From Maritimibacter sp. DP1N21-5 (GTDB lineage: Bacteria; Pseudomonadota; Alphaproteobacteria; Rhodobacterales; Rhodobacteraceae): DNA of 64,000 nt. The number at the start of each line of letters is the position of its first letter. Positions within the stretch are counted from its first letter, which is position 1. The position numbers were made by a program, and so were the translations under genes. Shown here piece by piece: positions 1 to 64,000 of the stretch. Under the pieces are notes generated by a model. The model saw only the letters and a program-made list of their open reading frames with translations, made no database searches and was not told the DNA's origin. The stretch is taken from positions 806,001 to 870,000 of the forward strand of contig NZ_JAHUZF010000006.1 in assembly GCF_019218295.1 (NCBI RefSeq), given 5' to 3'.

Positions 1-18
1 CATCAAGGGTTACAGGAC

Positions 19-729
19 ATGAGCACCGAAGTTTCCACGCAGGTCACACCCGCGCTTCACCCGGACAACGTCAAGCACATCGACGGCTACAATGACGAGA
101 CCGCCAAGGTGCTCGGCATGACCGAGACCGCGTTCAGCACCGCCTACAACGGCATCATCAACGTGGCGAACGCGCGCGAAAAAGCCAAGACGAACCCGAC
201 TTGGAACGAAGCGCAGCAAATCATCCATACACAGGAACTGGCCGACAAGGTGATGGACACCATCTCCCGGAGCTTCGACAGCACCCGCGCCAACCTCGTG
301 AAGGGCATCAACTTCCTTGAGGGTGAGTTGAACATGCCACTGACCGAAGCTGCGGCAGGTGCGTTCGGCAAGGAAATCCGTGACCACGTGAAGGGGCTGA
401 ACACCGGCGAGCGGCAGACCTTCATCCAGAAGCACATCGACGCGGGCGACGAACGGGTCGTCAGTGCCATACTCGGCGCGCCCCCGTTCCTGTCGGGCCT
501 CGACGCGGACATGCAAAGCACCCTGACGCGCTTCTGGCACATGAAGCGCCAGCCCGACAAGGCCGCCCGCCTCAAGGTGATGCAGGGTGCCAGGGAACTG
601 ATCGAGACCCGCGCCGGGCTGGTGTTCAAGGAGCTTGAGAAGGCCGTCGGTATGCGCCCCGACAAGGTGCGTCTGTTGCGTCAGGCCAAGACCGAGGCCG
701 AGAAGGCGTTCCTGCTCAAGGACGCCTGA
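19..729 (+). CDS. Module gene 1, element A copy; unknown function
   Basis: A 236-residue, largely hydrophilic and probably helical protein of unknown function. It has no signal peptide or membrane segment. It is homologous to the 248-residue protein at 8804-9550: both share an N-terminal stretch with a Leu/His-Pro motif and the signature AILGAPPFLSGL / AVLGAPPMLSGL near residue 155, followed by a basic helical C-terminus with ELEKAVG / EMERAVG. It is the first gene of a tight five-gene operon. It begins with ATG after the weak ribosome site GGGTTACAGGAC. A virion- or DNA-associated role would be a guess; I recognise no family. Confidence 0.8.
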   Translation: MSTEVSTQVTPALHPDNVKHIDGYNDETAKVLGMTETAFSTAYNGIINVANAREKAKTNPTWNEAQQIIHTQELADKVMDTISRSFDSTRANLVKGINFLEGELNMPLTEAAAGAFGKEIRDHVKGLNTGERQTFIQKHIDAGDERVVSAILGAPPFLSGLDADMQSTLTRFWHMKRQPDKAARLKVMQGARELIETRAGLVFKELEKAVGMRPDKVRLLRQAKTEAEKAFLLKDA

Positions 730-757
730 TCGCACCTGTAACATCAGAGGACAACGC

Positions 758-1192
758 ATGACCGATGCATCTACACTGCCAGAGAAGGCTGGATGGTATC
801 CGGGGATGAAGTCCCCGAACCCGGCTGGCCGCCCTGCGGGCCGCACTCCGATGGCTCAGCTACAGAAGCGGTTGCTTGAGGAAGGCCCCGCTGTGCTGGA
901 CGCGGTGCTTGAGAAGGCAAAGCAGGGCGACCCCGCCAGCGCGGGTCTCGTCCTCAGCCGCATCCTGCCGGTGCTCAAGGCGCAGGGCGAGAAGGTCAAG
1001 TTCCACCTCGACCCGTCGCTGCCGCTGGCCGCTCAGGTGGAGCAGGTGTTGGCCGCCATCGCGTCCGCACAAATTGCCCCTGACGTGGGGCGACAGATTA
1101 TCGAGGCCATCGGCACGCTGGGCAACATCCGCGCGGTGGAAGAACTGGAACAGCGCATCATCACGCTGGAAGCGAAGGAGGTGGGCCGATGA
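758..1192 (+). CDS. Module gene 2, element A copy; DUF5681-like
   Basis: A 144-residue protein with the short N-terminal motif GMKSPNPAGRPAG, which resembles the DUF5681 signature (G-x-S-G-N-P-x-G-R-P) found in phage and mobile-element proteins often encoded near terminase genes. The rest is helical and ends in a predicted coiled coil (EELEQRIITLEAKE). The homologue at 9575-10069 keeps the motif (GMRSPNPSGKP) and the same C-terminus. The start at 758 is chosen for its upstream AGAGGA. Its stop overlaps the next start by 4 bp (ATGA). A small-terminase-like role is possible but is only suggested by the motif. Confidence 0.75.
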   Translation: MTDASTLPEKAGWYPGMKSPNPAGRPAGRTPMAQLQKRLLEEGPAVLDAVLEKAKQGDPASAGLVLSRILPVLKAQGEKVKFHLDPSLPLAAQVEQVLAAIASAQIAPDVGRQIIEAIGTLGNIRAVEELEQRIITLEAKEVGR

Positions 1193-1545
1193 GCTACATC
1201 GAGACCAAACGGAACCAAGTGCATGTCGGCAGGCCGCTGGCGACGGATACGGTTGTGGCCACATTCCTGCACGGCAGCACCGGGCCGCGCCGCCTGCTCT
1301 GCGTCCAGCCGCTCGCCAACTACCAGCGCGCGGTCAACTGGGCGCTGTCGATGGCCGACTACATGGCCGGCCCCATCGAACTGCTACCCTACGAGAGCGA
1401 GGAAGCGCTGCAACACGCGCTGTTCATGTCGGAGGTCCACCACCTCACCTTCGCATCCGACGACCCCGAGGTGAGACTGGAGGCGCGCGAACTGTTCCTG
1501 TCGCTCGCGGACTGGCCGACCATCAGGGAGCGGAGGAAGCAATGA
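1189..1545 (+). CDS. Module gene 3, element A copy; unknown function
   Basis: A 118-residue protein of unknown function. The first about 75 residues are homologous to the 81-residue protein at 10069-10314. The shared core reads QPLANYQRAVNWALSMADYM / QPIANYQKAVAWATSMADQM, preceded by a His-Gly-Ser motif. The element A copy has an extra about 40-residue C-terminal tail that the element B copy lacks. It overlaps the genes on both sides by 4 bp, so translation is probably coupled through the operon. Confidence 0.7.
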   Translation: MSYIETKRNQVHVGRPLATDTVVATFLHGSTGPRRLLCVQPLANYQRAVNWALSMADYMAGPIELLPYESEEALQHALFMSEVHHLTFASDDPEVRLEARELFLSLADWPTIRERRKQ

Positions 1546-1817
1546 GACAACCCGCACCGAGCATTCCATACTCAAACGCACGACCAGTCGAGTATGACCA
1601 CAGTGACGATGGCGACATCACCTATGTCGACGGGAAGGCCTATCGCCGCGAGACCTCGCGCCACGACCTCGACAACACCATCACGCCCGACGAGCAGAAG
1701 GTTCTGCACCTGCGCCGTCTGGAGGAGGCCGAGTTTCGGCAAGCCCACAATGACGCAAACCTCGCTGCCGCGCTGCGCCTCGGTGAAGCGCTGCGCGTGC
1801 TGAAAGGCGAGGACTGA
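1542..1817 (+). CDS. Module gene 4, element A copy; unknown function
   Basis: A 91-residue charged protein of unknown function. It shares with the 98-residue protein at 10311-10607 an N-terminal region with YDHxD, a YxDGKAYRRE / FHAGRYFRDE segment, and a C-terminal helix ending LGEALRVLKGED / LGAALKVLRGEA. The ATG overlaps the preceding stop by 4 bp, and the GGAGGAAG ribosome site lies inside the upstream gene. It is probably cytoplasmic, with no membrane segments. Confidence 0.68.
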   Translation: MRQPAPSIPYSNARPVEYDHSDDGDITYVDGKAYRRETSRHDLDNTITPDEQKVLHLRRLEEAEFRQAHNDANLAAALRLGEALRVLKGED

Positions 1818-1821
1818 CCAC

Positions 1822-2022
1822 ATGTCCAGCGCCCGCACCCTCCTGAATCGCGTCGCTCGGCTGGAATACGCACGAGCACCCAAGCACTCTCGCGTCGCTT
1901 GCGCCTACGGGAGCTTTGAGGCGTTCGCTGAGCAGATGCGGCAGGAGATGGCGGCGGGTGCGCTGGACCGGGACTTCCCGCTTCCGCACCTTGAGCGATG
2001 GGAGCGGGAGGGGTTGTGTTGA
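1822..2022 (+). CDS. Module gene 5, element A copy; small unknown protein
   Basis: A 66-residue protein that starts 4 bp after the stop of module gene 4. It is homologous to the 69-residue protein at 10604-10813: both open with LLxRVxRLE, then have a YGSFEAF / FGSFATF motif, a helix (EMAAGALDRDFP / EIAAGKLAKDFP) and a C-terminal LxxWExxG. The function is unknown. Conservation in two diverged element copies argues that this small frame is a real gene. Confidence 0.65.
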   Translation: MSSARTLLNRVARLEYARAPKHSRVACAYGSFEAFAEQMRQEMAAGALDRDFPLPHLERWEREGLC

Positions 2023-2420
2023 CGGACCCCGATTGGCTGGTGGGCTACCGGGCCAAGCACCCCGCAGCCGCGCCCGCAGCCGCGACAGCGCCGCCCCCAC
2101 AGCCGCAGGCCGCACCGAGCCAAGGCGGTAAGGACGGCGCGGTTGTGACTCGCGCTATAGCGCCAGCACAGACAGCGATCCGTAAAGACATCAGCCCGCA
2201 AGGTTTAAGCGAGCCGGTCTTCAAGGCATGGCCGTTTGACGGCGGCAAGTGCCGCGAGCCCGTTCTCGATCTAGATTACGACCCGCCACGCGTGGTCAGG
2301 AAGGTTGGATGGCGCGTGTGCATGTGCTGCGCCAAGCCGTTCTGGAGTGACGACACAATCCGCCAACGCTTGTGCGGTGAGTGCAAAGCGCCCCCAAGGG
2401 GGCAGAGACGAAACCCATAA
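1998..2420 (+). CDS. Cargo-slot protein with C-terminal zinc-ribbon
   Basis: A protein of up to 140 residues, followed by the operon terminator. The N-terminal half is Pro/Ala-rich and probably disordered. The C-terminus carries four cysteines as CxxC...CxxC (CMCCAKPF, then LCGECK), which suggests a small zinc ribbon. The ATG at 1998 overlaps gene 5 by 25 bp. A TTG at 2019 overlaps its stop as TTGA and has GGGAGGGG at better spacing, so the true start may be there. It has no counterpart in element B, where this slot holds a nuclease-like gene. Confidence 0.6.
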   Translation: MGAGGVVLTDPDWLVGYRAKHPAAAPAAATAPPPQPQAAPSQGGKDGAVVTRAIAPAQTAIRKDISPQGLSEPVFKAWPFDGGKCREPVLDLDYDPPRVVRKVGWRVCMCCAKPFWSDDTIRQRLCGECKAPPRGQRRNP

Positions 2421-2544
2421 CCGTCGCGCGGAGTGGCAGCGACGGTGCGGCCTCGCCAGCCGCCCGAGGCATAGCGGTTCAGTTCCTCGTTAAGCTCAAC
2501 AACCGCAGTCAGGGCGGGGTAACTCCTTTCCCCGTGACCTGTAG

Positions 2545-2579
2545 AGCGGTCCGCGTGCATGTGCAGCGGGCCGCTTTTT
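2545..2579 (+). terminator. Terminator of element A operon
   Basis: Ten-base-pair stem (2545-2554 with 2566-2575, one G-T pair) around an 11-nt loop, followed by five T. A similar hairpin with the same AGCGG...CCGCT outer stem follows the homologous operon in element B (10959-10990). Confidence 0.75.
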
Positions 2580-2689
2580 GCTGAGCGCTATGACTCGTGC
2601 ACAGCGGCTAGCATAGCGCTAGCACGGGCCGCCAATAGCAAAACAGCCCCGTGAGAGGGGCCGCTTAAGTGCTTGCTGTAGCTAGGTAA

Positions 2690-2736
2690 TTTGGCTCCGG
2701 CGGTAGGGATCGAACCTACGACCAATTGATTAACAG
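2690..2736. repeat. Left attachment site (tRNA-Asn 3' fragment)
   Basis: Forty-seven bases identical to 11789-11835. They correspond to the 3' half of tRNA-Asn from the anticodon loop through CCA. There is no 5' half here, so this is a recombination scar and not a second tRNA. It separates element A from element B. It also provides the boundary sequence after which the integrase gene of element B begins. Confidence 0.9.
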
Positions 2737-2775
2737 GAAAGCGTAATTGTGGTTAGTAGTGGTTAGCAGAGGTTT

Positions 2776-2890
2776 GCGTAAGTATACAAAACCCTTTACA
2801 GACAGGTGTTTGAGGCTCGTTTACATCAATTGGACGTTAGCGTAGGTTAACGCAAGTTAGCTGAAAAGTCTTACGCGAGTCTTACGCGAG
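2776..2890. repeat. Candidate integrase arm-type sites, left end
   Basis: The 7-mer CTTACGC occurs at 2870-2876 and 2881-2887 inside an 11-bp direct repeat, and inverted as GCGTAAG at 2776-2782. The same 7-mer occurs twice at the other end of the element with the same 11-bp spacing (11707 and 11718). One helical turn between sites and a position between the core site and int fit arm-type binding sites. The wider 2421-2898 stretch otherwise holds the terminator, the att site and short GGTTAG repeats, with no gene seen. Confidence 0.55.
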
Positions 2891-2898
2891 GTTCAACG

Positions 2899-4215
2899 AT
2901 GCCCAAAATGAAATTCACCAGAACTGCTATTGAGAAGCTGCGTCCCGACCCCGAGCGGGACACGCTGTATTGGGATACCGGTACGCGCGGCCTCGGCCTG
3001 AGGGTAACGAAGGGCGGGGTGTTCAGCTTCATCTGCCAAGGCCGGGTGCGCGGGACCACGAAGGACCGCCGCGTCACCATCGGGAGCTATGGGATTAAGG
3101 GCGGCCTGACATTGGAAGAAGCGCAGGGACGCGCGGATGACTACCGCAAGCTCTTTCAAGACGGTGTTGACCCGAACGACCTGAAGAAGAAGCACGAGGT
3201 TGAGATGGTGACGCTTGGCGCTGTGGCCAAGGAGTATCTGGCCATCGGCAACCTGAAGCCAACCACGGTCAAGTGGATCAACTACTACACCGACCGCGTG
3301 TTCGCAGACTGGAAGGACAAGCCCATCGCGTCGATCAACCGCGACATGGTGAAAGAGCGCCATGCTGAGTTGAAGCGGGGCGGCCTGCACGGCAAGAAGC
3401 CCGCACCATCCACCGCCAACGCCGCGATGGTCGTTTTGCGCACCCTCATCAACTTCGCCATCGAGGACTATACGCTGCCGGACGGCACGCAGTTGATTAC
3501 CACAAACCCGGTGCATGTTCTGAACGGTAAGGGCAAGAATAAGCGGTGGGCACCCGAGGGCGACCGGACTGATCGGTATATCCCGGTGGATCGCCTTGGG
3601 GCGGTCTGGAACATGCTGCAAGAGCTGCGGCAGACAACGACGCATAGCGACACTCTGTCCGCAGTCGATCTGGTGATATTCAGTCTCCTGTGCGGTGGGC
3701 GGAAGAACGAGGGCGCGGGACTGACTTGGGATCGAGTGCATTTCGAGGACGACCCGGCGCGGTGCTACTGGCACCTCAAGGACCGGAAACAGGGCAAGCC
3801 CATTAACCTGCCGATGCCAATGCAGGCGATAGCACTGCTGAAAGAGCGGCGGCGCATGACGAATGGCGACCATGTGTTCCCAAGCCGGGGCAGGAAAGGT
3901 TATGTGACGGACCCTCGCGCGACGATGGAGAAGGTGAGCGAGGTTGCGGGGCTTCACCTTTCACTCCATGACATGCGGCGCACGTTTAGCGAAACCTCAG
4001 TAAAGGCCTGCCGCATCGAGCGGTTTCGCGGTGACCTGTTGATCGGTCATAAGCCCGACCAGCGCGATGTTGGCGCGAATAGCTATTTGGACCTGACCGA
4101 TCTGCGGTGGCTTTACCCCGAGGTCCAGCAGGTTGCGGACTGGATTGAAGAACAGGCGCGCATTGCGGCTGCGAAGGCGGCGAGCGCGAATGTCGTGGAC
4201 ATGCAGCGCGCATAG
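2899..4215 (+). CDS. P4-type tyrosine recombinase (integrase)
   Basis: The 438-residue integrase of element B, which would join the element to tRNA-Asn by site-specific recombination. The N-terminal about 95 residues fit the DUF4102/arm-binding domain of P4-type integrases, then a core-binding domain (about 105-200) and a catalytic domain. Visible catalytic residues are Arg268 (CGGRKNE), His357 and Arg360 (LHDMRR), His384 (IGHK) and Tyr396 (NSYLDL). It starts 160 bp inside the left att site and reads into the element, the usual layout for this family. The length is normal and there is no disruption, so it is probably functional. Confidence 0.93.
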   Translation: MPKMKFTRTAIEKLRPDPERDTLYWDTGTRGLGLRVTKGGVFSFICQGRVRGTTKDRRVTIGSYGIKGGLTLEEAQGRADDYRKLFQDGVDPNDLKKKHEVEMVTLGAVAKEYLAIGNLKPTTVKWINYYTDRVFADWKDKPIASINRDMVKERHAELKRGGLHGKKPAPSTANAAMVVLRTLINFAIEDYTLPDGTQLITTNPVHVLNGKGKNKRWAPEGDRTDRYIPVDRLGAVWNMLQELRQTTTHSDTLSAVDLVIFSLLCGGRKNEGAGLTWDRVHFEDDPARCYWHLKDRKQGKPINLPMPMQAIALLKERRRMTNGDHVFPSRGRKGYVTDPRATMEKVSEVAGLHLSLHDMRRTFSETSVKACRIERFRGDLLIGHKPDQRDVGANSYLDLTDLRWLYPEVQQVADWIEEQARIAAAKAASANVVDMQRA

Positions 4216-4528
4216 TCGCCCCGTATCCCCCGAAAAATGCCGGCAGCAGCCGGGGATCGGGGTTTGCCGGGGGTAGGGTAGCGGCGGTTGCGGCTCGCCC
4301 TGTAGCGCGGCCCCTGCGCAAACGCTGTGTTTCGTATCCATGTGCAAAAAGCGTTTGCCGGGCGCAGGGGGCATAGGTTATCGGTAGTTATACGTGCCGC
4401 ACTGGGGCGCGCCCACGAGGAAAGTTCCAGAGCCAGAACCAAGTGGAGCAAGGGTGAAAGCCCCCCAGGACACAGCTTAAACGCCCAAGACCGCGAAGGA
4501 GCGGCACGGGCAAGCTGGAGTCCTCATT
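4216..4528. other. Intergenic stretch, no gene seen
   Basis: The 313 bp between the integrase and the AlpA-like gene include GC-rich inverted repeats near 4240-4285 that could terminate int. A GGAG ribosome site lies just before 4529. I see no convincing coding frame. Confidence 0.5.
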
Positions 4529-4849
4529 ATGGCCCCACAGGCTCTCAACTACGACCCCGACCAGATGCTGACGACCGAGGAAGCTGCGCCCCTCTGCGGC
4601 TACGCGGAGAGCACCATGAAGCTCAACCGTCACCTTAAACGTGGACCCAAGTTCATCAAGCTCGGAGACGGCAAGAACGCCGCTGTGCGTTACCGTCGCG
4701 GTGACATTGACGCATGGCTGACGGAGCGCACGTTCGCTTCCACCAGTGAATACAGCGCCGTGGCGCGTCATTCGCAGAGCCGTGCGCGCAACGGCATCCC
4801 CGCGCACGCCTCGCATGTCACTCCGCCGTGGCTTCGGCCGACCGTCTGA
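4529..4849 (+). CDS. AlpA-like helix-turn-helix regulator
   Basis: A 106-residue protein whose first about 65 residues fit the AlpA / helix-turn-helix family: LTTEEAAPLCGYAESTMK is the recognition segment, then GPKFIKLG and VRYRRGDIDAWL, the typical wing and C-terminal helix. In P4-like elements and satellites such proteins control integrase expression or excision, and that is the likely role here. It stands between the integrase and the replication gene, as in many satellites. The start has CTGGAG about ten bases upstream. The basic C-terminal 40 residues are not conserved in the family. Confidence 0.8.
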   Translation: MAPQALNYDPDQMLTTEEAAPLCGYAESTMKLNRHLKRGPKFIKLGDGKNAAVRYRRGDIDAWLTERTFASTSEYSAVARHSQSRARNGIPAHASHVTPPWLRPTV

Positions 4850-4860
4850 GGGTGCATACA

Positions 4861-5034
4861 ATGTTCAGCAACCCTAACGGACTCAAGCTGCGGGCGCGTT
4901 TGCGTGCGCCCGCCACGCGAAAAGACATGCGTAAGAACCATCATGAAAAGCGGCCGGATGCTGGGGGCACCCGACCGCTGAAAGGACATTGGACAATGAA
5001 CCCCACCGAGCAGGATAAGGAGCTCATGCAATGA
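4861..5034 (+). CDS. Small ORF upstream of replication gene; unknown
   Basis: A 57-residue basic frame starting at ATG 4861, behind GAGGGTG, and ending with a 4-bp ATGA overlap with the replication gene start at 5031. The overlap and a good AAGGAG inside its 3' end (serving the next gene) suggest it is translated as a coupling leader or small protein. It has no recognisable domain. A non-coding interpretation remains possible. Confidence 0.4.
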   Translation: MFSNPNGLKLRARLRAPATRKDMRKNHHEKRPDAGGTRPLKGHWTMNPTEQDKELMQ

Positions 5035-6641
5035 GTATGGGAAATAACGCCGGTATCGGCAACGACGCCATGCACACGGATGTGCCCGAATACCTGGGGC
5101 CTGTGACGTGGGTGGACGTTTCGAGGATCTACGAACAGGCGGCGCGCATTGGCGAGGCTGACACGGCTGAAACCGAGGACGAGCCTGGGGTTGACCCCAA
5201 CTACCATGCCGACATGCGGCGGATCATGGACAGCCGGGGGCTGTTCTTCATGGACGTTCCTGCACCTCCCGCGCCGGTGAAGCGCCGTCGCGTCACCATG
5301 CCCACGCCCGCGCCGCTGGACTGGCCGCCGGGGTTTGCAGGGGAGCTTGCGCAGTTCATCTACCGCACCGCACCGCGCCCGGTGAAAGAGGTTGCTATTG
5401 TCGCGGCCCTTGGCTTGCTGGCGGGCATCTGTGGCAAGGCATGGCATATCCCGCAGTCAGGCCTGAACCTCTACATTGTGCTCATTGCCCGTAGCGCCGT
5501 GGGTAAGGAGGCGATGCACAGCGGCATCAGCGCCATTATCCGTGCCTGTGCGCGCGAGAACCCGATGTTTCATAAGTTCGTGGACTTCACGGAATACGCA
5601 TCCGGGCCAGCACTGGTGAAGGCCTGTGTGGGCAACCCCTGTTTCGTCAACGTGAGCGGCGAGTTGGGGCGCAAGATCAAGACAATGGCAGACGCTCGGT
5701 CGGACAGCCCGCAACATACCCTGCAAACGCAGCTCACCAACCTTTACCACAAATCCGGGCCTCAGGCGATCGTGGGCGGGCTGGGTTACAGCAACACCGA
5801 CAACAACGTCCAGTCGGTCGCCGGGGTCAGCTACAGCGTCATTGGGGAAACGACGCCGGGGACGTTTCTTGAGTCCCTGACGAAGAACATGACGGAAAAC
5901 GGCTTCGTGTCGCGCTGGCTGGTCGTCGAATACGCGGGCGAGCGCCCGCTGAAAAACGCGCGTGCCAACGTTACTCCCCCGGAGGCTATGCGACGGGCGC
6001 TTAACAACATGGCCACGCAGGCGGACTTGCTGATCGCCAAGGACCAGTCGCAGTTCGTGGAACGGGAGGTTGGGGCGGGCCTTTCGCTCGATCTGTTTAG
6101 CAACTATTGCGACGACCGCATTAACGAGAGCGGCGATGACGAAGCGCGGCGCGCCATGTGGAACCGCGCGCACCTCAAGGCGCTCAGGGTGGCCGCATTG
6201 CTGGCAGTCGCGGACAACTACAATGCGCCGGTGATCCGCCAGCAGCACGCGGACTGGGCAATCAACATTGTCCAGCGCGACATTGTGGCGTTTGCGAAGC
6301 GTCTGGACAGTGGCGACGTGGGCACCGGCGACGAGGCGCGGCAGGACAAGCTGTTCACCATCCTCCGGGAATACCTGACGCTGGAGGTGCCCGCGAGCTA
6401 CAAGGTTCACCCCGAGATGAAGAAGAACGATATTGTGCCGCTGCATTACCTGCAAAAGCGGACCAAGAGGGCCGCAGCTTTCTATGACCACAGGTTCGGT
6501 GCCAACCGTGCCTTGGACGACGCGCTGGGGGCGCTGATCGCGGGCGGATACGTCATGGAGGTGCAGCGCGACAGGGTGGTTGAGGCGTATAGCTACCACG
6601 GCAAGGGGTTTCGCATTCTGCGCCTGCCCGAACCAGACTAA
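5031..6641 (+). CDS. DUF3987-like replication protein (primase/helicase type)
   Basis: A 536-residue protein that resembles the DUF3987 family of ATPase/helicase-like proteins found in phages, plasmids and satellites. A P-loop-like segment is visible at about 150-162 (YIVLIARSAVGKEA), where the usual T/S-G-x-G-K is degenerate as S-A-V-G-K-E. The following 250 residues match the conserved core (SGELGRKI, SVIGETTPGTF, GFVSRWLVVEY). It is followed directly by an iteron-rich region that looks like an origin, which supports a replication-initiation or helicase role. AAGGAG precedes the start. The exact enzymatic activity is inferred. Confidence 0.75.
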   Translation: MSMGNNAGIGNDAMHTDVPEYLGPVTWVDVSRIYEQAARIGEADTAETEDEPGVDPNYHADMRRIMDSRGLFFMDVPAPPAPVKRRRVTMPTPAPLDWPPGFAGELAQFIYRTAPRPVKEVAIVAALGLLAGICGKAWHIPQSGLNLYIVLIARSAVGKEAMHSGISAIIRACARENPMFHKFVDFTEYASGPALVKACVGNPCFVNVSGELGRKIKTMADARSDSPQHTLQTQLTNLYHKSGPQAIVGGLGYSNTDNNVQSVAGVSYSVIGETTPGTFLESLTKNMTENGFVSRWLVVEYAGERPLKNARANVTPPEAMRRALNNMATQADLLIAKDQSQFVEREVGAGLSLDLFSNYCDDRINESGDDEARRAMWNRAHLKALRVAALLAVADNYNAPVIRQQHADWAINIVQRDIVAFAKRLDSGDVGTGDEARQDKLFTILREYLTLEVPASYKVHPEMKKNDIVPLHYLQKRTKRAAAFYDHRFGANRALDDALGALIAGGYVMEVQRDRVVEAYSYHGKGFRILRLPEPD

Positions 6642-7047
6642 TCGGTGAGAGGCACGGCAGATCGGTATGACCACAGTGGCACCGTGTAACGCGCGTAACA
6701 TTCGCCAGTTACACGGTTTTCACCGGCATTTCCCTTCTTTTGCAGGTATTTATACAACATGTGTAACATGTAACTAGTGTAACACGGGGTATCCCATTTA
6801 GCCTTACGCTGGGGAGGGAGGCCCTTACGTAAGGCAGGGTAGCCCCACCCCCCGTAAGGCTTTTGCTCTCTCTAGGGTTACACGTTACACGGTTACACAA
6901 AGGGGCGGCCCGGGCTTTACGCGGCAGCCGGGAGCTGGCCCGCCTTACGCTTTACCAACACTCAAGGGCGGTCTGGACCCAAGCGGCTGGAACTGCATGG
7001 GTCTGGCATGTGGTTATACCGAGCGGCAAGGCGTGCGTAAGACGTTC
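6642..7047. other. Candidate replication origin with two iteron families
   Basis: No gene is seen here. The 7-mer GTTACAC or its complement occurs seven times: 6684-6690, 6708-6714, 6761-6767, 6777-6783, 6877-6883, 6884-6890 and 6892-6898. A second motif, CCTTACG or its complement, occurs at 6802, 6823, 6828 (forming the palindrome CTTACGTAAG), 6853 and 6943. An AT-richer patch with TATACAACATG lies at 6751-6762. The location right after the replication gene fits an element origin. The last about 90 bp lie past the stop of the convergent gene and look featureless. Confidence 0.6.
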
Positions 7048-8571
7048 TCACTCTTTCTTGTTTATTCCGTTTCTGAACTTGTCGACCAAGATGTTAAGGA
7101 TTGGGTGAGGAACCTTTCCTTCGGGAATATCCTTCGACGGTGTCAGTTTGTCGGCAGGGTTAAAGGCGAGCTGTTCGAGAACAAGTGCAGCAATTTCACT
7201 TTCATAGCCTGCGGCTTGCTTTCTGAATCCTTCGACGGATACAGCCATTGAATACTTGTAAGCATAGTGCTCCCTCAGTCGGAACAGTGACGAGTGACGT
7301 ATGGCTGAGAAGGAGACAAGCCATGCTGCCGGGAGAAGTATAATAAAACGAGCCAAGACCTGCCCCAGATATTGCCAACCACTAATCTCCGCATGCGTGT
7401 CGATTGCTGGCGCGGCACTGGCAAGCTCAGGGTAACGAGCCTGCAAGAAAGGAGCCAGAATTGGAAGGAATACATAGAGCATTAATGGGATCGCAGAGAT
7501 GAAAAGAAAGGCGATGCCCACATAGAAGCTCACACGCGCCCAGAGTAGCTGCCAACCAAGTTTGCGGTGCGCTTCTGAGAAGCTGCTGGCAAGGCCCGCG
7601 ACGGTCGCGCCCTTTAGCATGCTTTCGCTGCTTTCTATCAGCTCCTTTACCGCCTCCTTTTGTCCATCAAATTTGGCAAATAGACTATCCTGCTTCTCTT
7701 TCCCTAGCTCAAAGTCCTTATTTCGGTTTTCAAGTTGCCGGTCGAACGATTTGAACTTCTCCCTATACTCTTCCACCTCATTTTCTAATGATGATGCTTC
7801 GGTGTGAGCAGTTTCAATGGCGGTTTTCTTTTCAGTAGCGTCAGCGAGATATTCACCTATGGTCTTGCGATCCTTGGCGCCCTCATCCCTTGTGCGAATT
7901 GTTTCTTCAGCGGCTTCCTTGGCTTTGCTTGCTTGTGTTTCTGCGGCTGAGACTTGCTGTGAGGCTGCGGCAACTGCCTGCCTCAAAGCCTTATTCTCCT
8001 CATGCAAATTGCGGATTTGTTCACTGGATGACTCAATCAGCGACGACAGAGCATTTGCTGCTGCCTGAAAGCTGTAAGTAGAACGGGTCGGCCTAAGGAC
8101 CGTCAAAACCAAATAGAACGCATCCAGTAGAGTTTCGGTGCTGTCACTGAAATTCTTGAAGTACCCTCTAAAGTCGTGGTTTTGTCCATTCGTCGTTTGG
8201 AGTTGAAAGTTGTCATAGTTGAACAACTGCATGCCGCCGCCACCTTTTATCACCTGGCGGAACTGATTTCCTAATGTGTCTAGGTGCTGTTGGGCTTCGT
8301 CTATTCTTTGCTTGAGCAGGGTTATCCTGTTGGCCGGGACCATCAGGAAGTGTTTAGAGCTTCCAAATTTGTCGGCAATCTCCGCTATAGCCGTGACTCG
8401 ACTGACGCAATCAGCGAATGAAATGTCGGTTCCATGAATCGCCTTTGCAACATCGAAGCTGGGCGATGCGTCCTCGCCGGAGCTGTTGAAGAACCCAAGT
8501 AGTTCGGTTGCCGTCGAGGCTAAGTCTTTTGCGTTAAGGCTAATCTCATCAATCTTTGTCTTACGCATCAC
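7048..8571 (-). CDS. Membrane-anchored coiled-coil protein, AT-rich cargo gene
   Basis: A 507-residue protein. Residues 1-165 form a globular N-terminal part, about 170-315 a long Ala/Glu/Lys-rich coiled coil, about 347-372 and 403-424 two membrane segments, and then a cytoplasmic tail with FRLREHYAYKYSMAVSVEGFRKQA split as LREHYAYKYS and VEGFRKQA. Its base composition is visibly lower in GC than every neighbour, and it is on the opposite strand to the rest of the element, so it was probably acquired separately. Membrane-anchored coiled-coil proteins of this layout are common in defence islands. An anti-phage role is an inference from location and architecture only. Confidence 0.8.
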   Translation of the reverse strand: MMRKTKIDEISLNAKDLASTATELLGFFNSSGEDASPSFDVAKAIHGTDISFADCVSRVTAIAEIADKFGSSKHFLMVPANRITLLKQRIDEAQQHLDTLGNQFRQVIKGGGGMQLFNYDNFQLQTTNGQNHDFRGYFKNFSDSTETLLDAFYLVLTVLRPTRSTYSFQAAANALSSLIESSSEQIRNLHEENKALRQAVAAASQQVSAAETQASKAKEAAEETIRTRDEGAKDRKTIGEYLADATEKKTAIETAHTEASSLENEVEEYREKFKSFDRQLENRNKDFELGKEKQDSLFAKFDGQKEAVKELIESSESMLKGATVAGLASSFSEAHRKLGWQLLWARVSFYVGIAFLFISAIPLMLYVFLPILAPFLQARYPELASAAPAIDTHAEISGWQYLGQVLARFIILLPAAWLVSFSAIRHSSLFRLREHYAYKYSMAVSVEGFRKQAAGYESEIAALVLEQLAFNPADKLTPSKDIPEGKVPHPILNILVDKFRNGINKKE

Positions 8572-8803
8572 TGCTCCACACGTTTTGGGAGACTATACAT
8601 CCGAAACTCCCGTTTCCTAGCGTGATGTTCTTCTGTGCCGACCGCACGAGGTTCGCTGGACCGTTTGATGTGCGGTCAGCCCGTCCACGTGACGAAGATT
8701 TGATGCAAGCAATTGATCGCAAAACAAAATCCTAGCGGACCTATTTGCGAAAGTCCTACGCTGAAACTGCAAGCATAAGTTTCACTCTGTATCCGAGGAC
8801 AAA

Positions 8804-9550
8804 ATGGCAACCGAGATTGACACCCGCGTCTCCATCGACCTTCACCCCGAAACCGTGATGAAGCTGGATGGCGTGGACGCCGACACCGCGCCCTTCATCG
8901 CCCCTGCGGTCGAAGCGTTCGAGGGCGCGTATTCCTACCTTACCAGCATCCACGAGGTGCGCGCGGCGGCGTTTGCCGACCCGACGCTGACTCCGGAAGC
9001 GGCGCTGCTCCGCACCGACGACCATGCGGCGGGCAAGTTGGCCGCTGTGACGCAGCGGTTCGACAACACCATTGCCCGGTTCACCACTACCATCAAATCG
9101 CTGGAAAGCGACCTGTCCGCGTCCGTGAAGGAACTGGCCGGCAAGGCGGTGAGTGGCGAGGTGCGGGCGCACATGAAGGCGAGCAAGGACCGCGTGAAGC
9201 TGATGGAGCAGGCGCTGGCGGAGAAGGACGACGAAGTTTTGTCCGCCGTGCTGGGCGCGCCGCCCATGCTGTCGGGACTGTCGAAGGAACTGCACGCCGT
9301 CTTCCTCCGCGCCTACAATGAGCAGCGCAAACCAGAGGCCAGCAAGCGGCTGAAGGCGCTCACGGCTGCCCGGACGCACCTTGAGAACCGGGGCGGGCTG
9401 ATCCTGCGTGAGATGGAACGGGCGGTCGGCACCGTGCCAATCATCAAGCAGGACAAAGCATGTGTCTCCCGCATCGTCGGAAAGGTCACGCCCCGCGAGG
9501 TGCGTGCCGCGCGCAACGCTTCCGCCGCTGTCTACAAGAAACACGCCTGA
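8804..9550 (+). CDS. Module gene 1, element B copy; unknown function
   Basis: A 248-residue protein, hydrophilic and probably helical, homologous to the element A protein at 19-729 (shared AVLGAPPMLSGL, ILREMERAVG, and an N-terminal LHPETVMKLDG). The two copies are clearly diverged along their length, so this is old divergence and not a recent duplication. It opens the five-gene operon and is divergent from the coiled-coil gene across a 232-bp promoter region. A GAGGAC ribosome site precedes the ATG. No family was recognised. Confidence 0.8.
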   Translation: MATEIDTRVSIDLHPETVMKLDGVDADTAPFIAPAVEAFEGAYSYLTSIHEVRAAAFADPTLTPEAALLRTDDHAAGKLAAVTQRFDNTIARFTTTIKSLESDLSASVKELAGKAVSGEVRAHMKASKDRVKLMEQALAEKDDEVLSAVLGAPPMLSGLSKELHAVFLRAYNEQRKPEASKRLKALTAARTHLENRGGLILREMERAVGTVPIIKQDKACVSRIVGKVTPREVRAARNASAAVYKKHA

Positions 9551-9574
9551 ACCGTCAGAGAGGCACCTTGATTC

Positions 9575-10069
9575 ATGGATCAGCAAAACGATCGGGAGAC
9601 CGAGGTTGAACAGCCTGACTGGCTGAAGAACTACACCCCGGCACCCGGCCCGTTGCGGGGCAACCCAAACTGGCACAAGGGCATGAGAAGCCCGAACCCA
9701 AGCGGCAAGCCTGCTGACTTTGGGGTCGCCCGCACGAAGATCACCAAGCTGCTCTTGGAGAACGCGGGCGGCATTCTGGAGCGTCAGATCGAGAAGGCGT
9801 TGGAGGGCGACAGTGCTGCGGCCCAGCTCATCCTCTCGCGCGTCATCGCTCCGCTCAAGTCCGACAGCGGGCGGGTCAAGTTCGACTTTGACGCTTCGCT
9901 ACCGATCAGCGCTCAGGTCGAGAAGGTGTTGGAGGCTGTGGCCACAGGGAAGGTCAGCCCCGAGGTGGCGCAGCAAATCGTCTCCGCCATTGGCACGTTG
10001 TCGTCGGTGCGGGCGACCGAGGAGTTGGAGCAGAGGATTGTTCAACTCGAAGCCAAGGCGGTGAACTGA
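9575..10069 (+). CDS. Module gene 2, element B copy; DUF5681-like
   Basis: A 164-residue homologue of the element A gene at 758-1192. The DUF5681-like motif GMRSPNPSGKP lies at about residues 36-46, after a longer N-terminus than in element A. The C-terminal half is well conserved (KFDFDASLPISAQVEKVLE, SAIGTLSSVRATEELEQRI). The stop overlaps the next ATG by one base (TGATG). The motif suggests a phage-packaging-associated or DNA-associated protein; the function is not established. Confidence 0.75.
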   Translation: MDQQNDRETEVEQPDWLKNYTPAPGPLRGNPNWHKGMRSPNPSGKPADFGVARTKITKLLLENAGGILERQIEKALEGDSAAAQLILSRVIAPLKSDSGRVKFDFDASLPISAQVEKVLEAVATGKVSPEVAQQIVSAIGTLSSVRATEELEQRIVQLEAKAVN

Positions 10070-10314
10070 TGAGTGTCGTTCATACAACGCGCAACATGGT
10101 GGCAGCCTACGAGATTCTTGCGGGCGACACGCATGTCGAAACATGGATTCACGGTTCGGAGGGACGCTACCTACTGCTCGTGCAGCCCATCGCCAACTAC
10201 CAGAAGGCGGTGGCGTGGGCGACCAGCATGGCGGACCAGATGGCGCATCATATCGAGATCATGCCTATCTCAGCCGATGAGTATCAGCAGCGGTATGGAG
10301 GGCGGGCGCAGTGA
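10069..10314 (+). CDS. Module gene 3, element B copy; unknown function
   Basis: An 81-residue protein homologous to the first part of the element A protein at 1189-1545, with the shared core VQPIANYQKAVAWATSMAD and an upstream HGSEG. It lacks the C-terminal extension of the element A copy. It overlaps its neighbours by 1 and 4 bp, which indicates translational coupling. The function is unknown. Confidence 0.7.
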   Translation: MSVVHTTRNMVAAYEILAGDTHVETWIHGSEGRYLLLVQPIANYQKAVAWATSMADQMAHHIEIMPISADEYQQRYGGRAQ

Positions 10315-10607
10315 GACGGACCCCATCGGAATTACCCTATACGGGCCGCTCGTGGGTGGATGAACCGCAACGGGTGCAGACTTATGACCACGACAACTAC
10401 CGCAACCTCACCTTCCATGCAGGGCGATACTTCCGCGACGAAAGCACCATCCGCGACCCCGACTATTCGGCGAAGGCGGACGACTTGAAGGCGATACGCG
10501 AGCGGAGCGCAGAGGAAGCAGAAGATCGGCAAGCCCGCAAAGACGCGAACTTCGCCCGCGCCTTGGAGTTGGGCGCCGCGCTGAAAGTGCTGCGGGGCGA
10601 GGCATGA
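10311..10607 (+). CDS. Module gene 4, element B copy; unknown function
   Basis: A 98-residue charged protein homologous to 1542-1817. It has YDHDNYRN near residue 25, FHAGRYFRDES, and a C-terminal helix ALELGAALKVLRGEA. It overlaps the preceding and following genes by 4 bp each. No domain was recognised. Conservation across the two elements supports a real gene. Confidence 0.68.
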   Translation: MRRTPSELPYTGRSWVDEPQRVQTYDHDNYRNLTFHAGRYFRDESTIRDPDYSAKADDLKAIRERSAEEAEDRQARKDANFARALELGAALKVLRGEA

Positions 10608-10813
10608 GCGTCCGGGGTCTCCTTGGCCGGGTTCGGCGTCTGGAAGAGGCACGGCTACCGCGACCCTCGCCATTCGTCCGCCTGTTCGGTTCATTCGCCA
10701 CCTTCGAGGCGAAGTGCCTTGAGGAAATAGCGGCGGGCAAGCTGGCGAAGGACTTTCCCATCGACGCGCTGGCGCAATGGGAAACTGACGGAACGTGGCA
10801 GGCGGGACGGTAA
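10604..10813 (+). CDS. Module gene 5, element B copy; small unknown protein
   Basis: A 69-residue protein homologous to 1822-2022: LLGRVRRLEEARL, FGSFATFEAK, EIAAGKLAKDFP, then LAQWETDG. It is the last gene of the operon and overlaps gene 4 by 4 bp. A hairpin terminator follows at 10959. The function is unknown. Confidence 0.65.
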   Translation: MSVRGLLGRVRRLEEARLPRPSPFVRLFGSFATFEAKCLEEIAAGKLAKDFPIDALAQWETDGTWQAGR

Positions 10814-10958
10814 GGGACGGACAAGGTCAATATGCCCGCGTGATTGGAGTGGCGTCACGCGGTGCAGGCTCGCCACCTGCACGAGCTTTAGGAAACCGAC
10901 GCTCGCTAAACCATCGGGACCAGCTAGGGCGGGTCATCTCCTTGCCAGCGACCTAGCA

Positions 10959-10990
10959 AGCGGCTCGGGACATGCGTCCGGGCCGCTTTT
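10959..10990 (+). terminator. Terminator of element B operon
   Basis: GC-rich stem 10959-10971 with 10976-10987 (one bulged base) and a 4-nt loop, followed by a short T run. It is similar to the terminator after the homologous operon at 2545-2579. Confidence 0.65.
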
Positions 10991-11232
10991 CGTAAGCTCC
11001 TATCATCATTGAAGTATATCACGTCACGTGGCAGAGATGGTTTGCGGTGCAGCAAATTCTGCCCGTGGGGCGTGGAATCCCCTCGATGCGTAGCTCGGTC
11101 GAATTTTCGGCCGGGTGACCGTCGCGTATGTCCAGGCGCACGCTAAAGGCGGCGGTGCCTCGGGCTACGCACGAGGATTCCAACACCCGGCTTTGATCCG
11201 GGCAGCCTCTCAGATGCAGGGAGGTTGCGCCG
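10991..11232. other. Intergenic stretch, no gene seen
   Basis: Between the operon terminator and the nuclease-like gene (the gene-free part runs 10814-11232 including the terminator). It contains short inverted repeats but no coding frame I can support. A GGGAGG ribosome site for the next gene sits just before 11233. Confidence 0.45.
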
Positions 11233-11652
11233 ATGGCTGCTCAAAGCTCACCGCCGATAAGGCACCAGATAACCGGCAACTCCGGGCTGAACTATGCAGC
11301 ATGGCAGCTATCGCGGCGTGGTTGGCACGTCATGCCGACAATACGCAACGCACGGGGTTCCGACCTAATCATCACAGATGCCGATGAAACCGTGTTCTAC
11401 GGCGTTCAGTCCAAGGCCTTGAGTAAACGCTATGCTGTGCCCCTCGGTCGGAAGATCGAGGAGCTACGCTCGGAGTGGTGGGTGATCACAATTCACGCCA
11501 ATTCCGACAAGCCGACTTGCTTTGTCATGCGGAACTCTGAGGTGAGAGCGCTCGCGCAGCAAGACAAGAAGGGTGGCGCGTATTGGCTGGAGCCGACAGC
11601 ATATGACCGCGACGAGTTTCGTGAGGCATGGGATCGTCTTGATGCCAAGTAG
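11233..11652 (+). CDS. PD-(D/E)XK nuclease-like cargo protein
   Basis: A 139-residue protein with a pattern typical of small PD-(D/E)XK-fold nucleases: a short N-terminal helix (NYAAWQLSRRGW), then GSDLII with the acidic residue, then a strand FYGVQSKA giving a Q-x-K variant of the E-x-K motif. A following strand (WWVITIHA) and helix fit the fold. Similar stand-alone proteins occur in restriction or resolvase contexts. It sits in the same slot, just inside the right att site, where element A has an unrelated zinc-ribbon gene. The nuclease assignment is moderate and the target is unknown. Confidence 0.6.
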   Translation: MAAQSSPPIRHQITGNSGLNYAAWQLSRRGWHVMPTIRNARGSDLIITDADETVFYGVQSKALSKRYAVPLGRKIEELRSEWWVITIHANSDKPTCFVMRNSEVRALAQQDKKGGAYWLEPTAYDRDEFREAWDRLDAK

Positions 11653-11706
11653 GCGGTTTGCGTTCTGATTCAGCAGCTTACACACCAGCCAGATCTACTG
11701 GCAGGT

Positions 11707-11724
11707 CTTACGCAAAACTTACGC
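11707..11724. repeat. Candidate integrase arm-type sites, right end
   Basis: CTTACGC occurs at 11707-11713 and 11718-11724, 11 bp apart, matching the pair at 2870 and 2881. It lies about 65 bp inside the right core site. Confidence 0.55.
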
Positions 11725-11788
11725 AGGATTCATGAACTACTAAGACCGCCAGTGACGGTCTCAGTATGTAGCTGTTTTTATTGGGATT

Positions 11789-11835
11789 TTTGGCTCCGGC
11801 GGTAGGGATCGAACCTACGACCAATTGATTAACAG
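11789..11835. repeat. Right attachment site within tRNA-Asn
   Basis: Forty-seven bases identical to 2690-2736. The repeat covers the tRNA from the anticodon loop to beyond the encoded CCA, and the sequences diverge immediately outside it. Confidence 0.9.
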
Positions 11836-11865
11836 TCAACTGCTCTACCGCTGAGCTACGCCGGA
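11791..11865 (-). tRNA. tRNA-Asn (GTT)
   Basis: A 75-nt cloverleaf including encoded CCA. The acceptor stem TCCGGCG pairs with CGCCGGA, the D arm begins GCTCAGC, the anticodon loop is CTGTTAA with GTT, and the T arm is GTAGGTTCGATCCCTAC. It is intact and is the integration target of the adjacent elements. Confidence 0.96.
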
Positions 11866-11946
11866 ACACGAGGGGCGATATAGCAATGCGATTCCGGGGG
11901 GGCAAGGGGGAAATTCACATTTTGCTACGGGCGGTAGCGATGCCGG

Positions 11947-12870
11947 TCAGGTCGGGTTCGTGCGGGGTTTCAGGTGGAACGCGGCGTTCGTTGTCAGCTT
12001 GGGCGTGGCGGTGATCCGGCCGTGACTTGCGAGGTCGATGAGGTGGGCGAAGACGTTGCGCTCCGCGGCGGGGAGGAGCTCGGGCGGGGTGTCGGTGTAG
12101 ACGGCGCGGGTGATCTCGGGTAGGGTCTCGGAATGTTCGAGCGCGGCGAGAATGGCGCCCTCGCGAGCGAGGCGGTGGTCGATGAGCCAGTCCAGTCTGT
12201 CCCGGGGCGCCGTGATCGCGGGCCCGTGGGCCGGATAGTGAATACGGTCAAGCCGCGCGGCGAGCTTTCGGCAACTCTCCATGAAGGCCGTCAGGTCGCC
12301 GTCGGGCGGGGAGACGAGGGAGGAGGCCCAGGCCATGACATGGTCGCCCACGAAGACCGCGTCGCCCATCGCGAAACTCAGGTGGTTTGAGAGATGTCCG
12401 GGGGTCCATATCGCCTCGACCCGCACGCCGTCGAGGTCGAGCCGGTCGCCGTCGGCGATGATCTCGTCGGGAAAGAACTCCCAGTCGATGCCTTCGCCGC
12501 CCGACGTCATGCCCTGCGCGACGAGGTGAGCCATGACCTCGCTGCGGCCGGCCTCGGCCGGGCCGAAGGCATAGACGTCGGCGCCGGTGGCGTCCGACAG
12601 GGGCCGGGCGAGGGGGCTGTGGTCCACATGGGCATGTGTCACGAGGATATGGGCCACCCTTTCGCCCGGTTGGAGCCCGGCGAGAAGGGCCTGCGCATGG
12701 CTTTCGACCATCGGACCCGGGTCGATCACCGTCACGTTGCCTTCGCCCAGCACGAAGGTGTTCGTGCCCCAATAGGTCATGGGCGAGGGGTTCGGCGCGA
12801 TGATCCGGCGGATGCCGGGTTCGAGCTCTTCGAGGATGCCGTGCGGCGGCATGTCGTGGGGGATGTCCAT
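11947..12870 (-). CDS. Metallo-beta-lactamase-fold hydrolase
   Basis: A protein of about 307 residues with the zinc-binding signature THAHVDHSP (T-H-x-H-x-D-H), a downstream TPGHLSNHLSF histidine, and GDHVMAW with the bridging aspartate. The C-terminal region (LPEITRAVYTDTPPELLPAAERNVFAHLIDL) fits the winged-helix extension of the LACTB2-like subgroup. It is probably a cytoplasmic hydrolase or nuclease-like enzyme; the substrate is unknown. I chose the internal ATG at 12870 because family members begin near here; the frame stays open upstream to 12957. Confidence 0.82.
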   Translation of the reverse strand: MDIPHDMPPHGILEELEPGIRRIIAPNPSPMTYWGTNTFVLGEGNVTVIDPGPMVESHAQALLAGLQPGERVAHILVTHAHVDHSPLARPLSDATGADVYAFGPAEAGRSEVMAHLVAQGMTSGGEGIDWEFFPDEIIADGDRLDLDGVRVEAIWTPGHLSNHLSFAMGDAVFVGDHVMAWASSLVSPPDGDLTAFMESCRKLAARLDRIHYPAHGPAITAPRDRLDWLIDHRLAREGAILAALEHSETLPEITRAVYTDTPPELLPAAERNVFAHLIDLASHGRITATPKLTTNAAFHLKPRTNPT

Positions 12871-12988
12871 GGGCGGATGGAAGACCGACGGCCCGGGATT
12901 GGCAAGCCTCTTCGTCTGAAAAACAGCCTGATGCCAGTCTCCTGGCCGCGCGAACACCGGGGCCGATGCCCAAGGTCCGGGAGCGGTC

Positions 12989-13064
12989 TGGTAGGCCCGG
13001 AGGGACTTGAACCCCCAACCAAGGCGTTATGAGCGCCCTGCTCTAACCATTGAGCTACAGGCCC
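12989..13064 (-). tRNA. tRNA with CAT anticodon, probably tRNA-Ile2
   Basis: A 76-nt cloverleaf with encoded CCA and anticodon loop CTCATAA. The body (GGTTAGAGCAG in the D arm region, CTTGGTTG in the variable region) resembles bacterial tRNA-Ile(CAT), whose wobble C is converted to lysidine, more than elongator tRNA-Met. It could be annotated as tRNA-Met by anticodon alone. Confidence 0.85.
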
Positions 13065-13234
13065 ACCATGGGCGCGATCCCGCGGGGGCGCCGTGGCGAT
13101 GTGAGTATCCAGAGGCGCGCGAGGGGTCAAGCGTCTGGCGCCCGCACGTAGCACTTGCCGATGCCTCGCGTGCAAGTGGCGTTGCCTTTGGCGGCGTCAA
13201 GGGGTAGGCGAGGGTCAATCAAATGGGGGCTGCC

Positions 13235-14281
13235 ATGACCGATACGAAAACCTCGATCACCTATGCCGATGCGGGCGTCGATATCGACGCGGGCAATGCG
13301 CTTGTCGACCGGATCAAGCCGGCGGCGAAGCGGACCAATCGGCCGGGCGTCATGTCGGGTCTCGGCGGCTTCGGGGCGCTCTTCGATCTCAAGGGTGCGG
13401 GTTACAAGGACCCGGTGCTGGTGGCGGCGACGGATGGCGTGGGCACCAAGCTGCGGATCGCGATCGACACCGGTAACGTGGACACGATCGGGATCGACCT
13501 CGTCGCGATGTGCGTGAACGACCTGGTCTGTCAGGGCGCGGAGCCTTTGTTCTTCCTCGACTATTTCGCCACCGGCAAGCTTGCGGTGGACGACGCGGCC
13601 CGGATCATCGAAGGCATCGCCGAGGGCTGTGCCCAGTCGCGCTGCGCGCTGATCGGAGGCGAGACCGCCGAGATGCCGGGGATGTATCAAGACGGCGATT
13701 TCGACCTTGCGGGTTTCGCCGTCGGCGCGATGGAGCGGGGTAGCGATCTTCCCCAGGGCGTGGCCGAGGGCGACGTGTTGCTAGGACTTGCCTCGAACGG
13801 CGTGCATTCCAACGGCTATTCGCTGGTGCGCAAGCTGGTCGAGGTATCGGGGCTGGGCTGGGATGCCGATTGTCCCTTTGGCGAGGGCACGCTTGGCGAG
13901 GCGCTCCTGGCGCCGACGCGGCTCTACGTGACGCAAGTGCTGGAGGCGATCCGGCAGGGAGGCGTCCATGCGCTGGCCCATATCACCGGCGGCGGGCTGA
14001 CCGAGAACCTGCCGCGCGTGTTCCCCGAGGGTCTTCAGGCGCTCGTTGATCTCGACGCCTGGACGCTGCCGCCGGTCTTCAAGTGGCTGGCCGAGACCGG
14101 CGCCATGGAAGAGCGCGAAATGCTCAAGACCTTCAACTGCGGCATCGGGATGGTGCTGGTCGTCGATCCGGCGCAGGCGGGTGCGGTGAAATCCACGCTC
14201 GAGGCGGCGGGCGAGACGGTCTACCAGATCGGGCGCATGAACGCGGGCGAGGGCGTGGGCTACCTCGGATCGCTCCTGTGA
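13235..14281 (+). CDS. purM: Phosphoribosylformylglycinamidine cyclo-ligase (AIR synthetase)
   Basis: A 348-residue cytoplasmic enzyme of de novo purine synthesis that converts FGAM to AIR with ATP. The family signatures are clear: [12 protein letters not shown] at the start, [37 protein letters not shown] and HITGGGL. The start at 13235 is preferred over the in-frame ATG at 13223 because homologues begin with MTDTK-like residues. Its stop overlaps the GTG start of purN (GTGA), so the two are cotranscribed and translationally coupled. Confidence 0.96.
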
Positions 14282-14898
14282 AGCGCGTCGCGATCCTGAT
14301 TTCCGGGTCGGGATCCAACATGGTGGCGCTCGCCGAGCATATGCTGGCGGGCACGGTGGCGCGTCCGGTGCTGGTCCTGTCCAACGTGCCGGGGGCCGGG
14401 GGGCTCGCCAAGGCCGAGGCGCTGGGGATACCCACGGCGGTCGTGGATCACCGCGACTTCGCCGGGGACCGCGCGGCCTTCGAGGCGGCCCTGATCAACA
14501 CGGTCGACCATTCCGCGCCGGATGCGATCTGCCTCGCCGGCTTCATGCGCATTCTCACGCCGAAGTTCATCGGACACTACGAAGGACGGATGCTCAACAT
14601 CCATCCCTCGCTTCTTCCAAAATACAAAGGTCTTCACACCCACGACCGCGCCATCGAGGCGGGCGATGCCGAGGCCGGCTGTTCGGTGCACGAGGTGACG
14701 GCGGATCTCGACGGGGGGCCGGTTCTGGGTCAGGCGCGGGTGCCGGTGCTTGCGAAAGACGGGCCCGAGGATCTGGCGGCACGGGTGCTGCCGATGGAGC
14801 ACAGGCTTTATCCCATGGTTCTGGAGCGGTTTCTGGCGGGAGACAGGTCGCGGATCGACCTGTCGTCGTCTCTTTCAATCAACGACGTTTCGCCGTAA
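14278..14898 (+). CDS. purN: Phosphoribosylglycinamide formyltransferase 1
   Basis: A 206-residue enzyme that transfers a formyl group from 10-formyl-THF to GAR in purine synthesis. Motifs: LISGSGSNM (phosphate binding), LAGFMRIL, the [12 protein letters not shown] segment with the catalytic Asn-His, and [13 protein letters not shown]. It starts with GTG at 14278, overlapping the purM stop by 4 bp. The length is normal for the family. Confidence 0.95.
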
Positions 14899-14931
14899 AC
14901 GGGACGGCGACGTGCAAAAAAGAACATCCGA

Positions 14932-16095
14932 ATGAAGACGATTACGACGACCGAGGCGCTTGCCGACTACTGCAAGCGTGCAGCCAGTTTCCCTTACGTC
15001 ACGGTGGACACGGAGTTCCTGCGCGAGCGGACCTATTACTCCAAGCTCTGCCTCGTTCAGCTTGCCGTGCCGGGCAAGGACGACACCGAGGATGCCGTGC
15101 TGGTCGATCCGCTGGTCGAGGGATTGTCGCTCGAGCCGCTTTACGAGCTCTTCCGCGATGAGGGCGTGGTCAAGGTGTTCCACGCGGCGCGTCAGGATCT
15201 GGAGATCTTCTGGGTCGAGGCGGGGGTGTTTCCCGTGCCGCTTTTTGACACGCAGGTGGCCGCTATGGTCGCGGGCTTCGGCGATCAGGTCGGATACGAG
15301 ACGCTGGTGCGCAAGGTTTGCCGGGCGTCGCTCGACAAGTCGAGCCGTTTCACGGACTGGTCGCGCCGGCCCTTGACCGATGCGCAGAAGAAATACGCCA
15401 TCGGCGACGTCACCTATCTGCGCGAGATTTACGAGTTCCTGAAGGCCGAGCTCGACAAGTCGGGGCGCGAGAAATGGGTGCGCGAGGAACTGTCGGTGCT
15501 GACCGATCCCTCGACCTATGACATTTCGCCGCGCGAGGCCTGGCGCCGGGTGAAGACGCGGACCAATTCGGGGCGGTTCCTGTCCGTGGTGCGGGAACTT
15601 GCGGCCTTCCGCGAGGACTATGCCCAGACCCGCAATATCCCCCGAAGCCGTGTCTACAAGGACGACGCGCTGATGGAGCTGGCCTCGACCAAGCCCAAGG
15701 ATCTGGCCGAGCTTGGCCGGTCGCGGCTTCTCCTGCGAGAGGCACGCAAGGGCGAGATTGCGGATGGTATCCTCGCCGCTGTCCAAGCCGGGCTGGCCTG
15801 TCCGCAGGACGATCTGCCCCAGGTCGAAAGCGACGGACGCGACAAGCTTCAGGTGAACCCGGCACTCGCCGACCTTCTGCGCGTGCTCCTGAAGGCGCGG
15901 TGCGAGGAGGCCGGCGTTGCCCAGAAGCTGGTCGCCTCGGCGGCCGATCTCGATATGCTCGCGGCCGGGCGCAAGGACGTGCCGGCGGTCAAGGGCTGGC
16001 GTGCCGAGGTCTTCGGCAAGGATGCGCTGCGGCTTTGCAAGGGCGAGCTGGCGCTTGGCGTCAAAGGCTCGAGCGTGCGGGTGATCGTGGTCTGA
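14932..16095 (+). CDS. rnd: Ribonuclease D
   Basis: A 387-residue 3'-5' exoribonuclease that trims tRNA and other RNA 3' ends. The DEDDy exonuclease domain occupies the first about 200 residues: VDTEFLRE (Asp and Glu of motif I), HAARQDLEIF (motif II) and YAIGDVTYL (motif III with Tyr and Asp). HRDC-like helical repeats follow (REDYAQTRNIPRSRVYKDDAL split across the domain). It lies 33 bp after purN on the same strand and could be cotranscribed. Confidence 0.95.
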   Translation: MKTITTTEALADYCKRAASFPYVTVDTEFLRERTYYSKLCLVQLAVPGKDDTEDAVLVDPLVEGLSLEPLYELFRDEGVVKVFHAARQDLEIFWVEAGVFPVPLFDTQVAAMVAGFGDQVGYETLVRKVCRASLDKSSRFTDWSRRPLTDAQKKYAIGDVTYLREIYEFLKAELDKSGREKWVREELSVLTDPSTYDISPREAWRRVKTRTNSGRFLSVVRELAAFREDYAQTRNIPRSRVYKDDALMELASTKPKDLAELGRSRLLLREARKGEIADGILAAVQAGLACPQDDLPQVESDGRDKLQVNPALADLLRVLLKARCEEAGVAQKLVASAADLDMLAAGRKDVPAVKGWRAEVFGKDALRLCKGELALGVKGSSVRVIVV

Positions 16096-16134
16096 GGCTT
16101 GCACAGATGCCGTGAAGCGGTGTCCCGCCCGGGG

Positions 16135-16611
16135 TCAGCGCCGGCCCGACGACAGGCTGTTGGTCGCGCCGACCACCCGGATCGTGCGCGTGTCGCCCAG
16201 ACGGACATCCGAGACATAATGCGCAACGGTGATGGTGCGGGAATAGGGCGTGCCCTGACGTTCCTGCCAGACCGGGGGGGCTACCTTGAAGGTATAGGTC
16301 ATGACACCATTGTCCGGCTGTTCGTTATTCTCGGCCACGAGATCGGCGTCCCAGTAGCCCAGCGTCGCCGGCACACCTTCGGCCCGAATGATGACGCCAC
16401 CGGAAGCGCGTTCGACGGCCAGCCGCGTGACCTGCTGGATCGGACCACGATAATCCTGTCCCGCGTAATCCCAGCCTTCTTCCGGCTCGAGCACGACGAG
16501 CTGCGTGTCGGACTTGGGTCCGAAGAGATTGAGGGGATTGAAACCGCCGCCGCCCGAACAGCCGGAAAGCGCAACCAGTAGCGTGGTGGTGGCGATGGCA
16601 CGGAAAATCAT
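16135..16611 (-). CDS. Predicted lipoprotein, unknown function
   Basis: A 158-residue protein with a lipoprotein signal: hydrophobic TTTLLVALS followed by the lipobox LSGC at about residue 18. The mature part contains beta-rich segments (TLGYWDADLVAEN, YTFKVAPPVWQER, TRTIRVVGATN) without a recognised domain. It is probably anchored to the periplasmic face of a membrane. It is convergent with rnd. Confidence 0.8.
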   Translation of the reverse strand: MIFRAIATTTLLVALSGCSGGGGFNPLNLFGPKSDTQLVVLEPEEGWDYAGQDYRGPIQQVTRLAVERASGGVIIRAEGVPATLGYWDADLVAENNEQPDNGVMTYTFKVAPPVWQERQGTPYSRTITVAHYVSDVRLGDTRTIRVVGATNSLSSGRR

Positions 16612-16770
16612 GTGTGTCCCCCTGATCCTGCCAAATTGACTAGCCGAAAGCGCGGCGTTTGAAAACCCGAAACGCGCGGGGTTTGACCTTTGGCCCTTGC
16701 GGGCTTACCTCCGGGGTTCAAGGGCGGGGCGCGCATGTGCCGCGCGACGACAGAGCTGCGGGGAAGCGAC

Positions 16771-17181
16771 ATGGCCACGGGTGCATTCGAAGAGATCGTT
16801 GAGGATTTCGAGTTTCTCGACGACTGGGAAGACCGCTACGGGCTGGTCATCGACATGGGCAAGGCGATGCCTCCGCTCGAGGAAGGGCTGAAAGTGCCCG
16901 CGACCAAGGTGGACGGCTGCGCGTCTCAGGTCTGGCTCTTTCCCGAGATCGAGGGGGGCGTGTTCCGGTTCCGGGGAGATTCGGACGCGCTGATCGTGCG
17001 CGGGCTGATCGCGGTGCTGGGCGCGCTCTACAACGGCGTGCCGGTGGCCGAAGTCCCGGCGATCGACGCCAAGGCGGAACTTGCGCGCCTGTCGCTCGAG
17101 GACAACTTGTCATCGCAGCGGTCGAACGGATTGAAGGCGATGATCCAGCGGATCAACAAGCTGGCACTCGAGGCGGCCTGA
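16771..17181 (+). CDS. sufE: SufE-like cysteine desulfuration protein
   Basis: A 136-residue sulfur acceptor that takes persulfide from SufS for Fe-S cluster assembly. Signatures: FEFLDDWEDRYGLVIDMG near the N-terminus and VDGCASQVWL, whose Cys is the persulfide site; LNGVPVAEV-like helix and GLKAMIQRI at the end. The start at 16771 is selected for family length and the preceding GGGAAG. It stands alone, away from a suf operon in this window. Confidence 0.93.
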   Translation: MATGAFEEIVEDFEFLDDWEDRYGLVIDMGKAMPPLEEGLKVPATKVDGCASQVWLFPEIEGGVFRFRGDSDALIVRGLIAVLGALYNGVPVAEVPAIDAKAELARLSLEDNLSSQRSNGLKAMIQRINKLALEAA

Positions 17182-17192
17182 CCGCGGTTCGA

Positions 17193-17270
17193 ATTTCGGC
17201 TGCGCCGAAATCCGACCGGTTGGGGGCTCTGCCCCCAAACCCCCGTTATCCCGTGGGGGCTCTGCCCCCA
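17193..17270. repeat. Hairpin and twin palindromic repeats after sufE
   Basis: A hairpin ATTTCGGC/GCCGAAAT at 17193-17211 is followed by two copies of TGGGGGCTCTGCCCCCA (17221-17237 and 17254-17270) spaced 33 bp apart. Each copy is itself a palindrome. Repeats of this type are common between genes in Roseobacter genomes and can act as terminators or RNA stabilisers. Confidence 0.7.
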
Positions 17271-17308
17271 CACCCCCGAGGTATTTCTGAAGCAGTGAAG
17301 AGGCGGCG

Positions 17309-17938
17309 TCAGAGCCGGGCGAGGGCCGTGGCGAGGTCGCCGTAGCCGGTGAAGCGGCGCTCGTAGGCGAGGCCCAATGTGCGGGCAGCGGCTTCGGCGG
17401 CCGCGTCGAGGGCCGGATCATCGGTCTGGGCGAGATAGACGAGGGTCTCATAGTTCCCGAAGTAGGCGTCGCGCAACTCCGGGTGGCGGTCGAGGCCCAG
17501 GGGACGCGTCACGAAGGCGTCGAATTGGCGGGCCAGAAAATCGGTAAGGTAGAAGGCGGTGACTTCGTCGCGGGCGGCGAAGCGGTCGTTGCCGTCGAAG
17601 AAGCTGTAGCAATGCGGCCCTGCGATCATCGCCGCGCCGTGTTTATCGCAGGTTTTCGCGATCTCGCCGCCGGACCCGCAATCGGCATAGGCCACGAAGA
17701 CGCCGCTGTAGGCCGGGGCTTCGGCGGTGAGGAGCGCGTCGAGGGCCGGGGCGATCTTGTCCGGGCGGTTATGGAGGATCGCGGGCAGGCACGTGAGGTC
17801 GAGATGATCCATGCCGTTCGCGTCGCGGATCGCGATGATTTCCCGGGCCAGTGCGCCACAGGCGACGACGAGCACACGGCCTTCGCCACTTGGGGCGAGA
17901 CCATCGTTCGTGAGGGCGGCGTCGGTGAGGTCGGTCAC
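17309..17938 (-). CDS. DUF1638 family protein, possibly linked to split methionine synthase
   Basis: A 209-residue protein with the DUF1638 features: CGALAREIIAIRD at the start, CLPAILHNRPDKI, and an ADCGSGG...GPHCYSFF core with conserved Cys, Asp and His. Members are often encoded near corrinoid proteins and methyltransferases. Here a B12-binding protein lies 860 bp away and a homocysteine methyltransferase 3.2 kb away. The start is a GTG that overlaps the ybjQ stop by 4 bp. A role in corrinoid methyl transfer is inferred from this context. Confidence 0.82.
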   Translation of the reverse strand: MTDLTDAALTNDGLAPSGEGRVLVVACGALAREIIAIRDANGMDHLDLTCLPAILHNRPDKIAPALDALLTAEAPAYSGVFVAYADCGSGGEIAKTCDKHGAAMIAGPHCYSFFDGNDRFAARDEVTAFYLTDFLARQFDAFVTRPLGLDRHPELRDAYFGNYETLVYLAQTDDPALDAAAEAAARTLGLAYERRFTGYGDLATALARL

Positions 17939-18249
17939 GCCAGCTTCACCGCGGTTCCATAGGCGAGGATCTCGCTCGCGGCCTGGGTGATTGTGGAGGT
18001 CTCGAGCCGCGCGCCGACGATGGCGTCGGCCCCGAGGGCGCGGGCCTCGGCGATCATGCGGTCGATCGCCTGTTCGCGGGCGCCGGCGAGGAGGGAGGCG
18101 TATTCCTTCACCTCGCCGCCCACGAGGTTGCGCAGGCTCGCAACGATGTCCGACCCGATGTGTTTGGCGCGCACCGTCGATCCGCGCACGAGGCCGAAGG
18201 TCCGGGCGATGTCGCGGCCGGGCACGCTGTCGGTGGTGACGATGATCAT
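17935..18249 (-). CDS. UPF0145 / YbjQ family protein
   Basis: A 104-residue protein of the YbjQ (DUF74) family. Visible signatures are VTTDSVPGRDI, RGSTVRAKHIGSDI, EARALGADAIVGARLETS and a C-terminal AYGTAVKL. Members form a small oligomeric fold of unknown biochemical function. It lies in a three-gene cluster with 4-bp overlaps on both sides (small membrane protein upstream, DUF1638 downstream). Confidence 0.9.
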   Translation of the reverse strand: MIIVTTDSVPGRDIARTFGLVRGSTVRAKHIGSDIVASLRNLVGGEVKEYASLLAGAREQAIDRMIAEARALGADAIVGARLETSTITQAASEILAYGTAVKLA

Positions 18250-18461
18250 TTCTCGATCCGGTCGTAATTGTCGTCGTCACGATTGCCGAGGCGCTCAGCG
18301 ATGATGCGCCAAAGGATCGCGACAACGAGCGCCACCGGGACGAGGCCGAACCACCCCAGGGGCATCTCGACAGAGGCCGCCACCAGTGTGCCGATCCAGA
18401 CCGTCGCCCCGGCTGCCGCGATGACGATCACGAGGATGAGGACGAATTTGTCGGTGGGCAT
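18246..18461 (-). CDS. Small two-TM membrane protein
   Basis: A 71-residue protein with two hydrophobic segments (about 6-28 and 36-53) and a short acidic/basic C-terminus (RLGNRDDDNYDRIEK). The ATG at 18461 is selected because the protein then begins directly before the first membrane segment; a GGAG motif sits upstream. The stop overlaps the ybjQ start by 4 bp. The function is unknown. Confidence 0.7.
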   Translation of the reverse strand: MPTDKFVLILVIVIAAAGATVWIGTLVAASVEMPLGWFGLVPVALVVAILWRIIAERLGNRDDDNYDRIEK

Positions 18462-18508
18462 TGGCTCTCCTATTCCTCTGGGAAAGATGGGGAGGCAGGG
18501 GGCCGGCG

Positions 18509-18685
18509 TCAATCGCGGGGTTTCCTGAGTGCGTTCACCGCGAGGGTGCACAGGAGCACGAGAGGCAGAAGCGCGTAGATCACTTGTTGCGTCAGGTGAT
18601 CGGTGATGATGGCTTCGATCAGCACATATCCTGCGAGACTTGCGGTGAGAAGCGCGAGGGTTGCGAGGAAGATCTTGCGCGGCAT
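18509..18685 (-). CDS. Very small membrane protein (58 residues)
   Basis: A 58-residue frame starting MPRKIFLATLALL, with two hydrophobic stretches (about 5-24 and 34-51) and a basic C-terminus (NALRKPRD). It precedes, and has the same membrane-protein style as, the 71-residue gene 47 bp downstream, so both may belong to one operon with ybjQ and the DUF1638 gene. It is too short for many gene callers. No homology was recognised. Confidence 0.5.
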   Translation of the reverse strand: MPRKIFLATLALLTASLAGYVLIEAIITDHLTQQVIYALLPLVLLCTLAVNALRKPRD

Positions 18686-18733
18686 CGCCTGTCACCGGTC
18701 CTGAAGGTCTTGGCAGAGGTGGGCGCGGACCGG

Positions 18734-18790
18734 CCCCGGGTCAAGCCCGGGGCGGGATGAGCATGCAAGGCCCCGGGGCAAGCCCGGGAA
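18734..18790. repeat. Palindromic CCCGGG repeats
   Basis: Two adjacent copies of a CCCCGGG-TCAA/GCAA-GCCCGGG palindrome (18734-18752 and about 18770-18790) lie downstream of the corrinoid-protein gene. They could form terminator-like hairpins for the minus-strand gene that ends at 18797. Confidence 0.55.
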
Positions 18791-18796
18791 TGGTGG

Positions 18797-19498
<702 letters not shown>

Positions 19499-19650
19499 GG
19501 GGAAGTCCTCCGATGGGTTCGCGCAGTTGGGTCAGTCCTTACATGCGGTGATTTGCCCCGGCAATGCCCGCTATTTGCGACATTCGGCGTTTCGCGGGCG
19601 ACCTGCGGCAGGTGCTGGCATTCGTTCTTGTTTTGTTCTATATTTGAGCC

Positions 19651-20730
19651 ATGAGCGAGTTGCAGGGAATCGAAAAGGCGCGCCGACGCGGGCGCGGGGT
19701 CGGGTCAAACGAGACCGGACGTTTCGAACGCCTGTCGCGGGTCGAGGTCGACGACGGCTGGGCGCGGGAGGTCGAACCGGGGTTGCGCACCGAAGTGCGG
19801 CTGGAGGTGCCGCGCTCGGCAATCACGAAGAACACATCGCCCGACGTGCCTTTCGACAGGTCGATAAACCCCTATCGTGGCTGCGAGCATGGCTGTGTCT
19901 ATTGCTTTGCGCGGCCGTCCCATGCCTGGCTCGGGATGTCACCGGGGCTCGATTTCGAAACGCGGCTGGTGGCGCGGCCGGGGATCGGGGCGGTGCTGGC
20001 GCGCGAGCTTGCCCGGCAGTCCTACCGGCCCGCGACCATCGCGATCGGGACGAATACCGACCCTTATCAGCCCATAGAAGGTCGTATGCGGGTCATGCGC
20101 GAGGTGCTGGAAGTGCTCTGGGAGCACCGGCATCCGGTCGGGATCGTGACGAAAGGCACGCTGATTGAGCGCGACCTTGATCTGCTGGCACCGATGGCGG
20201 CCGAGGGGCTCGTCCACGTGGGCATCTCGGTGACGACGCTCGACCGCAATCTTGCGCGGCGGATGGAGCCGCGCTGTCCGACGCCTGCGCGGCGGCTCGA
20301 AACGATCCGCGCTCTGACACAGGCCGGTGTGCCGGTGCGGGTCATGGCCTCGCCGATGATACCGGGGCTGACGGATGCGGAGCTCGAGGCCATCCTGGCG
20401 GCGGGGCGCGAGGCCGGGGCGCGGGCGGCAAGCTGGATCCTGCTCCGGCTGCCGCTCGAGGTGTCGGCGCTGTTTCAGGCCTGGCTGGCCGAGCATTACC
20501 CGGACCGGGCGAACCGGATCATGGGGCATCTGCGCGAGATGCACGGGGGCCGGGACTATGACCCGGCCTTTGGCAAGCGGATGCGGGGCGAGGGGGTTTA
20601 TGCCGATCTCATCGCGCGACGGTTCGATGTGGCGAAGGCGCGGCTGGGGTTCGAGGAGCGTTTGCCGGGTCTCTGTCTGGACAAGTTTCGGGTGCCGCGG
20701 GAACCTTCGGCACAGCTCGAGTTGTTCTGA
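19651..20730 (+). CDS. PA0069-family radical SAM protein
   Basis: A 359-residue protein with the radical SAM cluster motif CEHGCVYC (C-x3-C-x2-C) in the context NPYRGCEHGCVYCFARPSH. Downstream strands and motifs (GTNTDPYQPIE, RVMASPMIPGLTDAE) match the PA0069/Rv2578c subgroup, which is related to spore-photoproduct-lyase-like proteins. The N-terminal about 50 residues are basic. The substrate is unknown. It is followed at 20 bp by a GFA-family gene, so the two may be cotranscribed. Confidence 0.9.
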   Translation: MSELQGIEKARRRGRGVGSNETGRFERLSRVEVDDGWAREVEPGLRTEVRLEVPRSAITKNTSPDVPFDRSINPYRGCEHGCVYCFARPSHAWLGMSPGLDFETRLVARPGIGAVLARELARQSYRPATIAIGTNTDPYQPIEGRMRVMREVLEVLWEHRHPVGIVTKGTLIERDLDLLAPMAAEGLVHVGISVTTLDRNLARRMEPRCPTPARRLETIRALTQAGVPVRVMASPMIPGLTDAELEAILAAGREAGARAASWILLRLPLEVSALFQAWLAEHYPDRANRIMGHLREMHGGRDYDPAFGKRMRGEGVYADLIARRFDVAKARLGFEERLPGLCLDKFRVPREPSAQLELF

Positions 20731-20750
20731 GAGGATTGGAGGACTGGACA

Positions 20751-21107
20751 ATGAGTGAAGATCACTACACCGGCGGCTGCCAATGCGGGGCGGTGCGCTA
20801 TGAGGTCGACCTGGATCTGGCAGGCGCGGTGACCTGCAATTGCTCGCGCTGCGAAAGGATGGGGTTCACGCTCGCCTTCGCGCCGCGCGGGGCCTTCACG
20901 CTTCTGAAGGGTGAAGATGCCGTGACCGAGTATCGCTTTGCGAGCCAGACGATCCAGCATCTGTTCTGCGCGACCTGCGGGATCGAGAGTTTCGCCTATG
21001 GCAAGATGCCGGATGGCACCGACATGACGGCGGTCAACGTCAATTGCCTGGACGGTGTCGATCCGCGCAGTCTGAAGACGCAGCACTACGACGGCGCCTC
21101 GGCCTGA
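20751..21107 (+). CDS. GFA family zinc protein
   Basis: A 118-residue protein of the GFA family (formaldehyde-activating-enzyme-like, CENP-V/GFA fold). The zinc cysteines are visible as GGCQCGAVRYE, CNCSRC and CATCG. Members bind zinc and a few act on glutathione-formaldehyde adducts; most, like this one, have no proven substrate. The start at 20751 follows a GGAGGAC ribosome site. It is convergent with the methyltransferase gene. Confidence 0.9.
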   Translation: MSEDHYTGGCQCGAVRYEVDLDLAGAVTCNCSRCERMGFTLAFAPRGAFTLLKGEDAVTEYRFASQTIQHLFCATCGIESFAYGKMPDGTDMTAVNVNCLDGVDPRSLKTQHYDGASA

Positions 21108-21124
21108 GCCGTCACTGGGTGCGG

Positions 21125-22141
21125 TCAGCCGCGGCGACGTCCCCGGCGTTCGCGGGGCGCGGGGCCCTTGTCGTCGGTGCCGTCGGAGGCCGAGGAGAAG
21201 CCGCCGAGCGCCGCCTCGATCGCCTCGAGCGTCGGTGTGTCGCCGCGCGGGCGGGTTTCCAGCGCCTCGCGCATGGAGCGGAGGTGTTCGGTGGTCGTGC
21301 CGCAGCAGCCGCCGATGATGGTCGCGCCACAGTCGCGGGCCAGGACGGCATAGTCGGCCATGAGTTCGGGGGTGCCATCGTAGTGGATATGGCCGTGGAC
21401 GTATTTCGGGATGCCCGCGTTGCCCTTGGCGATGGTCGGAATCGTGGCCCCGGCGGTCTTGAATCCCAGCACGGTGCGCAAGAGGTCCGAAGCGCCGACG
21501 CCGCAATTCGCGCCAAAGCCGAGGGGCGGATTGGGCAGGTCTTCGGCGAGCTTGACGAAGGCGGCCGACGTCACGCCCATCATGGTGCGCCCGGCGGTGT
21601 CGAAGCTCATGGTGCCGCACCATGGCATGTCGGCCAGTTCGGCGGCGCGCGCGGCGGCCTTGTATTCCTCGGGCGCGGAAATCGTCTCGACCCAGAGCAC
21701 GTCGGCCCCGCCCTCCTTCAGCGCTTCGGCCTGTTCATGGAACATCTCGACCGCGCCGTCATAGGACAGCGGGCCCATGGGTTCCATGATTTCGCCCGTG
21801 GGTCCCATGGAGCCCGCGACAACGACGGTGCGACCGGCGGCATCGGCGATCTCACGGCCAAGCTCGGCCGCGATGCGATTGAGTTCGCCCACGCGGTTCT
21901 GGGCGTCGTGCAATTTCAGGCGCGCAGCGGTGCCACCGAAGCTGTTGGTCAGGAAGATATGCGAACCCGCGTCCACCGCGCCCTTGTAGAGCGCGCGGAT
22001 GCGGTCGGGGTGTTCGACGTTCCACATCTCGGGCGCATCGCCAGAGGTCAACCCCATGTTGAAAAGCGTGGTCCCGGTCGCCCCGTCGGCCATGAGCCAG
22101 TCGTTCGTCTCGAGCAATTTGGAGAGCGCGTTCTGGGTCAT
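21125..22141 (-). CDS. Homocysteine S-methyltransferase (split MetH component)
   Basis: A 338-residue homocysteine methyltransferase-domain protein. Signatures: DGATGTTLFNMG at the N-terminus, NSFGGTA, and the three zinc cysteines in GANCGVG and GGCCGTTTEH. It would use methyl-cobalamin on the corrinoid protein at 18797-19498 to make methionine. The start at 22141 follows GAAAGG; an in-frame ATG five codons upstream is possible. The C-terminal 40 residues are a basic, low-complexity tail. BmtA-type proteins in this order carry the same role. Confidence 0.9.
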   Translation of the reverse strand: MTQNALSKLLETNDWLMADGATGTTLFNMGLTSGDAPEMWNVEHPDRIRALYKGAVDAGSHIFLTNSFGGTAARLKLHDAQNRVGELNRIAAELGREIADAAGRTVVVAGSMGPTGEIMEPMGPLSYDGAVEMFHEQAEALKEGGADVLWVETISAPEEYKAAARAAELADMPWCGTMSFDTAGRTMMGVTSAAFVKLAEDLPNPPLGFGANCGVGASDLLRTVLGFKTAGATIPTIAKGNAGIPKYVHGHIHYDGTPELMADYAVLARDCGATIIGGCCGTTTEHLRSMREALETRPRGDTPTLEAIEAALGGFSSASDGTDDKGPAPRERRGRRRG

Positions 22142-22225
22142 ATGCGGGCCTTTCATGGGGCGAGGTCGTGCGAGCGTCGTGGTCGCGCCCCTCGTGCCAT
22201 GAATGTGGCGCGGGTTCAATCAGGG

Positions 22226-24286
22226 TCAACCCCACGCGCGCGGTCGTTGCGCCGGGTGTGACCGATCCTCCCTGAGGGTGATTTCCCGCAGGATGTCGAT
22301 CGCGCCAAGGACCAGCGCAGCGCGAGTCGGCGCGGAAAGGTAGAGCGTTTCCCAAGTGGGCGCGAAGGCGGCCTTGAACTGGCGCAATCCCTCGGCGCCG
22401 CTGGCACCGTCAAGAGCGCGGCGCAGGCGCCTAAGGATGCGAGGCTCGCCCTGGGTCGCGCCATGGGGGACGGAGGCCAGCGAAAACCGCTTGAGACCCG
22501 CGTTCCCCGCCGCCCCGATCGCGGTGAAGACGAGCAGATGCATGAGACCGTCGGGCGGATCGCTGTCCTGGCGCATGAGGTCCAGCGTCGCCTCGTTTCG
22601 GTTCATGTGGCAGGTGACGAAGCCGCGCAGGTGGCCCTGCTTGTCGTGTGCGAGCACGATCATCGCGTGGCGCAGGACCAAGGGGTCCCAGACGCCCATG
22701 GAAAACCCCCGTTCCTTGCCGCGGGCCGCGCGCCACCGGGCGGCGATACGATCCATGTCGTCAAGCGGCAGGGGCGTCGCTTCGCCGGGATACACGGTGG
22801 TCAGGGACAGCCCGGCGGCGCGGGCCTTGCGCAGCTTGCGCCGCAGGGTCCGCCGGTCTGGCCCATCCGCGCAGAACCCGCGCGGGTCGATCCAGCCTTC
22901 TCGCGCGATGGGAAGCACCTTCCAGCCGCGGGATCGGGCACCTTGGGCAAGTCGCGCGCCGCATTTGTAAAGGACGGGGGCGGCAAAGCCCCGTTGTGCC
23001 CGCTCCGAAAGGCCGGTGAGCGATTCCTCCGCCCCCTCGCGGGTCAGAGGATCGCCCAGCATGACAAGGCTTTGGCCGCTCCGCGCGACGAGGGCCAATG
23101 GCCAGTGTCGCCGATTCCACAGGAGCGCGAAACGTCCGTGCCGCAGGAGCGCGGCCTCGGCTCGGGGGGCGGCATCGAGCGCGGCCTCGACCTTGAGGGG
23201 CAGGTGGTCGGCAACCACAGCGGCCAGGGTTATGCCGCTGGTGCGGGAGGCCGGAACCCGGGCCGGCGGGCGGGCGAGGAAGATGGCGGCGATCAAGGCA
23301 GGCAGCGTATAGTAGACGGCGCGATAAGCGAGGACGGCGGCGAGGAGGGGCTCTGCGGGCACCTCGGGCAAAAGCGCCAGCAGCGCGACCTCGAACGGGC
23401 CGACGCCACCGGGAGTGGTCAGGACGAGCCCCGCGCCGAGTGCGAGGAGATAGGCAGAAAAGAGCGTGCCGGGCGCGATGCTCAGACCGTCGGGAAGCAT
23501 CGACCAGAGCGCGGCACTCGCCGCCGCCGTGTCGATGGCCGTGAAGACAAGGATGAGCCCCATGGCGCGCAGGGGTGGCAAAGGCAGCCGGGCCAGCACG
23601 CCGGGCCGCCAGACCGAGACGATCACGAGCGCCGCAGCCGCGCCAAGGACCAGCGCCGACCATAGGCGGCCATGGGGCAGGGCTGCACCGACCGTCGCGA
23701 CGGTGAGCGCCGTGACAACGGCCCAGGCGGCGAGAAACGACAATGACACGATGACCGAGATGCGCGTCGCGTCGAGAAGCCCGAGACCGGGCAGCAGGCG
23801 CCACCTCACGAAGGTGCCGGTGATCGCGCCCATGCCGATTGTCTGACCCAAGGCGATTGCCGCCATGCCGCTTTGGGCAGCGCGGCCGGGATCGGTGCCC
23901 GCGCCGATGAGCCGGTGGACGACCACGTCGTAGCGCCCGAGCGACCAGAAGCTCAGTGCCGTGAAGCCGATGCCGAGCGCCCATTGAAGCGGGGAGACGG
24001 TGGCGAGCGCCTCGAAGATATGGCCAACATCGAGATCGGCAATACGGTGGCGCAGAAGAAGGGTCAGAACCAGAATGACGCCGAGAGGTGGCAGTTGGCG
24101 TAGGAAGAGCCGCGCGGGGGAGATTCGTGGCGCGGTGGAGGTCGCAGCGAACCCACCGACCGTCCCGGGTGAGCCGTCGTCATCGTCGGACACACGCGCC
24201 CCATGAAGGCCCGATTGCTTCGGCGGCCAATTGCCCATCCTCTGTCGCCCCTTCCCGTTCGTCGGGGCGACGTTAGCCTCTGCCAC
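22226..24286 (-). CDS. MprF-like phosphatidylglycerol lysyltransferase/flippase
   Basis: A 686-residue membrane protein. The N-terminal about 370 residues hold many hydrophobic segments and match the UPF0104 flippase-like domain (ALGQTIGMGAITGTFVRW, TTPGGVGPFE). The C-terminal about 300 residues match DUF2156, the soluble aminoacyl-transferase domain (WNRRHWPLALVA, KLRKARAAGLSL, GFVTCHMN). MprF adds an amino acid from aminoacyl-tRNA to phosphatidylglycerol and reduces cationic peptide binding. It is somewhat shorter than Firmicutes MprF (about 840). The amino-acid specificity cannot be read here. Confidence 0.85.
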   Translation of the reverse strand: MAEANVAPTNGKGRQRMGNWPPKQSGLHGARVSDDDDGSPGTVGGFAATSTAPRISPARLFLRQLPPLGVILVLTLLLRHRIADLDVGHIFEALATVSPLQWALGIGFTALSFWSLGRYDVVVHRLIGAGTDPGRAAQSGMAAIALGQTIGMGAITGTFVRWRLLPGLGLLDATRISVIVSLSFLAAWAVVTALTVATVGAALPHGRLWSALVLGAAAALVIVSVWRPGVLARLPLPPLRAMGLILVFTAIDTAAASAALWSMLPDGLSIAPGTLFSAYLLALGAGLVLTTPGGVGPFEVALLALLPEVPAEPLLAAVLAYRAVYYTLPALIAAIFLARPPARVPASRTSGITLAAVVADHLPLKVEAALDAAPRAEAALLRHGRFALLWNRRHWPLALVARSGQSLVMLGDPLTREGAEESLTGLSERAQRGFAAPVLYKCGARLAQGARSRGWKVLPIAREGWIDPRGFCADGPDRRTLRRKLRKARAAGLSLTTVYPGEATPLPLDDMDRIAARWRAARGKERGFSMGVWDPLVLRHAMIVLAHDKQGHLRGFVTCHMNRNEATLDLMRQDSDPPDGLMHLLVFTAIGAAGNAGLKRFSLASVPHGATQGEPRILRRLRRALDGASGAEGLRQFKAAFAPTWETLYLSAPTRAALVLGAIDILREITLREDRSHPAQRPRAWG

Positions 24287-24335
24287 CTAAGGTCAGGTTA
24301 ACGGGCACGGTGGGCGGCGAGGGCACAAAGTTCGC

Positions 24336-25124
24336 TCAGCCGGCGATACGCTCCATCGGTTCATCTTCGAGAAACAGCATGAAGTCGCAGATGAAGGGCG
24401 AGACACGCTCGGGCTGTTCATCGTGCATGGCGTGCGTGGAGTAGGGGATGATGCCCAGATGCGCGTCGGGGATCGACCGGGCGAGGTCGATAGTCTCGTC
24501 CACGCTGACCAGATGGTCGTGTTCCCCGCCCAGAATAAGCGCGGGACATTGGATGCGGGTGGTGCGATCGCCGGGATAGGCCCCCGGGGTCTCGTCGCAC
24601 CACATGGCGACCAGTTGGCGGAACAGCCCGTCCATGTCGGGCTCCGGGTTCAGACGCTCGTAGAGCGAGACCCCTTCCGAGTACTGGGATCGCCAGTCTG
24701 ACGGGGTCATCGCGCAGAGTTTGTCGCGCACCTTTCGGTTGGGCACATAGCGGTGTGCCCCGATCGTGACGATGCCGCCGAGGGCGACATGGCCCCGGGC
24801 GGCGACTTCGAGAGCGGCGACGCCTCCGTCGGAATGGCCGATAAGCGCCGGGCGGTGCAAGTTCATCGCGCGGATCAACGCCTCGACGTCGTCTGCCAAT
24901 TGCGCATAGCTTTGTCCAAGACCGCCACTTGTCGACTTCCCGTGACCGCGGGTGTCGAGATGGACGCAGTGGAAATCCGAAAAATCTTCCATGAGCGGCT
25001 CGAAGTCGGCGAGCGTTCCACCACCTCCGTGCAGGAACAGCATCGTGCGACCGTTCGGGTCGCCCGAGGTCTGAACATGGAGCTGCGCTCCGGCAGTTGT
25101 TATCTTGCGTCCTTCCGTGTGCAT
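24336..25124 (-). CDS. Alpha/beta hydrolase
   Basis: A 262-residue hydrolase with the fold's hallmarks: LFLHGGGG (oxyanion hole), LDTRGHGKS, the nucleophile elbow GHSDGG with Ser near residue 100, an acid in GEHDHLVS, and the catalytic His in YSTHAMHDEQP. The start at 25124 is chosen over upstream in-frame codons because homologues begin with a short strand like GRKITTAGAQLHV. The substrate is unknown. It is expressed on its own, convergent to nothing immediate. Confidence 0.9.
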   Translation of the reverse strand: MHTEGRKITTAGAQLHVQTSGDPNGRTMLFLHGGGGTLADFEPLMEDFSDFHCVHLDTRGHGKSTSGGLGQSYAQLADDVEALIRAMNLHRPALIGHSDGGVAALEVAARGHVALGGIVTIGAHRYVPNRKVRDKLCAMTPSDWRSQYSEGVSLYERLNPEPDMDGLFRQLVAMWCDETPGAYPGDRTTRIQCPALILGGEHDHLVSVDETIDLARSIPDAHLGIIPYSTHAMHDEQPERVSPFICDFMLFLEDEPMERIAG

Positions 25125-25256
25125 GGCGTCACCTGTCGATGTTGTCAGGAAATAACACGGATATCGTCCATCGGGTTCAAAAAATTTTTGGACAAAGCAT
25201 ACAGAAAGGGCGCGCAAATCACTGCACGCCCCTGAAACCGAACGGTTTTTATTTGA

Positions 25257-25571
25257 TCAAATTTCGCCCATCAACTGGGCCTTGGCTTCGGCGAGGAAGA
25301 CCACGCGTTGGGCGCGCACCTCGTCGGCCGAACTCTTGGAGCCCAGGTCCCCGGCCACCTTGCGCACCACGTCCTCGTGTCCGGCTTCCTCGAAGTCGGC
25401 CTTGATCACCTCTTTGATATAGGCGTCGAGGTCTTCCCCGGTCTTGCCCAGCAGCCCGGCGGCCCAGATCGCGAGGAGCTTGTTGCAGCGGGCCTCTGCC
25501 TTGAACTGCATTTCCTGATCGTGGGCGTATTTGTTTTCGAAGGCGTTCTCGCGGTCGTCGAAGGTGCTCAT
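25257..25571 (-). CDS. F1Fo-ATPase inhibitor zeta subunit (DUF1476)
   Basis: A 104-residue member of DUF1476, the zeta subunit that inhibits ATP hydrolysis by F1Fo-ATPase in alphaproteobacteria such as Paracoccus. The family pattern MSTFDDRENAFENKYAHD opens the protein, and LLGKTGEDLDAYIKEVI and the helical C-terminus fit. It binds the catalytic F1 sector from the cytoplasm. The start at 25571 has GAGAG just upstream; a longer frame exists but lacks family support. Confidence 0.93.
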   Translation of the reverse strand: MSTFDDRENAFENKYAHDQEMQFKAEARCNKLLAIWAAGLLGKTGEDLDAYIKEVIKADFEEAGHEDVVRKVAGDLGSKSSADEVRAQRVVFLAEAKAQLMGEI

Positions 25572-25756
25572 GTCTCTCGTCCCTTGGCCGATGGTTGGCG
25601 GTCGGGACCGATATGCCCGCTCGGGGGCGCTGCCGCAAGACCCGGTAGCACTGCCGGATGCGGTTTGGGCAGTTTGGTTAACTAAGAATCCACATGCTTT
25701 GGCCACATTCGGGCCGTTGTCTCCTGCGAGACAGACCTGAACGAGTGGAGAGGTAT

Positions 25757-26269
25757 ATGACGATGGGATTCCTGAGCGACTTCAACGATGCCCGCATCGC
25801 GGAGGCTCTGTCCGTGGGGACCGCAGCGCCGCGGTCCGCTTCCGACGCGCGGCACCAGCCCGGTAAGGACGCGATCCGCGCGATACTGACCATGCCGGTC
25901 GCCATCGCTGCGCCAGATGGCGTGCTTCGCAGCGAAGAGGCCGGCGTGCTTGCCGCGCTTTGCGCCACGACGCCGGTGTTTCAGGCGCTGGGAGTGGATA
26001 CGTCGCAAGACCTGGCCGAGGATATCGCGGCCAGGATCAAGGCGGAGGGCTTCGATCCCGTGATGCGCGCCGCCGTCGTCGAACTGACGATGACGGAGCG
26101 GCGTCTCGCGTTGTCCCTCGCGATGGACATGGCCCGCTACAACCCGACTTTCCAAATCGGGGACGTCCTGTTTCTCATGGAAATGCAACTGGCCATGGGC
26201 ATTCAGGACGATGATGCCGACCTTATTGCCGAAGACCATAATCTTTTCGGCACCACCTGGGCGGACTGA
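25757..26269 (+). CDS. TerB-like helical protein, uncharacterised
   Basis: A 170-residue cytoplasmic protein, mostly helical. The region from about residue 40 (AIRAILTMPVAIAAPDGVLRSEEAG) to the end resembles TerB/DUF533-like folds, with acidic residues where metal-binding TerB has them, but the match is weak. The ATG at 25757 follows GAGAGG; 25763 is a second possible start. It stands alone between the divergent zeta-subunit gene and purC. The function is unknown. Confidence 0.75.
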   Translation: MTMGFLSDFNDARIAEALSVGTAAPRSASDARHQPGKDAIRAILTMPVAIAAPDGVLRSEEAGVLAALCATTPVFQALGVDTSQDLAEDIAARIKAEGFDPVMRAAVVELTMTERRLALSLAMDMARYNPTFQIGDVLFLMEMQLAMGIQDDDADLIAEDHNLFGTTWAD

Positions 26270-26406
26270 GGACGACCGGACAAAGCCGAACCCGTTCGGG
26301 GCCGGGTCGCTTTCCGGCCCTTGCGCCGCTTGCTCCTGTGCCCACCTTGGTCTAAGAGGGCGCGGACATCCGTGCGGTCGGTTCGCGCGGCAAGGAGATA
26401 TTCCCG

Positions 26407-27171
26407 ATGGCGCGTCGCAAGAAGATTTACGAGGGCAAAGCGAAGATTCTCTATGAAGGCCCGGAGCCGGGAACGCTGGTCCAGTACTTCAAGGATGACG
26501 CCACCGCCTTCAACGCCGAGAAGAAGGCGACCATCGAAGGCAAGGGCGTGCTGAACAACCGGCTCTCCGAGTTCTTCATGACGGGGCTGGCCAACATCGG
26601 GGTGCCCACGCATTTCATCAAGCGCCTCAACATGCGCGAGCAGCTCATCCGGCAAGTCGAGATCATTCCGCTCGAGGTGATCGTGCGCAACTTCGCCGCC
26701 GGCTCCATGGCCAAGCGTCTGGGTCTGGAGGAAGGCACGCCGCTGCCGCGTCCGATCATCGAGTTTTCCTACAAGGACGACGCGCTCGGCGATCCGCTGG
26801 TGCCCGAGGAATACATCATTGCTTTCGGCTGGGCCTCGCAGCAGGACCTCGACGATATCGTGGCACTGGCGCTTCGGGTGAACGATTTCATGTCGGGCGT
26901 CATGCATGGCGTCGGCATCAAGCTCGTCGATTTCAAGATCGAGATCGGGCGGATCTGGGAAGGCGACTACATGCGGCTCATCGTGGCGGACGAGATCAGC
27001 CCGGACAGCTGCCGCTTGTGGGACGTGGAAACCGGTGCGCATCTGGACAAGGACGTGTTCCGCCGCGATCTGGGGTCGCTCACCGATGCCTATACCGAAG
27101 TCGCACGGCGACTGGGCGTCATGCCGACCAACGTGACCCATACCGGCGCGAAGCCGAAGCTGATCAACTGA
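26407..27171 (+). CDS. purC: Phosphoribosylaminoimidazole-succinocarboxamide synthase
   Basis: A 254-residue SAICAR synthetase that joins CAIR and aspartate in purine synthesis. Recognisable segments: [14 protein letters not shown] (N-terminal), [32 protein letters not shown], and SPDSCRLWD with the conserved Asp. An AAGGAG-type site precedes the ATG. purS starts 12 bp after the stop, so the two form an operon. Confidence 0.96.
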
Positions 27172-27182
27172 AGGAGCGGGCG

Positions 27183-27413
27183 ATGAAAGTGCGTGTGGAC
27201 GTGATGCTGAAGAACGGGGTTCTCGATCCGCAGGGCGAAGCGGTGCGTCATGCCTTGGGCTCGCTCGGCTTCGAGGGCGTGGAGGGCGTGCGTCAGGGCA
27301 AGGTGATCGAGCTCGACGTGGCAGAGGGCACCGACGAGGCGACGATCAAGGACATGTGCGAGAAACTTCTCGCCAACACGGTGATCGAGAGCTACGCGAT
27401 CCACATGGCGTGA
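27183..27413 (+). CDS. purS: FGAM synthase subunit PurS
   Basis: A 76-residue subunit of the three-part FGAM synthase (PurS-PurQ-PurL). The family pattern KVRVDVMLKNGVLDPQGEA is at the N-terminus and LANTVIESY near the end. It bridges PurQ and PurL in the complex. It follows purC by 12 bp, and a strong bidirectional-looking terminator lies 20 bp downstream. purQ lies 1.4 kb away beyond a convergent kinase gene. Confidence 0.94.
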   Translation: MKVRVDVMLKNGVLDPQGEAVRHALGSLGFEGVEGVRQGKVIELDVAEGTDEATIKDMCEKLLANTVIESYAIHMA

Positions 27414-27433
27414 CCTCCGGCGCGACCAAGCAG

Positions 27434-27462
27434 AAAGCCGCCCCGAAACGGGCGGCTTTTTG
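27434..27462 (+). terminator. Terminator between purS and convergent kinase gene
   Basis: Ten-base-pair stem (27434-27443 with 27450-27459) with a CGAAAC-type loop and T run on the plus side. It sits between purS and the minus-strand kinase ending at 27470, so it may serve both. Confidence 0.85.
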
Positions 27463-27469
27463 TTTTCGA

Positions 27470-28585
27470 TCAGGCGCTTGCGGGCGTCTGTTTGAGTGGG
27501 AAGTGAAGTCGCGCGGAGGTGCCGATGCCGCCAAAGACCGGCTCCCATGCACCGCCCAGCTGCGCCACCGAGGCTTCGATTACGGCAAGCCCGATGCCCG
27601 TGGTATGCGACACCGCCCCCATGCCGACGCCGTCGTCTGACATTTCGAGCACGAAGGTGTCGCCGTCGACGAGCCTCCCGTCGAAGCGGATCGTGCCATC
27701 GCGCCCTTCAGGGTAGGCGTGTTTGATCGAGTTCGACGCGAATTCGTTCAGGATCACGCCCACCGCGCTCGCCTGCTCGGCGGTGACCATGGCGCGGTCG
27801 CAGGTGGTGACGATGGAGACATTCGCGGGCGCGGTGCCCCCGAGGATCACGCCGACCTTTTCGACAAAGGCGCCGAGGTTCATCTCGTGACTGGCACTCG
27901 TCTTGTAGAGTTGTTCGTGAAGGGCCGCGACCATCTCGATGCGCGATTGCACCTGCGTGAGGGCGGCGCGCACTTCGTCGCTCTTGGTCTTGCGGGCCTG
28001 GATGCGGGTTAGGGCCGAGATCGACTGAAGCGAATTCTTGACCCGGTGGTCGACTTCGCGTTTGAGCATCTCGGCCTGTTGCACGGCCTGTTTCAGCTCC
28101 ATCTGGGCGACGACCTGACGGGCCATGACGCGCAGGGTTTCGCGCTGCATGCCGGTCAATTGCCGGGGCACAACGTCGATCGCGCAGAGGGCCCCCATGA
28201 CCTCGCCGGTCGAGAGCCGGAGCGGCGCGCCGGCGTAGAAGCGGATGCCGTCCTTCTGCGTTACCAGCGGGTTCAGCCGGGTGCGCGGGTCCTGCGAGAG
28301 GTCCATTATTTCGAGAAAGTCGTCCTCGAGCACCACATAGGCGCAGACCGAACGATCGAGACTGGTTTCCGATCCGTCGAACCCCGTGCGTGCCTTGAAC
28401 CACTGGCGGTCCCGGTCCACGAGCGACACGAGCGCGGTGGGCACCTCGCAGACGCGGGCGACGAACTCGGTGATCTCGTCAAAGCCCGGTTCAGGGTCGC
28501 TGTCGAGGATGCAGAGCGCCTCGAGCTTGTCGAGACGATGGTCATTGCCCGTCGGTTCGGGCGGCAGCGGGGGCGTGGAGGTCAT
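27470..28585 (-). CDS. GAF-domain sensor histidine kinase (HisKA_2/HWE-like)
   Basis: A 371-residue cytoplasmic sensor kinase with no membrane segments. Residues about 20-160 form a GAF domain (FDEITEFVARVCEVPTALV, FYAGAPL, GALCAID). The phosphoacceptor region has the HisKA_2-type box REVDHRVKNSLQSI. The ATP-binding domain carries NEFASNSIKHAYP (N box) and DDGVGM. Kinases of this type often act in light, oxygen or general stress signalling in alphaproteobacteria. The partner regulator is not adjacent. I chose 28585 because the upstream frame lacks family support. Confidence 0.85.
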   Translation of the reverse strand: MTSTPPLPPEPTGNDHRLDKLEALCILDSDPEPGFDEITEFVARVCEVPTALVSLVDRDRQWFKARTGFDGSETSLDRSVCAYVVLEDDFLEIMDLSQDPRTRLNPLVTQKDGIRFYAGAPLRLSTGEVMGALCAIDVVPRQLTGMQRETLRVMARQVVAQMELKQAVQQAEMLKREVDHRVKNSLQSISALTRIQARKTKSDEVRAALTQVQSRIEMVAALHEQLYKTSASHEMNLGAFVEKVGVILGGTAPANVSIVTTCDRAMVTAEQASAVGVILNEFASNSIKHAYPEGRDGTIRFDGRLVDGDTFVLEMSDDGVGMGAVSHTTGIGLAVIEASVAQLGGAWEPVFGGIGTSARLHFPLKQTPASA

Positions 28586-28776
28586 GTCGGGGTTCCGGGT
28601 CGGCGCTGTCGCGTTGAGGGGTTGATCGGAAGGCACGTCACCGGGCCGGACGCTATAACCGATACTCTGGCTACGCAATAGAGTTCGCAGCCCCGGCCAG
28701 CGGCTTGACCCGGTCCGGGTGGGGGACTATCAGCAGGCCATATCCAGCCCGTCCTGATCCGATCGGAGTGCGTCTC

Positions 28777-29445
28777 ATGAAAGCTGCCGTCATCGTCTTC
28801 CCCGGTTCCAACTGCGACCGCGACATGGCCGTCGCCTTCGAGCGTGCGGGTGCCGATGTCACGATGGTGTGGCACAAGGACACGGCGCTGCCCGATGGGC
28901 TCGACATCGTCGGCGTACCGGGCGGCTTTTCCTTCGGCGATTACCTGCGCTGCGGGGCCATCGCGGCGAAATCCCCGATCTCGGCATCGCTCAAGAAACA
29001 TGCCGAACGCGGCGGTTACGTGCTGGGCGTGTGCAACGGCTTCCAGGTTCTGACCGAGACGGGGCTTCTGCCAGGGGCCCTGATGCGCAACGCGAACCTC
29101 AAGTTCATCTGCAAGCCCGTGGACCTGAAGGTCGAGACCTCCGCCTCGGATTTCACCGCCGGATACAACGCGGGCGACGTGATCTCGGTCCCCGTGGCGC
29201 ATCATGACGGCAACTACACCATCGACGACGAGGGCCTTGCCCGCCTGCGCGGCGAGGACCGGGTGGCTTTCACTTATGCCGAGAATCCCAACGGCTCGGT
29301 CGGCGATGTCGCGGGGATCCTGTCCGCGAACCGCCGGGTGCTGGGGATGATGCCGCACCCCGAGCGCGCTGTGGACGCGCTTCATGGCGGCACCGACGGG
29401 GTGGCAATGTTCCGCTCGCTCGCGCAGGGGCTTGTCTCCGCCTGA
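28777..29445 (+). CDS. purQ: FGAM synthase glutaminase subunit PurQ
   Basis: A 222-residue class I glutamine amidotransferase that feeds ammonia to PurL. The catalytic Cys is in GVCNGFQ, and the His and Glu are in [10 protein letters not shown]. The N-terminal [15 protein letters not shown] is characteristic. It is the same pathway as purC-purS upstream but is separated from them by the convergent kinase gene, so it needs its own promoter. The start at 28777 is fixed by family length. Confidence 0.95.
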
Positions 29446-29481
29446 CTTGAGCGCGCGCCCGGCGGGGCGTAAGACTGTTTC

Positions 29482-31269
29482 ATGACGGATCGGGACGACA
29501 CCGAGAGCACGCAGTTGCGGCAACCGGCGCCCATCGGGCTCGTCGGACGGATTGCCATCGTCGTGGCGCTGGCAGCGGCCATCGCCGTCGTCTGGGTCTC
29601 GAACAAGCTCCTGACCGAACGCTATACCGAAAGCACCCGCGCACGAGCCGAGCTTCGGCTCGCGCTCTATTCCGGGAACCTCCTGTCCGAGCTTCAGCGC
29701 AATTCCGTGGTGCCGTTGCTCCTGTCGCGCGACCCGGCCTTCATTTCGGCGCTGTCGTCGGAAGATTACCTCAATTCCTCGCAACGCCTGATCTCCTACC
29801 GTGACGAAATCGGCGCCGCGTCGCTTCTGCTTCTCGATCAGGGCGGGCGCGCGGTGGCGGCTTCGGACCGGGAACGGCTGGGGTCGCAGCACCGCCAGTC
29901 GCCTTATTTCGTGGAAGCGCTCCGAGCGTCGGATACGGTGTTCACCACGGCCCAGACCGAAGCGGGCGGCTATCAGTTCGCCTATTCCCGCAAGATCACC
30001 AACGGCGGCGCGCTGATCGGTGTGATCGTGGTCGAGGTGGATCTGACCAAATTCGAGAAAAGCTGGGCCGGAATCTCCGACGCGGTCTTCGTGACCGACA
30101 GCACCGGCACCGTGATCCTGACCACCGAACCGCGCTGGCGCGGGCTGCCCGAGAACGAGGCGCTGAACGTCATGCCAGCGCCCTCGGCCATCGAGACCGC
30201 GCTCAACAAGACCGCCGAATGGGCCGCGCTGCCGTCGGAGGCCTTCTTCGCCGGCGACGACGTAATGCGCCAGGACGCACGTATCCCGTTCCAGGGCTGG
30301 CGCATGACGAGCTTCACCACATATGCTTCGGTCCGCGAGCGCGTGAACGGCGTCCTCGCGCTCGAAATCATGGCCTTTGCCATCCTGCTCGCTCTTGGCT
30401 TTTACGTGATGAGCCGGCGCGCCACCTCGGCCTCCCGGTTCTTCCAACTGGAAAGCGAGGAGCTTCGCCAGCTGAACGACCGGCTCCAGAGCGAAATGAG
30501 CGAACGCAAGAAAGCCGAAGAGAACCTTCAGGTGGCCGAGCAGACGCTCCAGCAATCCTCGAAACTCGCGGCCCTGGGCGAGATGTCGGCGGCGGTGAGC
30601 CATGAGCTCAATCAGCCGCTCGCCGCGATGAAGACCTATCTGGCGGGGGCGAAGCTCCTGTTGCAGCGCAAGCGTCCCGAAGAGGCACTGTCGTCCTTCC
30701 AGCGGATCGACGATCTGATCGAGCGGATGGGCGCGATCACCAAGCAGCTCAAGTCCTATGCGCGCAAGGGGGGCGATGCCTTCCAGCCGATGGACGTGCG
30801 CCAGTCGATCTCCTCGGCGCTGTCGATGATGGAGCCGCAACTCAAGCGCCGGCAGGTGCGCATCACCCGCAACGTGCCGCGTGAGCCGGTGATGGTCATG
30901 GGCGACAATGTGCGGCTCGAGCAGGTGCTGATCAACCTTATGCGCAACGCCATCGACGCGACAAAGACGATCGACGATCCGCAGGTGGATATCCTCCTGA
31001 CCGGCGGCGATCAGGTCAGGATCTCGGTGCGTGACAACGGGCCGGGGGTCGCGGACCTCGACCAGTTGTTCGAACCCTTCTACACGACCAAGGCGCCGGG
31101 CGACGGGGTCGGACTTGGCCTCGCCATCTCGTCGGGTATCGTGACCGACTTCGGCGGACGGCTGACCGCGCGCAACGGAACTGCCGGGGGGGCTGTATTC
31201 GAGGTAGAACTTCCTATCTTGAAGGACAGGAACAAGCAAAACGACAGCGGCGTTCAAGCCGCAGAATAA
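29482..31269 (+). CDS. dctB: C4-dicarboxylate sensor kinase DctB
   Basis: A 595-residue membrane sensor kinase. A first membrane segment (about 17-36), a periplasmic double-Cache-type sensor region (about 40-285), and a second membrane segment (about 290-312) are followed by a coiled coil and a HisKA domain with GEMSAAVSHELNQPLAAM, whose His is the phosphorylation site. The HATPase motifs NLMRNAIDA and DNGPGV and VGLGLAIS are present. The architecture matches DctB, which senses succinate, fumarate or malate. The partner response regulator lies 75 bp downstream. No dctPQM transporter genes are in the window. Confidence 0.88.
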   Translation: MTDRDDTESTQLRQPAPIGLVGRIAIVVALAAAIAVVWVSNKLLTERYTESTRARAELRLALYSGNLLSELQRNSVVPLLLSRDPAFISALSSEDYLNSSQRLISYRDEIGAASLLLLDQGGRAVAASDRERLGSQHRQSPYFVEALRASDTVFTTAQTEAGGYQFAYSRKITNGGALIGVIVVEVDLTKFEKSWAGISDAVFVTDSTGTVILTTEPRWRGLPENEALNVMPAPSAIETALNKTAEWAALPSEAFFAGDDVMRQDARIPFQGWRMTSFTTYASVRERVNGVLALEIMAFAILLALGFYVMSRRATSASRFFQLESEELRQLNDRLQSEMSERKKAEENLQVAEQTLQQSSKLAALGEMSAAVSHELNQPLAAMKTYLAGAKLLLQRKRPEEALSSFQRIDDLIERMGAITKQLKSYARKGGDAFQPMDVRQSISSALSMMEPQLKRRQVRITRNVPREPVMVMGDNVRLEQVLINLMRNAIDATKTIDDPQVDILLTGGDQVRISVRDNGPGVADLDQLFEPFYTTKAPGDGVGLGLAISSGIVTDFGGRLTARNGTAGGAVFEVELPILKDRNKQNDSGVQAAE

Positions 31270-31343
31270 GAGAACAGGCGAAGGCCGGGTGGGATGGACC
31301 CGGATGTAGGCCCCAACGGGGCGCGGAGGGTACATAACCAATC

Positions 31344-32675
31344 ATGGCACAGGCAATGAAAATAGCGATCGTCGACGACGAACAGGATATGCGCCAGTCG
31401 ATCAGCCAATGGCTCGCGCTCTCGGGTTTCGATACCGAAACCTTTCCCTCGGCTGAAGAAGCACTCAAGACGGTGGGGACCGATTACCCTGGTGTGGTCA
31501 TCTCGGATATCCGGATGCCCGGAATGGACGGGATGCAGTTTCTCAAGAAGCTGATGAGCGTGGACTCCGCGCTTCCCGTCATCATGATCACCGGCCACGG
31601 CGACGTGCCCATGGCGGTGGAGGCGATGCGGGTCGGCGCCTACGATTTCCTCGAAAAGCCCTTCAATCCGGACCGGATGACGGAGCTCGCCAAGAAGGCC
31701 ACCCAGAACCGGCGCATGACGCTCGACGGCCGCATCCTGCGCCGCGAGCTTGGCGACGGCACGACCATCATGAAGAAGCTCGTGGGAGCCAGTCCCCTGA
31801 TGGAGCGGCTGCGCGAGGATATCCTCGACATCGGCCAGGCCGAAGGTCACGTGCTCATCGAAGGTGAGACCGGGACGGGCAAGACGCTCGTCGCCCATGC
31901 GCTTCATGCGGTGGGGGCCAAGACCGGGCGCAAATTTGTCGTGGTGCGCTGCGCCGGACAGGACGAGGACGAATTGGGCAAGAAGCTCTTCGGTCCCATG
32001 GATGAGGGCGGGCAGCTGCCGCTCGTGGAAGAGGCGCGCGGCGGAACACTTGTGCTCGAGGACATCGAGGCCCTGCCGCATGCGCTTCAGGCCAAGCTTT
32101 TGTCCTGGATGAACGATCAGGGCACGCCGCCCGAAACCCGCGTGGTCGCGGTCTGCAACCTTCAGGAAGCCGGCAAGACCTGCGAGGACTGCCTGCGACC
32201 GGACCTGTTCTACCGGCTCGCGACCATGACGATCACCTTGCCGCCGCTGCGCCAGCGGGGCGAGGACATCCTCATGCTCTTCACCCGCTTCGCCGACGGC
32301 TTCGCCGAGGAATACGGCTGCCCCGCACCGGGCGTCTCGGCGCAGGAGGCGGCCCAGCTTCTCCAGGCACCATGGCCCGGCAACATCCGTCAGCTCATCA
32401 ACATCGCCGAACGCGCGGTGCTGCAATCGCGGCGCGGCACGGGAACGATCTCGTCGCTCCTGATGAACGACCACGACGACGTCTCGCCGGTGGTGACGAC
32501 CGAGGGCAAGCCGCTCAAGGAATACGTCGAAGCCTTCGAACGCATGCTCATCGACAACACGATGCGCCGTCACAAGGGGTCGATTGTGGGCGTAATGGAA
32601 GAGCTCTGTCTGCCGCGCCGGACGCTCAACGAAAAGATGGCGAAATACGGATTGCAGCGGTCGGATTACCTCTGA
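31344..32675 (+). CDS. dctD: DctD-type response regulator lacking the GAFTGA loop
   Basis: A 443-residue NtrC-family regulator. The receiver domain has the acidic pair (VDDEQ) and the phospho-Asp in VVISDIRMPG, with the Lys in FLEKPF. The AAA+ domain has a Walker A (GETGTGKT) and an arginine-finger region (RPDLFYRL). The C-terminal Fis-type helix-turn-helix is KGSIVGVMEELCLPRRTLNE. The sigma54-contacting GAFTGA loop is missing: after LFG the sequence runs PMDEGGQLPLVEEARGG. Without that loop it probably does not remodel sigma54 in the usual way. It is the partner of DctB by position. Confidence 0.88.
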   Translation: MAQAMKIAIVDDEQDMRQSISQWLALSGFDTETFPSAEEALKTVGTDYPGVVISDIRMPGMDGMQFLKKLMSVDSALPVIMITGHGDVPMAVEAMRVGAYDFLEKPFNPDRMTELAKKATQNRRMTLDGRILRRELGDGTTIMKKLVGASPLMERLREDILDIGQAEGHVLIEGETGTGKTLVAHALHAVGAKTGRKFVVVRCAGQDEDELGKKLFGPMDEGGQLPLVEEARGGTLVLEDIEALPHALQAKLLSWMNDQGTPPETRVVAVCNLQEAGKTCEDCLRPDLFYRLATMTITLPPLRQRGEDILMLFTRFADGFAEEYGCPAPGVSAQEAAQLLQAPWPGNIRQLINIAERAVLQSRRGTGTISSLLMNDHDDVSPVVTTEGKPLKEYVEAFERMLIDNTMRRHKGSIVGVMEELCLPRRTLNEKMAKYGLQRSDYL

Positions 32676-32697
32676 CCGGATGCGATGCCGGAAATGC

Positions 32698-32726
32698 AAA
32701 ACGGCGGGCCTTTCGGTCCGCCGTTT
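32698..32726. terminator. Terminator between dctD and csp
   Basis: A hairpin AAACGGCGG...CCGCCGTTT (32698-32726) with a GCCTTTCGGT apex lies between two convergent genes, so it can serve both strands. Confidence 0.8.
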
Positions 32727-32747
32727 CGTATTCCGTGGTGCTCAGGT

Positions 32748-32954
32748 TCAGGCGAGCGAGAGGTTCGCAGCCGACTCGCGGCCGTCGCGGCCCGACTGAA
32801 GCTCGTAGGTCACTTTCTGACCGTCGGGGAGCTCGGTGAGACCGGCGCGCTCGACCGCAGAGATGTGAACGAACACGTCCTTGCCGCCGTCTTCCGGCTG
32901 GATGAAGCCGAAGCCCTTCGTTGCATTGAACCATTTCACGGTGCCATTGGCCAT
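32748..32954 (-). CDS. Cold-shock protein, CspA family
   Basis: A 68-residue single-stranded nucleic-acid-binding protein. RNP1 is KGFGFIQP and RNP2 is VFVHISAV, the two motifs that bind RNA or ssDNA. The N-terminus MANGTVKWFNATKGFGF is typical. The start at 32954 is fixed by family length. It acts as an RNA chaperone or transcription antiterminator, usually induced by cold or growth phase. A long untranslated leader would be expected upstream, but I did not define it. Confidence 0.95.
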   Translation of the reverse strand: MANGTVKWFNATKGFGFIQPEDGGKDVFVHISAVERAGLTELPDGQKVTYELQSGRDGRESAANLSLA

Positions 32955-33134
32955 CGTGTTGTCTCCTATTGATATGCTGCCCACGGTATGTGGCAGCTCG
33001 GCTTGTCAGAGCGAAGAAGCAGACTGGGCCGGTGAAGGAGACAGTAGGCGGTCGGTAACGTAGCACCCCCACCATAGCGCAGGTTTTCACACGCTTCAAT
33101 CGGCCTTGAAGGGCAGGCGGCAATGCAGCCGGGT

Positions 33135-34037
33135 TCAGCCGAGGATCAGCAGGACAAGCGGAATCGTGACGACCGAGGCGAGGGTCTGGAGCGTGACGAT
33201 GCCTGCCATGAATGTGCCGTCGCCACCCATCTGCCGGGTCAGGACATAGGCGGAGGTCGCGGTGGGGATGGCCGAGAAGATCACGAGGACCAGCGCCTCG
33301 GTCTCGGGCAGGTCGAGCGCCCAGCCGATGCCAAAGGCAAGGACGGGCAGCGCAGCGAGGCGCAGCGCGGCATTCCCGGCCAGAACCCCGATCTCGCGCC
33401 TGAGCGTCGCGGGCTGGAGCGCCGCGCCCACGCAAAGAAGCCCGAGTGGCAGGCTTGCCCGGGCGAGGAGATCGAGAAAGCCGTCAGTTCCGAAGGGCAG
33501 GCCGATGCCCGAGAGGGCGAGCGTCGCACCGATGAGACAGCCCAGGATCAGGGGGTTGGTGAGCAGCATCCTGGCCAGCATCCCGGGACGCCTGAGCGTG
33601 CGCCCGTCGGTGAGCGCGAAGATCGAGATGACGTTCACCAGCGGCACAGCGACAGCGAGGTAAACGGCGGCACGGGTCAGCCCCTCGGTGCCCAGGAGGC
33701 TCCCGGTGACGGCGAGACCGAGGTAGGTGTTGAAGCGGATCACGCCTTGCAGCGCCGGGCCGAAGCGGGAGGGCGGTGTCGGGCGCAGCGCGCGGCCGGC
33801 GAGCATGAGCGCCGTGGCGACAAGTATAGTGACCACCGCCGCGCCGCCAAGTCGCAGGATCGCGGGGTCCCCCATCGGCGCGCGCACGAGGCTGGTGATG
33901 AGAAGCGCCGGGAACAGGGTGTAGTAGTTGAGCCGCTCGGCAGAGGCCCAGAACTCCCGGCTCGGAAACCCCGCGCGGGCGAGGCCAAAGCCAAGGACGA
34001 TCAGCGCGAAGAGGGGCCAGATGGTGGTGAAGAGCAA
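33135..34037 (-). CDS. AEC family transporter
   Basis: A 300-residue membrane protein with about ten hydrophobic segments. It fits the auxin efflux carrier (AEC) family, for example NYYTLFPALLITSL near the start, TNPLILGCLIG in the middle, and ASLPLGLLCVGAAL. These transport organic anions or related solutes; the substrate is unknown. It is on the minus strand, between the csp gene and fumC. It begins right at the family's usual position. Confidence 0.88.
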   Translation of the reverse strand: MLFTTIWPLFALIVLGFGLARAGFPSREFWASAERLNYYTLFPALLITSLVRAPMGDPAILRLGGAAVVTILVATALMLAGRALRPTPPSRFGPALQGVIRFNTYLGLAVTGSLLGTEGLTRAAVYLAVAVPLVNVISIFALTDGRTLRRPGMLARMLLTNPLILGCLIGATLALSGIGLPFGTDGFLDLLARASLPLGLLCVGAALQPATLRREIGVLAGNAALRLAALPVLAFGIGWALDLPETEALVLVIFSAIPTATSAYVLTRQMGGDGTFMAGIVTLQTLASVVTIPLVLLILG

Positions 34038-34098
34038 GGGGGACTCCGGGTCGTTGACACCGGGTTAGCAGGCTGCGCGGGGACGGGCCAGTCCGCCC

Positions 34099-34134
34099 AA
34101 AACGAAAACGGCGCGCCGGGTGGGGCGCGCCGTT
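34099..34134 (-). terminator. Terminator of fumC
   Basis: Eleven-base-pair stem (34107-34117 with 34124-34134) with a GGGTGG loop, followed on the minus strand by TTTTCGTTTT. It lies just after the fumC stop. Confidence 0.75.
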
Positions 34135-34152
34135 CGTGATCTCGGACAGGGC

Positions 34153-35544
34153 TTACTTCGGCCCGATCATATCCTCGGGCCGGACCACGCGGTCGAACGT
34201 CTCTTCGTCCACGAAGCCGAGGCCAATCGCCTCTTCCTTCAGGGTCGTGCCGTTCTTATGCGCGGTCTTGGCGACCTTGGTGGCGTTGTCGTAGCCGATG
34301 GTGGGGGCGAGCGCCGTCACCAGCATCAGGCTTTCCTTCATCAGCTTCTCGATGCGCGCCTCGTTGGCCTCGATCCCGTTCAGCATCCGCTCGGTAAAGC
34401 TGTCGGCGGCGTCGCCCAGAAGCTGCATCGACTGGAGCAGGTTGTAGGCCATCATCGGGTTATAGACGTTAAGCTCGAAGTGCCCCTGCGAGCCTGCGAA
34501 TTTGATCGCGGCGTCGTTGCCCATGATGTGGGCGGCGACCTGCGTGAGCGCCTCGGCCTGCGTCGGGTTCACCTTGCCGGGCATGATCGACGAGCCGGGT
34601 TCGTTTTCCGGCAGGATCAACTCGCCGAGGCCCGAGCGCGGGCCGGAGCCCAGGAACCGGATGTCGTTGGCGATCTTGTAGGCAGCACCCGCCGTGGTCG
34701 CGATGGCGCCGGACATGAACACCATGGCGTCATGGGCCGAGAGCGCCTCGAACTTGTTCGGCGCGGTCACGAAGGGCAGGCCGGTGATCTCGGCCATGTT
34801 CGCCGCGACATCCTCGCCCCAGCCGGGACGGGTGTTGAGGCCGGTGCCGACGGCGGTGCCGCCCTGCGCCAGCTCGTAAATCCCCGGGAGTGCGAGCTTG
34901 ATCCGCGCGATGCCGTTCTCGATCATCTTGGCGTAGCCCGAGAACTCTTGCCCGAGCGTGAGGGGTGTGGCGTCCTGCGTGTGGGTGCGCCCGATCTTGA
35001 TGATGTCCTTGAACTCATTGGACTTGGCGACGAGGCCCTTGTGCAGCTTCTCGAGCCCCGGAATGAGCACGTCGCGCGCCATCATGGCGGCGGCGATATG
35101 CATCGCGGTGGGGAAGGTGTCGTTGGACGACTGGCCCATGTTGCAGTGATCGTTGGGGTGGACGGGCTTTTTCGACCCGATCTCGCCGCCAAGGATCTCG
35201 ATCGCGCGGTTCGAGATGACCTCGTTCGCGTTCATGTTGGACTGGGTGCCCGACCCGGTCTGCCAGACGACGAGCGGGAAGTTGTCGTCGAACTTGCCCT
35301 CGATCACCTCGCCAGCCGCCTCGATGATCGCGTCGGCGATGGTGGCGTCCATATCGCCCGAGGCCTTGTTCGCCTGTGCGCAGGCCTTCTTGATCACGCC
35401 CAGAGCACGCACGATGGCGACGGGCTGTTTTTCCCAGCCGATGGGAAAGTTCATCAGCGAACGCTGGGTCTGCGCGCCCCAGTATTTATCGGTCGGAACT
35501 TCGAGCGGGCCGAAGCTGTCGGTCTCGGTGCGGGTCTGGGTCAT
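34153..35544 (-). CDS. fumC: Class II fumarate hydratase
   Basis: A 463-residue enzyme of the TCA cycle that interconverts fumarate and malate without an Fe-S cluster. The family signature [13 protein letters not shown] is present, with the N-terminal [25 protein letters not shown] and [12 protein letters not shown]. The start at 35544 has a good length match; a longer frame exists upstream. It is a single-gene unit by the terminator after it. Confidence 0.96.
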
Positions 35545-35604
35545 GGGAAAGGCCTCCGATGCGTTGTCGGGGCCTTCATAGCACCTGTTTTCCAAGGTTC
35601 AATG

Positions 35605-36159
35605 TCAATGCTGTATACGATGGAATGCAAAGACATGCGCGGGCGGCAGGTTGGCCCAGACCATGCCACGGTAGCTAGCGGTAACACCAAGCTCTGCCTG
35701 CATCGCGGCGGAAATCGGGGCGCGGGGCGAGTAGGTGATCTGGCTGAACCAGCCGCCGGGTGCCATGATGTCCATGGCGCGCCCCACCACCTCGCGCTGG
35801 ATCTGTGGGCGCGCGAGAACGGGCACGCCCGAGATGACCGCGCCCACGTCGGTGAGGCCGATCTTGCGGATGTCCTGTGCCGGACGATTGAGAACGCGGA
35901 CGCCGGGAAAGCGTTCGCGCAGGATGCGACAGAAGTTCTCGTTGGTTTCGAGCAGCGTGAGACGCGAGGGCGCGACGCCGCGGGCGAGGATGACCTGCGT
36001 GAAGCTGCCGGTGCCGGGTCCGATTTCAACCACGGGACCTTCGACGGTCTCGAGGCCGCGCGTCATCTTGCGGGCGACCGCTTGGGAGGAAGGCGCGATG
36101 GCCACGACCTCGGCGGGGCGGCGAAGGGTTTCCTTCAGGAACAGGCGGGCGGTGGACAT
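35605..36159 (-). CDS. pmtA: Phospholipid N-methyltransferase (PmtA-type)
   Basis: A 184-residue class I SAM methyltransferase. The SAM-binding motif is VVEIGPGTGSFT, then LLETNENF and a ISGVPVLARP segment. It closely resembles Rhodobacter-type PmtA, which methylates phosphatidylethanolamine to phosphatidylcholine at the inner membrane surface. Related proteins methylate rRNA adenine, but the short length and the C-terminus (PRAPISAAMQAELG) favour PmtA. It is expressed independently of fumC (61-bp gap, same strand). Confidence 0.83.
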   Translation of the reverse strand: MSTARLFLKETLRRPAEVVAIAPSSQAVARKMTRGLETVEGPVVEIGPGTGSFTQVILARGVAPSRLTLLETNENFCRILRERFPGVRVLNRPAQDIRKIGLTDVGAVISGVPVLARPQIQREVVGRAMDIMAPGGWFSQITYSPRAPISAAMQAELGVTASYRGMVWANLPPAHVFAFHRIQH

Positions 36160-36243
36160 GCGCGGAACTCCTCTGGCGGTTGGCCAGTAGGAACACCGGG
36201 GCGGTGTCGGGCGTGTGACGGAGCTGTGAAGCTTTGGTAACGC

Positions 36244-36744
36244 TCAGGACTTGCGGAAACTGTCCAAGCTGACCACGTCCGCGTCCTTCTTGGGCGCGTC
36301 CTCCGACTTGCTCTTGGCCTTGGGCGCCGTGCGTTTGTCGGACAGGCTTTCGACCTCGGCATCGACCTCGTCGTCCTCGTCCTCGTCGTCGCCCTGGGTT
36401 TCGAACCGCAGACCGAATTCGACCGAGGGATCCACGAAGGTGCGGATCGCGTCGAAGGGGATGAACATGCGCTCGGGGTTGTCGCCGAAGTTGAGCGTGA
36501 CGGCGAAGCCATCCTCGCCCACCTGGAGGTCGTCGAACCAGTGCTGCATGACGATGGTCATGTCCTCGGGGAAGCGGTCCGAGAGCCAGTCTGCCAGTTC
36601 CACGTCGGGGTGCATGGTGTCGAAGGTGATGAAGAAGTGATGCGCACCGGGCAGGCCGTGGTCCGCCACGTCGGTCAATACCTGACGGATGAGGCCGCGC
36701 ATGGCCTCGTGCATCAGGTTTCCATAATCTATCGACCGCGACAT
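36244..36744 (-). CDS. sspB: SspB-family ClpXP adaptor
   Basis: A 166-residue adaptor that tethers ssrA-tagged proteins to ClpXP for degradation. The N-terminal substrate-binding core is visible (FFITFDTMHPDV, IVMQHWFDDLQV, MFIPFDAIRTFVDPS). A long acidic linker (EDEDDEVDAEVE) ends in the ClpX-binding tail DVVSLDSFRKS. The ssrA gene lies 2.3 kb away. The start at 36744 follows the family; four upstream codons are in frame. The domain and tail are both intact. Confidence 0.93.
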   Translation of the reverse strand: MSRSIDYGNLMHEAMRGLIRQVLTDVADHGLPGAHHFFITFDTMHPDVELADWLSDRFPEDMTIVMQHWFDDLQVGEDGFAVTLNFGDNPERMFIPFDAIRTFVDPSVEFGLRFETQGDDEDEDDEVDAEVESLSDKRTAPKAKSKSEDAPKKDADVVSLDSFRKS

Positions 36745-36843
36745 CTTGTTCCTCAAAGGCCCTTTTCCTTCACCATACGGGATTCGGAGGCGATGGAAAG
36801 TGGGGGCCGACGGGTTTTGATCCGGGCCTTGGGCAGAGCGAAA

Positions 36844-38043
36844 TCAGGGGAGCCAACCCAGAAGCCCCCCGGCTCCGGCCAGGAAAAGCAATGTCACCGG
36901 AAGCGGCCAGCGCAGGGCGATGAGCAGGAGTGCGGCCAGGGTGGTGAGAGCGAAGGCCTCGGGTGCCGCACCTGCAAGCGAGAGGCCACCGGGAAACAGC
37001 GTGTGGCCCATGAAATAGAGCGCAAGCGCACCGATCACACCGGTGACGGCGGCCGAAACCGACGACAGCGCGGCGGAGAGCCTCGGGTGCGTGGTCAGGC
37101 TGTCGAGGGCGGGGGCGAAGGTGAAGACGAGCCCGAAACAGGGCACGAAGATCGCCCAGAGGGTGAGCGCGCCCGCCGCGAGGACCGCGCCCGTGCCGTG
37201 CTCGGCCATGGCCACCATCCCGGCGAACTGGGTGACGAGGATCAACGGGCCCGGCGTGGTCTCCGCGAGCCCCAGTCCGTCGAGCATCTGGGCGGGAGTC
37301 AGCCAGCCGTGGGTTTCCACGAGGGCCTGGCTCATCCAGGCGAGCGCGGCATAGGCGCCGCCGAAGGAAAAGGCGGCGAGCCGGGTGAAGAAGCCGATGA
37401 GGTCGGCCATGGGCTGAGTCTGCGTGGCGTAGAGGGCCGCGATCGGCGCAAGCCAGAGGAGCGCCCAGAAAAGGGCGGTCATCGTGGCCTGACCGACCGG
37501 GATCTCCAGCGGCGCGGTGCCCGTGGCGCGGACATAGCCGAAGGTCGCGGCGCCGAGTACGACGAAAGGGAAGGGGAGCCCCGCCAGCAGCAGCGCGAAA
37601 GCCGCGAGTGCGACAAGGCGCGCCGGTGTAGAGGTGAGGTTCTTCCTGACGAGCCGGGCCAGCGCCTGGGCCACGACCACGACCACGGTGGCCTTGATGC
37701 CAAGGAAGGCGGGTGCGATGGCGGGAAGGTTGCCCCAGCGCAGGTAGGCCAGCGTGATCGCCGCCATGAAGACCGCGCCCGGCAGCACAAAGAGCGCTCC
37801 CGCGAGCAGGCCGCCCAAGATGCCGCGCAGACGCCAGCCGGCATAGGTGCAAAGCTGCATCGCCTCGGGACCCGGTAGCAGCATGGAGAACGACAGCCCG
37901 CGCGAGAACTGGTCATCGGTGAGCCAGCCGCGCTGCTCGACAAGCTCCCGGTGCATGACGCCGATCTGCGCCACCGGCCCGCCGAAAGACAGGAGGCCGA
38001 TCTTGGTGAAGGCGGCGACCAGGTCGCGGTAACCCTGCATCAT
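36844..38043 (-). CDS. chrA: Chromate efflux transporter ChrA
   Basis: A 399-residue membrane protein with about ten to twelve hydrophobic segments and the internal duplication of the long-chain CHR family. The first half has FTKIGLLSFGGPVAQIG and the second LAAFSFGGAYAALAW, the conserved repeats. PGPEAMQLCTYAGW is also typical. It exports chromate by proton-coupled efflux in characterised members. It overlaps the upstream chrB-like gene by 4 bp, so it is cotranscribed and coupled. Confidence 0.93.
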   Translation of the reverse strand: MMQGYRDLVAAFTKIGLLSFGGPVAQIGVMHRELVEQRGWLTDDQFSRGLSFSMLLPGPEAMQLCTYAGWRLRGILGGLLAGALFVLPGAVFMAAITLAYLRWGNLPAIAPAFLGIKATVVVVVAQALARLVRKNLTSTPARLVALAAFALLLAGLPFPFVVLGAATFGYVRATGTAPLEIPVGQATMTALFWALLWLAPIAALYATQTQPMADLIGFFTRLAAFSFGGAYAALAWMSQALVETHGWLTPAQMLDGLGLAETTPGPLILVTQFAGMVAMAEHGTGAVLAAGALTLWAIFVPCFGLVFTFAPALDSLTTHPRLSAALSSVSAAVTGVIGALALYFMGHTLFPGGLSLAGAAPEAFALTTLAALLLIALRWPLPVTLLFLAGAGGLLGWLP

Positions 38044-38843
38044 TTGCCCTCCGGCGCCCAGTCGTGCCCTTCGCCCTGGCCGTCGCGTGCCCAGCGATAA
38101 AGCGCGTCATAGAGTGCGAGACCCGCGTCGAGCTGATGCAGATCGCTCTTGAACTGGCGCGACAGACCGACCGAGAGAGCAAGGAGCCCGGCGGCCTCTG
38201 GGGCGAGGTCGTGACGGTTCGTGTCGGCCGCGCGAACGACTGTCGCCAGCCGGGACAGCGCGGGGGTCTCGAGGGTCCAGACCTCGATCATCGTGTCCAA
38301 GGTGCATCCCGGTCCGCGATGGCTGAAGGGTACGTCCGCCACGTCGAACGGTGTCGCGCCAAAGCGCTCGGCGACCGCCATGACCTCAGCAGGTTCGACG
38401 AAAAGAAACACGGCTTCAGGATCGACGAAGCGGCGGATGAGCCACGGGCAGGCGATACGGTCGATCTTGGGCCGGTGCCGCGTGACCCAGACCGATCCGC
38501 GACCGGGGTGCGTGGCGAGCGGTACCATCTGCGCGTCGGGCAGTGCCCGCCATCTCTCGGTCCCGCCGTCGAGAACCTCGCAGGCAATGCCACGGCTTCG
38601 AAGGAGCGCAGCTGCCCCCTGACTGATTTTGCGCCCACCATGGCAGAGCGCGACGACGCGTCTGCCAACGAGGCCGGGCACCTCGTCCAGCACATCGGAT
38701 GACATGACCCGGCGCGCGGTTGGGATCAGCGCGGGATGGGCCGCGACATCCTCGTCGGTCCGAAGGTCGAGGAGGACCGGGCAGTCGGGCGTGCCGACGA
38801 GGCGGTTAAGCTGGGCGGGGGTGATATGCTCCGGCGCGGGCAT
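38040..38843 (-). CDS. Rhodanese-ChrB fusion, chromate resistance
   Basis: A 267-residue two-domain protein. Residues about 1-105 form a rhodanese-like domain (PVLLDLRTDED near the start, then VVALCHGGRKISQG with the active-site Cys). Residues about 110-265 match the ChrB C-terminal domain, including VTRHRPKIDRIACPWLIRRFVDP and FSHRGPGCTLDTM. ChrB proteins regulate or support ChrA. The start at 38843 follows AGGAG. Four-base overlap with chrA makes an operon. A rhodanese fused to this domain is less usual than the classic ChrB N-terminal domain. Confidence 0.87.
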   Translation of the reverse strand: MPAPEHITPAQLNRLVGTPDCPVLLDLRTDEDVAAHPALIPTARRVMSSDVLDEVPGLVGRRVVALCHGGRKISQGAAALLRSRGIACEVLDGGTERWRALPDAQMVPLATHPGRGSVWVTRHRPKIDRIACPWLIRRFVDPEAVFLFVEPAEVMAVAERFGATPFDVADVPFSHRGPGCTLDTMIEVWTLETPALSRLATVVRAADTNRHDLAPEAAGLLALSVGLSRQFKSDLHQLDAGLALYDALYRWARDGQGEGHDWAPEGK

Positions 38844-39039
38844 GGCGGCTCCTATGAGGGAAGTGACCATGCGAACGTCCGGCTTGCGCCTCACGGGGTG
38901 TTCGCTTCGAACCCCATGGGGTTTAGATGACGGACACCTGAAGGGTCTGTCAAGGATCGCGCAGGGGGAGTTGTCCTGAAATCGGGCGTGACCAGACTAC
39001 CGTCGGCGCGGGCTGGAAAAGTCGATGCGGGAGGCAGTA

Positions 39040-39385
39040 AGGTGCAGGTTTCTGTTGCCAGGTACCTGCGAACCCCGCCTTACGCTGCTAGGCGCAAGGG
39101 CTTAGATTTCGGTTTTTCTCACCGCTTACGCAGCGAGAGCGACCGGAGCACGATTGTCGTTGGCAATTATGCATTGTGAACCGATAACGGTGGTATCTCA
39201 CCGGGACAAAGCTAACCCCTTTAGACGTTCGTCGATCCTGTTTCGGCCCCAGAACCCCCCAACGAAGGGATTTTGGTGGAGCCGCCGGGTACCGCCCCCG
39301 GGTCCGATCCGCGTATTACGAGCGCGTTTATGTCCATAGTCCCCGAAGGAACGAGACAGATATAGGCAGAGGGGACGCACTTGAA
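39040..39385 (-). ncRNA. ssrA: Circularly permuted two-piece tmRNA (ssrA)
   Basis: On the minus strand the acceptor piece comes first, ending in CCA at 39274, and the coding piece starts with GGGGCCG at 39250, which pairs with CGGCTCC of the acceptor. The coding piece contains the tag frame GCC AAC ... GCG TAA at 39126-39164, which encodes ANDNRAPVALAA, ending in the LAA degron. The 23 nt between the pieces would be removed in processing. A hairpin GCAGGT/ACCTGC near 39045-39070 fits a pseudoknot region. The outer ends are estimates. It rescues stalled ribosomes and marks products for ClpXP. Confidence 0.92.
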
Positions 39386-39483
39386 AAGGGGGATGTGGCG
39401 CCGCGTTTCGCTCGAGCCCTTCTCATTGCCTCCCGACGCCGTTACCACGTCCATGAATCGTATCTGCAACGAGGGAGGCACCG

Positions 39484-40476
39484 ATGTTCAACGCGCTGAT
39501 GATGGTCCAGAACGACGAAGGGCTGGCGACCGCAGAAATCACCGAGATCGACGAGAGCGCGCTGCCCGAAGGCGACGTGACGGTGGCGGTGGACTACTCC
39601 ACGGTGAACTACAAGGACGGGCTCTGCCTGTCGGCCAAGGGCGGTGGGCTCGTGCGCAAGTACCCAAATGTGCCGGGGATCGACTTTTCCGGCACGGTCG
39701 AGACCTCGGACGATCCGCGCTACAAGCCCGGCGACAAGGTCGTCCTGACCGGCTGGCGCGTGGGTGAGATGCATTGGGGCGGCTATGCCCAGAAAGCGCG
39801 GGTCAAGGCCGACTGGCTCGTTCCGTTGCCTGATGGGCTGAGCACGAAACAGGCGATGGCCGTGGGCACGGCGGGCTTCACGGCGATGCTTGCCGTCATG
39901 GCGCTCGAGGATCACGGCCTGACGCCAGAGAAGGGCGAGGTGCTGGTGACGGGCGCCGCCGGCGGCGTGGGCAGCGTGGCGACCGCGATCCTCGCCCATC
40001 TGGGCTACGAGGTGGCCGGGGTCACCGGCCGGCCCGAGACCGAAGCCTATCTGCGCGACCTCGGGGCGTCGCGGATCGTGGCGCGCGAGGACCTGAACGA
40101 AACCGTGAAACGCCCGCTGGAAAGCGAAACTTGGGCAGGTTGCGTCGATGCGGTCGGAGGCGAGATGCTTGCCCGGGTTCTGGGTCAGATGAAATACGGT
40201 GCCTCCGTCGCCGCGGTTGGCCTCGCCGGTGGTGCGGCGTTGCCTGCGACCGTGGTGCCGTTCCTTCTGCGGGCGGTGAACCTTCTTGGCATCGACAGCG
40301 TGATGAAACCCTACGAGGGGCGCCTGCGGGCCTGGGAACGCATCGCGACCGACCTGCCGATGGACAAGCTCGAATCGATGGTGCAGCCCGCGACGCTTTC
40401 GGATCTGCCGAAACTGGGAGCCGATATCCTGAAAGGTCAGGTCAAAGGCCGCGTGGTGGTGGATGTGAACGCCTGA
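39484..40476 (+). CDS. acuI: Acrylyl-CoA reductase AcuI
   Basis: A 330-residue zinc-independent MDR-family reductase. The N-terminus (STVNYKDGLCLSA, YPNVPGIDFSG) and the NADPH-binding motif VTGAAGGVGSVA match AcuI, which reduces toxic acrylyl-CoA to propionyl-CoA in DMSP and 3-hydroxypropionate metabolism. The start has GGAGG at good spacing. A terminator follows, then a Usp and a BCCT transporter gene on the same strand. No dmdA or ddd lyase gene is visible in this window. Confidence 0.93.
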   Translation: MFNALMMVQNDEGLATAEITEIDESALPEGDVTVAVDYSTVNYKDGLCLSAKGGGLVRKYPNVPGIDFSGTVETSDDPRYKPGDKVVLTGWRVGEMHWGGYAQKARVKADWLVPLPDGLSTKQAMAVGTAGFTAMLAVMALEDHGLTPEKGEVLVTGAAGGVGSVATAILAHLGYEVAGVTGRPETEAYLRDLGASRIVAREDLNETVKRPLESETWAGCVDAVGGEMLARVLGQMKYGASVAAVGLAGGAALPATVVPFLLRAVNLLGIDSVMKPYEGRLRAWERIATDLPMDKLESMVQPATLSDLPKLGADILKGQVKGRVVVDVNA

Positions 40477-40500
40477 GCGCGGCACCTCCGACGTTTTGAG

Positions 40501-40537
40501 GTCCGTTTGCGACGCGAGCGTCGCGAACGGACTTTTT
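40501..40537 (+). terminator. Terminator after acuI
   Basis: Fourteen-base-pair stem (40501-40514 with 40519-40532) with a CGAG-type loop and five T. Confidence 0.9.
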
Positions 40538-40728
40538 CATTCCAAATCAAGCCGTTTTCCGCTACCCTTTGTCGCAGGCGCCTGTCCGCAAGGTCAGGTG
40601 ACTGACTGAATCGCAATCAGGGCGCGGGGGCGTCGCGATCGGGATCCTGAGCCTGCTCGTCCGCAGCGACGGGTCCCTGCCTGAGCGCCTCCAGACGCCG
40701 TTCGACGAAGACGCGCGAAAGGGGAGCG

Positions 40729-41148
40729 ATGTTCAAGAAGATCATGATGGCCATTGATCTGGCCCATGTGGACAAGCAGGGACGAGCCTTGCAGGTCGCT
40801 ACAGACCTTGCTGGGCACTACGGTGCCGAACTCACCTTCGTGGGCGTGACGGGCGCGGAACCCGGCGCCCTCGGGCACAATCCCGAGGAATACGCCGACC
40901 GGTTGGCTACTTTCGCCACCGAACAGGCGGAGCGCACCGGCCTCACCACATTCAGCCATGCTGTCACCTCGCATGATCCGAGCACCGAGATGGACGACGC
41001 GCTTCTCAAGGCGGCGAAAGACCTGAAACCGGATCTGATCGTGATGCAAAGCCATATCCCCGCGCTGGTCGACTACGTCTGGCCCTCCAATGGCGGCAAG
41101 GTCGCCGCGCATGCCTCCTGTTCGATCATGGTCGTGCGGGACGGGTGA
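40729..41148 (+). CDS. Universal stress protein (UspA family)
   Basis: A 139-residue single-domain Usp. The N-terminus KKIMMAIDLAHVD and C-terminus AHASCSIMVVRDG match the family; the ATP-loop G-x2-G-x9-G is only partly kept (SNGGKVAAHASC). It is 73 bp upstream of a BCCT transporter gene and on the same strand, and Usp proteins next to osmolyte transporters are common, so it may modulate transport or its regulation. The 190 bp before it carry no supported gene. Confidence 0.9.
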   Translation: MFKKIMMAIDLAHVDKQGRALQVATDLAGHYGAELTFVGVTGAEPGALGHNPEEYADRLATFATEQAERTGLTTFSHAVTSHDPSTEMDDALLKAAKDLKPDLIVMQSHIPALVDYVWPSNGGKVAAHASCSIMVVRDG

Positions 41149-41221
41149 CCGCGGCAGGGGGCCCGACACAGGCAAACGAAAACCACACGCGAACGAGAAC
41201 AACAGGTGAAGGGAAACGCGC

Positions 41222-42892
41222 ATGAGCGAAACTGAGGAAACGCAAGGCATTCCAGCCCCGGAAGGCCATTCTGACGTGATCGAGACAGACTATGAGATCG
41301 GTCAGGACAACATAAGCACGTCGATTGGGCCCTTCGGGCTCGATATTCACAACCCGGTCTTCGCGATTTCCGGCCTCGCGATCGTGGCCTTCGTCTTCTA
41401 CACGCTGGCACTGCCGGAACAGGCCGGCGCCGCCTTTTCGGCGATGTTTTCCTGGGTGACACAGGGTTTCGACTGGTTCTTCCTGAGTGCGGCCAACATT
41501 TTCGTGCTGTTCTGCCTTCTGCTCATCGTGACGCCGATGGGCAACATCCGTCTGGGCGGCGTGAACGCCACACCCGACTACGGCTATGTCGGATGGTTCG
41601 CGATGCTCTTCGCGGCGGGCATGGGGATCGGCCTCATGTTCTACGGTGTGTCCGAGCCCATGACGCATTTCTCGACCGCTCTGGGCGGCACCACCGTGGA
41701 AGACGGTGTGCGCACCGACTGGGCGCCATTGGGCGGGGCCGAGGGCAACACTTCCGAGGCGGTCCGGCTGGGCATGGCGGCGACGATTTTCCACTGGGGC
41801 CTGCACCCTTGGGCGATCTATGCCGTGGTCGCGCTGGCGCTGGCGCTCTTCAGCTACAACAAGGGTCTGCCGCTGACGATCCGCTCGGCCTTCTACCCGA
41901 TCCTGGGCGAGCGTGTCTGGGGCTGGTGGGGCCATGTGATCGACGTGCTTGCGGTCTTTGCCACGCTTTTCGGCCTTGCGACCTCGCTCGGCTTCGGGGC
42001 GACACAGGCGAATGCGGGGCTGCACGAGCTTTTCGGCGTGCCGATCAACAACACCGTCGAGGTGCTCCTGATCACCGGGATCACGGCCATCGCAATCATC
42101 TCGGTGGTGCGAGGCCTTGATGGCGGGGTGAAGATCCTGTCGGAAATCAACATGGGGCTTGCGTTCCTGCTGCTGATCTTCGTGCTCTTGGTGGGCAGCT
42201 TCGTGGCTGTTGCGACCGGGTTCTTCGACTACCTCGGTGCCTATCTTCAGTATCTGCCGGCGCTGTCCAACCCGGTCGGTCGTGAGGACGTGAACTTCAT
42301 GCAGGGCTGGACCTCGTTCTACTGGGCCTGGTGGATTTCTTGGTCGCCCTTCGTAGGCATGTTCATCGCCCGCGTGTCGCGGGGCCGGAGCGTGCGCGAG
42401 TTCATCATCGCCGTGCTTCTCGTCCCGTCGCTGGTCTGCGTGCTCTGGATGACGGTCTTCGGCGGCACTGCGATCCAGCAGGTCGTGCAGGACGGCTATA
42501 CCGCCGCGCAGGATGCCGAATTGCCGTTGCAGCTCTTCAAGATGCTCGACGTTCTGCCGCTGGCGGGGCTCACCTCGCTCATCGGGATCGTGCTGGTGAT
42601 CGTGTTCTTCGTGACCTCGTCGGATTCCGGTTCGCTGGTCATCGACACGATCACGGCGGGCGGAAAGGTCGACGCGCCCGTGCCGCAGCGCGTGTTCTGG
42701 GCCATCTTCGAAGGCGCGGTTGCCATCGTGCTCCTGCTGTCGGCGGGCGGTCTCGCCTCGCTCCAGTCCATGGTGATCTCGACGGGCCTGCCGTTCACGG
42801 TCGTGCTTCTCATCATGTGCTATGCGATCTGGCGGGGCCTCGCGTCCGAGCGGCGATCGGTCAAGCTCGCCGAGGGTGTAACGGCGGAGTAA
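41222..42892 (+). CDS. BCCT family betaine/choline/DMSP-type transporter
   Basis: A 556-residue transporter with about twelve membrane segments. The family signature is visible around WWISWSPFVGMFIARVSRGRS split as WWISWSPFVGMF and ARVSRGRSVREF, and also AAGMGIGLMFYGVSEP and FHWGLHPWAIY. Members import betaine, choline, carnitine or DMSP with Na+ or H+. Position beside acuI suggests a DMSP-related substrate, but sequence alone does not prove it. The 34-residue hydrophilic N-terminus is normal. A terminator follows. Confidence 0.93.
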   Translation: MSETEETQGIPAPEGHSDVIETDYEIGQDNISTSIGPFGLDIHNPVFAISGLAIVAFVFYTLALPEQAGAAFSAMFSWVTQGFDWFFLSAANIFVLFCLLLIVTPMGNIRLGGVNATPDYGYVGWFAMLFAAGMGIGLMFYGVSEPMTHFSTALGGTTVEDGVRTDWAPLGGAEGNTSEAVRLGMAATIFHWGLHPWAIYAVVALALALFSYNKGLPLTIRSAFYPILGERVWGWWGHVIDVLAVFATLFGLATSLGFGATQANAGLHELFGVPINNTVEVLLITGITAIAIISVVRGLDGGVKILSEINMGLAFLLLIFVLLVGSFVAVATGFFDYLGAYLQYLPALSNPVGREDVNFMQGWTSFYWAWWISWSPFVGMFIARVSRGRSVREFIIAVLLVPSLVCVLWMTVFGGTAIQQVVQDGYTAAQDAELPLQLFKMLDVLPLAGLTSLIGIVLVIVFFVTSSDSGSLVIDTITAGGKVDAPVPQRVFWAIFEGAVAIVLLLSAGGLASLQSMVISTGLPFTVVLLIMCYAIWRGLASERRSVKLAEGVTAE

Positions 42893-42916
42893 GCCGACCT
42901 CTCGCTAAACCTTTGA

Positions 42917-42945
42917 CCCCGGCGGGAAATCCTGCCGGGGTTTTT
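42917..42945 (+). terminator. Terminator after BCCT gene
   Basis: Ten-base-pair stem CCCCGGCGGG / CCTGCCGGGG with a short loop, then five T. Confidence 0.9.
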
Positions 42946-42991
42946 CTTCATCCGCATTGAACTGACATCAGGTTTGCGGCGTAGTCCCGTC

Positions 42992-44416
42992 ATGAGCACG
43001 CCCGTCATCCTTTGGCTGCGCCGCGATTTGCGGCTCACCGATCATCCCGCCCTTGTCGCCGCCGCTGCCTCTGGCCCGGTCATCCCGATCTTCATCCGGG
43101 ATGCAGCCGTGGACAGGCTTGGTGCTGCCGCGAAATGGCGACTGGGCGAGGCGCTCCGGGTCTTCGGCGCGCGGCTCGCGGACGAGGGGTCTCGGCTCAT
43201 CCTGCGCCGGGGCAACGCGCTCGACGTGTTGCGCGAGGTGATCGCCGAGACGGGCGCCGAGGCGGTGCATTGGTCGCGGCTCTACGATCCCGACGCGATA
43301 GAGCGGAACACCGACGTGAAATCGGCGCTGAAGGACGCAGGTATTACGGTTGAAAGCCACGCCGGCCATCTGCTGTTCGAGCCCTGGACGGTCGAGACCA
43401 AGGCGGGCGATCCCTACAAGGTCTATTCACCCTATTGGCGGGCGGTGGCAGAGCGCGATCCCGGTGCGCCCCTGTCCGCGCCAACGCTCAAAGCACCGCG
43501 CGACTGGCCCGACAGCGATGATCTGGCGGACTGGGAGCTCGGCGCGGCCATGAACCGGGGGGCCGAGGTGCTCGCCAGATACTCGGACCCGGGCGAAAAG
43601 GCCGCGCAGACGCGCCTTGGCGTCTTCATTCGCGACAAGGTCGCCCACTATAAACAAGCGCGCGACATGGTGGCCGAGGATGGCACCTCGGGTATGTCCG
43701 AGTATCTGACCTATGGCGAGATTTCTCCGCGCAGCCTCTGGGCCGCCGGACAGCGCGCGATGGACGAAGGCAAGGCAGGGGCCGAGACCTTCCTGAAGGA
43801 GGTCGTCTGGCGCGAGTTCGCCTATCACCTCATGTATCACTTCCCGCGCATCGTGGATCGCAACTGGCGCGAGGAATGGGACGGGTTTCCCTGGAAGGAC
43901 GACGAGCGGCTGGCCGAGGTGAAGGCGTGGAAACAGGCGCGCACCGGGGTGCCCTTTGTCGATGCGGCCCTGCGCGAGATGTATGTGACCGGGCGCATGC
44001 ACAACCGGGCGCGCATGATCGTGGCGAGCTACCTGACCAAGCATTGCATGATCCACTGGCGGGTGGGTCAACAGTGGTTCGAGGACTGCCTGACCGACTG
44101 GGACCCGGCGTCGAACGCCATGGGCTGGCAATGGGTCGCAGGCTCCGGCCCCGACGCGGCGCCCTATTTCCGGATCTTCAACCCGGAGACGCAAGCAGAG
44201 AAGTTCGACCCCGAGGGAGATTATCGTGACCGCTGGGTCGCCGAAGGACAGGATGACCCGCCCGAAACCGCGCGCGATTACTTCGCGGCGATTCCCCGGG
44301 CGTGGAAAATGGATATGCACGGAAACTATCCAGACACGCCCATCGTGGGTCTGAAAGAAGGGCGGGACGCTGCGCTCGATGCTTATCAGAACCGGCCAAA
44401 CGCCGGGGAAGATTAA
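42992..44416 (+). CDS. phrB: Deoxyribodipyrimidine photolyase (class I)
   Basis: A 474-residue DNA photolyase that repairs UV-induced pyrimidine dimers using blue light and FAD. The N-terminal antenna domain opens with VILWLRRDLRLTDHPAL. The FAD domain shows EFAYHLMYHFP, GVPFVDAALREMYVTGRMHNRARMI split as VDAALREM and MHNRARMI, and SNAMGWQWVAG, with the tryptophan-rich cavity. The start at 42992 is chosen because homologues begin with M-x-x-P-V-I-L-W. It has its own unit between two terminator-bounded genes. Confidence 0.93.
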   Translation: MSTPVILWLRRDLRLTDHPALVAAAASGPVIPIFIRDAAVDRLGAAAKWRLGEALRVFGARLADEGSRLILRRGNALDVLREVIAETGAEAVHWSRLYDPDAIERNTDVKSALKDAGITVESHAGHLLFEPWTVETKAGDPYKVYSPYWRAVAERDPGAPLSAPTLKAPRDWPDSDDLADWELGAAMNRGAEVLARYSDPGEKAAQTRLGVFIRDKVAHYKQARDMVAEDGTSGMSEYLTYGEISPRSLWAAGQRAMDEGKAGAETFLKEVVWREFAYHLMYHFPRIVDRNWREEWDGFPWKDDERLAEVKAWKQARTGVPFVDAALREMYVTGRMHNRARMIVASYLTKHCMIHWRVGQQWFEDCLTDWDPASNAMGWQWVAGSGPDAAPYFRIFNPETQAEKFDPEGDYRDRWVAEGQDDPPETARDYFAAIPRAWKMDMHGNYPDTPIVGLKEGRDAALDAYQNRPNAGED

Positions 44417-44471
44417 GAATTTCTTGCGGGACTGAGAAAAATCCGTTCACCATAACAAGAAGACAAGGGTG

Positions 44472-45686
44472 ATGCCGATGATCCACATGACGACGAAGGG
44501 GCAAAAGGACCTGCCTCGATACTTTCCTCAGGTCTATGCGCTGGCCAGCCGGATCGGTCAGGGGCGGCTCGATTTCGTGCTCTCCGATGGCCGCGTGTTC
44601 CGCGCCGAGGGCGACAAGCCCGGCTTCGTGGCCGAAGTGCATGTCCACTCCGACGATGTCTTCGCCCGTCTCGTGCGTGAGGGCGATCTGGGGTTTTGCG
44701 ACAGCTACATCGAAGGTGGCTGGTCGACCCCGGATCTCCAGGCCTTTCTCGATTTCATCCAGACCGAGAACGACGATCTCTATGGCGGCTTCCGTGGCGC
44801 CAAGCTTGTCCAGATGGCCGAGCGTTTCCGCCACTGGCTCCAGTCCAACACCAAGAAACAGGCGAAGAAGAACATCGCGGCGCATTACGATCTGGGCAAC
44901 GATTTCTACACGCTCTGGCTCGACGACACGATGACCTATTCCTCGGCCCTGTTCAAAACCGGGCAGGAAAGCCTCGAGAAAGCCCAGGAGCAGAAATACG
45001 CGAGCATGGTGGACGAGATGGGGGCCCAGCCCGGCGACCATGTGCTCGAAATCGGCTGCGGCTGGGGAGGTTTCGCGGAATACGCTGCGAAAGAGCGTGG
45101 CTTGTCCGTCACTTGCCTGACCATCTCAAGAGAACAGTTCGACTATGCGGTCAATCGCATTGAAAAGGCAGGACTTTCCGACAAGGTGACGATCAAGCTT
45201 CAGGATTACCGCGATGAGGCCGGGCAATATGACGGGATCGCGTCCATCGAGATGTTCGAAGCGGTGGGCGAGAAATACTGGCCGGTCTACTTCGAGACCG
45301 TGAAGAAGAACCTCAAGCCCGGCAAGCAGGCGACGCTCCAGATCATCACACTGACGGAACGTCGCTTTGAGAAGTACCGGAAAAGCGTTGATTTCATTCA
45401 GAAATACATTTTCCCGGGTGGGATGCTGCCGTCGAAGACCGTGCTGCGTGGCGAGATCGAGAAGGCAGGACTGGCTTTCAGGAACCAGATCGCCTTCGGC
45501 CAGAGCTACTCCGATACGCTCCGGCGCTGGATGGAGACCTTCAACGACCGTTGGGACGAGGTGACCAAGCTCGGCTTCGACGACAGGTTCCGGCGCATGT
45601 GGAATTTCTATCTTGCGGGTTGCGCGGCGGCGTTCCGCGCGGAAAACTGCGACGTGGTGCAGGTGACGGTGGGCAAGCCTGCCTGA
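44472..45686 (+). CDS. Cyclopropane-fatty-acid synthase family methyltransferase
   Basis: A 404-residue SAM-dependent methyltransferase of the CFA synthase type. The N-terminal lipid-binding part (about 1-120) precedes the core: HYDLGNDFYTLWLDDTMTYS, the SAM motif VLEIGCGWGGF, LTISREQ, SIEMFEAVGEKYW and YIFPGGMLPS. Members add methylene or methyl groups to unsaturated acyl chains in membrane lipids. The ATG at 44472 is one of several close starts (44469 GTG, 44478 ATG). It is 25 bp upstream of trgA on the same strand. Confidence 0.9.
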   Translation: MPMIHMTTKGQKDLPRYFPQVYALASRIGQGRLDFVLSDGRVFRAEGDKPGFVAEVHVHSDDVFARLVREGDLGFCDSYIEGGWSTPDLQAFLDFIQTENDDLYGGFRGAKLVQMAERFRHWLQSNTKKQAKKNIAAHYDLGNDFYTLWLDDTMTYSSALFKTGQESLEKAQEQKYASMVDEMGAQPGDHVLEIGCGWGGFAEYAAKERGLSVTCLTISREQFDYAVNRIEKAGLSDKVTIKLQDYRDEAGQYDGIASIEMFEAVGEKYWPVYFETVKKNLKPGKQATLQIITLTERRFEKYRKSVDFIQKYIFPGGMLPSKTVLRGEIEKAGLAFRNQIAFGQSYSDTLRRWMETFNDRWDEVTKLGFDDRFRRMWNFYLAGCAAAFRAENCDVVQVTVGKPA

Positions 45687-45711
45687 TGCGGTTCTGACCG
45701 GAGGTTGATGG

Positions 45712-46152
45712 ATGCCCACATTCGCGCGCCTTGTCGCGGCGGTCCTTTTGGCGGCGCTTGGCTGGGTGGTGGCCACACTCGCCATTCCTTACTTCGACGA
45801 GGGCACGCCACTAGGGATGATCCAGATCGTTTCGGCGGGCTGGGGGCTGGTGACGGGGTGGATCTTCACCGCGCCGAAGCTGGCCCGGGGAATCGGGAGT
45901 GCCTTCGCGATCGGGCTATCCTCGGCCGTGGTGCAGGCCTTTCTCACGATCCTGAGCTTCTCGGTCCGCCAAATGGTCGATCGCGCTTTCCGCATGTCCT
46001 ACGGGACGGTGATGGACGCGGTGGCCGGAGTCTTCGAGAGCGGGCTCGACTACGCCATCATCGTGGGCAAACCCGATGTGATCGCGGTGGCGGCCATCGG
46101 CGGCATCGTGACCGGCTATGTCACCCGCTACGTGGCGAGGCATTACCGGTGA
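45712..46152 (+). CDS. trgA: TrgA family membrane protein (tellurite resistance)
   Basis: A 146-residue membrane protein of the TrgA family, known from Rhodobacter sphaeroides as part of the tellurite-resistance trgAB locus. It has three to four hydrophobic segments (for example RLVAAVLLAALGWVVATLAI, GMIQIVSAGWGLVTGWIF, and AVAAIGGIVTGYVTRYV). The GTG start of trgB overlaps its stop by 4 bp. Its precise biochemical role is unknown. Confidence 0.9.
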   Translation: MPTFARLVAAVLLAALGWVVATLAIPYFDEGTPLGMIQIVSAGWGLVTGWIFTAPKLARGIGSAFAIGLSSAVVQAFLTILSFSVRQMVDRAFRMSYGTVMDAVAGVFESGLDYAIIVGKPDVIAVAAIGGIVTGYVTRYVARHYR

Positions 46153-47279
46153 GCGACGCGACGCTGTTTCTGTTCGGAACGCTCTGCCATGCGCCGTTGC
46201 GCGACGTGGTGATGGGGGGCGAGACCAAGGTCGAGGTGAAGACCGCGAAACTGCGGGACCACGCCGTCCACTGGGCCGGCGGGGCGGATCATCCGATGCT
46301 GGTCGCCGCGCCCGGCGAGGTGGCCACCGGGGTCGTCGTCACCGGCATGACCCGGGAACAGCGCGCGCGGTTCGATTTCTTCGAGGGCGGGTTCGATTAC
46401 GACCTCGTCCCGGCGCTGGTGGACGTGGACGGGGCCGAGGTCATGGCGCTGCGCTATGACGCGCCGGCCGGTGTGCGACCGGGCGGTCGCTGGCGACTGG
46501 TCGACTGGGCGGAAACCTATGCACCCCTTTGGGTCGCTGCAGCGGAAGAAGCCATGAGTTACTTCGGCCAGATCGGTCCCGAGGTGCTGGCCGCGCGCAT
46601 GGGGATGATCCGGCTCAGGGCCGCGGCGCGCCTCAGGGCGGAGGAGGGGCTTCCCGCCACGCTGCGCTCGGATATGGAGGTGGCATCGGATGTGGAGATC
46701 GAGACGTTCGACAGGCCCTATTCCCACTATTTCGTGACGGCGGAGGCGGACCTCCGGTTCCGGCGGTTCGACGGCACGATGAGCGCCACGGTCAACCGGG
46801 CGGGCTTCGTCATGGGCGACGCGGTGACGGTACTGCCCTATGACCCGGTGCATGACCTCGTGCTCCTGGTCGAGCAGTTCCGCATGGGGCCGATGCTCCG
46901 GGGCGACGCGCGGCCCTGGATGCTGGAACCCATCGCCGGACGGGTCGATCCCGGCGAAGCGCCCGACACCACCGCCCGGCGTGAAACGCTGGAAGAAGCG
47001 CGGCTGACGCTGGGAAAACTGCATTTTGTCAACGGTCATTACCCGTCGCCCGGCGCGGTGACCGAATTCGTCTATTCCTACGTGGGCGAAGCGCGGCTTC
47101 AGGGGCGCGGTGGCGATGTCGCGGGTCTCGTGACCGAGGATGAAAACATCCGGTCTCATGTCATCCCCTTCGACCAGTTGATGGAACTCGTGCGCAGCGG
47201 CGAGGCGGCGGCCGGACCGCTGGTGATCTCGGCCTTCTGGCTTGCGCTGAATCGCGCACGACTGCGTGGGTCTGCTTGA
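46149..47279 (+). CDS. trgB: TrgB: gamma-glutamylcyclotransferase-like plus Nudix hydrolase
   Basis: A 376-residue two-domain protein. The first about 150 residues match the gamma-glutamylcyclotransferase (AIG2-like) fold (LFLFGTLCHAPL, FFEGGFDYDL). The remainder is a Nudix hydrolase with the box GRVDPGEAPDT...RRETLEEARL, resembling ADP-ribose or ADP-sugar pyrophosphatases. The N-terminal domain would not be found by a Nudix-only search. It starts with GTG at 46149, coupled to trgA. In R. sphaeroides trgB contributes to tellurite resistance. Confidence 0.92.
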   Translation: MSDATLFLFGTLCHAPLRDVVMGGETKVEVKTAKLRDHAVHWAGGADHPMLVAAPGEVATGVVVTGMTREQRARFDFFEGGFDYDLVPALVDVDGAEVMALRYDAPAGVRPGGRWRLVDWAETYAPLWVAAAEEAMSYFGQIGPEVLAARMGMIRLRAAARLRAEEGLPATLRSDMEVASDVEIETFDRPYSHYFVTAEADLRFRRFDGTMSATVNRAGFVMGDAVTVLPYDPVHDLVLLVEQFRMGPMLRGDARPWMLEPIAGRVDPGEAPDTTARRETLEEARLTLGKLHFVNGHYPSPGAVTEFVYSYVGEARLQGRGGDVAGLVTEDENIRSHVIPFDQLMELVRSGEAAAGPLVISAFWLALNRARLRGSA

Positions 47280-47337
47280 GTTACCCCGCGCGCGCCATTA
47301 CGACTTGGGCAAACCAACGATAACGGACGGGCCCAAG

Positions 47338-48372
47338 ATGGACACGCGCGCAGATCTCATCCACCTCATCGGCAATACGCCCCTCGTGCGGCTGAACAAG
47401 ATCTCGGATGAGACGGGATGCGAAATTCTTGGCAAATGCGAGTTCATGAACCCCGGCCAGTCGGTCAAGGACCGGGCCGCGCTCTTCATCATCCGTGACG
47501 CGATTGCGCGCGGCGATCTGAAGCCCGGCGGGACCATTGTCGAGGGCACGGCGGGCAACACCGGCATCGGGATCGGGCTGGTCGCGGCGGCCATGGGGTT
47601 CCGCTCGATCATCGTCATCCCCGAGACGCAAAGTCAGGAAAAGAAGGACATGATCCGCATCGCCGGGGCCGAATTGGTCGAGGTGCCGGCAGTGCCCTAC
47701 AAGAATCCCAACAACTACGTGCGTTATTCCGGGCGGCTGGCCGAAGAAATCGCGAAAACCGATCCCAATGGCGCGATCTGGGCCAACCAGTTCGACAATA
47801 CCGCGAACCGGCAGGCGCATCTTGAGACCACGGGCCCGGAGATCTGGGAACAGACCGACGGCAAGGTGGACGGCGTGGTCTGCGCGGTCGGCTCTGGCGG
47901 TACACTTGGCGGGGTGGCCCTCGCGCTCCAGCCCAAGGGGGTAAAGGTCGCCATCGTCGATCCCGAGGGGGCGGCGCTCTACAGCTATTACAAGACCGGC
48001 GAGTTCAAGTCCGAAGGCTCTTCGATCACGGAAGGCATCGGGCAGGGGCGCATCACGGCGAACCTTGAAGGGATCACGCCCGACATGGCTTACCGCGCGA
48101 CGGATGCCGAGGCGCTGCCCTATGCCTTCGACCTGCTCGAGGACGAGGGGCTCTGCGTGGGCGGATCCTCGGCGATCAACATGGCCGGCGCCGTGCAGAT
48201 GGCCAAGGAGATGGGACCGGGCAAGACCATCGTCACGATCCTTTGCGATTATGGCACCCGCTATCAGGCCAAGCTCTACAACGCAGCCTTCCTGCGCGAG
48301 AAGGGTCTGCCCGTGCCGGGCTTCCTGGACCGCGAGGCACGTGAGGTGCCCACCGTATTCGAGGACGTCTGA
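47338..48372 (+). CDS. cysK: Cysteine synthase A
   Basis: A 344-residue PLP enzyme that makes cysteine from O-acetylserine and sulfide. The PLP lysine is in NPGQSVKDRAA, then VEGTAGNTGIGIGL and VCAVGSGGTLGG. The start at 47338 gives the usual N-terminus (IHLIGNTPLVRLN). It directly follows trgB on the same strand (58 bp), and this trgA-trgB-cysK order is the one linked to tellurite resistance in Rhodobacter. Its stop overlaps the mscS start (TGATG), so that gene is likely cotranslated. Confidence 0.94.
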   Translation: MDTRADLIHLIGNTPLVRLNKISDETGCEILGKCEFMNPGQSVKDRAALFIIRDAIARGDLKPGGTIVEGTAGNTGIGIGLVAAAMGFRSIIVIPETQSQEKKDMIRIAGAELVEVPAVPYKNPNNYVRYSGRLAEEIAKTDPNGAIWANQFDNTANRQAHLETTGPEIWEQTDGKVDGVVCAVGSGGTLGGVALALQPKGVKVAIVDPEGAALYSYYKTGEFKSEGSSITEGIGQGRITANLEGITPDMAYRATDAEALPYAFDLLEDEGLCVGGSSAINMAGAVQMAKEMGPGKTIVTILCDYGTRYQAKLYNAAFLREKGLPVPGFLDREAREVPTVFEDV

Positions 48373-50927
48373 TGCAGGCGCTCTCACGGCTGGCGGCGCT
48401 CGTCGCGCTGCTGACGTCTCTGGCCGTGTCCTCGGCTTGGGCTCAGGAAGCAGCGAATGAAGGCGACGGGGCGGGGGGCGAGATTGACGCTCCTCTACTG
48501 GACGCCCCGGCGGACACCGAGGCCGCCCGAGCCGAAGCGGAACAGGCGCAGGCAGAAGAGTCCGAGGCGGACGGGGAGTCAGCGGCCGAAGCACTTGCAG
48601 AAGGGATCACCCTGCCGTCCGGCGCTCCGGACTACGAAGCCTGGGCACGGATCGCATTGCGCGCCGAGCAGGCGATCGAGGCGGGGCGGGCGTCGGATCA
48701 GGCGCTCGGATCGCTGCGCGACCAGATCGTCGAATGGCGTGACCGTTTCGCCGAGGCTCGAAGCGAAAACCGGGTGCCGCTGGCGACCCTGCGCAACCAG
48801 ATCGCAGCGCTGGGTCCGGCGCCGGCGGAAGGGGCGAGCGAGAGCGAGACCCTGGCTGCCGAACGTGAGGCGCTGAACGCCCGGCTGGCCGAACTGGAAC
48901 GCCCCGTGATCGCCGCCGATCTGGCGTATGCGCGGGCAGATACGATCATCTCGGAAATCGACGACCTGCTGCGCACCCGACAGGCCGAAGAGCTCATGTC
49001 GCCGGGGGCAAGCCCCCTCGCGCCCGGCAACTGGAGTGCAGCGGCGGGCGCGATGACCACCTCGTTCAACGTCTGGCTGCGCGAGATCCGGCAGAACCGG
49101 GACTCACCGGCCGAGATGAAGACCATGCGCAACCAGCTCGCGTTCACCATCTTTTTCGCGGTCTTTGGCCTCGTGATGATCTTTGGCGCGCGGCGTCTGC
49201 CCATCATGCTGGGCAACCGGATCGTCACACGCGGCACGGGGCCGTCACAGGGGGTCTGGTCCTTCCTTGTGTCCCTGGGCGAGGTGGTGATCCCGGTGGT
49301 CGGCATCCTGTCGCTGCTGATCGCCTTCGACACGCTGTCTCTCTTCGGGCCACGATCGCTCGCCGCGCTCAACGCCTTTACCTATATCGGCGTCGACGTG
49401 GTCATCGCGGGCTGGATCGGGGCGCGGGTCTTTGGTCGGAACGACGCCCAGTGGGAGGTTCTGAACCTCTCCCGCGGCGCGCGCACCGAGGGGCGGATCG
49501 AGGCTTTGCTTCTGGGTCTCGCCTACGGTGTCCACGTCTTCGTCCGCACCGTGTCCGAGGGCGAAGGCTACGCCGAAAACGTCGCGGTCGTGCTGCAATT
49601 GCCGGTCATGGTCTTCACCGCCATCGTGCTGTGGCGGATCGGACGGCTCCTGCGGACCCATGCCCGGCAAGCGGGTGAAGACGCCGAGAACGGCCCGAGT
49701 TTCCGCGACCGGCTTCTGAGCCTCGGCGGGCAGGCGGTGATGCTTGTCTCCATCCTGGGCCCGGTGATGAATCTTCTGGGCTATAACGCTCTCGCCGATT
49801 TCGTGGTGTACGGTACGGTCCTATCCTTGGCTCTCGTCGGCGTGCTTCTGGTGGTGCATGTTCTCCTGGTCGATCTCTACGGCACGGTGACGAAGCGCAG
49901 CCTCGAAGAAGCCCAGCAGGCGCTGGTGCCGGTCCTTGGCAGCCTCGTCGTCTTCATCCTGTCCCTGCCGCTCTTTTCCCTGATCTGGGGCGCGCGGGCG
50001 GCCGAACTGGGCGAGATCTGGACGCGGGTCGGGCAGGGGATCCAGCTCGGCGAAAGCCGGATCACTCCCTACGACATCCTTACGATCCTGATCGTCTTCG
50101 CGGTCGGTTTCGGTGCCACGCGGCTCTTGCAGGGGATGTTGAAAACCTCCGTCCTGCCCAAGACCCGGCTCGACATCGGGGGGCGCAACGCGATCACCTC
50201 GGGGATCGGCTACGTGGGTTATTTCCTCGCCGCGATCATCGCGGTGACCACGGCCGGGATCAACCTGTCCTCGCTGGCGGTGGTTGCCGGTGCGCTCTCG
50301 GTGGGCATCGGCTTTGGCCTTCAGAACATCGTGTCGAACTTTGTCTCGGGGATCATCCTGCTCATTGAACGCCCCGTGTCGGAGGGCGATTGGATCGACG
50401 CAGGCGGCCAGATGGGCATCGTGAAGGACATTTCCGTGCGCTCCACGACCATCGAAACTTTCGACAAGACCGATGTGGTCATTCCGAACTCGGATCTGAT
50501 CTCGGGGGTCGTCACCAACTACACCCGCGGCAACCGGGTCGGCCGCCTCGTGATCAACGTCGGGGTGGGATACGCGTCCGACACGCACCGGGTGAGCGAA
50601 ATCCTGATGGAGGTTGCGGAAAACCACCCGATGGTGGCGGTGAACCCCGCGCCACAGGTGAGCTTCATGGATTTCGGCGCCGATGCACTCATGTTCCAGA
50701 TCCGCGCGATCCTGTCGGACGTTTTCTACATCAACGTGGTACGCGACGAATTCAATCACGAGATCCTCACGCGATTCCGCGCCGAAGGCATCGAGATCCC
50801 CTTCGCGCAGCGCGACCTGTGGCTGCGAAACCCCGAGGCACTGGTTCCGCCACGCACCCAGGCAGAGCCTGCGCAACCCACGACCCTGGCCCCGGACCCC
50901 GGCGATCCCGACCCCGACGTCGAATGA
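48372..50927 (+). CDS. MscS-type mechanosensitive channel with DUF3772 extension
   Basis: An 851-residue membrane protein. A signal peptide (AVSSAWAQ, cleaved near residue 25) is followed by a long periplasmic helical part (DUF3772-like, about 30-255) with coiled-coil Glu/Arg/Ala repeats, then many membrane segments, and the MscS core: GIGFGLQNIVSNFVSGIILL in the pore helix, then ERPVSEGDWIDAGGQMGIV split at the beta domain. It opens under membrane tension. It overlaps cysK by one base. The C-terminal tail is Pro/Ala rich. Confidence 0.92.
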   Translation: MQALSRLAALVALLTSLAVSSAWAQEAANEGDGAGGEIDAPLLDAPADTEAARAEAEQAQAEESEADGESAAEALAEGITLPSGAPDYEAWARIALRAEQAIEAGRASDQALGSLRDQIVEWRDRFAEARSENRVPLATLRNQIAALGPAPAEGASESETLAAEREALNARLAELERPVIAADLAYARADTIISEIDDLLRTRQAEELMSPGASPLAPGNWSAAAGAMTTSFNVWLREIRQNRDSPAEMKTMRNQLAFTIFFAVFGLVMIFGARRLPIMLGNRIVTRGTGPSQGVWSFLVSLGEVVIPVVGILSLLIAFDTLSLFGPRSLAALNAFTYIGVDVVIAGWIGARVFGRNDAQWEVLNLSRGARTEGRIEALLLGLAYGVHVFVRTVSEGEGYAENVAVVLQLPVMVFTAIVLWRIGRLLRTHARQAGEDAENGPSFRDRLLSLGGQAVMLVSILGPVMNLLGYNALADFVVYGTVLSLALVGVLLVVHVLLVDLYGTVTKRSLEEAQQALVPVLGSLVVFILSLPLFSLIWGARAAELGEIWTRVGQGIQLGESRITPYDILTILIVFAVGFGATRLLQGMLKTSVLPKTRLDIGGRNAITSGIGYVGYFLAAIIAVTTAGINLSSLAVVAGALSVGIGFGLQNIVSNFVSGIILLIERPVSEGDWIDAGGQMGIVKDISVRSTTIETFDKTDVVIPNSDLISGVVTNYTRGNRVGRLVINVGVGYASDTHRVSEILMEVAENHPMVAVNPAPQVSFMDFGADALMFQIRAILSDVFYINVVRDEFNHEILTRFRAEGIEIPFAQRDLWLRNPEALVPPRTQAEPAQPTTLAPDPGDPDPDVE

Positions 50928-51011
50928 GAGGCTTTGGACGGGCACCGGGCAAAAGATTTTGCCCGTGGCCCCTTGCAAGCGTCGGCAGTTGTTGGATATA
51001 TCGCCCGGCAC

Positions 51012-51101
51012 GGAGAGGTGGCCGAGTGGTCGAAGGCGCACGCCTGGAAAGTGTGTAGGCGGGAAACCGTCTCCAGGGTTCGAATCCCTGTCTCTCCGCC
51101 A
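51012..51101 (+). tRNA. tRNA-Ser (GGA)
   Basis: A 90-nt class II tRNA with a long variable arm (GTGTAGGCGGGAAACCGTCTCC region). The acceptor stem GGAGAGG pairs with TCTCTCC, the anticodon loop is CTGGAAA with GGA, the T arm is GGGTTCGAATCCC, and CCA is encoded. It marks the left edge of the decayed island. Confidence 0.96.
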
Positions 51102-51466
51102 TCGACCTAGGTCATTGTTTCATATACGAAATTTCACGATTTTCCCTGCGAGAGTTCAGCAGGTTGTCGGCACTTGAGTCCCTCTGAGACGCCCTATTCC
51201 CCATAATTCCCGTGTGATGTCCGCCCCGGTCTCAGGCCACCCATTTGCGCGGTGCGGTTTCAGGGAGAATTCCCTGTTAACCCCCGATTAACAGGGAAAT
51301 TCGGAGAAATAAGGCCGCTTCTCTGATGATGAAGGCGCAATACGCATTACTTTTCAATGGATTGCGCGCGAATTCCCTAAACGCAGGAACAGGGAATTTG
51401 TTTTCAGGAACAGGGAATTCCGGGTGAGGGAACAGGGAGCCGATCGCGTCGTTCAGGGAACGGTGC
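51102..51466. repeat. Non-coding stretch with repeated AGGGAA/TTCCCT motifs
   Basis: No gene is seen. Between 51265 and 51460 the motif CAGGGAA, or its complement TTCCCTG, recurs about seven times (for example near 51270, 51293, 51389, 51411 and 51430), often as GGAACAGGGAATT. A 47-bp copy of an imperfect repeat (51216-51262) matches 52577-52623 at 38 of 47 positions. Motifs like these occur downstream of large serine recombinase genes in alphaproteobacteria. Confidence 0.55.
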
Positions 51467-52255
51467 TCAGGTGAGCCGGAACATCCGCTCCTGGTCCTCG
51501 AAGCGGATCGGAAGCTGTCGGCGCACGAGGGTCTCGAGGGTGAGGTCGATGGGCTGACGGCCCGTCACGATCGCGCGCTGCAGGCTGGGGGACAGGGTGG
51601 CGAGCGGCGTGATGCGCCGCACGTAGCTCTGGGAGACGCCGTCGCGTTTGGCGATGTCGGTGAGCGAGATGCCGGACTTCTGTAGATCGGCCCAGCGATG
51701 GGCATGGCGCAGGGCACGCAGGAGAGTCCGGTCCGGTTCCGGCGTCCGGTCGCCGGCCACGAGTTTCATCTCGATGCCACGCCGCTTGAGGGTCACTGCT
51801 GTCTCGAAGGTCAGAAGCTCGTCGGTCAGGATCTCTGCTGGCATTTCGAGGTCCGAGGCGACCGCATCTCGGTTCAACCCGATGGTCATGGACCGGCGCG
51901 TCAGGGTGACGGAATGGATCGCCTTGGCGATCCGCAGGATCCCTTCGGTCTCGATGGCCTGCGCGATGCTCACGATCCTGTCCGTTGCGGCTTTCGTGTC
52001 CGCAATGGATCCGGCCATGAGGCCCGCGTGACGCGCCGCGGCGGCTTTCAGGTGATCGGAGATAGCCTGTGCAACAGCCTCCTCGAACGCCTTCGCGGGC
52101 AGGCGCCAGCCGGTCTTGTCCGGTCCACCGGAGACGAGACGGTTCGAGATGTAATAGCGAAGGCGGCGACCGCGCCGTTTTGTGTGGGTCGGCGTCAGGA
52201 GATCGCCGGTCTCGTCCCGGACCTTGCCCATGAGCGCGGCGTCGACGTGAGCCAC
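51467..52255 (-). pseudogene. Large serine recombinase, C-terminal remnant
   Basis: The readable part is the C-terminal half of a large serine recombinase: LMGKVRDETGDLLTPTHT, RRGRRLRYYISNRLVSGG and GWRLPAKAFEEAV form the zinc-ribbon/recombinase region, then a helical tail ending with a helix-turn-helix (GISLTDIAKRDGVSQSYVRRI). The N-terminal resolvase domain with the catalytic serine is absent, and upstream sequence changes to IS3 transposase debris near 52256. It is therefore not expected to recombine DNA. The repeats at 51265-51460 follow it. Confidence 0.8.
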
Positions 52256-52440
52256 GAAACGATCCGGTACACGCGCGGGTCGATCCCGGCCAGCGCACAG
52301 GCTCGCCGCTGCGAGTAGCTCTTCTCCTTCATGGCCCAGTCCACGGCACGCCGCCTCGAACCGGGCCTCAGAAGTTTTTTCCAAGCATCTCCTTCAGCGT
52401 CGCGACGTCGAGCATCTGTTCGGCCACCCGTTCACCCCCC
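52256..52440 (-). pseudogene. IS3-family transposase remnant (orfA end, orfB start)
   Basis: On the minus strand the frame ERVAEQMLDVATLKEMLGKNF ends in a stop at the usual IS3 orfA terminus, right at an A6 run where programmed frameshifting occurs. The overlapping frame continues as AMKEKSYSQRRACALAGID, the typical start of orfB. It then joins the recombinase fragment. Only about 180 bp remain. The piece probably inserted into or recombined with the recombinase gene. Confidence 0.75.
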
Positions 52441-52651
52441 GATTGGCCGGCAGGGTGTTGTTTGAAGACCTGGCCTTGAAATAGGGGCATGAGGCCGATG
52501 GGTGGTGTCAGAAAACCTGACTTGAGCGGGGCAGGGTGTCCTCATGGTTCCTCCGCCCCCCCCAATGCTTCCGCGGGATGTCTGCACCGGTCTCAGCCGG
52601 TCCAATTTCGCGGCGCGGTTTCATGGCGAGTTCACGCATGAACCATCGCTA
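52441..52651. other. Non-coding stretch with second copy of the 47-bp repeat
   Basis: No gene is supported. The imperfect 47-bp repeat copy (52577-52623) lies here, so the recombinase and IS3 fragments are flanked by a direct repeat pair with 38 of 47 positions identical. Confidence 0.5.
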
Positions 52652-53098
52652 TCAGTCCACCGAGACCTGGAACGTTCGCACGCCCGTCGGACAACAGTGC
52701 GGATCGTTGTCTCGTGGCACGGTTGTCGTGACCGAGATCTGCCCTGGAGAAAATGTCACGTTCCGGGGATCATAGCCAAACAACTCCTCGTTGCTGACAT
52801 CTTTTCCAACTGTGTAGGTTCCAGACCGCTCCTTCAACACCCACGTCGTCAACATCTCACCGCTCCCGCCGGATGCGTGGTAGACGAAGACGATCGCATC
52901 GGCCGTGCCGGTGCCAGTCAAATCTCCGAAGATCAGGTTGACGGACGGGTCGCGCAAACCGAGCTCCCTGATCCGCGCCTCAACGAGACCGAGAGCGGCC
53001 GCGGTCAACGGATCCTCATCTTCGGCTGATGCGACAACTGGCATGAGTGCGAGCAGGATCATACTCACGACAGATCGTTTGAGATTGTAAATGGCCAT
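52652..53098 (-). CDS. Secreted protein, unknown function
   Basis: A 148-residue protein with a signal peptide (SVVSMILLALMPVVASA, cleaved near residue 28). The mature part has FGDLTGTGTADAIVFVY, which resembles calcium-binding FG-GAP/VCBS-like loops with spaced Asp and Gly residues, and a pair of cysteines in HCCPTGVRTFQV. The start at 53098 is selected for the signal peptide and the GGGAGA upstream. It is the first of four unusual genes for exported proteins in this island; no named family was recognised. Confidence 0.75.
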   Translation of the reverse strand: MAIYNLKRSVVSMILLALMPVVASAEDEDPLTAAALGLVEARIRELGLRDPSVNLIFGDLTGTGTADAIVFVYHASGGSGEMLTTWVLKERSGTYTVGKDVSNEELFGYDPRNVTFSPGQISVTTTVPRDNDPHCCPTGVRTFQVSVD

Positions 53099-53257
53099 TC
53101 CAAGTGTCTCCCTCATTGAAAAAAGAAAGTCCTGAATGATCCACTCAGGGCGAAACTCCGGAGTGGCCGTCACCTTGGTTTCACCAGATCGGGCAAAGAG
53201 ACAACCGGCGAGCACTTCGATCTTCTTCTGCCGGGGCCTCCGACCTTGGCCCTCCCC

Positions 53258-53842
53258 CTACATTCCACCAAATCGGGTGGAGAAAATTTGGACGCTCCAA
53301 GGAGAAATGACCACTTCTGCCAGTATCTGATCCGGGAGCGCGCCAAACACCACATAGCGGTACGTGTCAGGTTCGACCCCTGACGTGCCGCCGGCCCCAA
53401 GGGCTACTGCGGGCATTGAGCCACCTGCAAAAACCACGCCCGACCGAGAGCCAATGTCCTTCAGCAAGGCCTCGTTCAAGTCCTCCGAGGCGATGGGATC
53501 GCCGTCCAAATTGGCGAAGACCTCGCAGCCTTGGAGCCCACGGTTTCCGACCAGCATGACCGTGTACGAATGACTGGACGCAACTCCAGTGGTCCCGCCC
53601 CACCTGATTTGCCGATCCGGTGTTTCAATATAGTAGCTGGAGGCTGCGCCATCGCCCTCGGACTTGGTGCCCAGGTAGCCTTCCGGATCCTCGTAGGCGT
53701 CCTCGCACGTCTCGAGGAACAGCATCCAAGGATGGATCGTGTCCATCCGATCTTGTGCTCTTGCCATCGAGGTGATCAGGCAAAATGAGGTGACCAGAAA
53801 GGCGGCAACGCGCAGAAGCGGTCTAGATCGCACTCTAACCAT
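53258..53842 (-). CDS. Secreted protein, tandem paralogue 1
   Basis: A 194-residue protein with a signal peptide (LRVAAFLVTSFCLITSMARA). The mature region shares with the gene at 53970-54527 the motif RWGGTTGVASSHSYTV / VWGGTTGTVLHDTYTV and a C-terminal TYRYVVFGALPDQI / TYRYAVLGALPEEI with VQIFSTRFGG / VEIFSSHVGG. Cys residues at LETCEDAYED and LQGCEVF are matched in the paralogue and may form a disulfide. The pair arose by tandem duplication. The function is unknown. Confidence 0.75.
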   Translation of the reverse strand: MVRVRSRPLLRVAAFLVTSFCLITSMARAQDRMDTIHPWMLFLETCEDAYEDPEGYLGTKSEGDGAASSYYIETPDRQIRWGGTTGVASSHSYTVMLVGNRGLQGCEVFANLDGDPIASEDLNEALLKDIGSRSGVVFAGGSMPAVALGAGGTSGVEPDTYRYVVFGALPDQILAEVVISPWSVQIFSTRFGGM

Positions 53843-53969
53843 CCTAAACAGAAGAGCTGGCGATGCGCGCTCGACAAATGCCTCGAGACCCCGGGCTCGA
53901 TCGGGGCCGCATTGCAAGGTGATACGGTCTTGCAAACACCGGCGCGTATTGCATGGGCGAGCCATTGGT

Positions 53970-54527
53970 TTATTTGCCCCCCACGACGTGAGACGAGAAT
54001 ATCTCGACGACCTGTTCACCGAGATAGACCCTGACGACGATTTCCTCGGGCAGAGCCCCCAGAACCGCGTAGCGGTAGGTTTTCGAGCCAAACCCGTTAA
54101 ATCCGGCGCCTTCCTCCGTCTGGCCACCGGATACCACCAATGCGGATCGTGATTTCACATACTCAAGAAAGTCCGCATTCAAGTCGGCCGATGGTGTGGG
54201 ACTGCCGTCAAACCAACCCATCACGTAGCAGTCCTGTTTCTGGTAATCTCCGACAGCGGACACCGTGTAAGTGTCGTGCAGCACGGTTCCCGTTGTCCCT
54301 CCCCAAACGATACTCCCATCGGATGATGTCGAAACATTGCCCGGGTACGGCGCAAGACCTGCGATAAGTCCGTCAAAGTACTGCAGCGGGTCGGAATGTG
54401 CCAAGCCGCATCGGTCCAGGAAATATTGCCACGTTTGATCGAAAGCAGTCGCATCTTGCGTCTGCCCCGCGGTACCCCAGAGGACGAGAGCGATGACGAT
54501 TTTCGGACCATGTGGGCCTAAGGACAT
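53970..54527 (-). CDS. Secreted protein, tandem paralogue 2
   Basis: A 185-residue protein with a short N-terminal hydrophobic segment (KIVIALVLWGTAGQTQD) that may be a signal peptide. It is the paralogue of 53258-53842 and has the same domain order, including a conserved Cys in FLDRCGLAH and DCYVMGWFDG. The two paralogues are clearly diverged from each other. They are 127 bp apart on the same strand. The function is unknown. Confidence 0.75.
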   Translation of the reverse strand: MSLGPHGPKIVIALVLWGTAGQTQDATAFDQTWQYFLDRCGLAHSDPLQYFDGLIAGLAPYPGNVSTSSDGSIVWGGTTGTVLHDTYTVSAVGDYQKQDCYVMGWFDGSPTPSADLNADFLEYVKSRSALVVSGGQTEEGAGFNGFGSKTYRYAVLGALPEEIVVRVYLGEQVVEIFSSHVVGGK

Positions 54528-54918
54528 TTTTCTAATCGTTCGCTTCAGACCACCATGACGTGGCTAATGTGCTGGCTGCCAATGAAAAAATATGCGTACC
54601 TAGTACAGAACCGGTGGATGCGTTTGTCATTGTAATCTCCTTCCATGGCAGAAAGAGGTTTGGCCGCGAGACTTCACGATATGTCCAGCGGAGCTTTGCA
54701 TCAAGTCTTCACATAGGCAGATCGTCGGAATGGCGGTCGTCACTCTCGACCAGCCAGCACACCGGCGACGCTACGTGACCTTGGCGTCAACGTCGGCGCT
54801 CGCCCTGCCCAAAAACAATGCGAAGGCGGACTCTTTCCCGCGCTCGGGAATAAACCCGGCGCCCAGCCGTAAACTCCATGCATCGCCAAGGATGCTCACA
54901 CTCTTGATGGAGATACCG
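54528..54918. other. Intergenic stretch, no gene seen
   Basis: The 391 bp between the divergent secreted-paralogue and Ser/Asn-repeat genes must hold the promoters of both. I see no reliable coding frame, and no strong repeat. A GGAG ribosome site precedes the ATG at 54919. Confidence 0.5.
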
Positions 54919-55293
54919 ATGAAGAAACTGAAAACGGCTATCGTCACAGCCATCGTCGCTTCGACCGCGATCGCAGCGCCGGCCAAGGCAGACAGCAACC
55001 GCGACCCGATTGCGGCCTTCCTGAACCAGTTGTTCTATGGTCACCAGACCACCCAGCAACGGTCCCGGTCGGAAACCCGCTTCCAGACGCGCACCTATCG
55101 CGGCGACGATGATCGCGGGCGTCGCTTCGGAGGGTCGAACAGCAACAGCAACTCGAGCTCAAACTCGAGCTCCAACTCCAACAGCAATTCGAGCAGCAAC
55201 TCGAGTTCCAACTCCAGCAGCAACTCGAGCTCCAATTCCAGCTCCAACTCCAGCTCCAACTCCAGCAGCAATTCGAGCAGTGACGACGATTGA
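54919..55293 (+). CDS. Secreted Ser/Asn-repeat low-complexity protein
   Basis: A 124-residue protein with a clear signal peptide (TAIVTAIVASTAIAAPAKA, cleaved after AKA). Residues about 24-72 are hydrophilic with Arg/Gln (RSRSETRFQTRTYRGDDD). Residues about 73-121 are almost only Ser and Asn, encoded by a minisatellite of units near AGCAACTCGAGCTCC, and the protein ends in three Asp. The exported low-complexity tail could be flexible, glycosylated or adhesive. A terminator follows. No family was recognised. Confidence 0.8.
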   Translation: MKKLKTAIVTAIVASTAIAAPAKADSNRDPIAAFLNQLFYGHQTTQQRSRSETRFQTRTYRGDDDRGRRFGGSNSNSNSSSNSSSNSNSNSSSNSSSNSSSNSSSNSSSNSSSNSSSNSSSDDD

Positions 55294-55317
55294 TACCGAT
55301 CGGTCGCACCAAGCAGG

Positions 55318-55350
55318 AGAGCGCCGCCCGATTGGACGGCGCTCTTTCTT
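55318..55350 (+). terminator. Terminator after Ser/Asn-repeat gene
   Basis: Nine-base-pair stem AGAGCGCCG / CGGCGCTCT with a 10-nt loop, then TTTCTT. Confidence 0.8.
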
Positions 55351-55369
55351 ATTGCTCGCACCTGTTGAC

Positions 55370-56080
55370 CTAGCGCCGGGCTCGGGCGTCGGTCCGGTAC
55401 CAACCGGCAGCGGCCTGCGTGTTGCGGGTGACGGACTTGCGCGCGGCCTTTTCCGCCCCGGTTTCCGACCGGATCTCTGCCGGCAGTCCGGCGCTGTCTC
55501 GACGAAAAGGAATGACCTGCACCAAGGGAGATCCTTTCTCGATCACGTGCAGCCCGTCGGGCGCGATCGGGAAGAACGGGAAATGCACCGGGGCCTTGTA
55601 GCTGTCGGTGTCCACGATACCCGCGATCACCTCGAAGACGCCGTTGGGCCGGTTGAGTGGGTTCACGAAAAGGCAGCTCCACCCCGGCGGTGTCACGATG
55701 GTCCAGAAATTGTGGAACTTGCAGGCGACTCGCGGTGCCATTGGATTGCCTCGCACCTGATGCGCACCGTGAAAGCTCACCAAGGTCCGGTCGAAATCCC
55801 AACCCGCCTCGACACGTTCGCCGCCGTCGCGGATGTCGAGGCGTACCGTCGCGGGCAAAGGGATGATCCAGCCGGTGCTCATCGCGTCGAGGAACGGCAT
55901 GCAGCGCTTGATGGTGAGCCCGGTATCCTGTGGCGATACCTGTGTCTCGTCGATGGCGGGGAGTCTGCGGAACCAGTCGGGCAGATAGGTTTTCGCGGGA
56001 ACGGGAGGTGCGATGACACTCTTGTCCTGAGGTTCGCAGAGAAACTGAATCCTGCCAGGCTGTCTTGCAAAAAGGCTCAT
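55370..56080 (-). CDS. Uncharacterised protein (DUF6065-like)
   Basis: A 236-residue protein without signal peptide or membrane segments. It has beta-rich stretches with AMSTGWIIPLPATVRLDI, NPMAPRVACKFHNFWTIVTPPGW split as CKFHNFWTIVTPPGW, and VQVIPFRRD. The pattern, a compact beta domain ending in IPFRR, is like DUF6065, but I cannot be sure. The start at 56080 is set by the length. It is 10 bp downstream of the protease gene on the same strand and is probably cotranscribed with it. Confidence 0.7.
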   Translation of the reverse strand: MSLFARQPGRIQFLCEPQDKSVIAPPVPAKTYLPDWFRRLPAIDETQVSPQDTGLTIKRCMPFLDAMSTGWIIPLPATVRLDIRDGGERVEAGWDFDRTLVSFHGAHQVRGNPMAPRVACKFHNFWTIVTPPGWSCLFVNPLNRPNGVFEVIAGIVDTDSYKAPVHFPFFPIAPDGLHVIEKGSPLVQVIPFRRDSAGLPAEIRSETGAEKAARKSVTRNTQAAAGWYRTDARARR

Positions 56081-56090
56081 GGCTCGTCCT

Positions 56091-57440
56091 CTAGAGTGTT
56101 GGGTCGCACAGACCACTGATGTTCAAGAGACCTGCGCCGAATGTGTCGTCATGCCCCGGATCTCCGAGGTCCGTCGCCCACTCGCGCAACCGTTGCCCGA
56201 CGGCGACGGCATCCAGATCGGGTCGCGCTTCGCGGACCAGAGCGGCGGCGGCCGTGACGAAGGGCACGGCGAAGGAGGTGCCGGTCTTGAACCTTGCGCC
56301 CGAGACCGAGGCCGCTGTCCAGACATTCACGCCGGGCGCAGCGAGGTCGACATGGGCACCGCGTACGGCGCGCCGGTATATGGCGCCGTCCCGGTCGACC
56401 GCCGTTACGGCGATAACGGCGTCGTAGCCCGCGGGATACTCGGGGTCGACGCCCGGGCCGCTGTTGCCGACCGCCGAGACCACGACGATGTCCTCGTCGA
56501 AGACCAGGCGACGCAGGCTTTCCTCGAGCACCGCGTTGGCGGGCCCGGCGAGGCTAAGGTTGATGACCATCACGCCTTCGTCGGCCAGATGGCCGAGGGC
56601 CTTCAAGAGAGTGAAGATGTCGGCCCGCTCGTCCCCGTCCGTGCGGTAGAAAGCATCGACCGCGACAAGCCTCGTGCCGGGGACCAGACCGGGAGATCGG
56701 GTTTGCGGATCGCCCACCAACAGGGCGGCGACGGCCGTTCCATGCAGGGCGCGCGAGCGGTCGAAGTTGTCGGGGCCAAGTCGCTTCACATCAAGGTGCG
56801 CGCCTGCGAAGGTCTCGTGCTCCTCGTTGATACCGGTGTCGATCATGCCGATGGGAACAGAGTTGCCGCAGGTGGAGGTGCGGTCCGGTGGAATGTCCCA
56901 GTCGATCATCCGCCGGGCGGGACAATCGCTGCCCTGACAATCTTCGGAAAAGCCCTGCTCGCTCCGATAGAAATGGTTGAAGTCGGCGTCTTCCCCGGTC
57001 GGAAGGGCGCGGATCACGTCGCGGGCATCGGCGAGAGTCAGCCCGTCCGGCGGGGCGAGACGGCGCGGCGTCGCCGCGAGACCGGGCACATCCGTCTCTT
57101 CGATGACGGCGAAGCCCTGGACCACAAGGAGAGCAAGGTCGTCACCGGAGAGGCCGAGGGTGACGATCTCGTCCGGCGCGAAGTCCGGTTGAGGCGCGGG
57201 TGCCGGCGTGGCGGTGCGGGGGCGTGGTGCGGTCCTTTGGGGTTGTCGCGTGCGGGGTGAGAATGGGGTCAGACCGCTGTCGTCGCGCCTTGTCCTTGGC
57301 GATGACCGTCGGTCATCATCGTCATCGTCATCATCCGCCCAGGCAATACCTGAGGGCGCGTCGGGTCGTGTGATCAAGGGATCGAGTCCTGTGGTGAAGA
57401 GCAGGGCCAGGACAACAACGGATGTGAGTCGGGTCGGCAT
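56091..57440 (-). CDS. Secreted subtilisin-like S8 serine protease
   Basis: A 449-residue protein with a signal peptide (VVVLALLFTTG region), an acidic low-complexity stretch (WADDDDDDDD), a Pro/Thr-rich linker, a pro-domain-like part, and a subtilase domain. The triad is visible: Asp in IGMIDTGINEEHE, His in LHGTAVAALLVG and Ser in KTGTSFAVPFVTA. It is exported. It is divergent from an ECF sigma factor gene, and a candidate ECF-type promoter lies upstream, so it may be a member of that sigma factor's regulon. Confidence 0.9.
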   Translation of the reverse strand: MPTRLTSVVVLALLFTTGLDPLITRPDAPSGIAWADDDDDDDDRRSSPRTRRDDSGLTPFSPRTRQPQRTAPRPRTATPAPAPQPDFAPDEIVTLGLSGDDLALLVVQGFAVIEETDVPGLAATPRRLAPPDGLTLADARDVIRALPTGEDADFNHFYRSEQGFSEDCQGSDCPARRMIDWDIPPDRTSTCGNSVPIGMIDTGINEEHETFAGAHLDVKRLGPDNFDRSRALHGTAVAALLVGDPQTRSPGLVPGTRLVAVDAFYRTDGDERADIFTLLKALGHLADEGVMVINLSLAGPANAVLEESLRRLVFDEDIVVVSAVGNSGPGVDPEYPAGYDAVIAVTAVDRDGAIYRRAVRGAHVDLAAPGVNVWTAASVSGARFKTGTSFAVPFVTAAAALVREARPDLDAVAVGQRLREWATDLGDPGHDDTFGAGLLNISGLCDPTL

Positions 57441-57476
57441 GGTTCAAGATCCGAGTAGAAATGCGTTGATGATTGA

Positions 57477-57503
57477 CTAACGTGTCTGGAATGAAGTTAT
57501 TCC
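57477..57503. promoter_or_regulatory. Candidate bidirectional ECF-type promoter
   Basis: An inverted repeat GGAAT-N6-ATTCC (57488-57492 and 57499-57503) lies between the divergent protease and sigma factor genes. On the minus strand, GGAAT-N16-CGTTAG reads as a -35/-10 pair of ECF type, with the ATG of the protease 37 bp further on. On the plus strand GGAAT is followed after 16 bp by GATCAG, a weaker match, ahead of the sigma factor gene. Confidence 0.5.
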
Positions 57504-57539
57504 AGTTCGATCAGGAAAAAAGCCATCAGGCGGTCGGTT

Positions 57540-58034
57540 TTGCCAATTCCAGGTTTCGAAGAGCTTCTGATTGCGGCTTTGCCGAAGCTGCGGCGCTATG
57601 CGCTTTCGCTCTGCCGTGCGCCGGATGTGGCGGATGATCTTGTCCAGCTCACGGTGGAGCGGGCCATCGCGTCCCGAAACCGTTTCGCGCCGGGAAGCAG
57701 CATTGACGCCTGGCTGTTCCGGATTCTTCGCAACGCCTGGATCGACCAGACCCGACGTCGGCGTACCCGAGGGACAGAGCTCGACGTCACGGAAATGCCC
57801 GAGGCCGCGACGCAGGACGGCGATCGGCTTCTGGAAGCGCGGATGACCTTGCGCGAGACCGAAGCGGCGATCGCGACGTTGCCTGTGGAACAGCAGGACG
57901 TCCTTCGGCTGGTGTGTTTCGAGGAGCTCTCCTATGCCGAGACCGCCGAGGTTCTGGATATTCCGAAAGGCACGGTGATGAGCCGGCTTGCCCGTGCGCG
58001 TGTCGCTCTGGCTGAAAAGATGGGAATAAAATGA
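57540..58034 (+). CDS. ECF-type RNA polymerase sigma factor
   Basis: A 164-residue ECF sigma factor with the sigma2 region (LPKLRRYALSLCRAPDVADDLVQ and WLFRILRNAWIDQTRRR) and the sigma4 helix-turn-helix (LPVEQQDVLRLVCFEELSYAETAEVLDIPKGTVMSRLARAR split over the region). It starts with a TTG at 57540; no ATG or GTG is available in the frame after the upstream stop, so the start is unusual. The anti-sigma gene follows at 40 bp. A candidate ECF promoter lies upstream. The group is not assigned. Confidence 0.9.
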   Translation: MPIPGFEELLIAALPKLRRYALSLCRAPDVADDLVQLTVERAIASRNRFAPGSSIDAWLFRILRNAWIDQTRRRRTRGTELDVTEMPEAATQDGDRLLEARMTLRETEAAIATLPVEQQDVLRLVCFEELSYAETAEVLDIPKGTVMSRLARARVALAEKMGIK

Positions 58035-58073
58035 GCGCCGGGACGTTGAGCCGGAGAGACAAGGAGCCAAGGC

Positions 58074-58814
58074 ATGACCAAGCCCGCCTTTCCAGATGAG
58101 ATACTCATGGCCTATGCCGATGGGGAACTGGATGAAACGACCGCGCGGGCCGTCGAGGAGGCTTTGCGCGGGGATGATTATCTGGCGGAGCGGATGGCGA
58201 TTTTCACCAGCACCGGCAAACTTCTGAAACAGGCGGCGGCCGAGCGGGAACATGAGCCCGTACCCGACGCGCTCATGTCGCGTGTGCGGGCCACGATGGA
58301 GTCCGCCCGCGTGGATGCAGCACCCGATGTCGTTCCTTTCCCCGCCGCTCCGAAGCAACGGTGGGAACCTGTCGCGCTGGCTGCGAGTATCGCGCTTGCC
58401 GTGGGGCTTGGCGCCGGCTGGCTGATAAATGGGCAGGACACCGGGGCACTAGAGGTGGCGCTGCTGGATACACCGGGTCTGGCCCAGGTTCTGGCTGAAC
58501 TTCGCAGTGGTGAGACGCGGCAGCTTGCGGCAGGAGAGGCGCGCATCATTGCCTCGTTCACCGACGCCGACGGGACCTTCTGCCGGGAGTTCGAGCTGGA
58601 CGGAACGACCGGCAGGACCGTCGTCGCGGTCGCTTGCCGGGCGGACGGTGACTGGCAGACGCGACTGGCGGTCGCGACGGCGAACGGAGATGCGCAAGGA
58701 TACGCGCCGGCGTCCTCCATCGATTCCCTCGAAGCCTACCTGTCCGCGATCGGTGCCTCGGCGCCACTGTCACGCGAGGCAGAGGCGGAAGCGCTGGACG
58801 CTCTGACGCGCTGA
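58074..58814 (+). CDS. Anti-sigma factor, membrane-anchored
   Basis: A 246-residue protein whose N-terminal region (ILMAYADGELDETTARAVEEAL) is typical of anti-sigma factors. A single membrane segment lies at about 101-120 (ALAASIALAVGLGAGWLI), with the rest periplasmic. There is no HxxxCxxC zinc motif visible, so it is a zinc-less type. It should hold the ECF sigma factor until a signal at the envelope releases it. The start follows AAGGAG. Confidence 0.85.
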   Translation: MTKPAFPDEILMAYADGELDETTARAVEEALRGDDYLAERMAIFTSTGKLLKQAAAEREHEPVPDALMSRVRATMESARVDAAPDVVPFPAAPKQRWEPVALAASIALAVGLGAGWLINGQDTGALEVALLDTPGLAQVLAELRSGETRQLAAGEARIIASFTDADGTFCREFELDGTTGRTVVAVACRADGDWQTRLAVATANGDAQGYAPASSIDSLEAYLSAIGASAPLSREAEAEALDALTR

Positions 58815-58889
58815 CCCCGATCCGGAGGTGCTCGGCAATGGCCCCTCAAGGCCATGCGCATTCACGTGGGCCACCGCGTCACGTTCATC

Positions 58890-59260
58890 CGATTTTGGTG
58901 GCACAGGATCGGTCCAATGTTTGCGACCGAGATCCGCAAACGCCGGATCGAGGGCATGCGATCGAGCCATTGGCGGTGGCATCTCGACGAGATGTTCGTG
59001 AAGATCAACGGCGAGATGCACTACCTTTGGCGCGCTGTGGACCATGAAAGCGAGGTCCTCGAAAGCTTAGTCACGAAGACACGAGACAAGAAGGCAGCAT
59101 TGAAATTCCTTAGGAAATCAATGAGACACTATGGCCGGCCTCATAAATTCATCCCGCGGCAATGCTCTACATCCGGTTCCCACCGTCTTTGCGAAATGTC
59201 GAGGACCTGCTCCATGAGCGCGGTGCCGATGTCAGTCACGAAACGGTACGACTTCTCCAG
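58890..59260 (+). pseudogene. IS6-family transposase fragments in permuted order
   Basis: The first fragment (about 58890-59155) reads RFWWHRIGPMFATEIRKRR, then WHLDEMFVKINGEMHYLWRAVDHE and TKTRDKKAALKF, the central DDE region of an IS6-family transposase, and stops. The second fragment (59162 to about 59260) reads YIRFPPSLRNVEDLLHERG and VSHETVR, the N-terminal part that normally precedes the first fragment. The order is thus reversed, and the C-terminal part with the last catalytic residue is missing. Not functional. Confidence 0.85.
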
Positions 59261-59452
59261 TCGAGGCATTTTCAAGCAGAACCGCAAGACCGCTCACGCC
59301 GAGTAGCGCCGTCCACTCGTGGCGCAAAGGACAGCGTCTCTGTCCAAGTGGAGACGAGTTCGATTTGGTCCGCGACCACCCCTGGGTCGAACGGCAGGAG
59401 CGGCGTGATAGTGGTTGCGGGCGGAAATACGTTGCCCTATACCGCGCGCACG

Positions 59453-59529
<77 letters not shown>

Positions 59530-60101
59530 TTCACCACAGGTAAGCCACTGTTTTCCCTCGAGTTGTTCTCTAGGATGCGGGCGGCTAAGGCGATTATGGA
59601 GACCAAATCAGCTGCTTTCACATTTGTTAGACACGGGGATGCCGCCGCTTCGCCCCGACAGCCTTGGTCGCGGCCCTCGCATCGGCATCGTCAGGCCGCA
59701 CGCTGCGATAGCGCGCGCTCATCCACAGACAAGGCCCCGCATGCCCGTCGCTGGCTCACCCCGTGGAATTCCACAACGTGTGCCACGGCTTCCCGCCTGA
59801 CGCCAAGCGTTACCACTTGCGCGAGGCGACATCCTTTAGGATCGCATTGTCGAGCATCGCTTCCCTGTTTCACCTATCGCGGCGAGGACGTCGGGCAGAC
59901 ACTGGAGAAAGTCTGCGCGAGGATTGGCTATCTGGACGCCGGGATTCTGGAGCTTCTGCGTCAGGGCGCAGAGGGATTTTCTGCCCCGAGCCAACTTTCC
60001 GGGCAAGAGAGAAGCCCGCAAGACTTCGCGAGAGAGATCGCACAACTTTTGCGTCCCGCGCCAGCAACCGCTCCACGGCCGAATGAGCGCACTGCGCCTG
60101 A
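59530..60101. other. Non-coding debris right of tRNA-Arg
   Basis: The 572 bp contain no intact gene I can support. On the minus strand at about 59690-59873 a stretch reads REAVAHVVEFHGVSQRRACGAL, the typical start of an IS3/IS407-type orfB, but it has lost the rest of the transposase. The remainder has open frames without recognisable protein features. Confidence 0.5.
59690..59873 (-). pseudogene. IS3/IS407-type orfB N-terminal fragment
   Basis: The segment VAHVVEFHGVSQRRACGALSVD split as AVAHVVEFHGVSQRRACGAL matches the start of IS407-group transposase B proteins. About 60 codons remain, with degenerate sequence after SVDER. The catalytic DDE region is absent. Confidence 0.5.
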
Positions 60102-60752
60102 TCATCCGTAGGCCAGAACGTCAGCGACGAGGCCAGGAAGCGCGCTCCAATCCGTGAATGCGGCGGTGTGTGGAATGCCCGTGACAGGTGCCTTGCGATA
60201 GCCCTCGGCGAACAGGAGGAAGGGGACGCCAAGCGACTGTGCCGTCTGTGCGTCGATTTCGCTGTCGCCGACATAGAGGCCCGTCCCTCCCAGATCCGCA
60301 AAGGTCTTCGCCAGAGGGGCCGGGTCCGGTTTTCGGGTGGTCAGGCTGTCGCCTCCGATCACGCCGTCGAAATATCCGTCGATTCCCAGCCTGGCCAGCA
60401 GGTCCCGCGCCGGCGCAAACGGCTTGTTCGTGCAGATGCCAAGCGGATGGCCCGCTGCCCGCAAGGCTTCGAGCGCTTCGAGGACGCCGGGAAAGGGCCG
60501 CGTCTTTGCGCCATTCTCCCTATCATAAGCGGTGGCGATCTCGGCATGGAACGGGGCGAAGGTGAGGGTAAGCCCGCGCGCGGCGATGACCCGTTCGGTC
60601 AGCTTGGGAAGGCCGTTGCCGATGAAACCGATGATCTCGGCCAGGGAAAAAGGCGCTACGCCGTGGCGCGCCAAGACGTCATTGACCGCCGTCCGGATGT
60701 CGGGGGCGGAATGGACCAAGGTGCCGTCGAGGTCGAAGACGATCGGGCTCAT
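60102..60752 (-). CDS. gph: Phosphoglycolate phosphatase
   Basis: A 216-residue HAD-superfamily phosphatase. The nucleophile motif is VFDLDGTLVHSAPDI, motif II lies in GICTNKPFAPAR, the Lys in TRKPDPAPL, and the last acidic motif in YVGDSEIDAQTA. It removes 2-phosphoglycolate, formed from DNA repair or oxygenation. The length and motifs fit Gph of Rhodobacterales. It lies past the IS debris on the minus strand. Confidence 0.92.
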   Translation of the reverse strand: MSPIVFDLDGTLVHSAPDIRTAVNDVLARHGVAPFSLAEIIGFIGNGLPKLTERVIAARGLTLTFAPFHAEIATAYDRENGAKTRPFPGVLEALEALRAAGHPLGICTNKPFAPARDLLARLGIDGYFDGVIGGDSLTTRKPDPAPLAKTFADLGGTGLYVGDSEIDAQTAQSLGVPFLLFAEGYRKAPVTGIPHTAAFTDWSALPGLVADVLAYG

Positions 60753-60846
60753 CGGTGAAACTCCTTGCTGCTCCTGGGACCGGCTTTTTGCCCGCTCGGG
60801 CGCACGATGGTCCGGGCCCGGCGGTCTTCGTCGAGCTGCGCGAACG

Positions 60847-61587
60847 TCACCCGCGAAACCGCCTTACAAAATTCCGCAGGATCTCGCCTGGCCAGGTGAC
60901 ATCGGCGGCGTGGCCCATGGCGACCAATGCCTCCGCCGTCTCGGGCGGGAAATAGCCGCGGTGACGGTAAACACCAATCCGCGTCTCGAGGCCTTGGGCG
61001 TCGAGCTCGGGGTGGAACTGGGTGGCATAGACATTGCGGGCGAAGCGGACCATCTGGTTGGGGCAGGGACCGGAGGTGACGAGCCGCACGACCCCTGCGG
61101 GCAGGCGGTCGAGCGCTTCCTTGTGGCCCACGAAGGCGTCAAAGGCGTCGGGGAGCCCGGTAAGGAGCGGATCGGCCCGCCCTTCGACCGTCACACGGCA
61201 GGTGCTGGGGCCGACGGCTTCGCCGTAATGATCCTTTGATACCGACCCCGGGGCAAGGTGCTGGCCCAAAATCCCGATGCCATAACAACAGCCCAGAAAG
61301 GGCAGGTCGCGGTCCGTGATCTTCGGCATGAGAGACAGGATCTGCGCCTCGATACGCGCTTCGACGGGGTCTTTCGCTTCCGGCGGATCCGACACGCAGC
61401 CAGGACCGCCGCCGACGATGATGCCGGCAAAGTCGGCGGGATCGAGGCCAAGGGGCAGGTCCTCGTGGTCGAGTTCGATGCGACGGACCTCGCCCCGGTC
61501 AAGGCCGCCCTTGGTCAGGATGGCTGCAAACTCGTCGTCGCTCGCCACGCGTTCGGGGCGCAGTTGCAGGATGAGGAATGGCTTCAT
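60847..61587 (-). CDS. Class I glutamine amidotransferase-like protein
   Basis: A 246-residue protein with a glutaminase domain. The nucleophile region is FLGCCYGIGILG, the His is in ATQFHPEL, and it opens with FLILQLRPE and has IIVGGGPGCVSDP. It is most like GMP-synthase-related or YfeJ/GuaA-like stand-alone amidotransferases. The partner protein is unknown. The start at 61587 is set by the N-terminal strand; a longer frame to 61698 is less likely. Confidence 0.85.
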   Translation of the reverse strand: MKPFLILQLRPERVASDDEFAAILTKGGLDRGEVRRIELDHEDLPLGLDPADFAGIIVGGGPGCVSDPPEAKDPVEARIEAQILSLMPKITDRDLPFLGCCYGIGILGQHLAPGSVSKDHYGEAVGPSTCRVTVEGRADPLLTGLPDAFDAFVGHKEALDRLPAGVVRLVTSGPCPNQMVRFARNVYATQFHPELDAQGLETRIGVYRHRGYFPPETAEALVAMGHAADVTWPGEILRNFVRRFRG

Positions 61588-61660
61588 GTCGGATCTCGCT
61601 CTGGCGCCCGCGTCCTTCTCGCATGCACCACGGATCAGGGCGAGTCCCTGCCTGGGAAAA

Positions 61661-61690
61661 AGAAAACCCCGGCGCTTGGGCCGGGGCGTT
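61661..61690 (-). terminator. Terminator of DUF882 gene
   Basis: On the minus strand, a stem of CCCCGG with CCGGGG and an intervening apex, then TTTTCTTTTT. It follows the DUF882 gene stop by 21 bp. Confidence 0.7.
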
Positions 61691-61710
61691 TCGTTCAAGG
61701 GAGAGCTGGC

Positions 61711-62280
61711 TCAGCTACCCCAGGTGCGAACCTGGCCGCAATCCATATGCACGAAGTTGGAGCCGGAATACTTGCCGACGCCACCCGCGTTGCAGGCCGC
61801 TGCCGCCTTGTAGATCTGGCTGACCGAACGCGATTGCAGGCGCAGGTCGGCGGCTTGTCCGACCATATGGAGCGAGTTCTTCGCCACGCCGCGCGAGCGG
61901 GCCCGAAGCATGTTGTTTGTGGCGGGTGAGCGGTAGCCGGAGAGGAGCATGTAGGGCTCGGAACTGTCGAGGAGCGAATGCGCGGCGGCCGCGATGTCGA
62001 CGGTGCGGCTGTCGATCACCTTCTGCTCGTCCGAGCGCCAGTCACGCATGAAATAATTGATCTCGCCCAAGGCTTCCTTGATGTAGTCGCCTTCGATCCA
62101 GTAGATCGTGTTGATGCTTTCACCTGTCCGGCCGGAATACATCGCGATACGGCGCACGTCGCCCGCACCCCGAAGAAAACCCGCTGCCTTGGAATAGGTC
62201 GGTGCGGCCACTACCGCAGTTGCCGCGAAGGCACCCAGCAGTGCCCGGCGGCTCAAGCCGTTCTGACTCGACATGGTCAT
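61711..62280 (-). CDS. DUF882 (YcbK-like) Tat-exported protein
   Basis: A 187-189-residue protein. The N-terminus has a twin-arginine signal (LSRRALLGAFAATAVVA). The mature part fits DUF882/M15-type peptidase fold: INYFMRDWRSDEQKVID, the SGYRSPATN motif, LHMVGQAADLRL with two likely zinc ligands, and the C-terminal FVHMDCGQVRTWGS. Such proteins act on peptidoglycan in the periplasm. An ATG two codons later (62274) is an alternative start. It is divergent from the L,D-transpeptidase gene. Confidence 0.88.
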   Translation of the reverse strand: MTMSSQNGLSRRALLGAFAATAVVAAPTYSKAAGFLRGAGDVRRIAMYSGRTGESINTIYWIEGDYIKEALGEINYFMRDWRSDEQKVIDSRTVDIAAAAHSLLDSSEPYMLLSGYRSPATNNMLRARSRGVAKNSLHMVGQAADLRLQSRSVSQIYKAAAACNAGGVGKYSGSNFVHMDCGQVRTWGS

Positions 62281-62610
62281 TGTCCCAATCGTCCCAGTTT
62301 CTTGCCTGTGCCCACTCGGTTCAGTGGACCGTCGTTACGCCTATCCCCCAGGCGATGACGGGACTATTGCATGGTACGATTCGTGCGCCAAGCCCCTTTG
62401 GTTGCCCTTGGAAACGAATCAAGGACTTTCGGCAAGTTTTGGCTGAAAAGCCCAAAACTTCCGTTAATCCGTGTCCATTGTGTCGCAGAGGCCTCTGCAC
62501 CCGGTCAAACCCCCAGATATGCCGGGTTTGTGATTTTCTCGCGCAAGAGGCTGTGGCAAGAATTGGCCTATCGCCGCAAAACCTTTGGCCATGATATCTG
62601 AGGGGACAGA
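62281..62610. other. Divergent promoter region, no gene seen
   Basis: The 330 bp between the divergent DUF882 and L,D-transpeptidase genes contain no frame I can support. A GAGGGG ribosome site precedes the ATG at 62611. The arrangement suggests that both cell-wall genes may be expressed under related control. Confidence 0.5.
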
Positions 62611-64000
62611 ATGATTTTTCACCGGTACCGCGTTTCTGCGTTCGTTCTTGCCGCATCTCTCGCCGCGTCGACGGCGATTTCCACGCTTCCCGCGCTGTCA
62701 CAGACCATCTCGACCTTCGCGCAATCGGTGGCCGAAGCCGCCGTGGGCGACGAGGAGGTGGCCGCCTTCTACCGTGACAACGGTTACGAGCCGATCTGGA
62801 CCTCGGGTTCGGACGCGCATCAGGCGCGGATCCTTGCGCTCTTCCAGGCGATCCAGCATGCCGACGACCACGGCTTGCCGCTTGCCGATTACGACACTGC
62901 CGCGCTCGAAGCCGAGATGCGCGCCATCGACAGTCCGCGCGACCTTGGCCGGGTCGAGGTCGAATTGTCGAAGTTGCTCCTGACCTATGCCCGCCAGATC
63001 GAGACGGGTATCCTGACGCCTGCCGCAGTGGACGACGGGATCAAGCGCGAGGTGCCCCTGCGTGACCGAACCGAGATCCTCAAAAGTTTCGCGGCCGCGC
63101 AGCCGGCACCCTTCCTGCGCTCGCTGCCGCCCAAGTCCGAAGAATACGCGCGCTTGATGCGCGAGAAGCTCCACCTTGAACACCTGCGCGCTTCCGGTGG
63201 CTGGGGTCCGACGGTCACGGCATCCGCCCTCGAGCCGGGGGCCACGGGCCCGCAGGTCATCGAGCTTCGCAACCGGCTCATCAAGATGGGCTACCTCGAC
63301 CGCAGCGCGACCCAGACCTATGACGACAACATCCGTCGCGCGGTGCAGCGGTTCCAGACCGATATGGGGCTGGGCACCGACGGTGTCGCGGGTGCCGGAA
63401 CGATGTCCGAGATCAACACCTCGATCGAAGACCGGCTCGAGTCCATCGTGGTCGCGATGGAGCGCGAGCGCTGGATGAACATTGAGCGGGGCGACCGCTA
63501 TGTCTGGGTCAACCTGACCACCTTCACGGCGCGGATCGTGGACGGCGGCAAGGTGACGTTCGAGACGCGGTCCGTCATCGGAAAGAACATCTCGACCCAT
63601 CGCACGCCCGAGTTCTCGGACACGATGGAGCATATGATCGTGAACCCGAGCTGGCATGTGCCGCGCTCCATCATCGTGAGCGAGTATCTTCCCGCGTTGC
63701 AGCGCAACCCGGGGGCCGCGGGGCATCTGCGGATCACCGACGGGGCAGGCCGTGTCGTGAGCCGCGCGACGGACTTTTCGAAATATTCGGCCCGCAGCTT
63801 CCCCTTCGCGATGAGCCAGCCGCCGGGGCCGGGCAACGCGCTGGGATACGTGAAGTTCATGTTCCCGAACCAGTACAACATCTACCTGCACGACACGCCG
63901 TCCAAGAGTCTCTTCGACCATGACGTGCGCGCCTATTCCCATGGCTGCATCCGGCTCGCCCAGCCCTTCGACTTCGCCTATGCGATGCTCGCGCCCCAGA
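62611..64000 (+). CDS. L,D-transpeptidase (YcbB/LdtD-like), cut by window end
   Basis: The visible 463 residues start with a signal peptide (SAFVLAASLAASTAIST). A scaffold domain (about 40-200) is followed by a peptidoglycan-binding domain (GPQVIELRNRLIKMGYLDR) and the catalytic YkuD domain. The catalytic Cys is in YSHGCIRL at 63942-63965, close to the end of the window. The protein crosslinks peptidoglycan stems by 3-3 links. The 3' end lies outside. The size and layout match the large LdtD type. Confidence 0.9.
   Translation, partial: MIFHRYRVSAFVLAASLAASTAISTLPALSQTISTFAQSVAEAAVGDEEVAAFYRDNGYEPIWTSGSDAHQARILALFQAIQHADDHGLPLADYDTAALEAEMRAIDSPRDLGRVEVELSKLLLTYARQIETGILTPAAVDDGIKREVPLRDRTEILKSFAAAQPAPFLRSLPPKSEEYARLMREKLHLEHLRASGGWGPTVTASALEPGATGPQVIELRNRLIKMGYLDRSATQTYDDNIRRAVQRFQTDMGLGTDGVAGAGTMSEINTSIEDRLESIVVAMERERWMNIERGDRYVWVNLTTFTARIVDGGKVTFETRSVIGKNISTHRTPEFSDTMEHMIVNPSWHVPRSIIVSEYLPALQRNPGAAGHLRITDGAGRVVSRATDFSKYSARSFPFAMSQPPGPGNALGYVKFMFPNQYNIYLHDTPSKSLFDHDVRAYSHGCIRLAQPFDFAYAMLAPQ

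Follow-up and report, generated by a model that had tools for sequence, protein, structure and literature searches.

The 64,000-nt stretch of Maritimibacter sp. DP1N21-5 analyzed here (the window; C6:806001-870000, C6 being a contig of the same genome) raises the question of what kind of mobile DNA has accumulated beside its tRNA-Asn gene, and whether this DNA represents a family of phage satellites. The intact tRNA-Asn (GUU), identified by tRNA calling at 11791–11865 on the reverse strand, was originally predicted to share its 3' end with a second site, and exact 47-nt copies are indeed present at 2690–2736 and 11789–11835 (both reverse strand). The former is a tRNA 3' fragment that marks the junction between two elements, A and B, and represents the distal attachment (att) site of B, while the latter, located within the tRNA 3' end, is its tRNA-proximal att site. 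A third exact copy, of 46 nt, was found at C6:800541-800586, 5,460 bp to the left of window position 1. Exact tRNA-end matches of 45–46 nt at two more places are not attributable to chance, since the next-best match in the genome reaches 77% over 60 nt, and the third copy implies that both elements are complete. Element B, as delimited by its att copies, spans 2690–11788 (forward strand; 9,099 bp), while element A corresponds to C6:800541-808691 (8,151 bp, bounded by exact copies of the tRNA-Asn 3' end), of which the right part (1–2689, forward strand) lies in the window. The left end and integrase of A, for which a search to the left of position 1 had been proposed, were located there in the same genome; rather than the capsid genes of a prophage, the left part of A encodes a membrane protein alongside the integrase, an AlpA-like protein and an AAA_25-type replication protein.

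The tRNA-Asn gene is kept whole, with a 45–47 nt copy of its end left at the far end of each element, and this arrangement supports the proposed serial integration of two related elements side by side at one att site, to which the trace of a third insertion can be added. This trace consists of a 72-nt end to the left of the distal att of A, which is 92% identical to the end of a Thioclava element (E 5e-24). The newer element B adjoins the tRNA and has evidently displaced A and the third-element remnant outward. No structured RNA of the type described below, and no element sequence beyond the 72-nt end, is present in the 14.5 kb to the left of A, nor was such an end seen by eye beside tRNA-Asn in four same-genus flanks. 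No empty site was found in relatives, since the sequence left of A did not turn up in the seven other same-genus genomes and its proteins have only weak matches (28–30%) to the DNA beside tRNA-Asn in these genomes. In none of the relatives examined were the repeats found without element boundaries.

In both elements, genes for an integrase, an AlpA-like protein and a replication protein occur together with a single cargo gene and an operon designated g1–g5. In B, all genes but the cargo gene lie on the forward strand, beginning with a tyrosine integrase (2899–4215; Arm-DNA-bind_3 and Phage_integrase domains) that is 47% identical to that of A. It is followed by a putative AlpA-like HTH regulator or excisionase (4529–4849; phrog_66, E 2.7e-4); as single proteins, the AlpA-like proteins of both elements score below the Pfam cut-off, with phrog_66 E-values of 3e-7 and 3e-4. 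The predicted replication protein (5031–6641) corresponds to the DUF3987 half of a phage primase-helicase (phrog_3022, E 7e-144); it is matched by 268 phage records, the best ten with at least 60% identity, and seven of the 268 are Rhodobacter phages. The cargo gene (7048–8571, reverse strand) encodes, according to sequence scans, a 507-aa coiled-coil protein with hydrophobic stretches.

The operons at 19–2022 (A) and 8804–10813 (B) had been described as diverged copies in the same gene order, and gene-by-gene homology on the forward strand bears this out, with the correction that A possesses a sixth gene and B an extra ORF. The first gene, g1 (19–729 in A, encoding a 236-aa protein without a family match; 8804–9550 in B), is 33% identical between the elements, and g2 (758–1192 and 9575–10069), a candidate small terminase assigned to DUF5681/phrog_9747 through family searches and profile comparison, is 50% identical. 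The corresponding identities are 55% for g3 (1189–1545 and 10069–10314), 39% for g4 (1542–1817 and 10311–10607) and 47% for g5 (1822–2022 and 10604–10813). The sixth gene, g6 (1998–2420), is absent from B and encodes a CxxC...CxxC protein. The extra ORF of B (11233–11652; 139 aa) is 76% identical over 127 aa to a protein of locus L023, through which it is linked to L024, and its relatives occupy the cargo slot of two Frigidibacter elements. Searches of Pfam and PHROGs with the 20 scanned proteins of the two elements returned no capsid or tail family save for chance-level scores, in accordance with the original prediction, and no match to psu/delta/sid-type genes; no relaxase family was found among them either.

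The module of g1–g5 with its integrase was also proposed to be sought in other genomes, and it recurs in other genera with a conserved layout. Twelve complete elements of 8,151–10,212 bp were delimited, integrated at tRNA-Asn (eight) or at tRNA-Arg, -Pro, -Ser or -Lys, with 179–209 bp between the distal att and int and with exact tRNA 3' repeats in eleven, those of L049 being imperfect. Profiles trained on these same twelve elements detected Int, AlpA, g1, g2, g3 and g5 in all twelve, g4 in eleven and g6 in nine. The replication slot, whose role is predicted from family membership, is occupied by DUF3987 proteins or by AAA_25 proteins with or without PriCT-2, as seen on comparing A, B and L015. 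Element A and an Aliiroseovarius element have 1,575 nt in common at 91.6% identity and differ in their replication genes, which is apparently the result of a recent exchange. The module genes are under purifying selection, with dN/dS values of 0.11–0.45 in eight single pairs. Locus L057 was excluded from the complete set because its far att was not found. Nine further g2-bearing loci were set aside, as g1 and the structured RNA are absent from all of them; an integrase match is present in L050, L051, L053–L056 and L060 and missing from L052 and L058. Locus L059 retains pieces of g2 and g5, and L061 showed no g2 and is likely a false match.

Small terminases are the packaging-redirecting genes of some phage-inducible chromosomal island (PICI) satellites. 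Profile-profile comparison aligned g2 with the phage family phrog_9747/DUF5681 at a probability of 99.5% (E 1.1e-22, 117 columns), from the N-terminal P-GR-P-G motif through the C-terminal region, although the two profiles are not wholly independent, since the search from which the g2 profile was gathered contained three of the phage proteins considered next. In all seven annotated phages opened, the g2 homologue is located directly before the large terminase (five phages) or one gene earlier (two phages); in phage Kc237, an unannotated gene was identified as TerL. These observations point to g2 as a candidate small terminase, with the caveat that in two of the phages this role could fall to the small intervening gene. 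Among phage records, g2 has 59 matches at E 0.1 or better, none of which covers 80% of its length, and comparison with solved small terminases gave no match; PHROGs lists phrog_9747 as 'unknown'. Whereas the phage proteins are encoded before a large terminase, none follows g2 in the elements. Queries with g1, g3 and g6 against 50,697 phage records returned no match, so that no phage partner is known for most of the module. In the one tailed prophage found, the protein preceding TerL belongs to phrog_12540 and differs from g2, and element copies on viral contigs beside prophages were not counted as evidence of a helper, because virus finders pick such loci.

Several satellite types offer a framework for these elements. 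P4-like satellites possess an integrase, AlpA, their own replication protein and cargo, all of which have counterparts here, along with psu/delta/sid-type genes, of which there is none among the proteins scanned; the immunity of P4 depends on a small RNA. PICIs typically lack virion structural genes. Those of Gram-negative bacteria (e.g., EcCICFT073) are described as small elements with Int, alpA, a replication module, a specific att, sometimes a terS homolog, and phage-resistance cargo (PMC6092414). The present elements resemble them in their integrase with a specific att, alpA-type regulator, own predicted replication module, small size, absence of virion genes and, in some relatives, defence cargo, and g2 is a candidate counterpart of terS. 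They are set apart from the PICIs as described there by their use of five tRNA kinds, the g1–g6 module and the structured RNA, and also by a g2 of the DUF5681 family. The PICMIs of Vibrionaceae are small satellites with int, alpA, a primase and a slot for defence-gene cargo, located next to fis, in which no terS homolog is reported (PMC10803314). The family shares their small size, int, alpA, replication gene and cargo slot and differs in its tRNA sites, terS-like gene and module of five to six genes. Integrative conjugative or mobilisable elements are defined by a relaxase, which A and B lack among the proteins scanned.

Together, the recurrence of the module in other genera, the candidate small terminase and the phage-type replication protein favour the original suggestion of an undescribed satellite family, and A and B probably represent a new PICI-like family of Rhodobacterales and near kin. 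In the literature searched, which excluded most subscription papers, no report of satellites in Rhodobacterales or Rhodobacteraceae was found, and the sole match for satellites, Alphaproteobacteria and small terminase concerned Streptomyces. A helper phage would induce the element via AlpA, Int would excise it and the replication protein would copy it. As a satellite small terminase, g2 would then steer the large terminase of the helper to satellite DNA, which would exit in helper capsids, while g1 and g3–g6 may serve packaging or interference and the interchangeable cargo may guard the host against other phages.

The elements might instead be integrative defence islands moved by passive transduction, by the mobilisation machinery of another element or by a gene transfer agent, with g2 acting as a DNA-binding protein without a packaging role. 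This is rather unlikely, given the relationship of g2 to a phage protein encoded before TerL, the narrow size of 8.2–10.2 kb in 12/12 elements and the lack of a relaxase, even though no helper is known and the genome contains a second capsid/terminase cluster (L112), presumably a gene transfer agent. A different, non-satellite element of ~21 kb is likewise inserted at this tRNA-Asn in another genome of the genus, and islands at tmRNA or tRNA genes with an integrase, AlpA and defence genes, carried by a jumbo phage, are known to exist (PMC12595487). Decayed prophages that have lost their virion genes would account for the phage-type integrase, the primase-helicase and a gene in terminase position; such an origin is very improbable, however, as gene order and size are constant across the twelve complete elements, the frames are under purifying selection, differing replication genes occupy one slot and the scanned proteins are devoid of capsid and tail families.

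The first reading of the sequence missed a structured RNA of ~150 nt located 3' of the operon in both elements (2420–2579 in A and 10836–10992 in B, forward strand; covariance model scores of 76.1 and 87.5 bits). In A it comprises a P1 hairpin, P2, P3 with an H-type pseudoknot, P4 and a terminator-like hairpin. It is present in 11 of the 12 complete elements, on which the model was trained, and in further loci that were not part of the training, while it is absent from the module-bearing loci L062 and L064 even without search filters. Rfam returned no match at the blocks of A and B, either with E up to 1 or at the gathering cut-off, and distant blastn searches retrieved no similar sequence from phage records (with the RNA of B) or from plasmids (with that of L022). 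A number of apparent occurrences were discarded: two degenerate patterns hit three viral contigs, none of which was confirmed by the model and whose genes are unrelated, and these hits, a weak model match at window position 23167 (15.9 bits) and Rfam MIR matches below their cut-offs in L006 (the sequence of A) were ascribed to chance. L083 and L084 are not orphan RNAs, as both carry g5 and g6, L083 has a distant integrase and L084 is truncated where its contig stops.

The block is a conserved working part, most likely a regulatory RNA transcribed along with the operon or immediately after it. Its location close to the element end, adjacent to the gene for the putative small terminase, would also suit a packaging or replication site that acts as DNA, in which inverted repeats would likewise maintain complementarity. 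This has a low probability in view of substitutions affecting both partners in 18 of the 27 pairs, a covariation score of 0.371 against 0.162 in shuffled alignments (0/500 as high), the retention of the pseudoknot across several sequence types, the terminator-like hairpin that follows the block and the lack of similar phage sequences in a blastn search with the block of B. Pairing between a CUCCUU loop and the GGAG loop of P1 was equalled in 0/1000 letter shuffles and 15/1000 partner shuffles; an anti-Shine-Dalgarno role for the former is just a possibility, since it may pair with the GGAG of P1 internally. More tentatively, the RNA may constitute a new class and satellite hallmark that acts in the contest between satellite and helper, either in the g2 packaging complex or in trans, in which case its CUCCUU and GGAG loops would act on ribosome-binding sites of helper mRNAs. 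If so, satellites would steer their helper by a dedicated structured RNA, and RNA copies remaining beside tRNAs after gene loss would still act on incoming phages.

The family combines, in a compact recurrent form, a candidate packaging gene from a PHROGs 'unknown' family with a covarying pseudoknotted RNA without an Rfam match, and makes both the role of DUF5681/phrog_9747 proteins as small terminases and the use of a dedicated structured RNA by a satellite directly testable. Its variable cargo slots furthermore represent a potential source of defence candidates. No recognised defence match was obtained for the cargo of either A or B, and 10 of the 20 cargo or extra ORFs scanned have none. 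Recognised systems, in four relatives, include an EcoRV-like nuclease with a methylase in L015, a PDC-M34 pair with HEPN in L018, PDC-M34A with a HEPN partner in L013 and a PtuA/AriA-like ATPase in L057.

The window corresponds to C6:806001-870000. The 3' end of tRNA-Asn occurs in three exact copies, at C6:800541, at C6:808692 (window 2690) and within the intact gene at window 11791-11865, and these copies bound two neighbouring elements, A (8,151 bp) and B (9,099 bp; window 2690-11788). The original prediction of two related elements side by side at one site is borne out by these copies and by the common A/B gene order, while a proposed leftward extension, in search of the end and integrase of A, recovered the whole of that element from the genome's own sequence. 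From the far att (the tRNA 3'-end copy distal to the intact tRNA) towards the tRNA, this order is an integrase, an AlpA-like protein, a replication protein, one opposite-strand gene and the operon genes g1-g5, with g6 additionally present in the operon of A. The replication protein is of the AAA_25 type in A versus DUF3987 in B, and the minus-strand gene encodes a 293-aa membrane protein in A versus a 507-aa coiled-coil protein in B. GC content is 59.9% in A and 58.5% in B, as against 64.3% in window 12001-64000. In line with the original prediction, which saw no virion structural genes, Pfam and PHROGs searches returned no capsid or tail family among the 20 proteins of A and B, chance-level scores aside.

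Since B adjoins the tRNA, it would be the later insertion. The 72 nt left of A's far att exhibit 92% identity (E 5e-24) to the tRNA-proximal end of a Thioclava element, and visual inspection of four same-genus tRNA-Asn flanks (of seven genomes) revealed no such sequence; this stretch is best read as the final remnant of a third element. At the Thioclava locus, a second copy of the structured RNA described below and a g6 remnant lie upstream of the intact element, and arrays of these elements thus recur beyond A and B. In another genome of this genus (L109/L110, G006:C98), the tRNA-Asn used by A and B is occupied by a different element of ~21 kb, whose genes are large (1,852, 952 and 844 aa) and which is perhaps a defence island.

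Relatives of g1 at E 1e-3 or better numbered 58 among 8,000 scored candidates, with none in phage or plasmid collections; the eight bearing organism names belong to genera which we take to be Rhodobacterales. Five of 195 related genomes matched, counting the own genome (one, G030, at E 8e-4 only). The genome-contig scan returned 12 loci, one of which carries g1 as a fragment, virus contigs yielded four distinct records, and genome searches added three loci (L049, L057 and L062), the host of L062 belonging to another family within the same class. For several relatives of g1 and g2, the longest contig carrying them is 8-10 kb, i.e., whole-element size, and such contigs could be circular or packaged forms.

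Both ends were delimited in twelve elements (A, B, L015, L016, L018, L019, L022, L023, L024, L025, L049 and L062), spanning 8,151-10,212 bp, with 179-209 bp between the far att and the integrase start. The module had been proposed for a search in other genomes and was indeed found there together with the integrase: using profiles trained on these same elements, Int, AlpA, g1, g2, g3 and g5 were matched in 12/12, g4 in 11/12 and g6 in 9/12. The integrase is invariably distal, and the operon proximal, to the tRNA (12/12). Eight elements reside at tRNA-Asn, counting L016, whose contig stops just past the second repeat with the tRNA gene out of sight, and the remainder at tRNA-Arg, Pro, Ser and Lys. 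Replication genes are swapped: B and L025 have DUF3987, L049 has an unclassified gene, and others have AAA_25, either accompanied by PriCT-2 or alone. A and L025 (from an uncultured Aliiroseovarius) have their first 1,575 nt in common at 91.6%, and further blocks at 71-84%, but not their replication gene, a sign of recent mosaic exchange between hosts. The dN/dS of g1-g6 is 0.11-0.19 (one close pair per gene), and two comparisons between distant relatives gave 0.22 and 0.45.

The g2 products of A and B match DUF5681 weakly, below cut-off, and phrog_9747 with E-values of 1.5e-7 and 5.7e-8. Among 50,697 phage records, 59 matches to g2 were obtained at E 0.1 or better, none exceeding 80% coverage of g2; 53 are from Vibrio phages, many of them near-identical. 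Eight records were inspected for context, one being unannotated; in the other seven (Kc259, 1.179.O, CKB-S2, Skarpretter, 1.039.O, 1.275.O and Kc237) the g2 relative lies upstream of the large terminase, either immediately (5/7) or with one gene in between (2/7). The g2 proteins of satellites and bacteria were gathered by a search whose query included three of these seven phage proteins, and the resulting profile matched the profile of all seven with 99.5% probability (E 1.1e-22, 117 columns). This kinship to a phage protein encoded before the large terminase makes g2 a candidate small terminase, with a putative role in packaging. A DUF5681 protein was detected by mass spectrometry (2 peptides) in a Salmonella phage structural proteome (PMC8954984), and the small terminase gene is a means of packaging redirection in some PICIs (PMC6092414). 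Relatives of g2 also occur at further loci with integrases in related genomes, and g2 is therefore not confined to this family; seven loci (L050, L051, L053-L056 and L060) match an integrase and carry a g2 relative but lack both g1 and the RNA. In L054 (471 and 865 aa) and in L056 (408 and 878 aa), g2 is preceded by two proteins of unknown function that have no PHROG match. MT836812.1 (L031), an unannotated, satellite-sized 'Bacteriophage sp.' record of 8,660 bp from human faeces, carries a weak g2 match (E 2e-3).

The elements resemble PICIs in their integrase, AlpA, replication module, terS-like gene and cargo; since PICI membership itself depends on helper induction and packaging, they are classed as PICI-like. 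They are not PICMIs, differing from the fis site and terS absence given as PICMI features in PMC10803314. Among the papers listed by a literature search with scant coverage of preprints and subscription papers, none dealt with satellites from this group or described an RNA of this kind. The own genome contains two capsid clusters (one family search) and one TerL (another family search). One cluster (L111, G000:C3:484000-503900) is a tailed prophage encoding TerL and a tape measure protein, and is a possible helper; the other (L112) is probably the gene transfer agent. The virus contigs of three satellites (L124, L125 and L127) also carry terminase together with head or tail genes, but loci of this type are favoured by virus finders. 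The replication protein of B matches primase-helicases in 268 phage records, the closest (60-62%) being from 58-kb Pseudomonas and Xanthomonas phages.

The cargo slot, flanked by either Rep and g1 or Int and AlpA, is variable. A PADLOC scan of 20 cargo or extra ORFs gave seven clear matches (in four elements), three weak ones and ten without match. PADLOC and Pfam identified an EcoRV-like nuclease and methylase in L015, a PDC-M34 pair with HEPN domain in L018, PDC-M34A and a HEPN partner in L013, and a PtuA/AriA-like ATPase in L057. The weak matches concern one ORF each of L024 and L064 and, by its coiled coil, the 507-aa protein of B; A's cargo protein had no PADLOC match. The 507-aa protein (window 7048-8571) is without known family and, from its position, is a candidate new defence gene.

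A block of ~150 nt, corresponding to a structured RNA without Rfam match, lies at or shortly after the operon end in 11/12 complete elements; sixteen blocks, excised from elements both complete and incomplete, span 147-175 nt. Even with filters off, it was absent from L062 and from the incomplete locus L064, the best scores (13.7 and 12.0 bits, respectively) falling elsewhere in the locus. The RNA model matched 9/389 related genomes, own genome counted. Eight strong matches (67-88 bits) lie outside model training, namely a second copy in L015, L026, L083-L086, L091 and L092; six are in four genomes contributing no model sequence, while the L015 copy and L086 are from contributing genomes. Beside the RNA, g5 and g6 persist at L083, along with a distant integrase, and at L084, which is truncated by the contig end. 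Of the six genes searched for, g6 alone remains at L086 and L091, part of g6 at L092, parts of g1 and g6 at L026, and none at L085. A tRNA lies within 700 nt of the RNA at L026, L084, L085 and L086. Little or nothing is left of the element genes at L026, L085, L086, L091 and L092, and such persistence of the RNA may reflect selection, or merely the direction of decay. Two further matches (L088 and L089; 37 and 33 bits) are doubtful.

An initial alignment of sixteen sequences was inspected by eye to derive the structure (P2, P3, P4 plus a pseudoknot), so that the 85.5% of cells pairing among 26 sequences (25 distinct) is partly built in, and double changes serve as the test. Changes on both sides were observed in 18/27 pairs of the 26-sequence alignment, which was fitted to the model, and its covariation score was 0.371 versus 0.162 in shuffles without control for relatedness (0/500 as high); slid structures reached at most 0.097. 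Further pair types were not distinctive with 16 sequences (176/500 shuffles as high) and weakly so with 26 (24/500). Pairing of the P3 loop with a downstream strand forms the pseudoknot, which exceeds partner shuffles (0/500 as high) and occurs in distinct versions, i.e., GGAAACCGA/UCGGGACC, GGCAACCGU/ACGGAGCC and GCGGUU/AACCGC. A putative P1-P4 loop contact (GGAGU/ACUCC, AGGAC/GUCCU and AAAGGA/UCCUUU) is less well supported than the pseudoknot. Downstream of the RNA lies a terminator-like hairpin.
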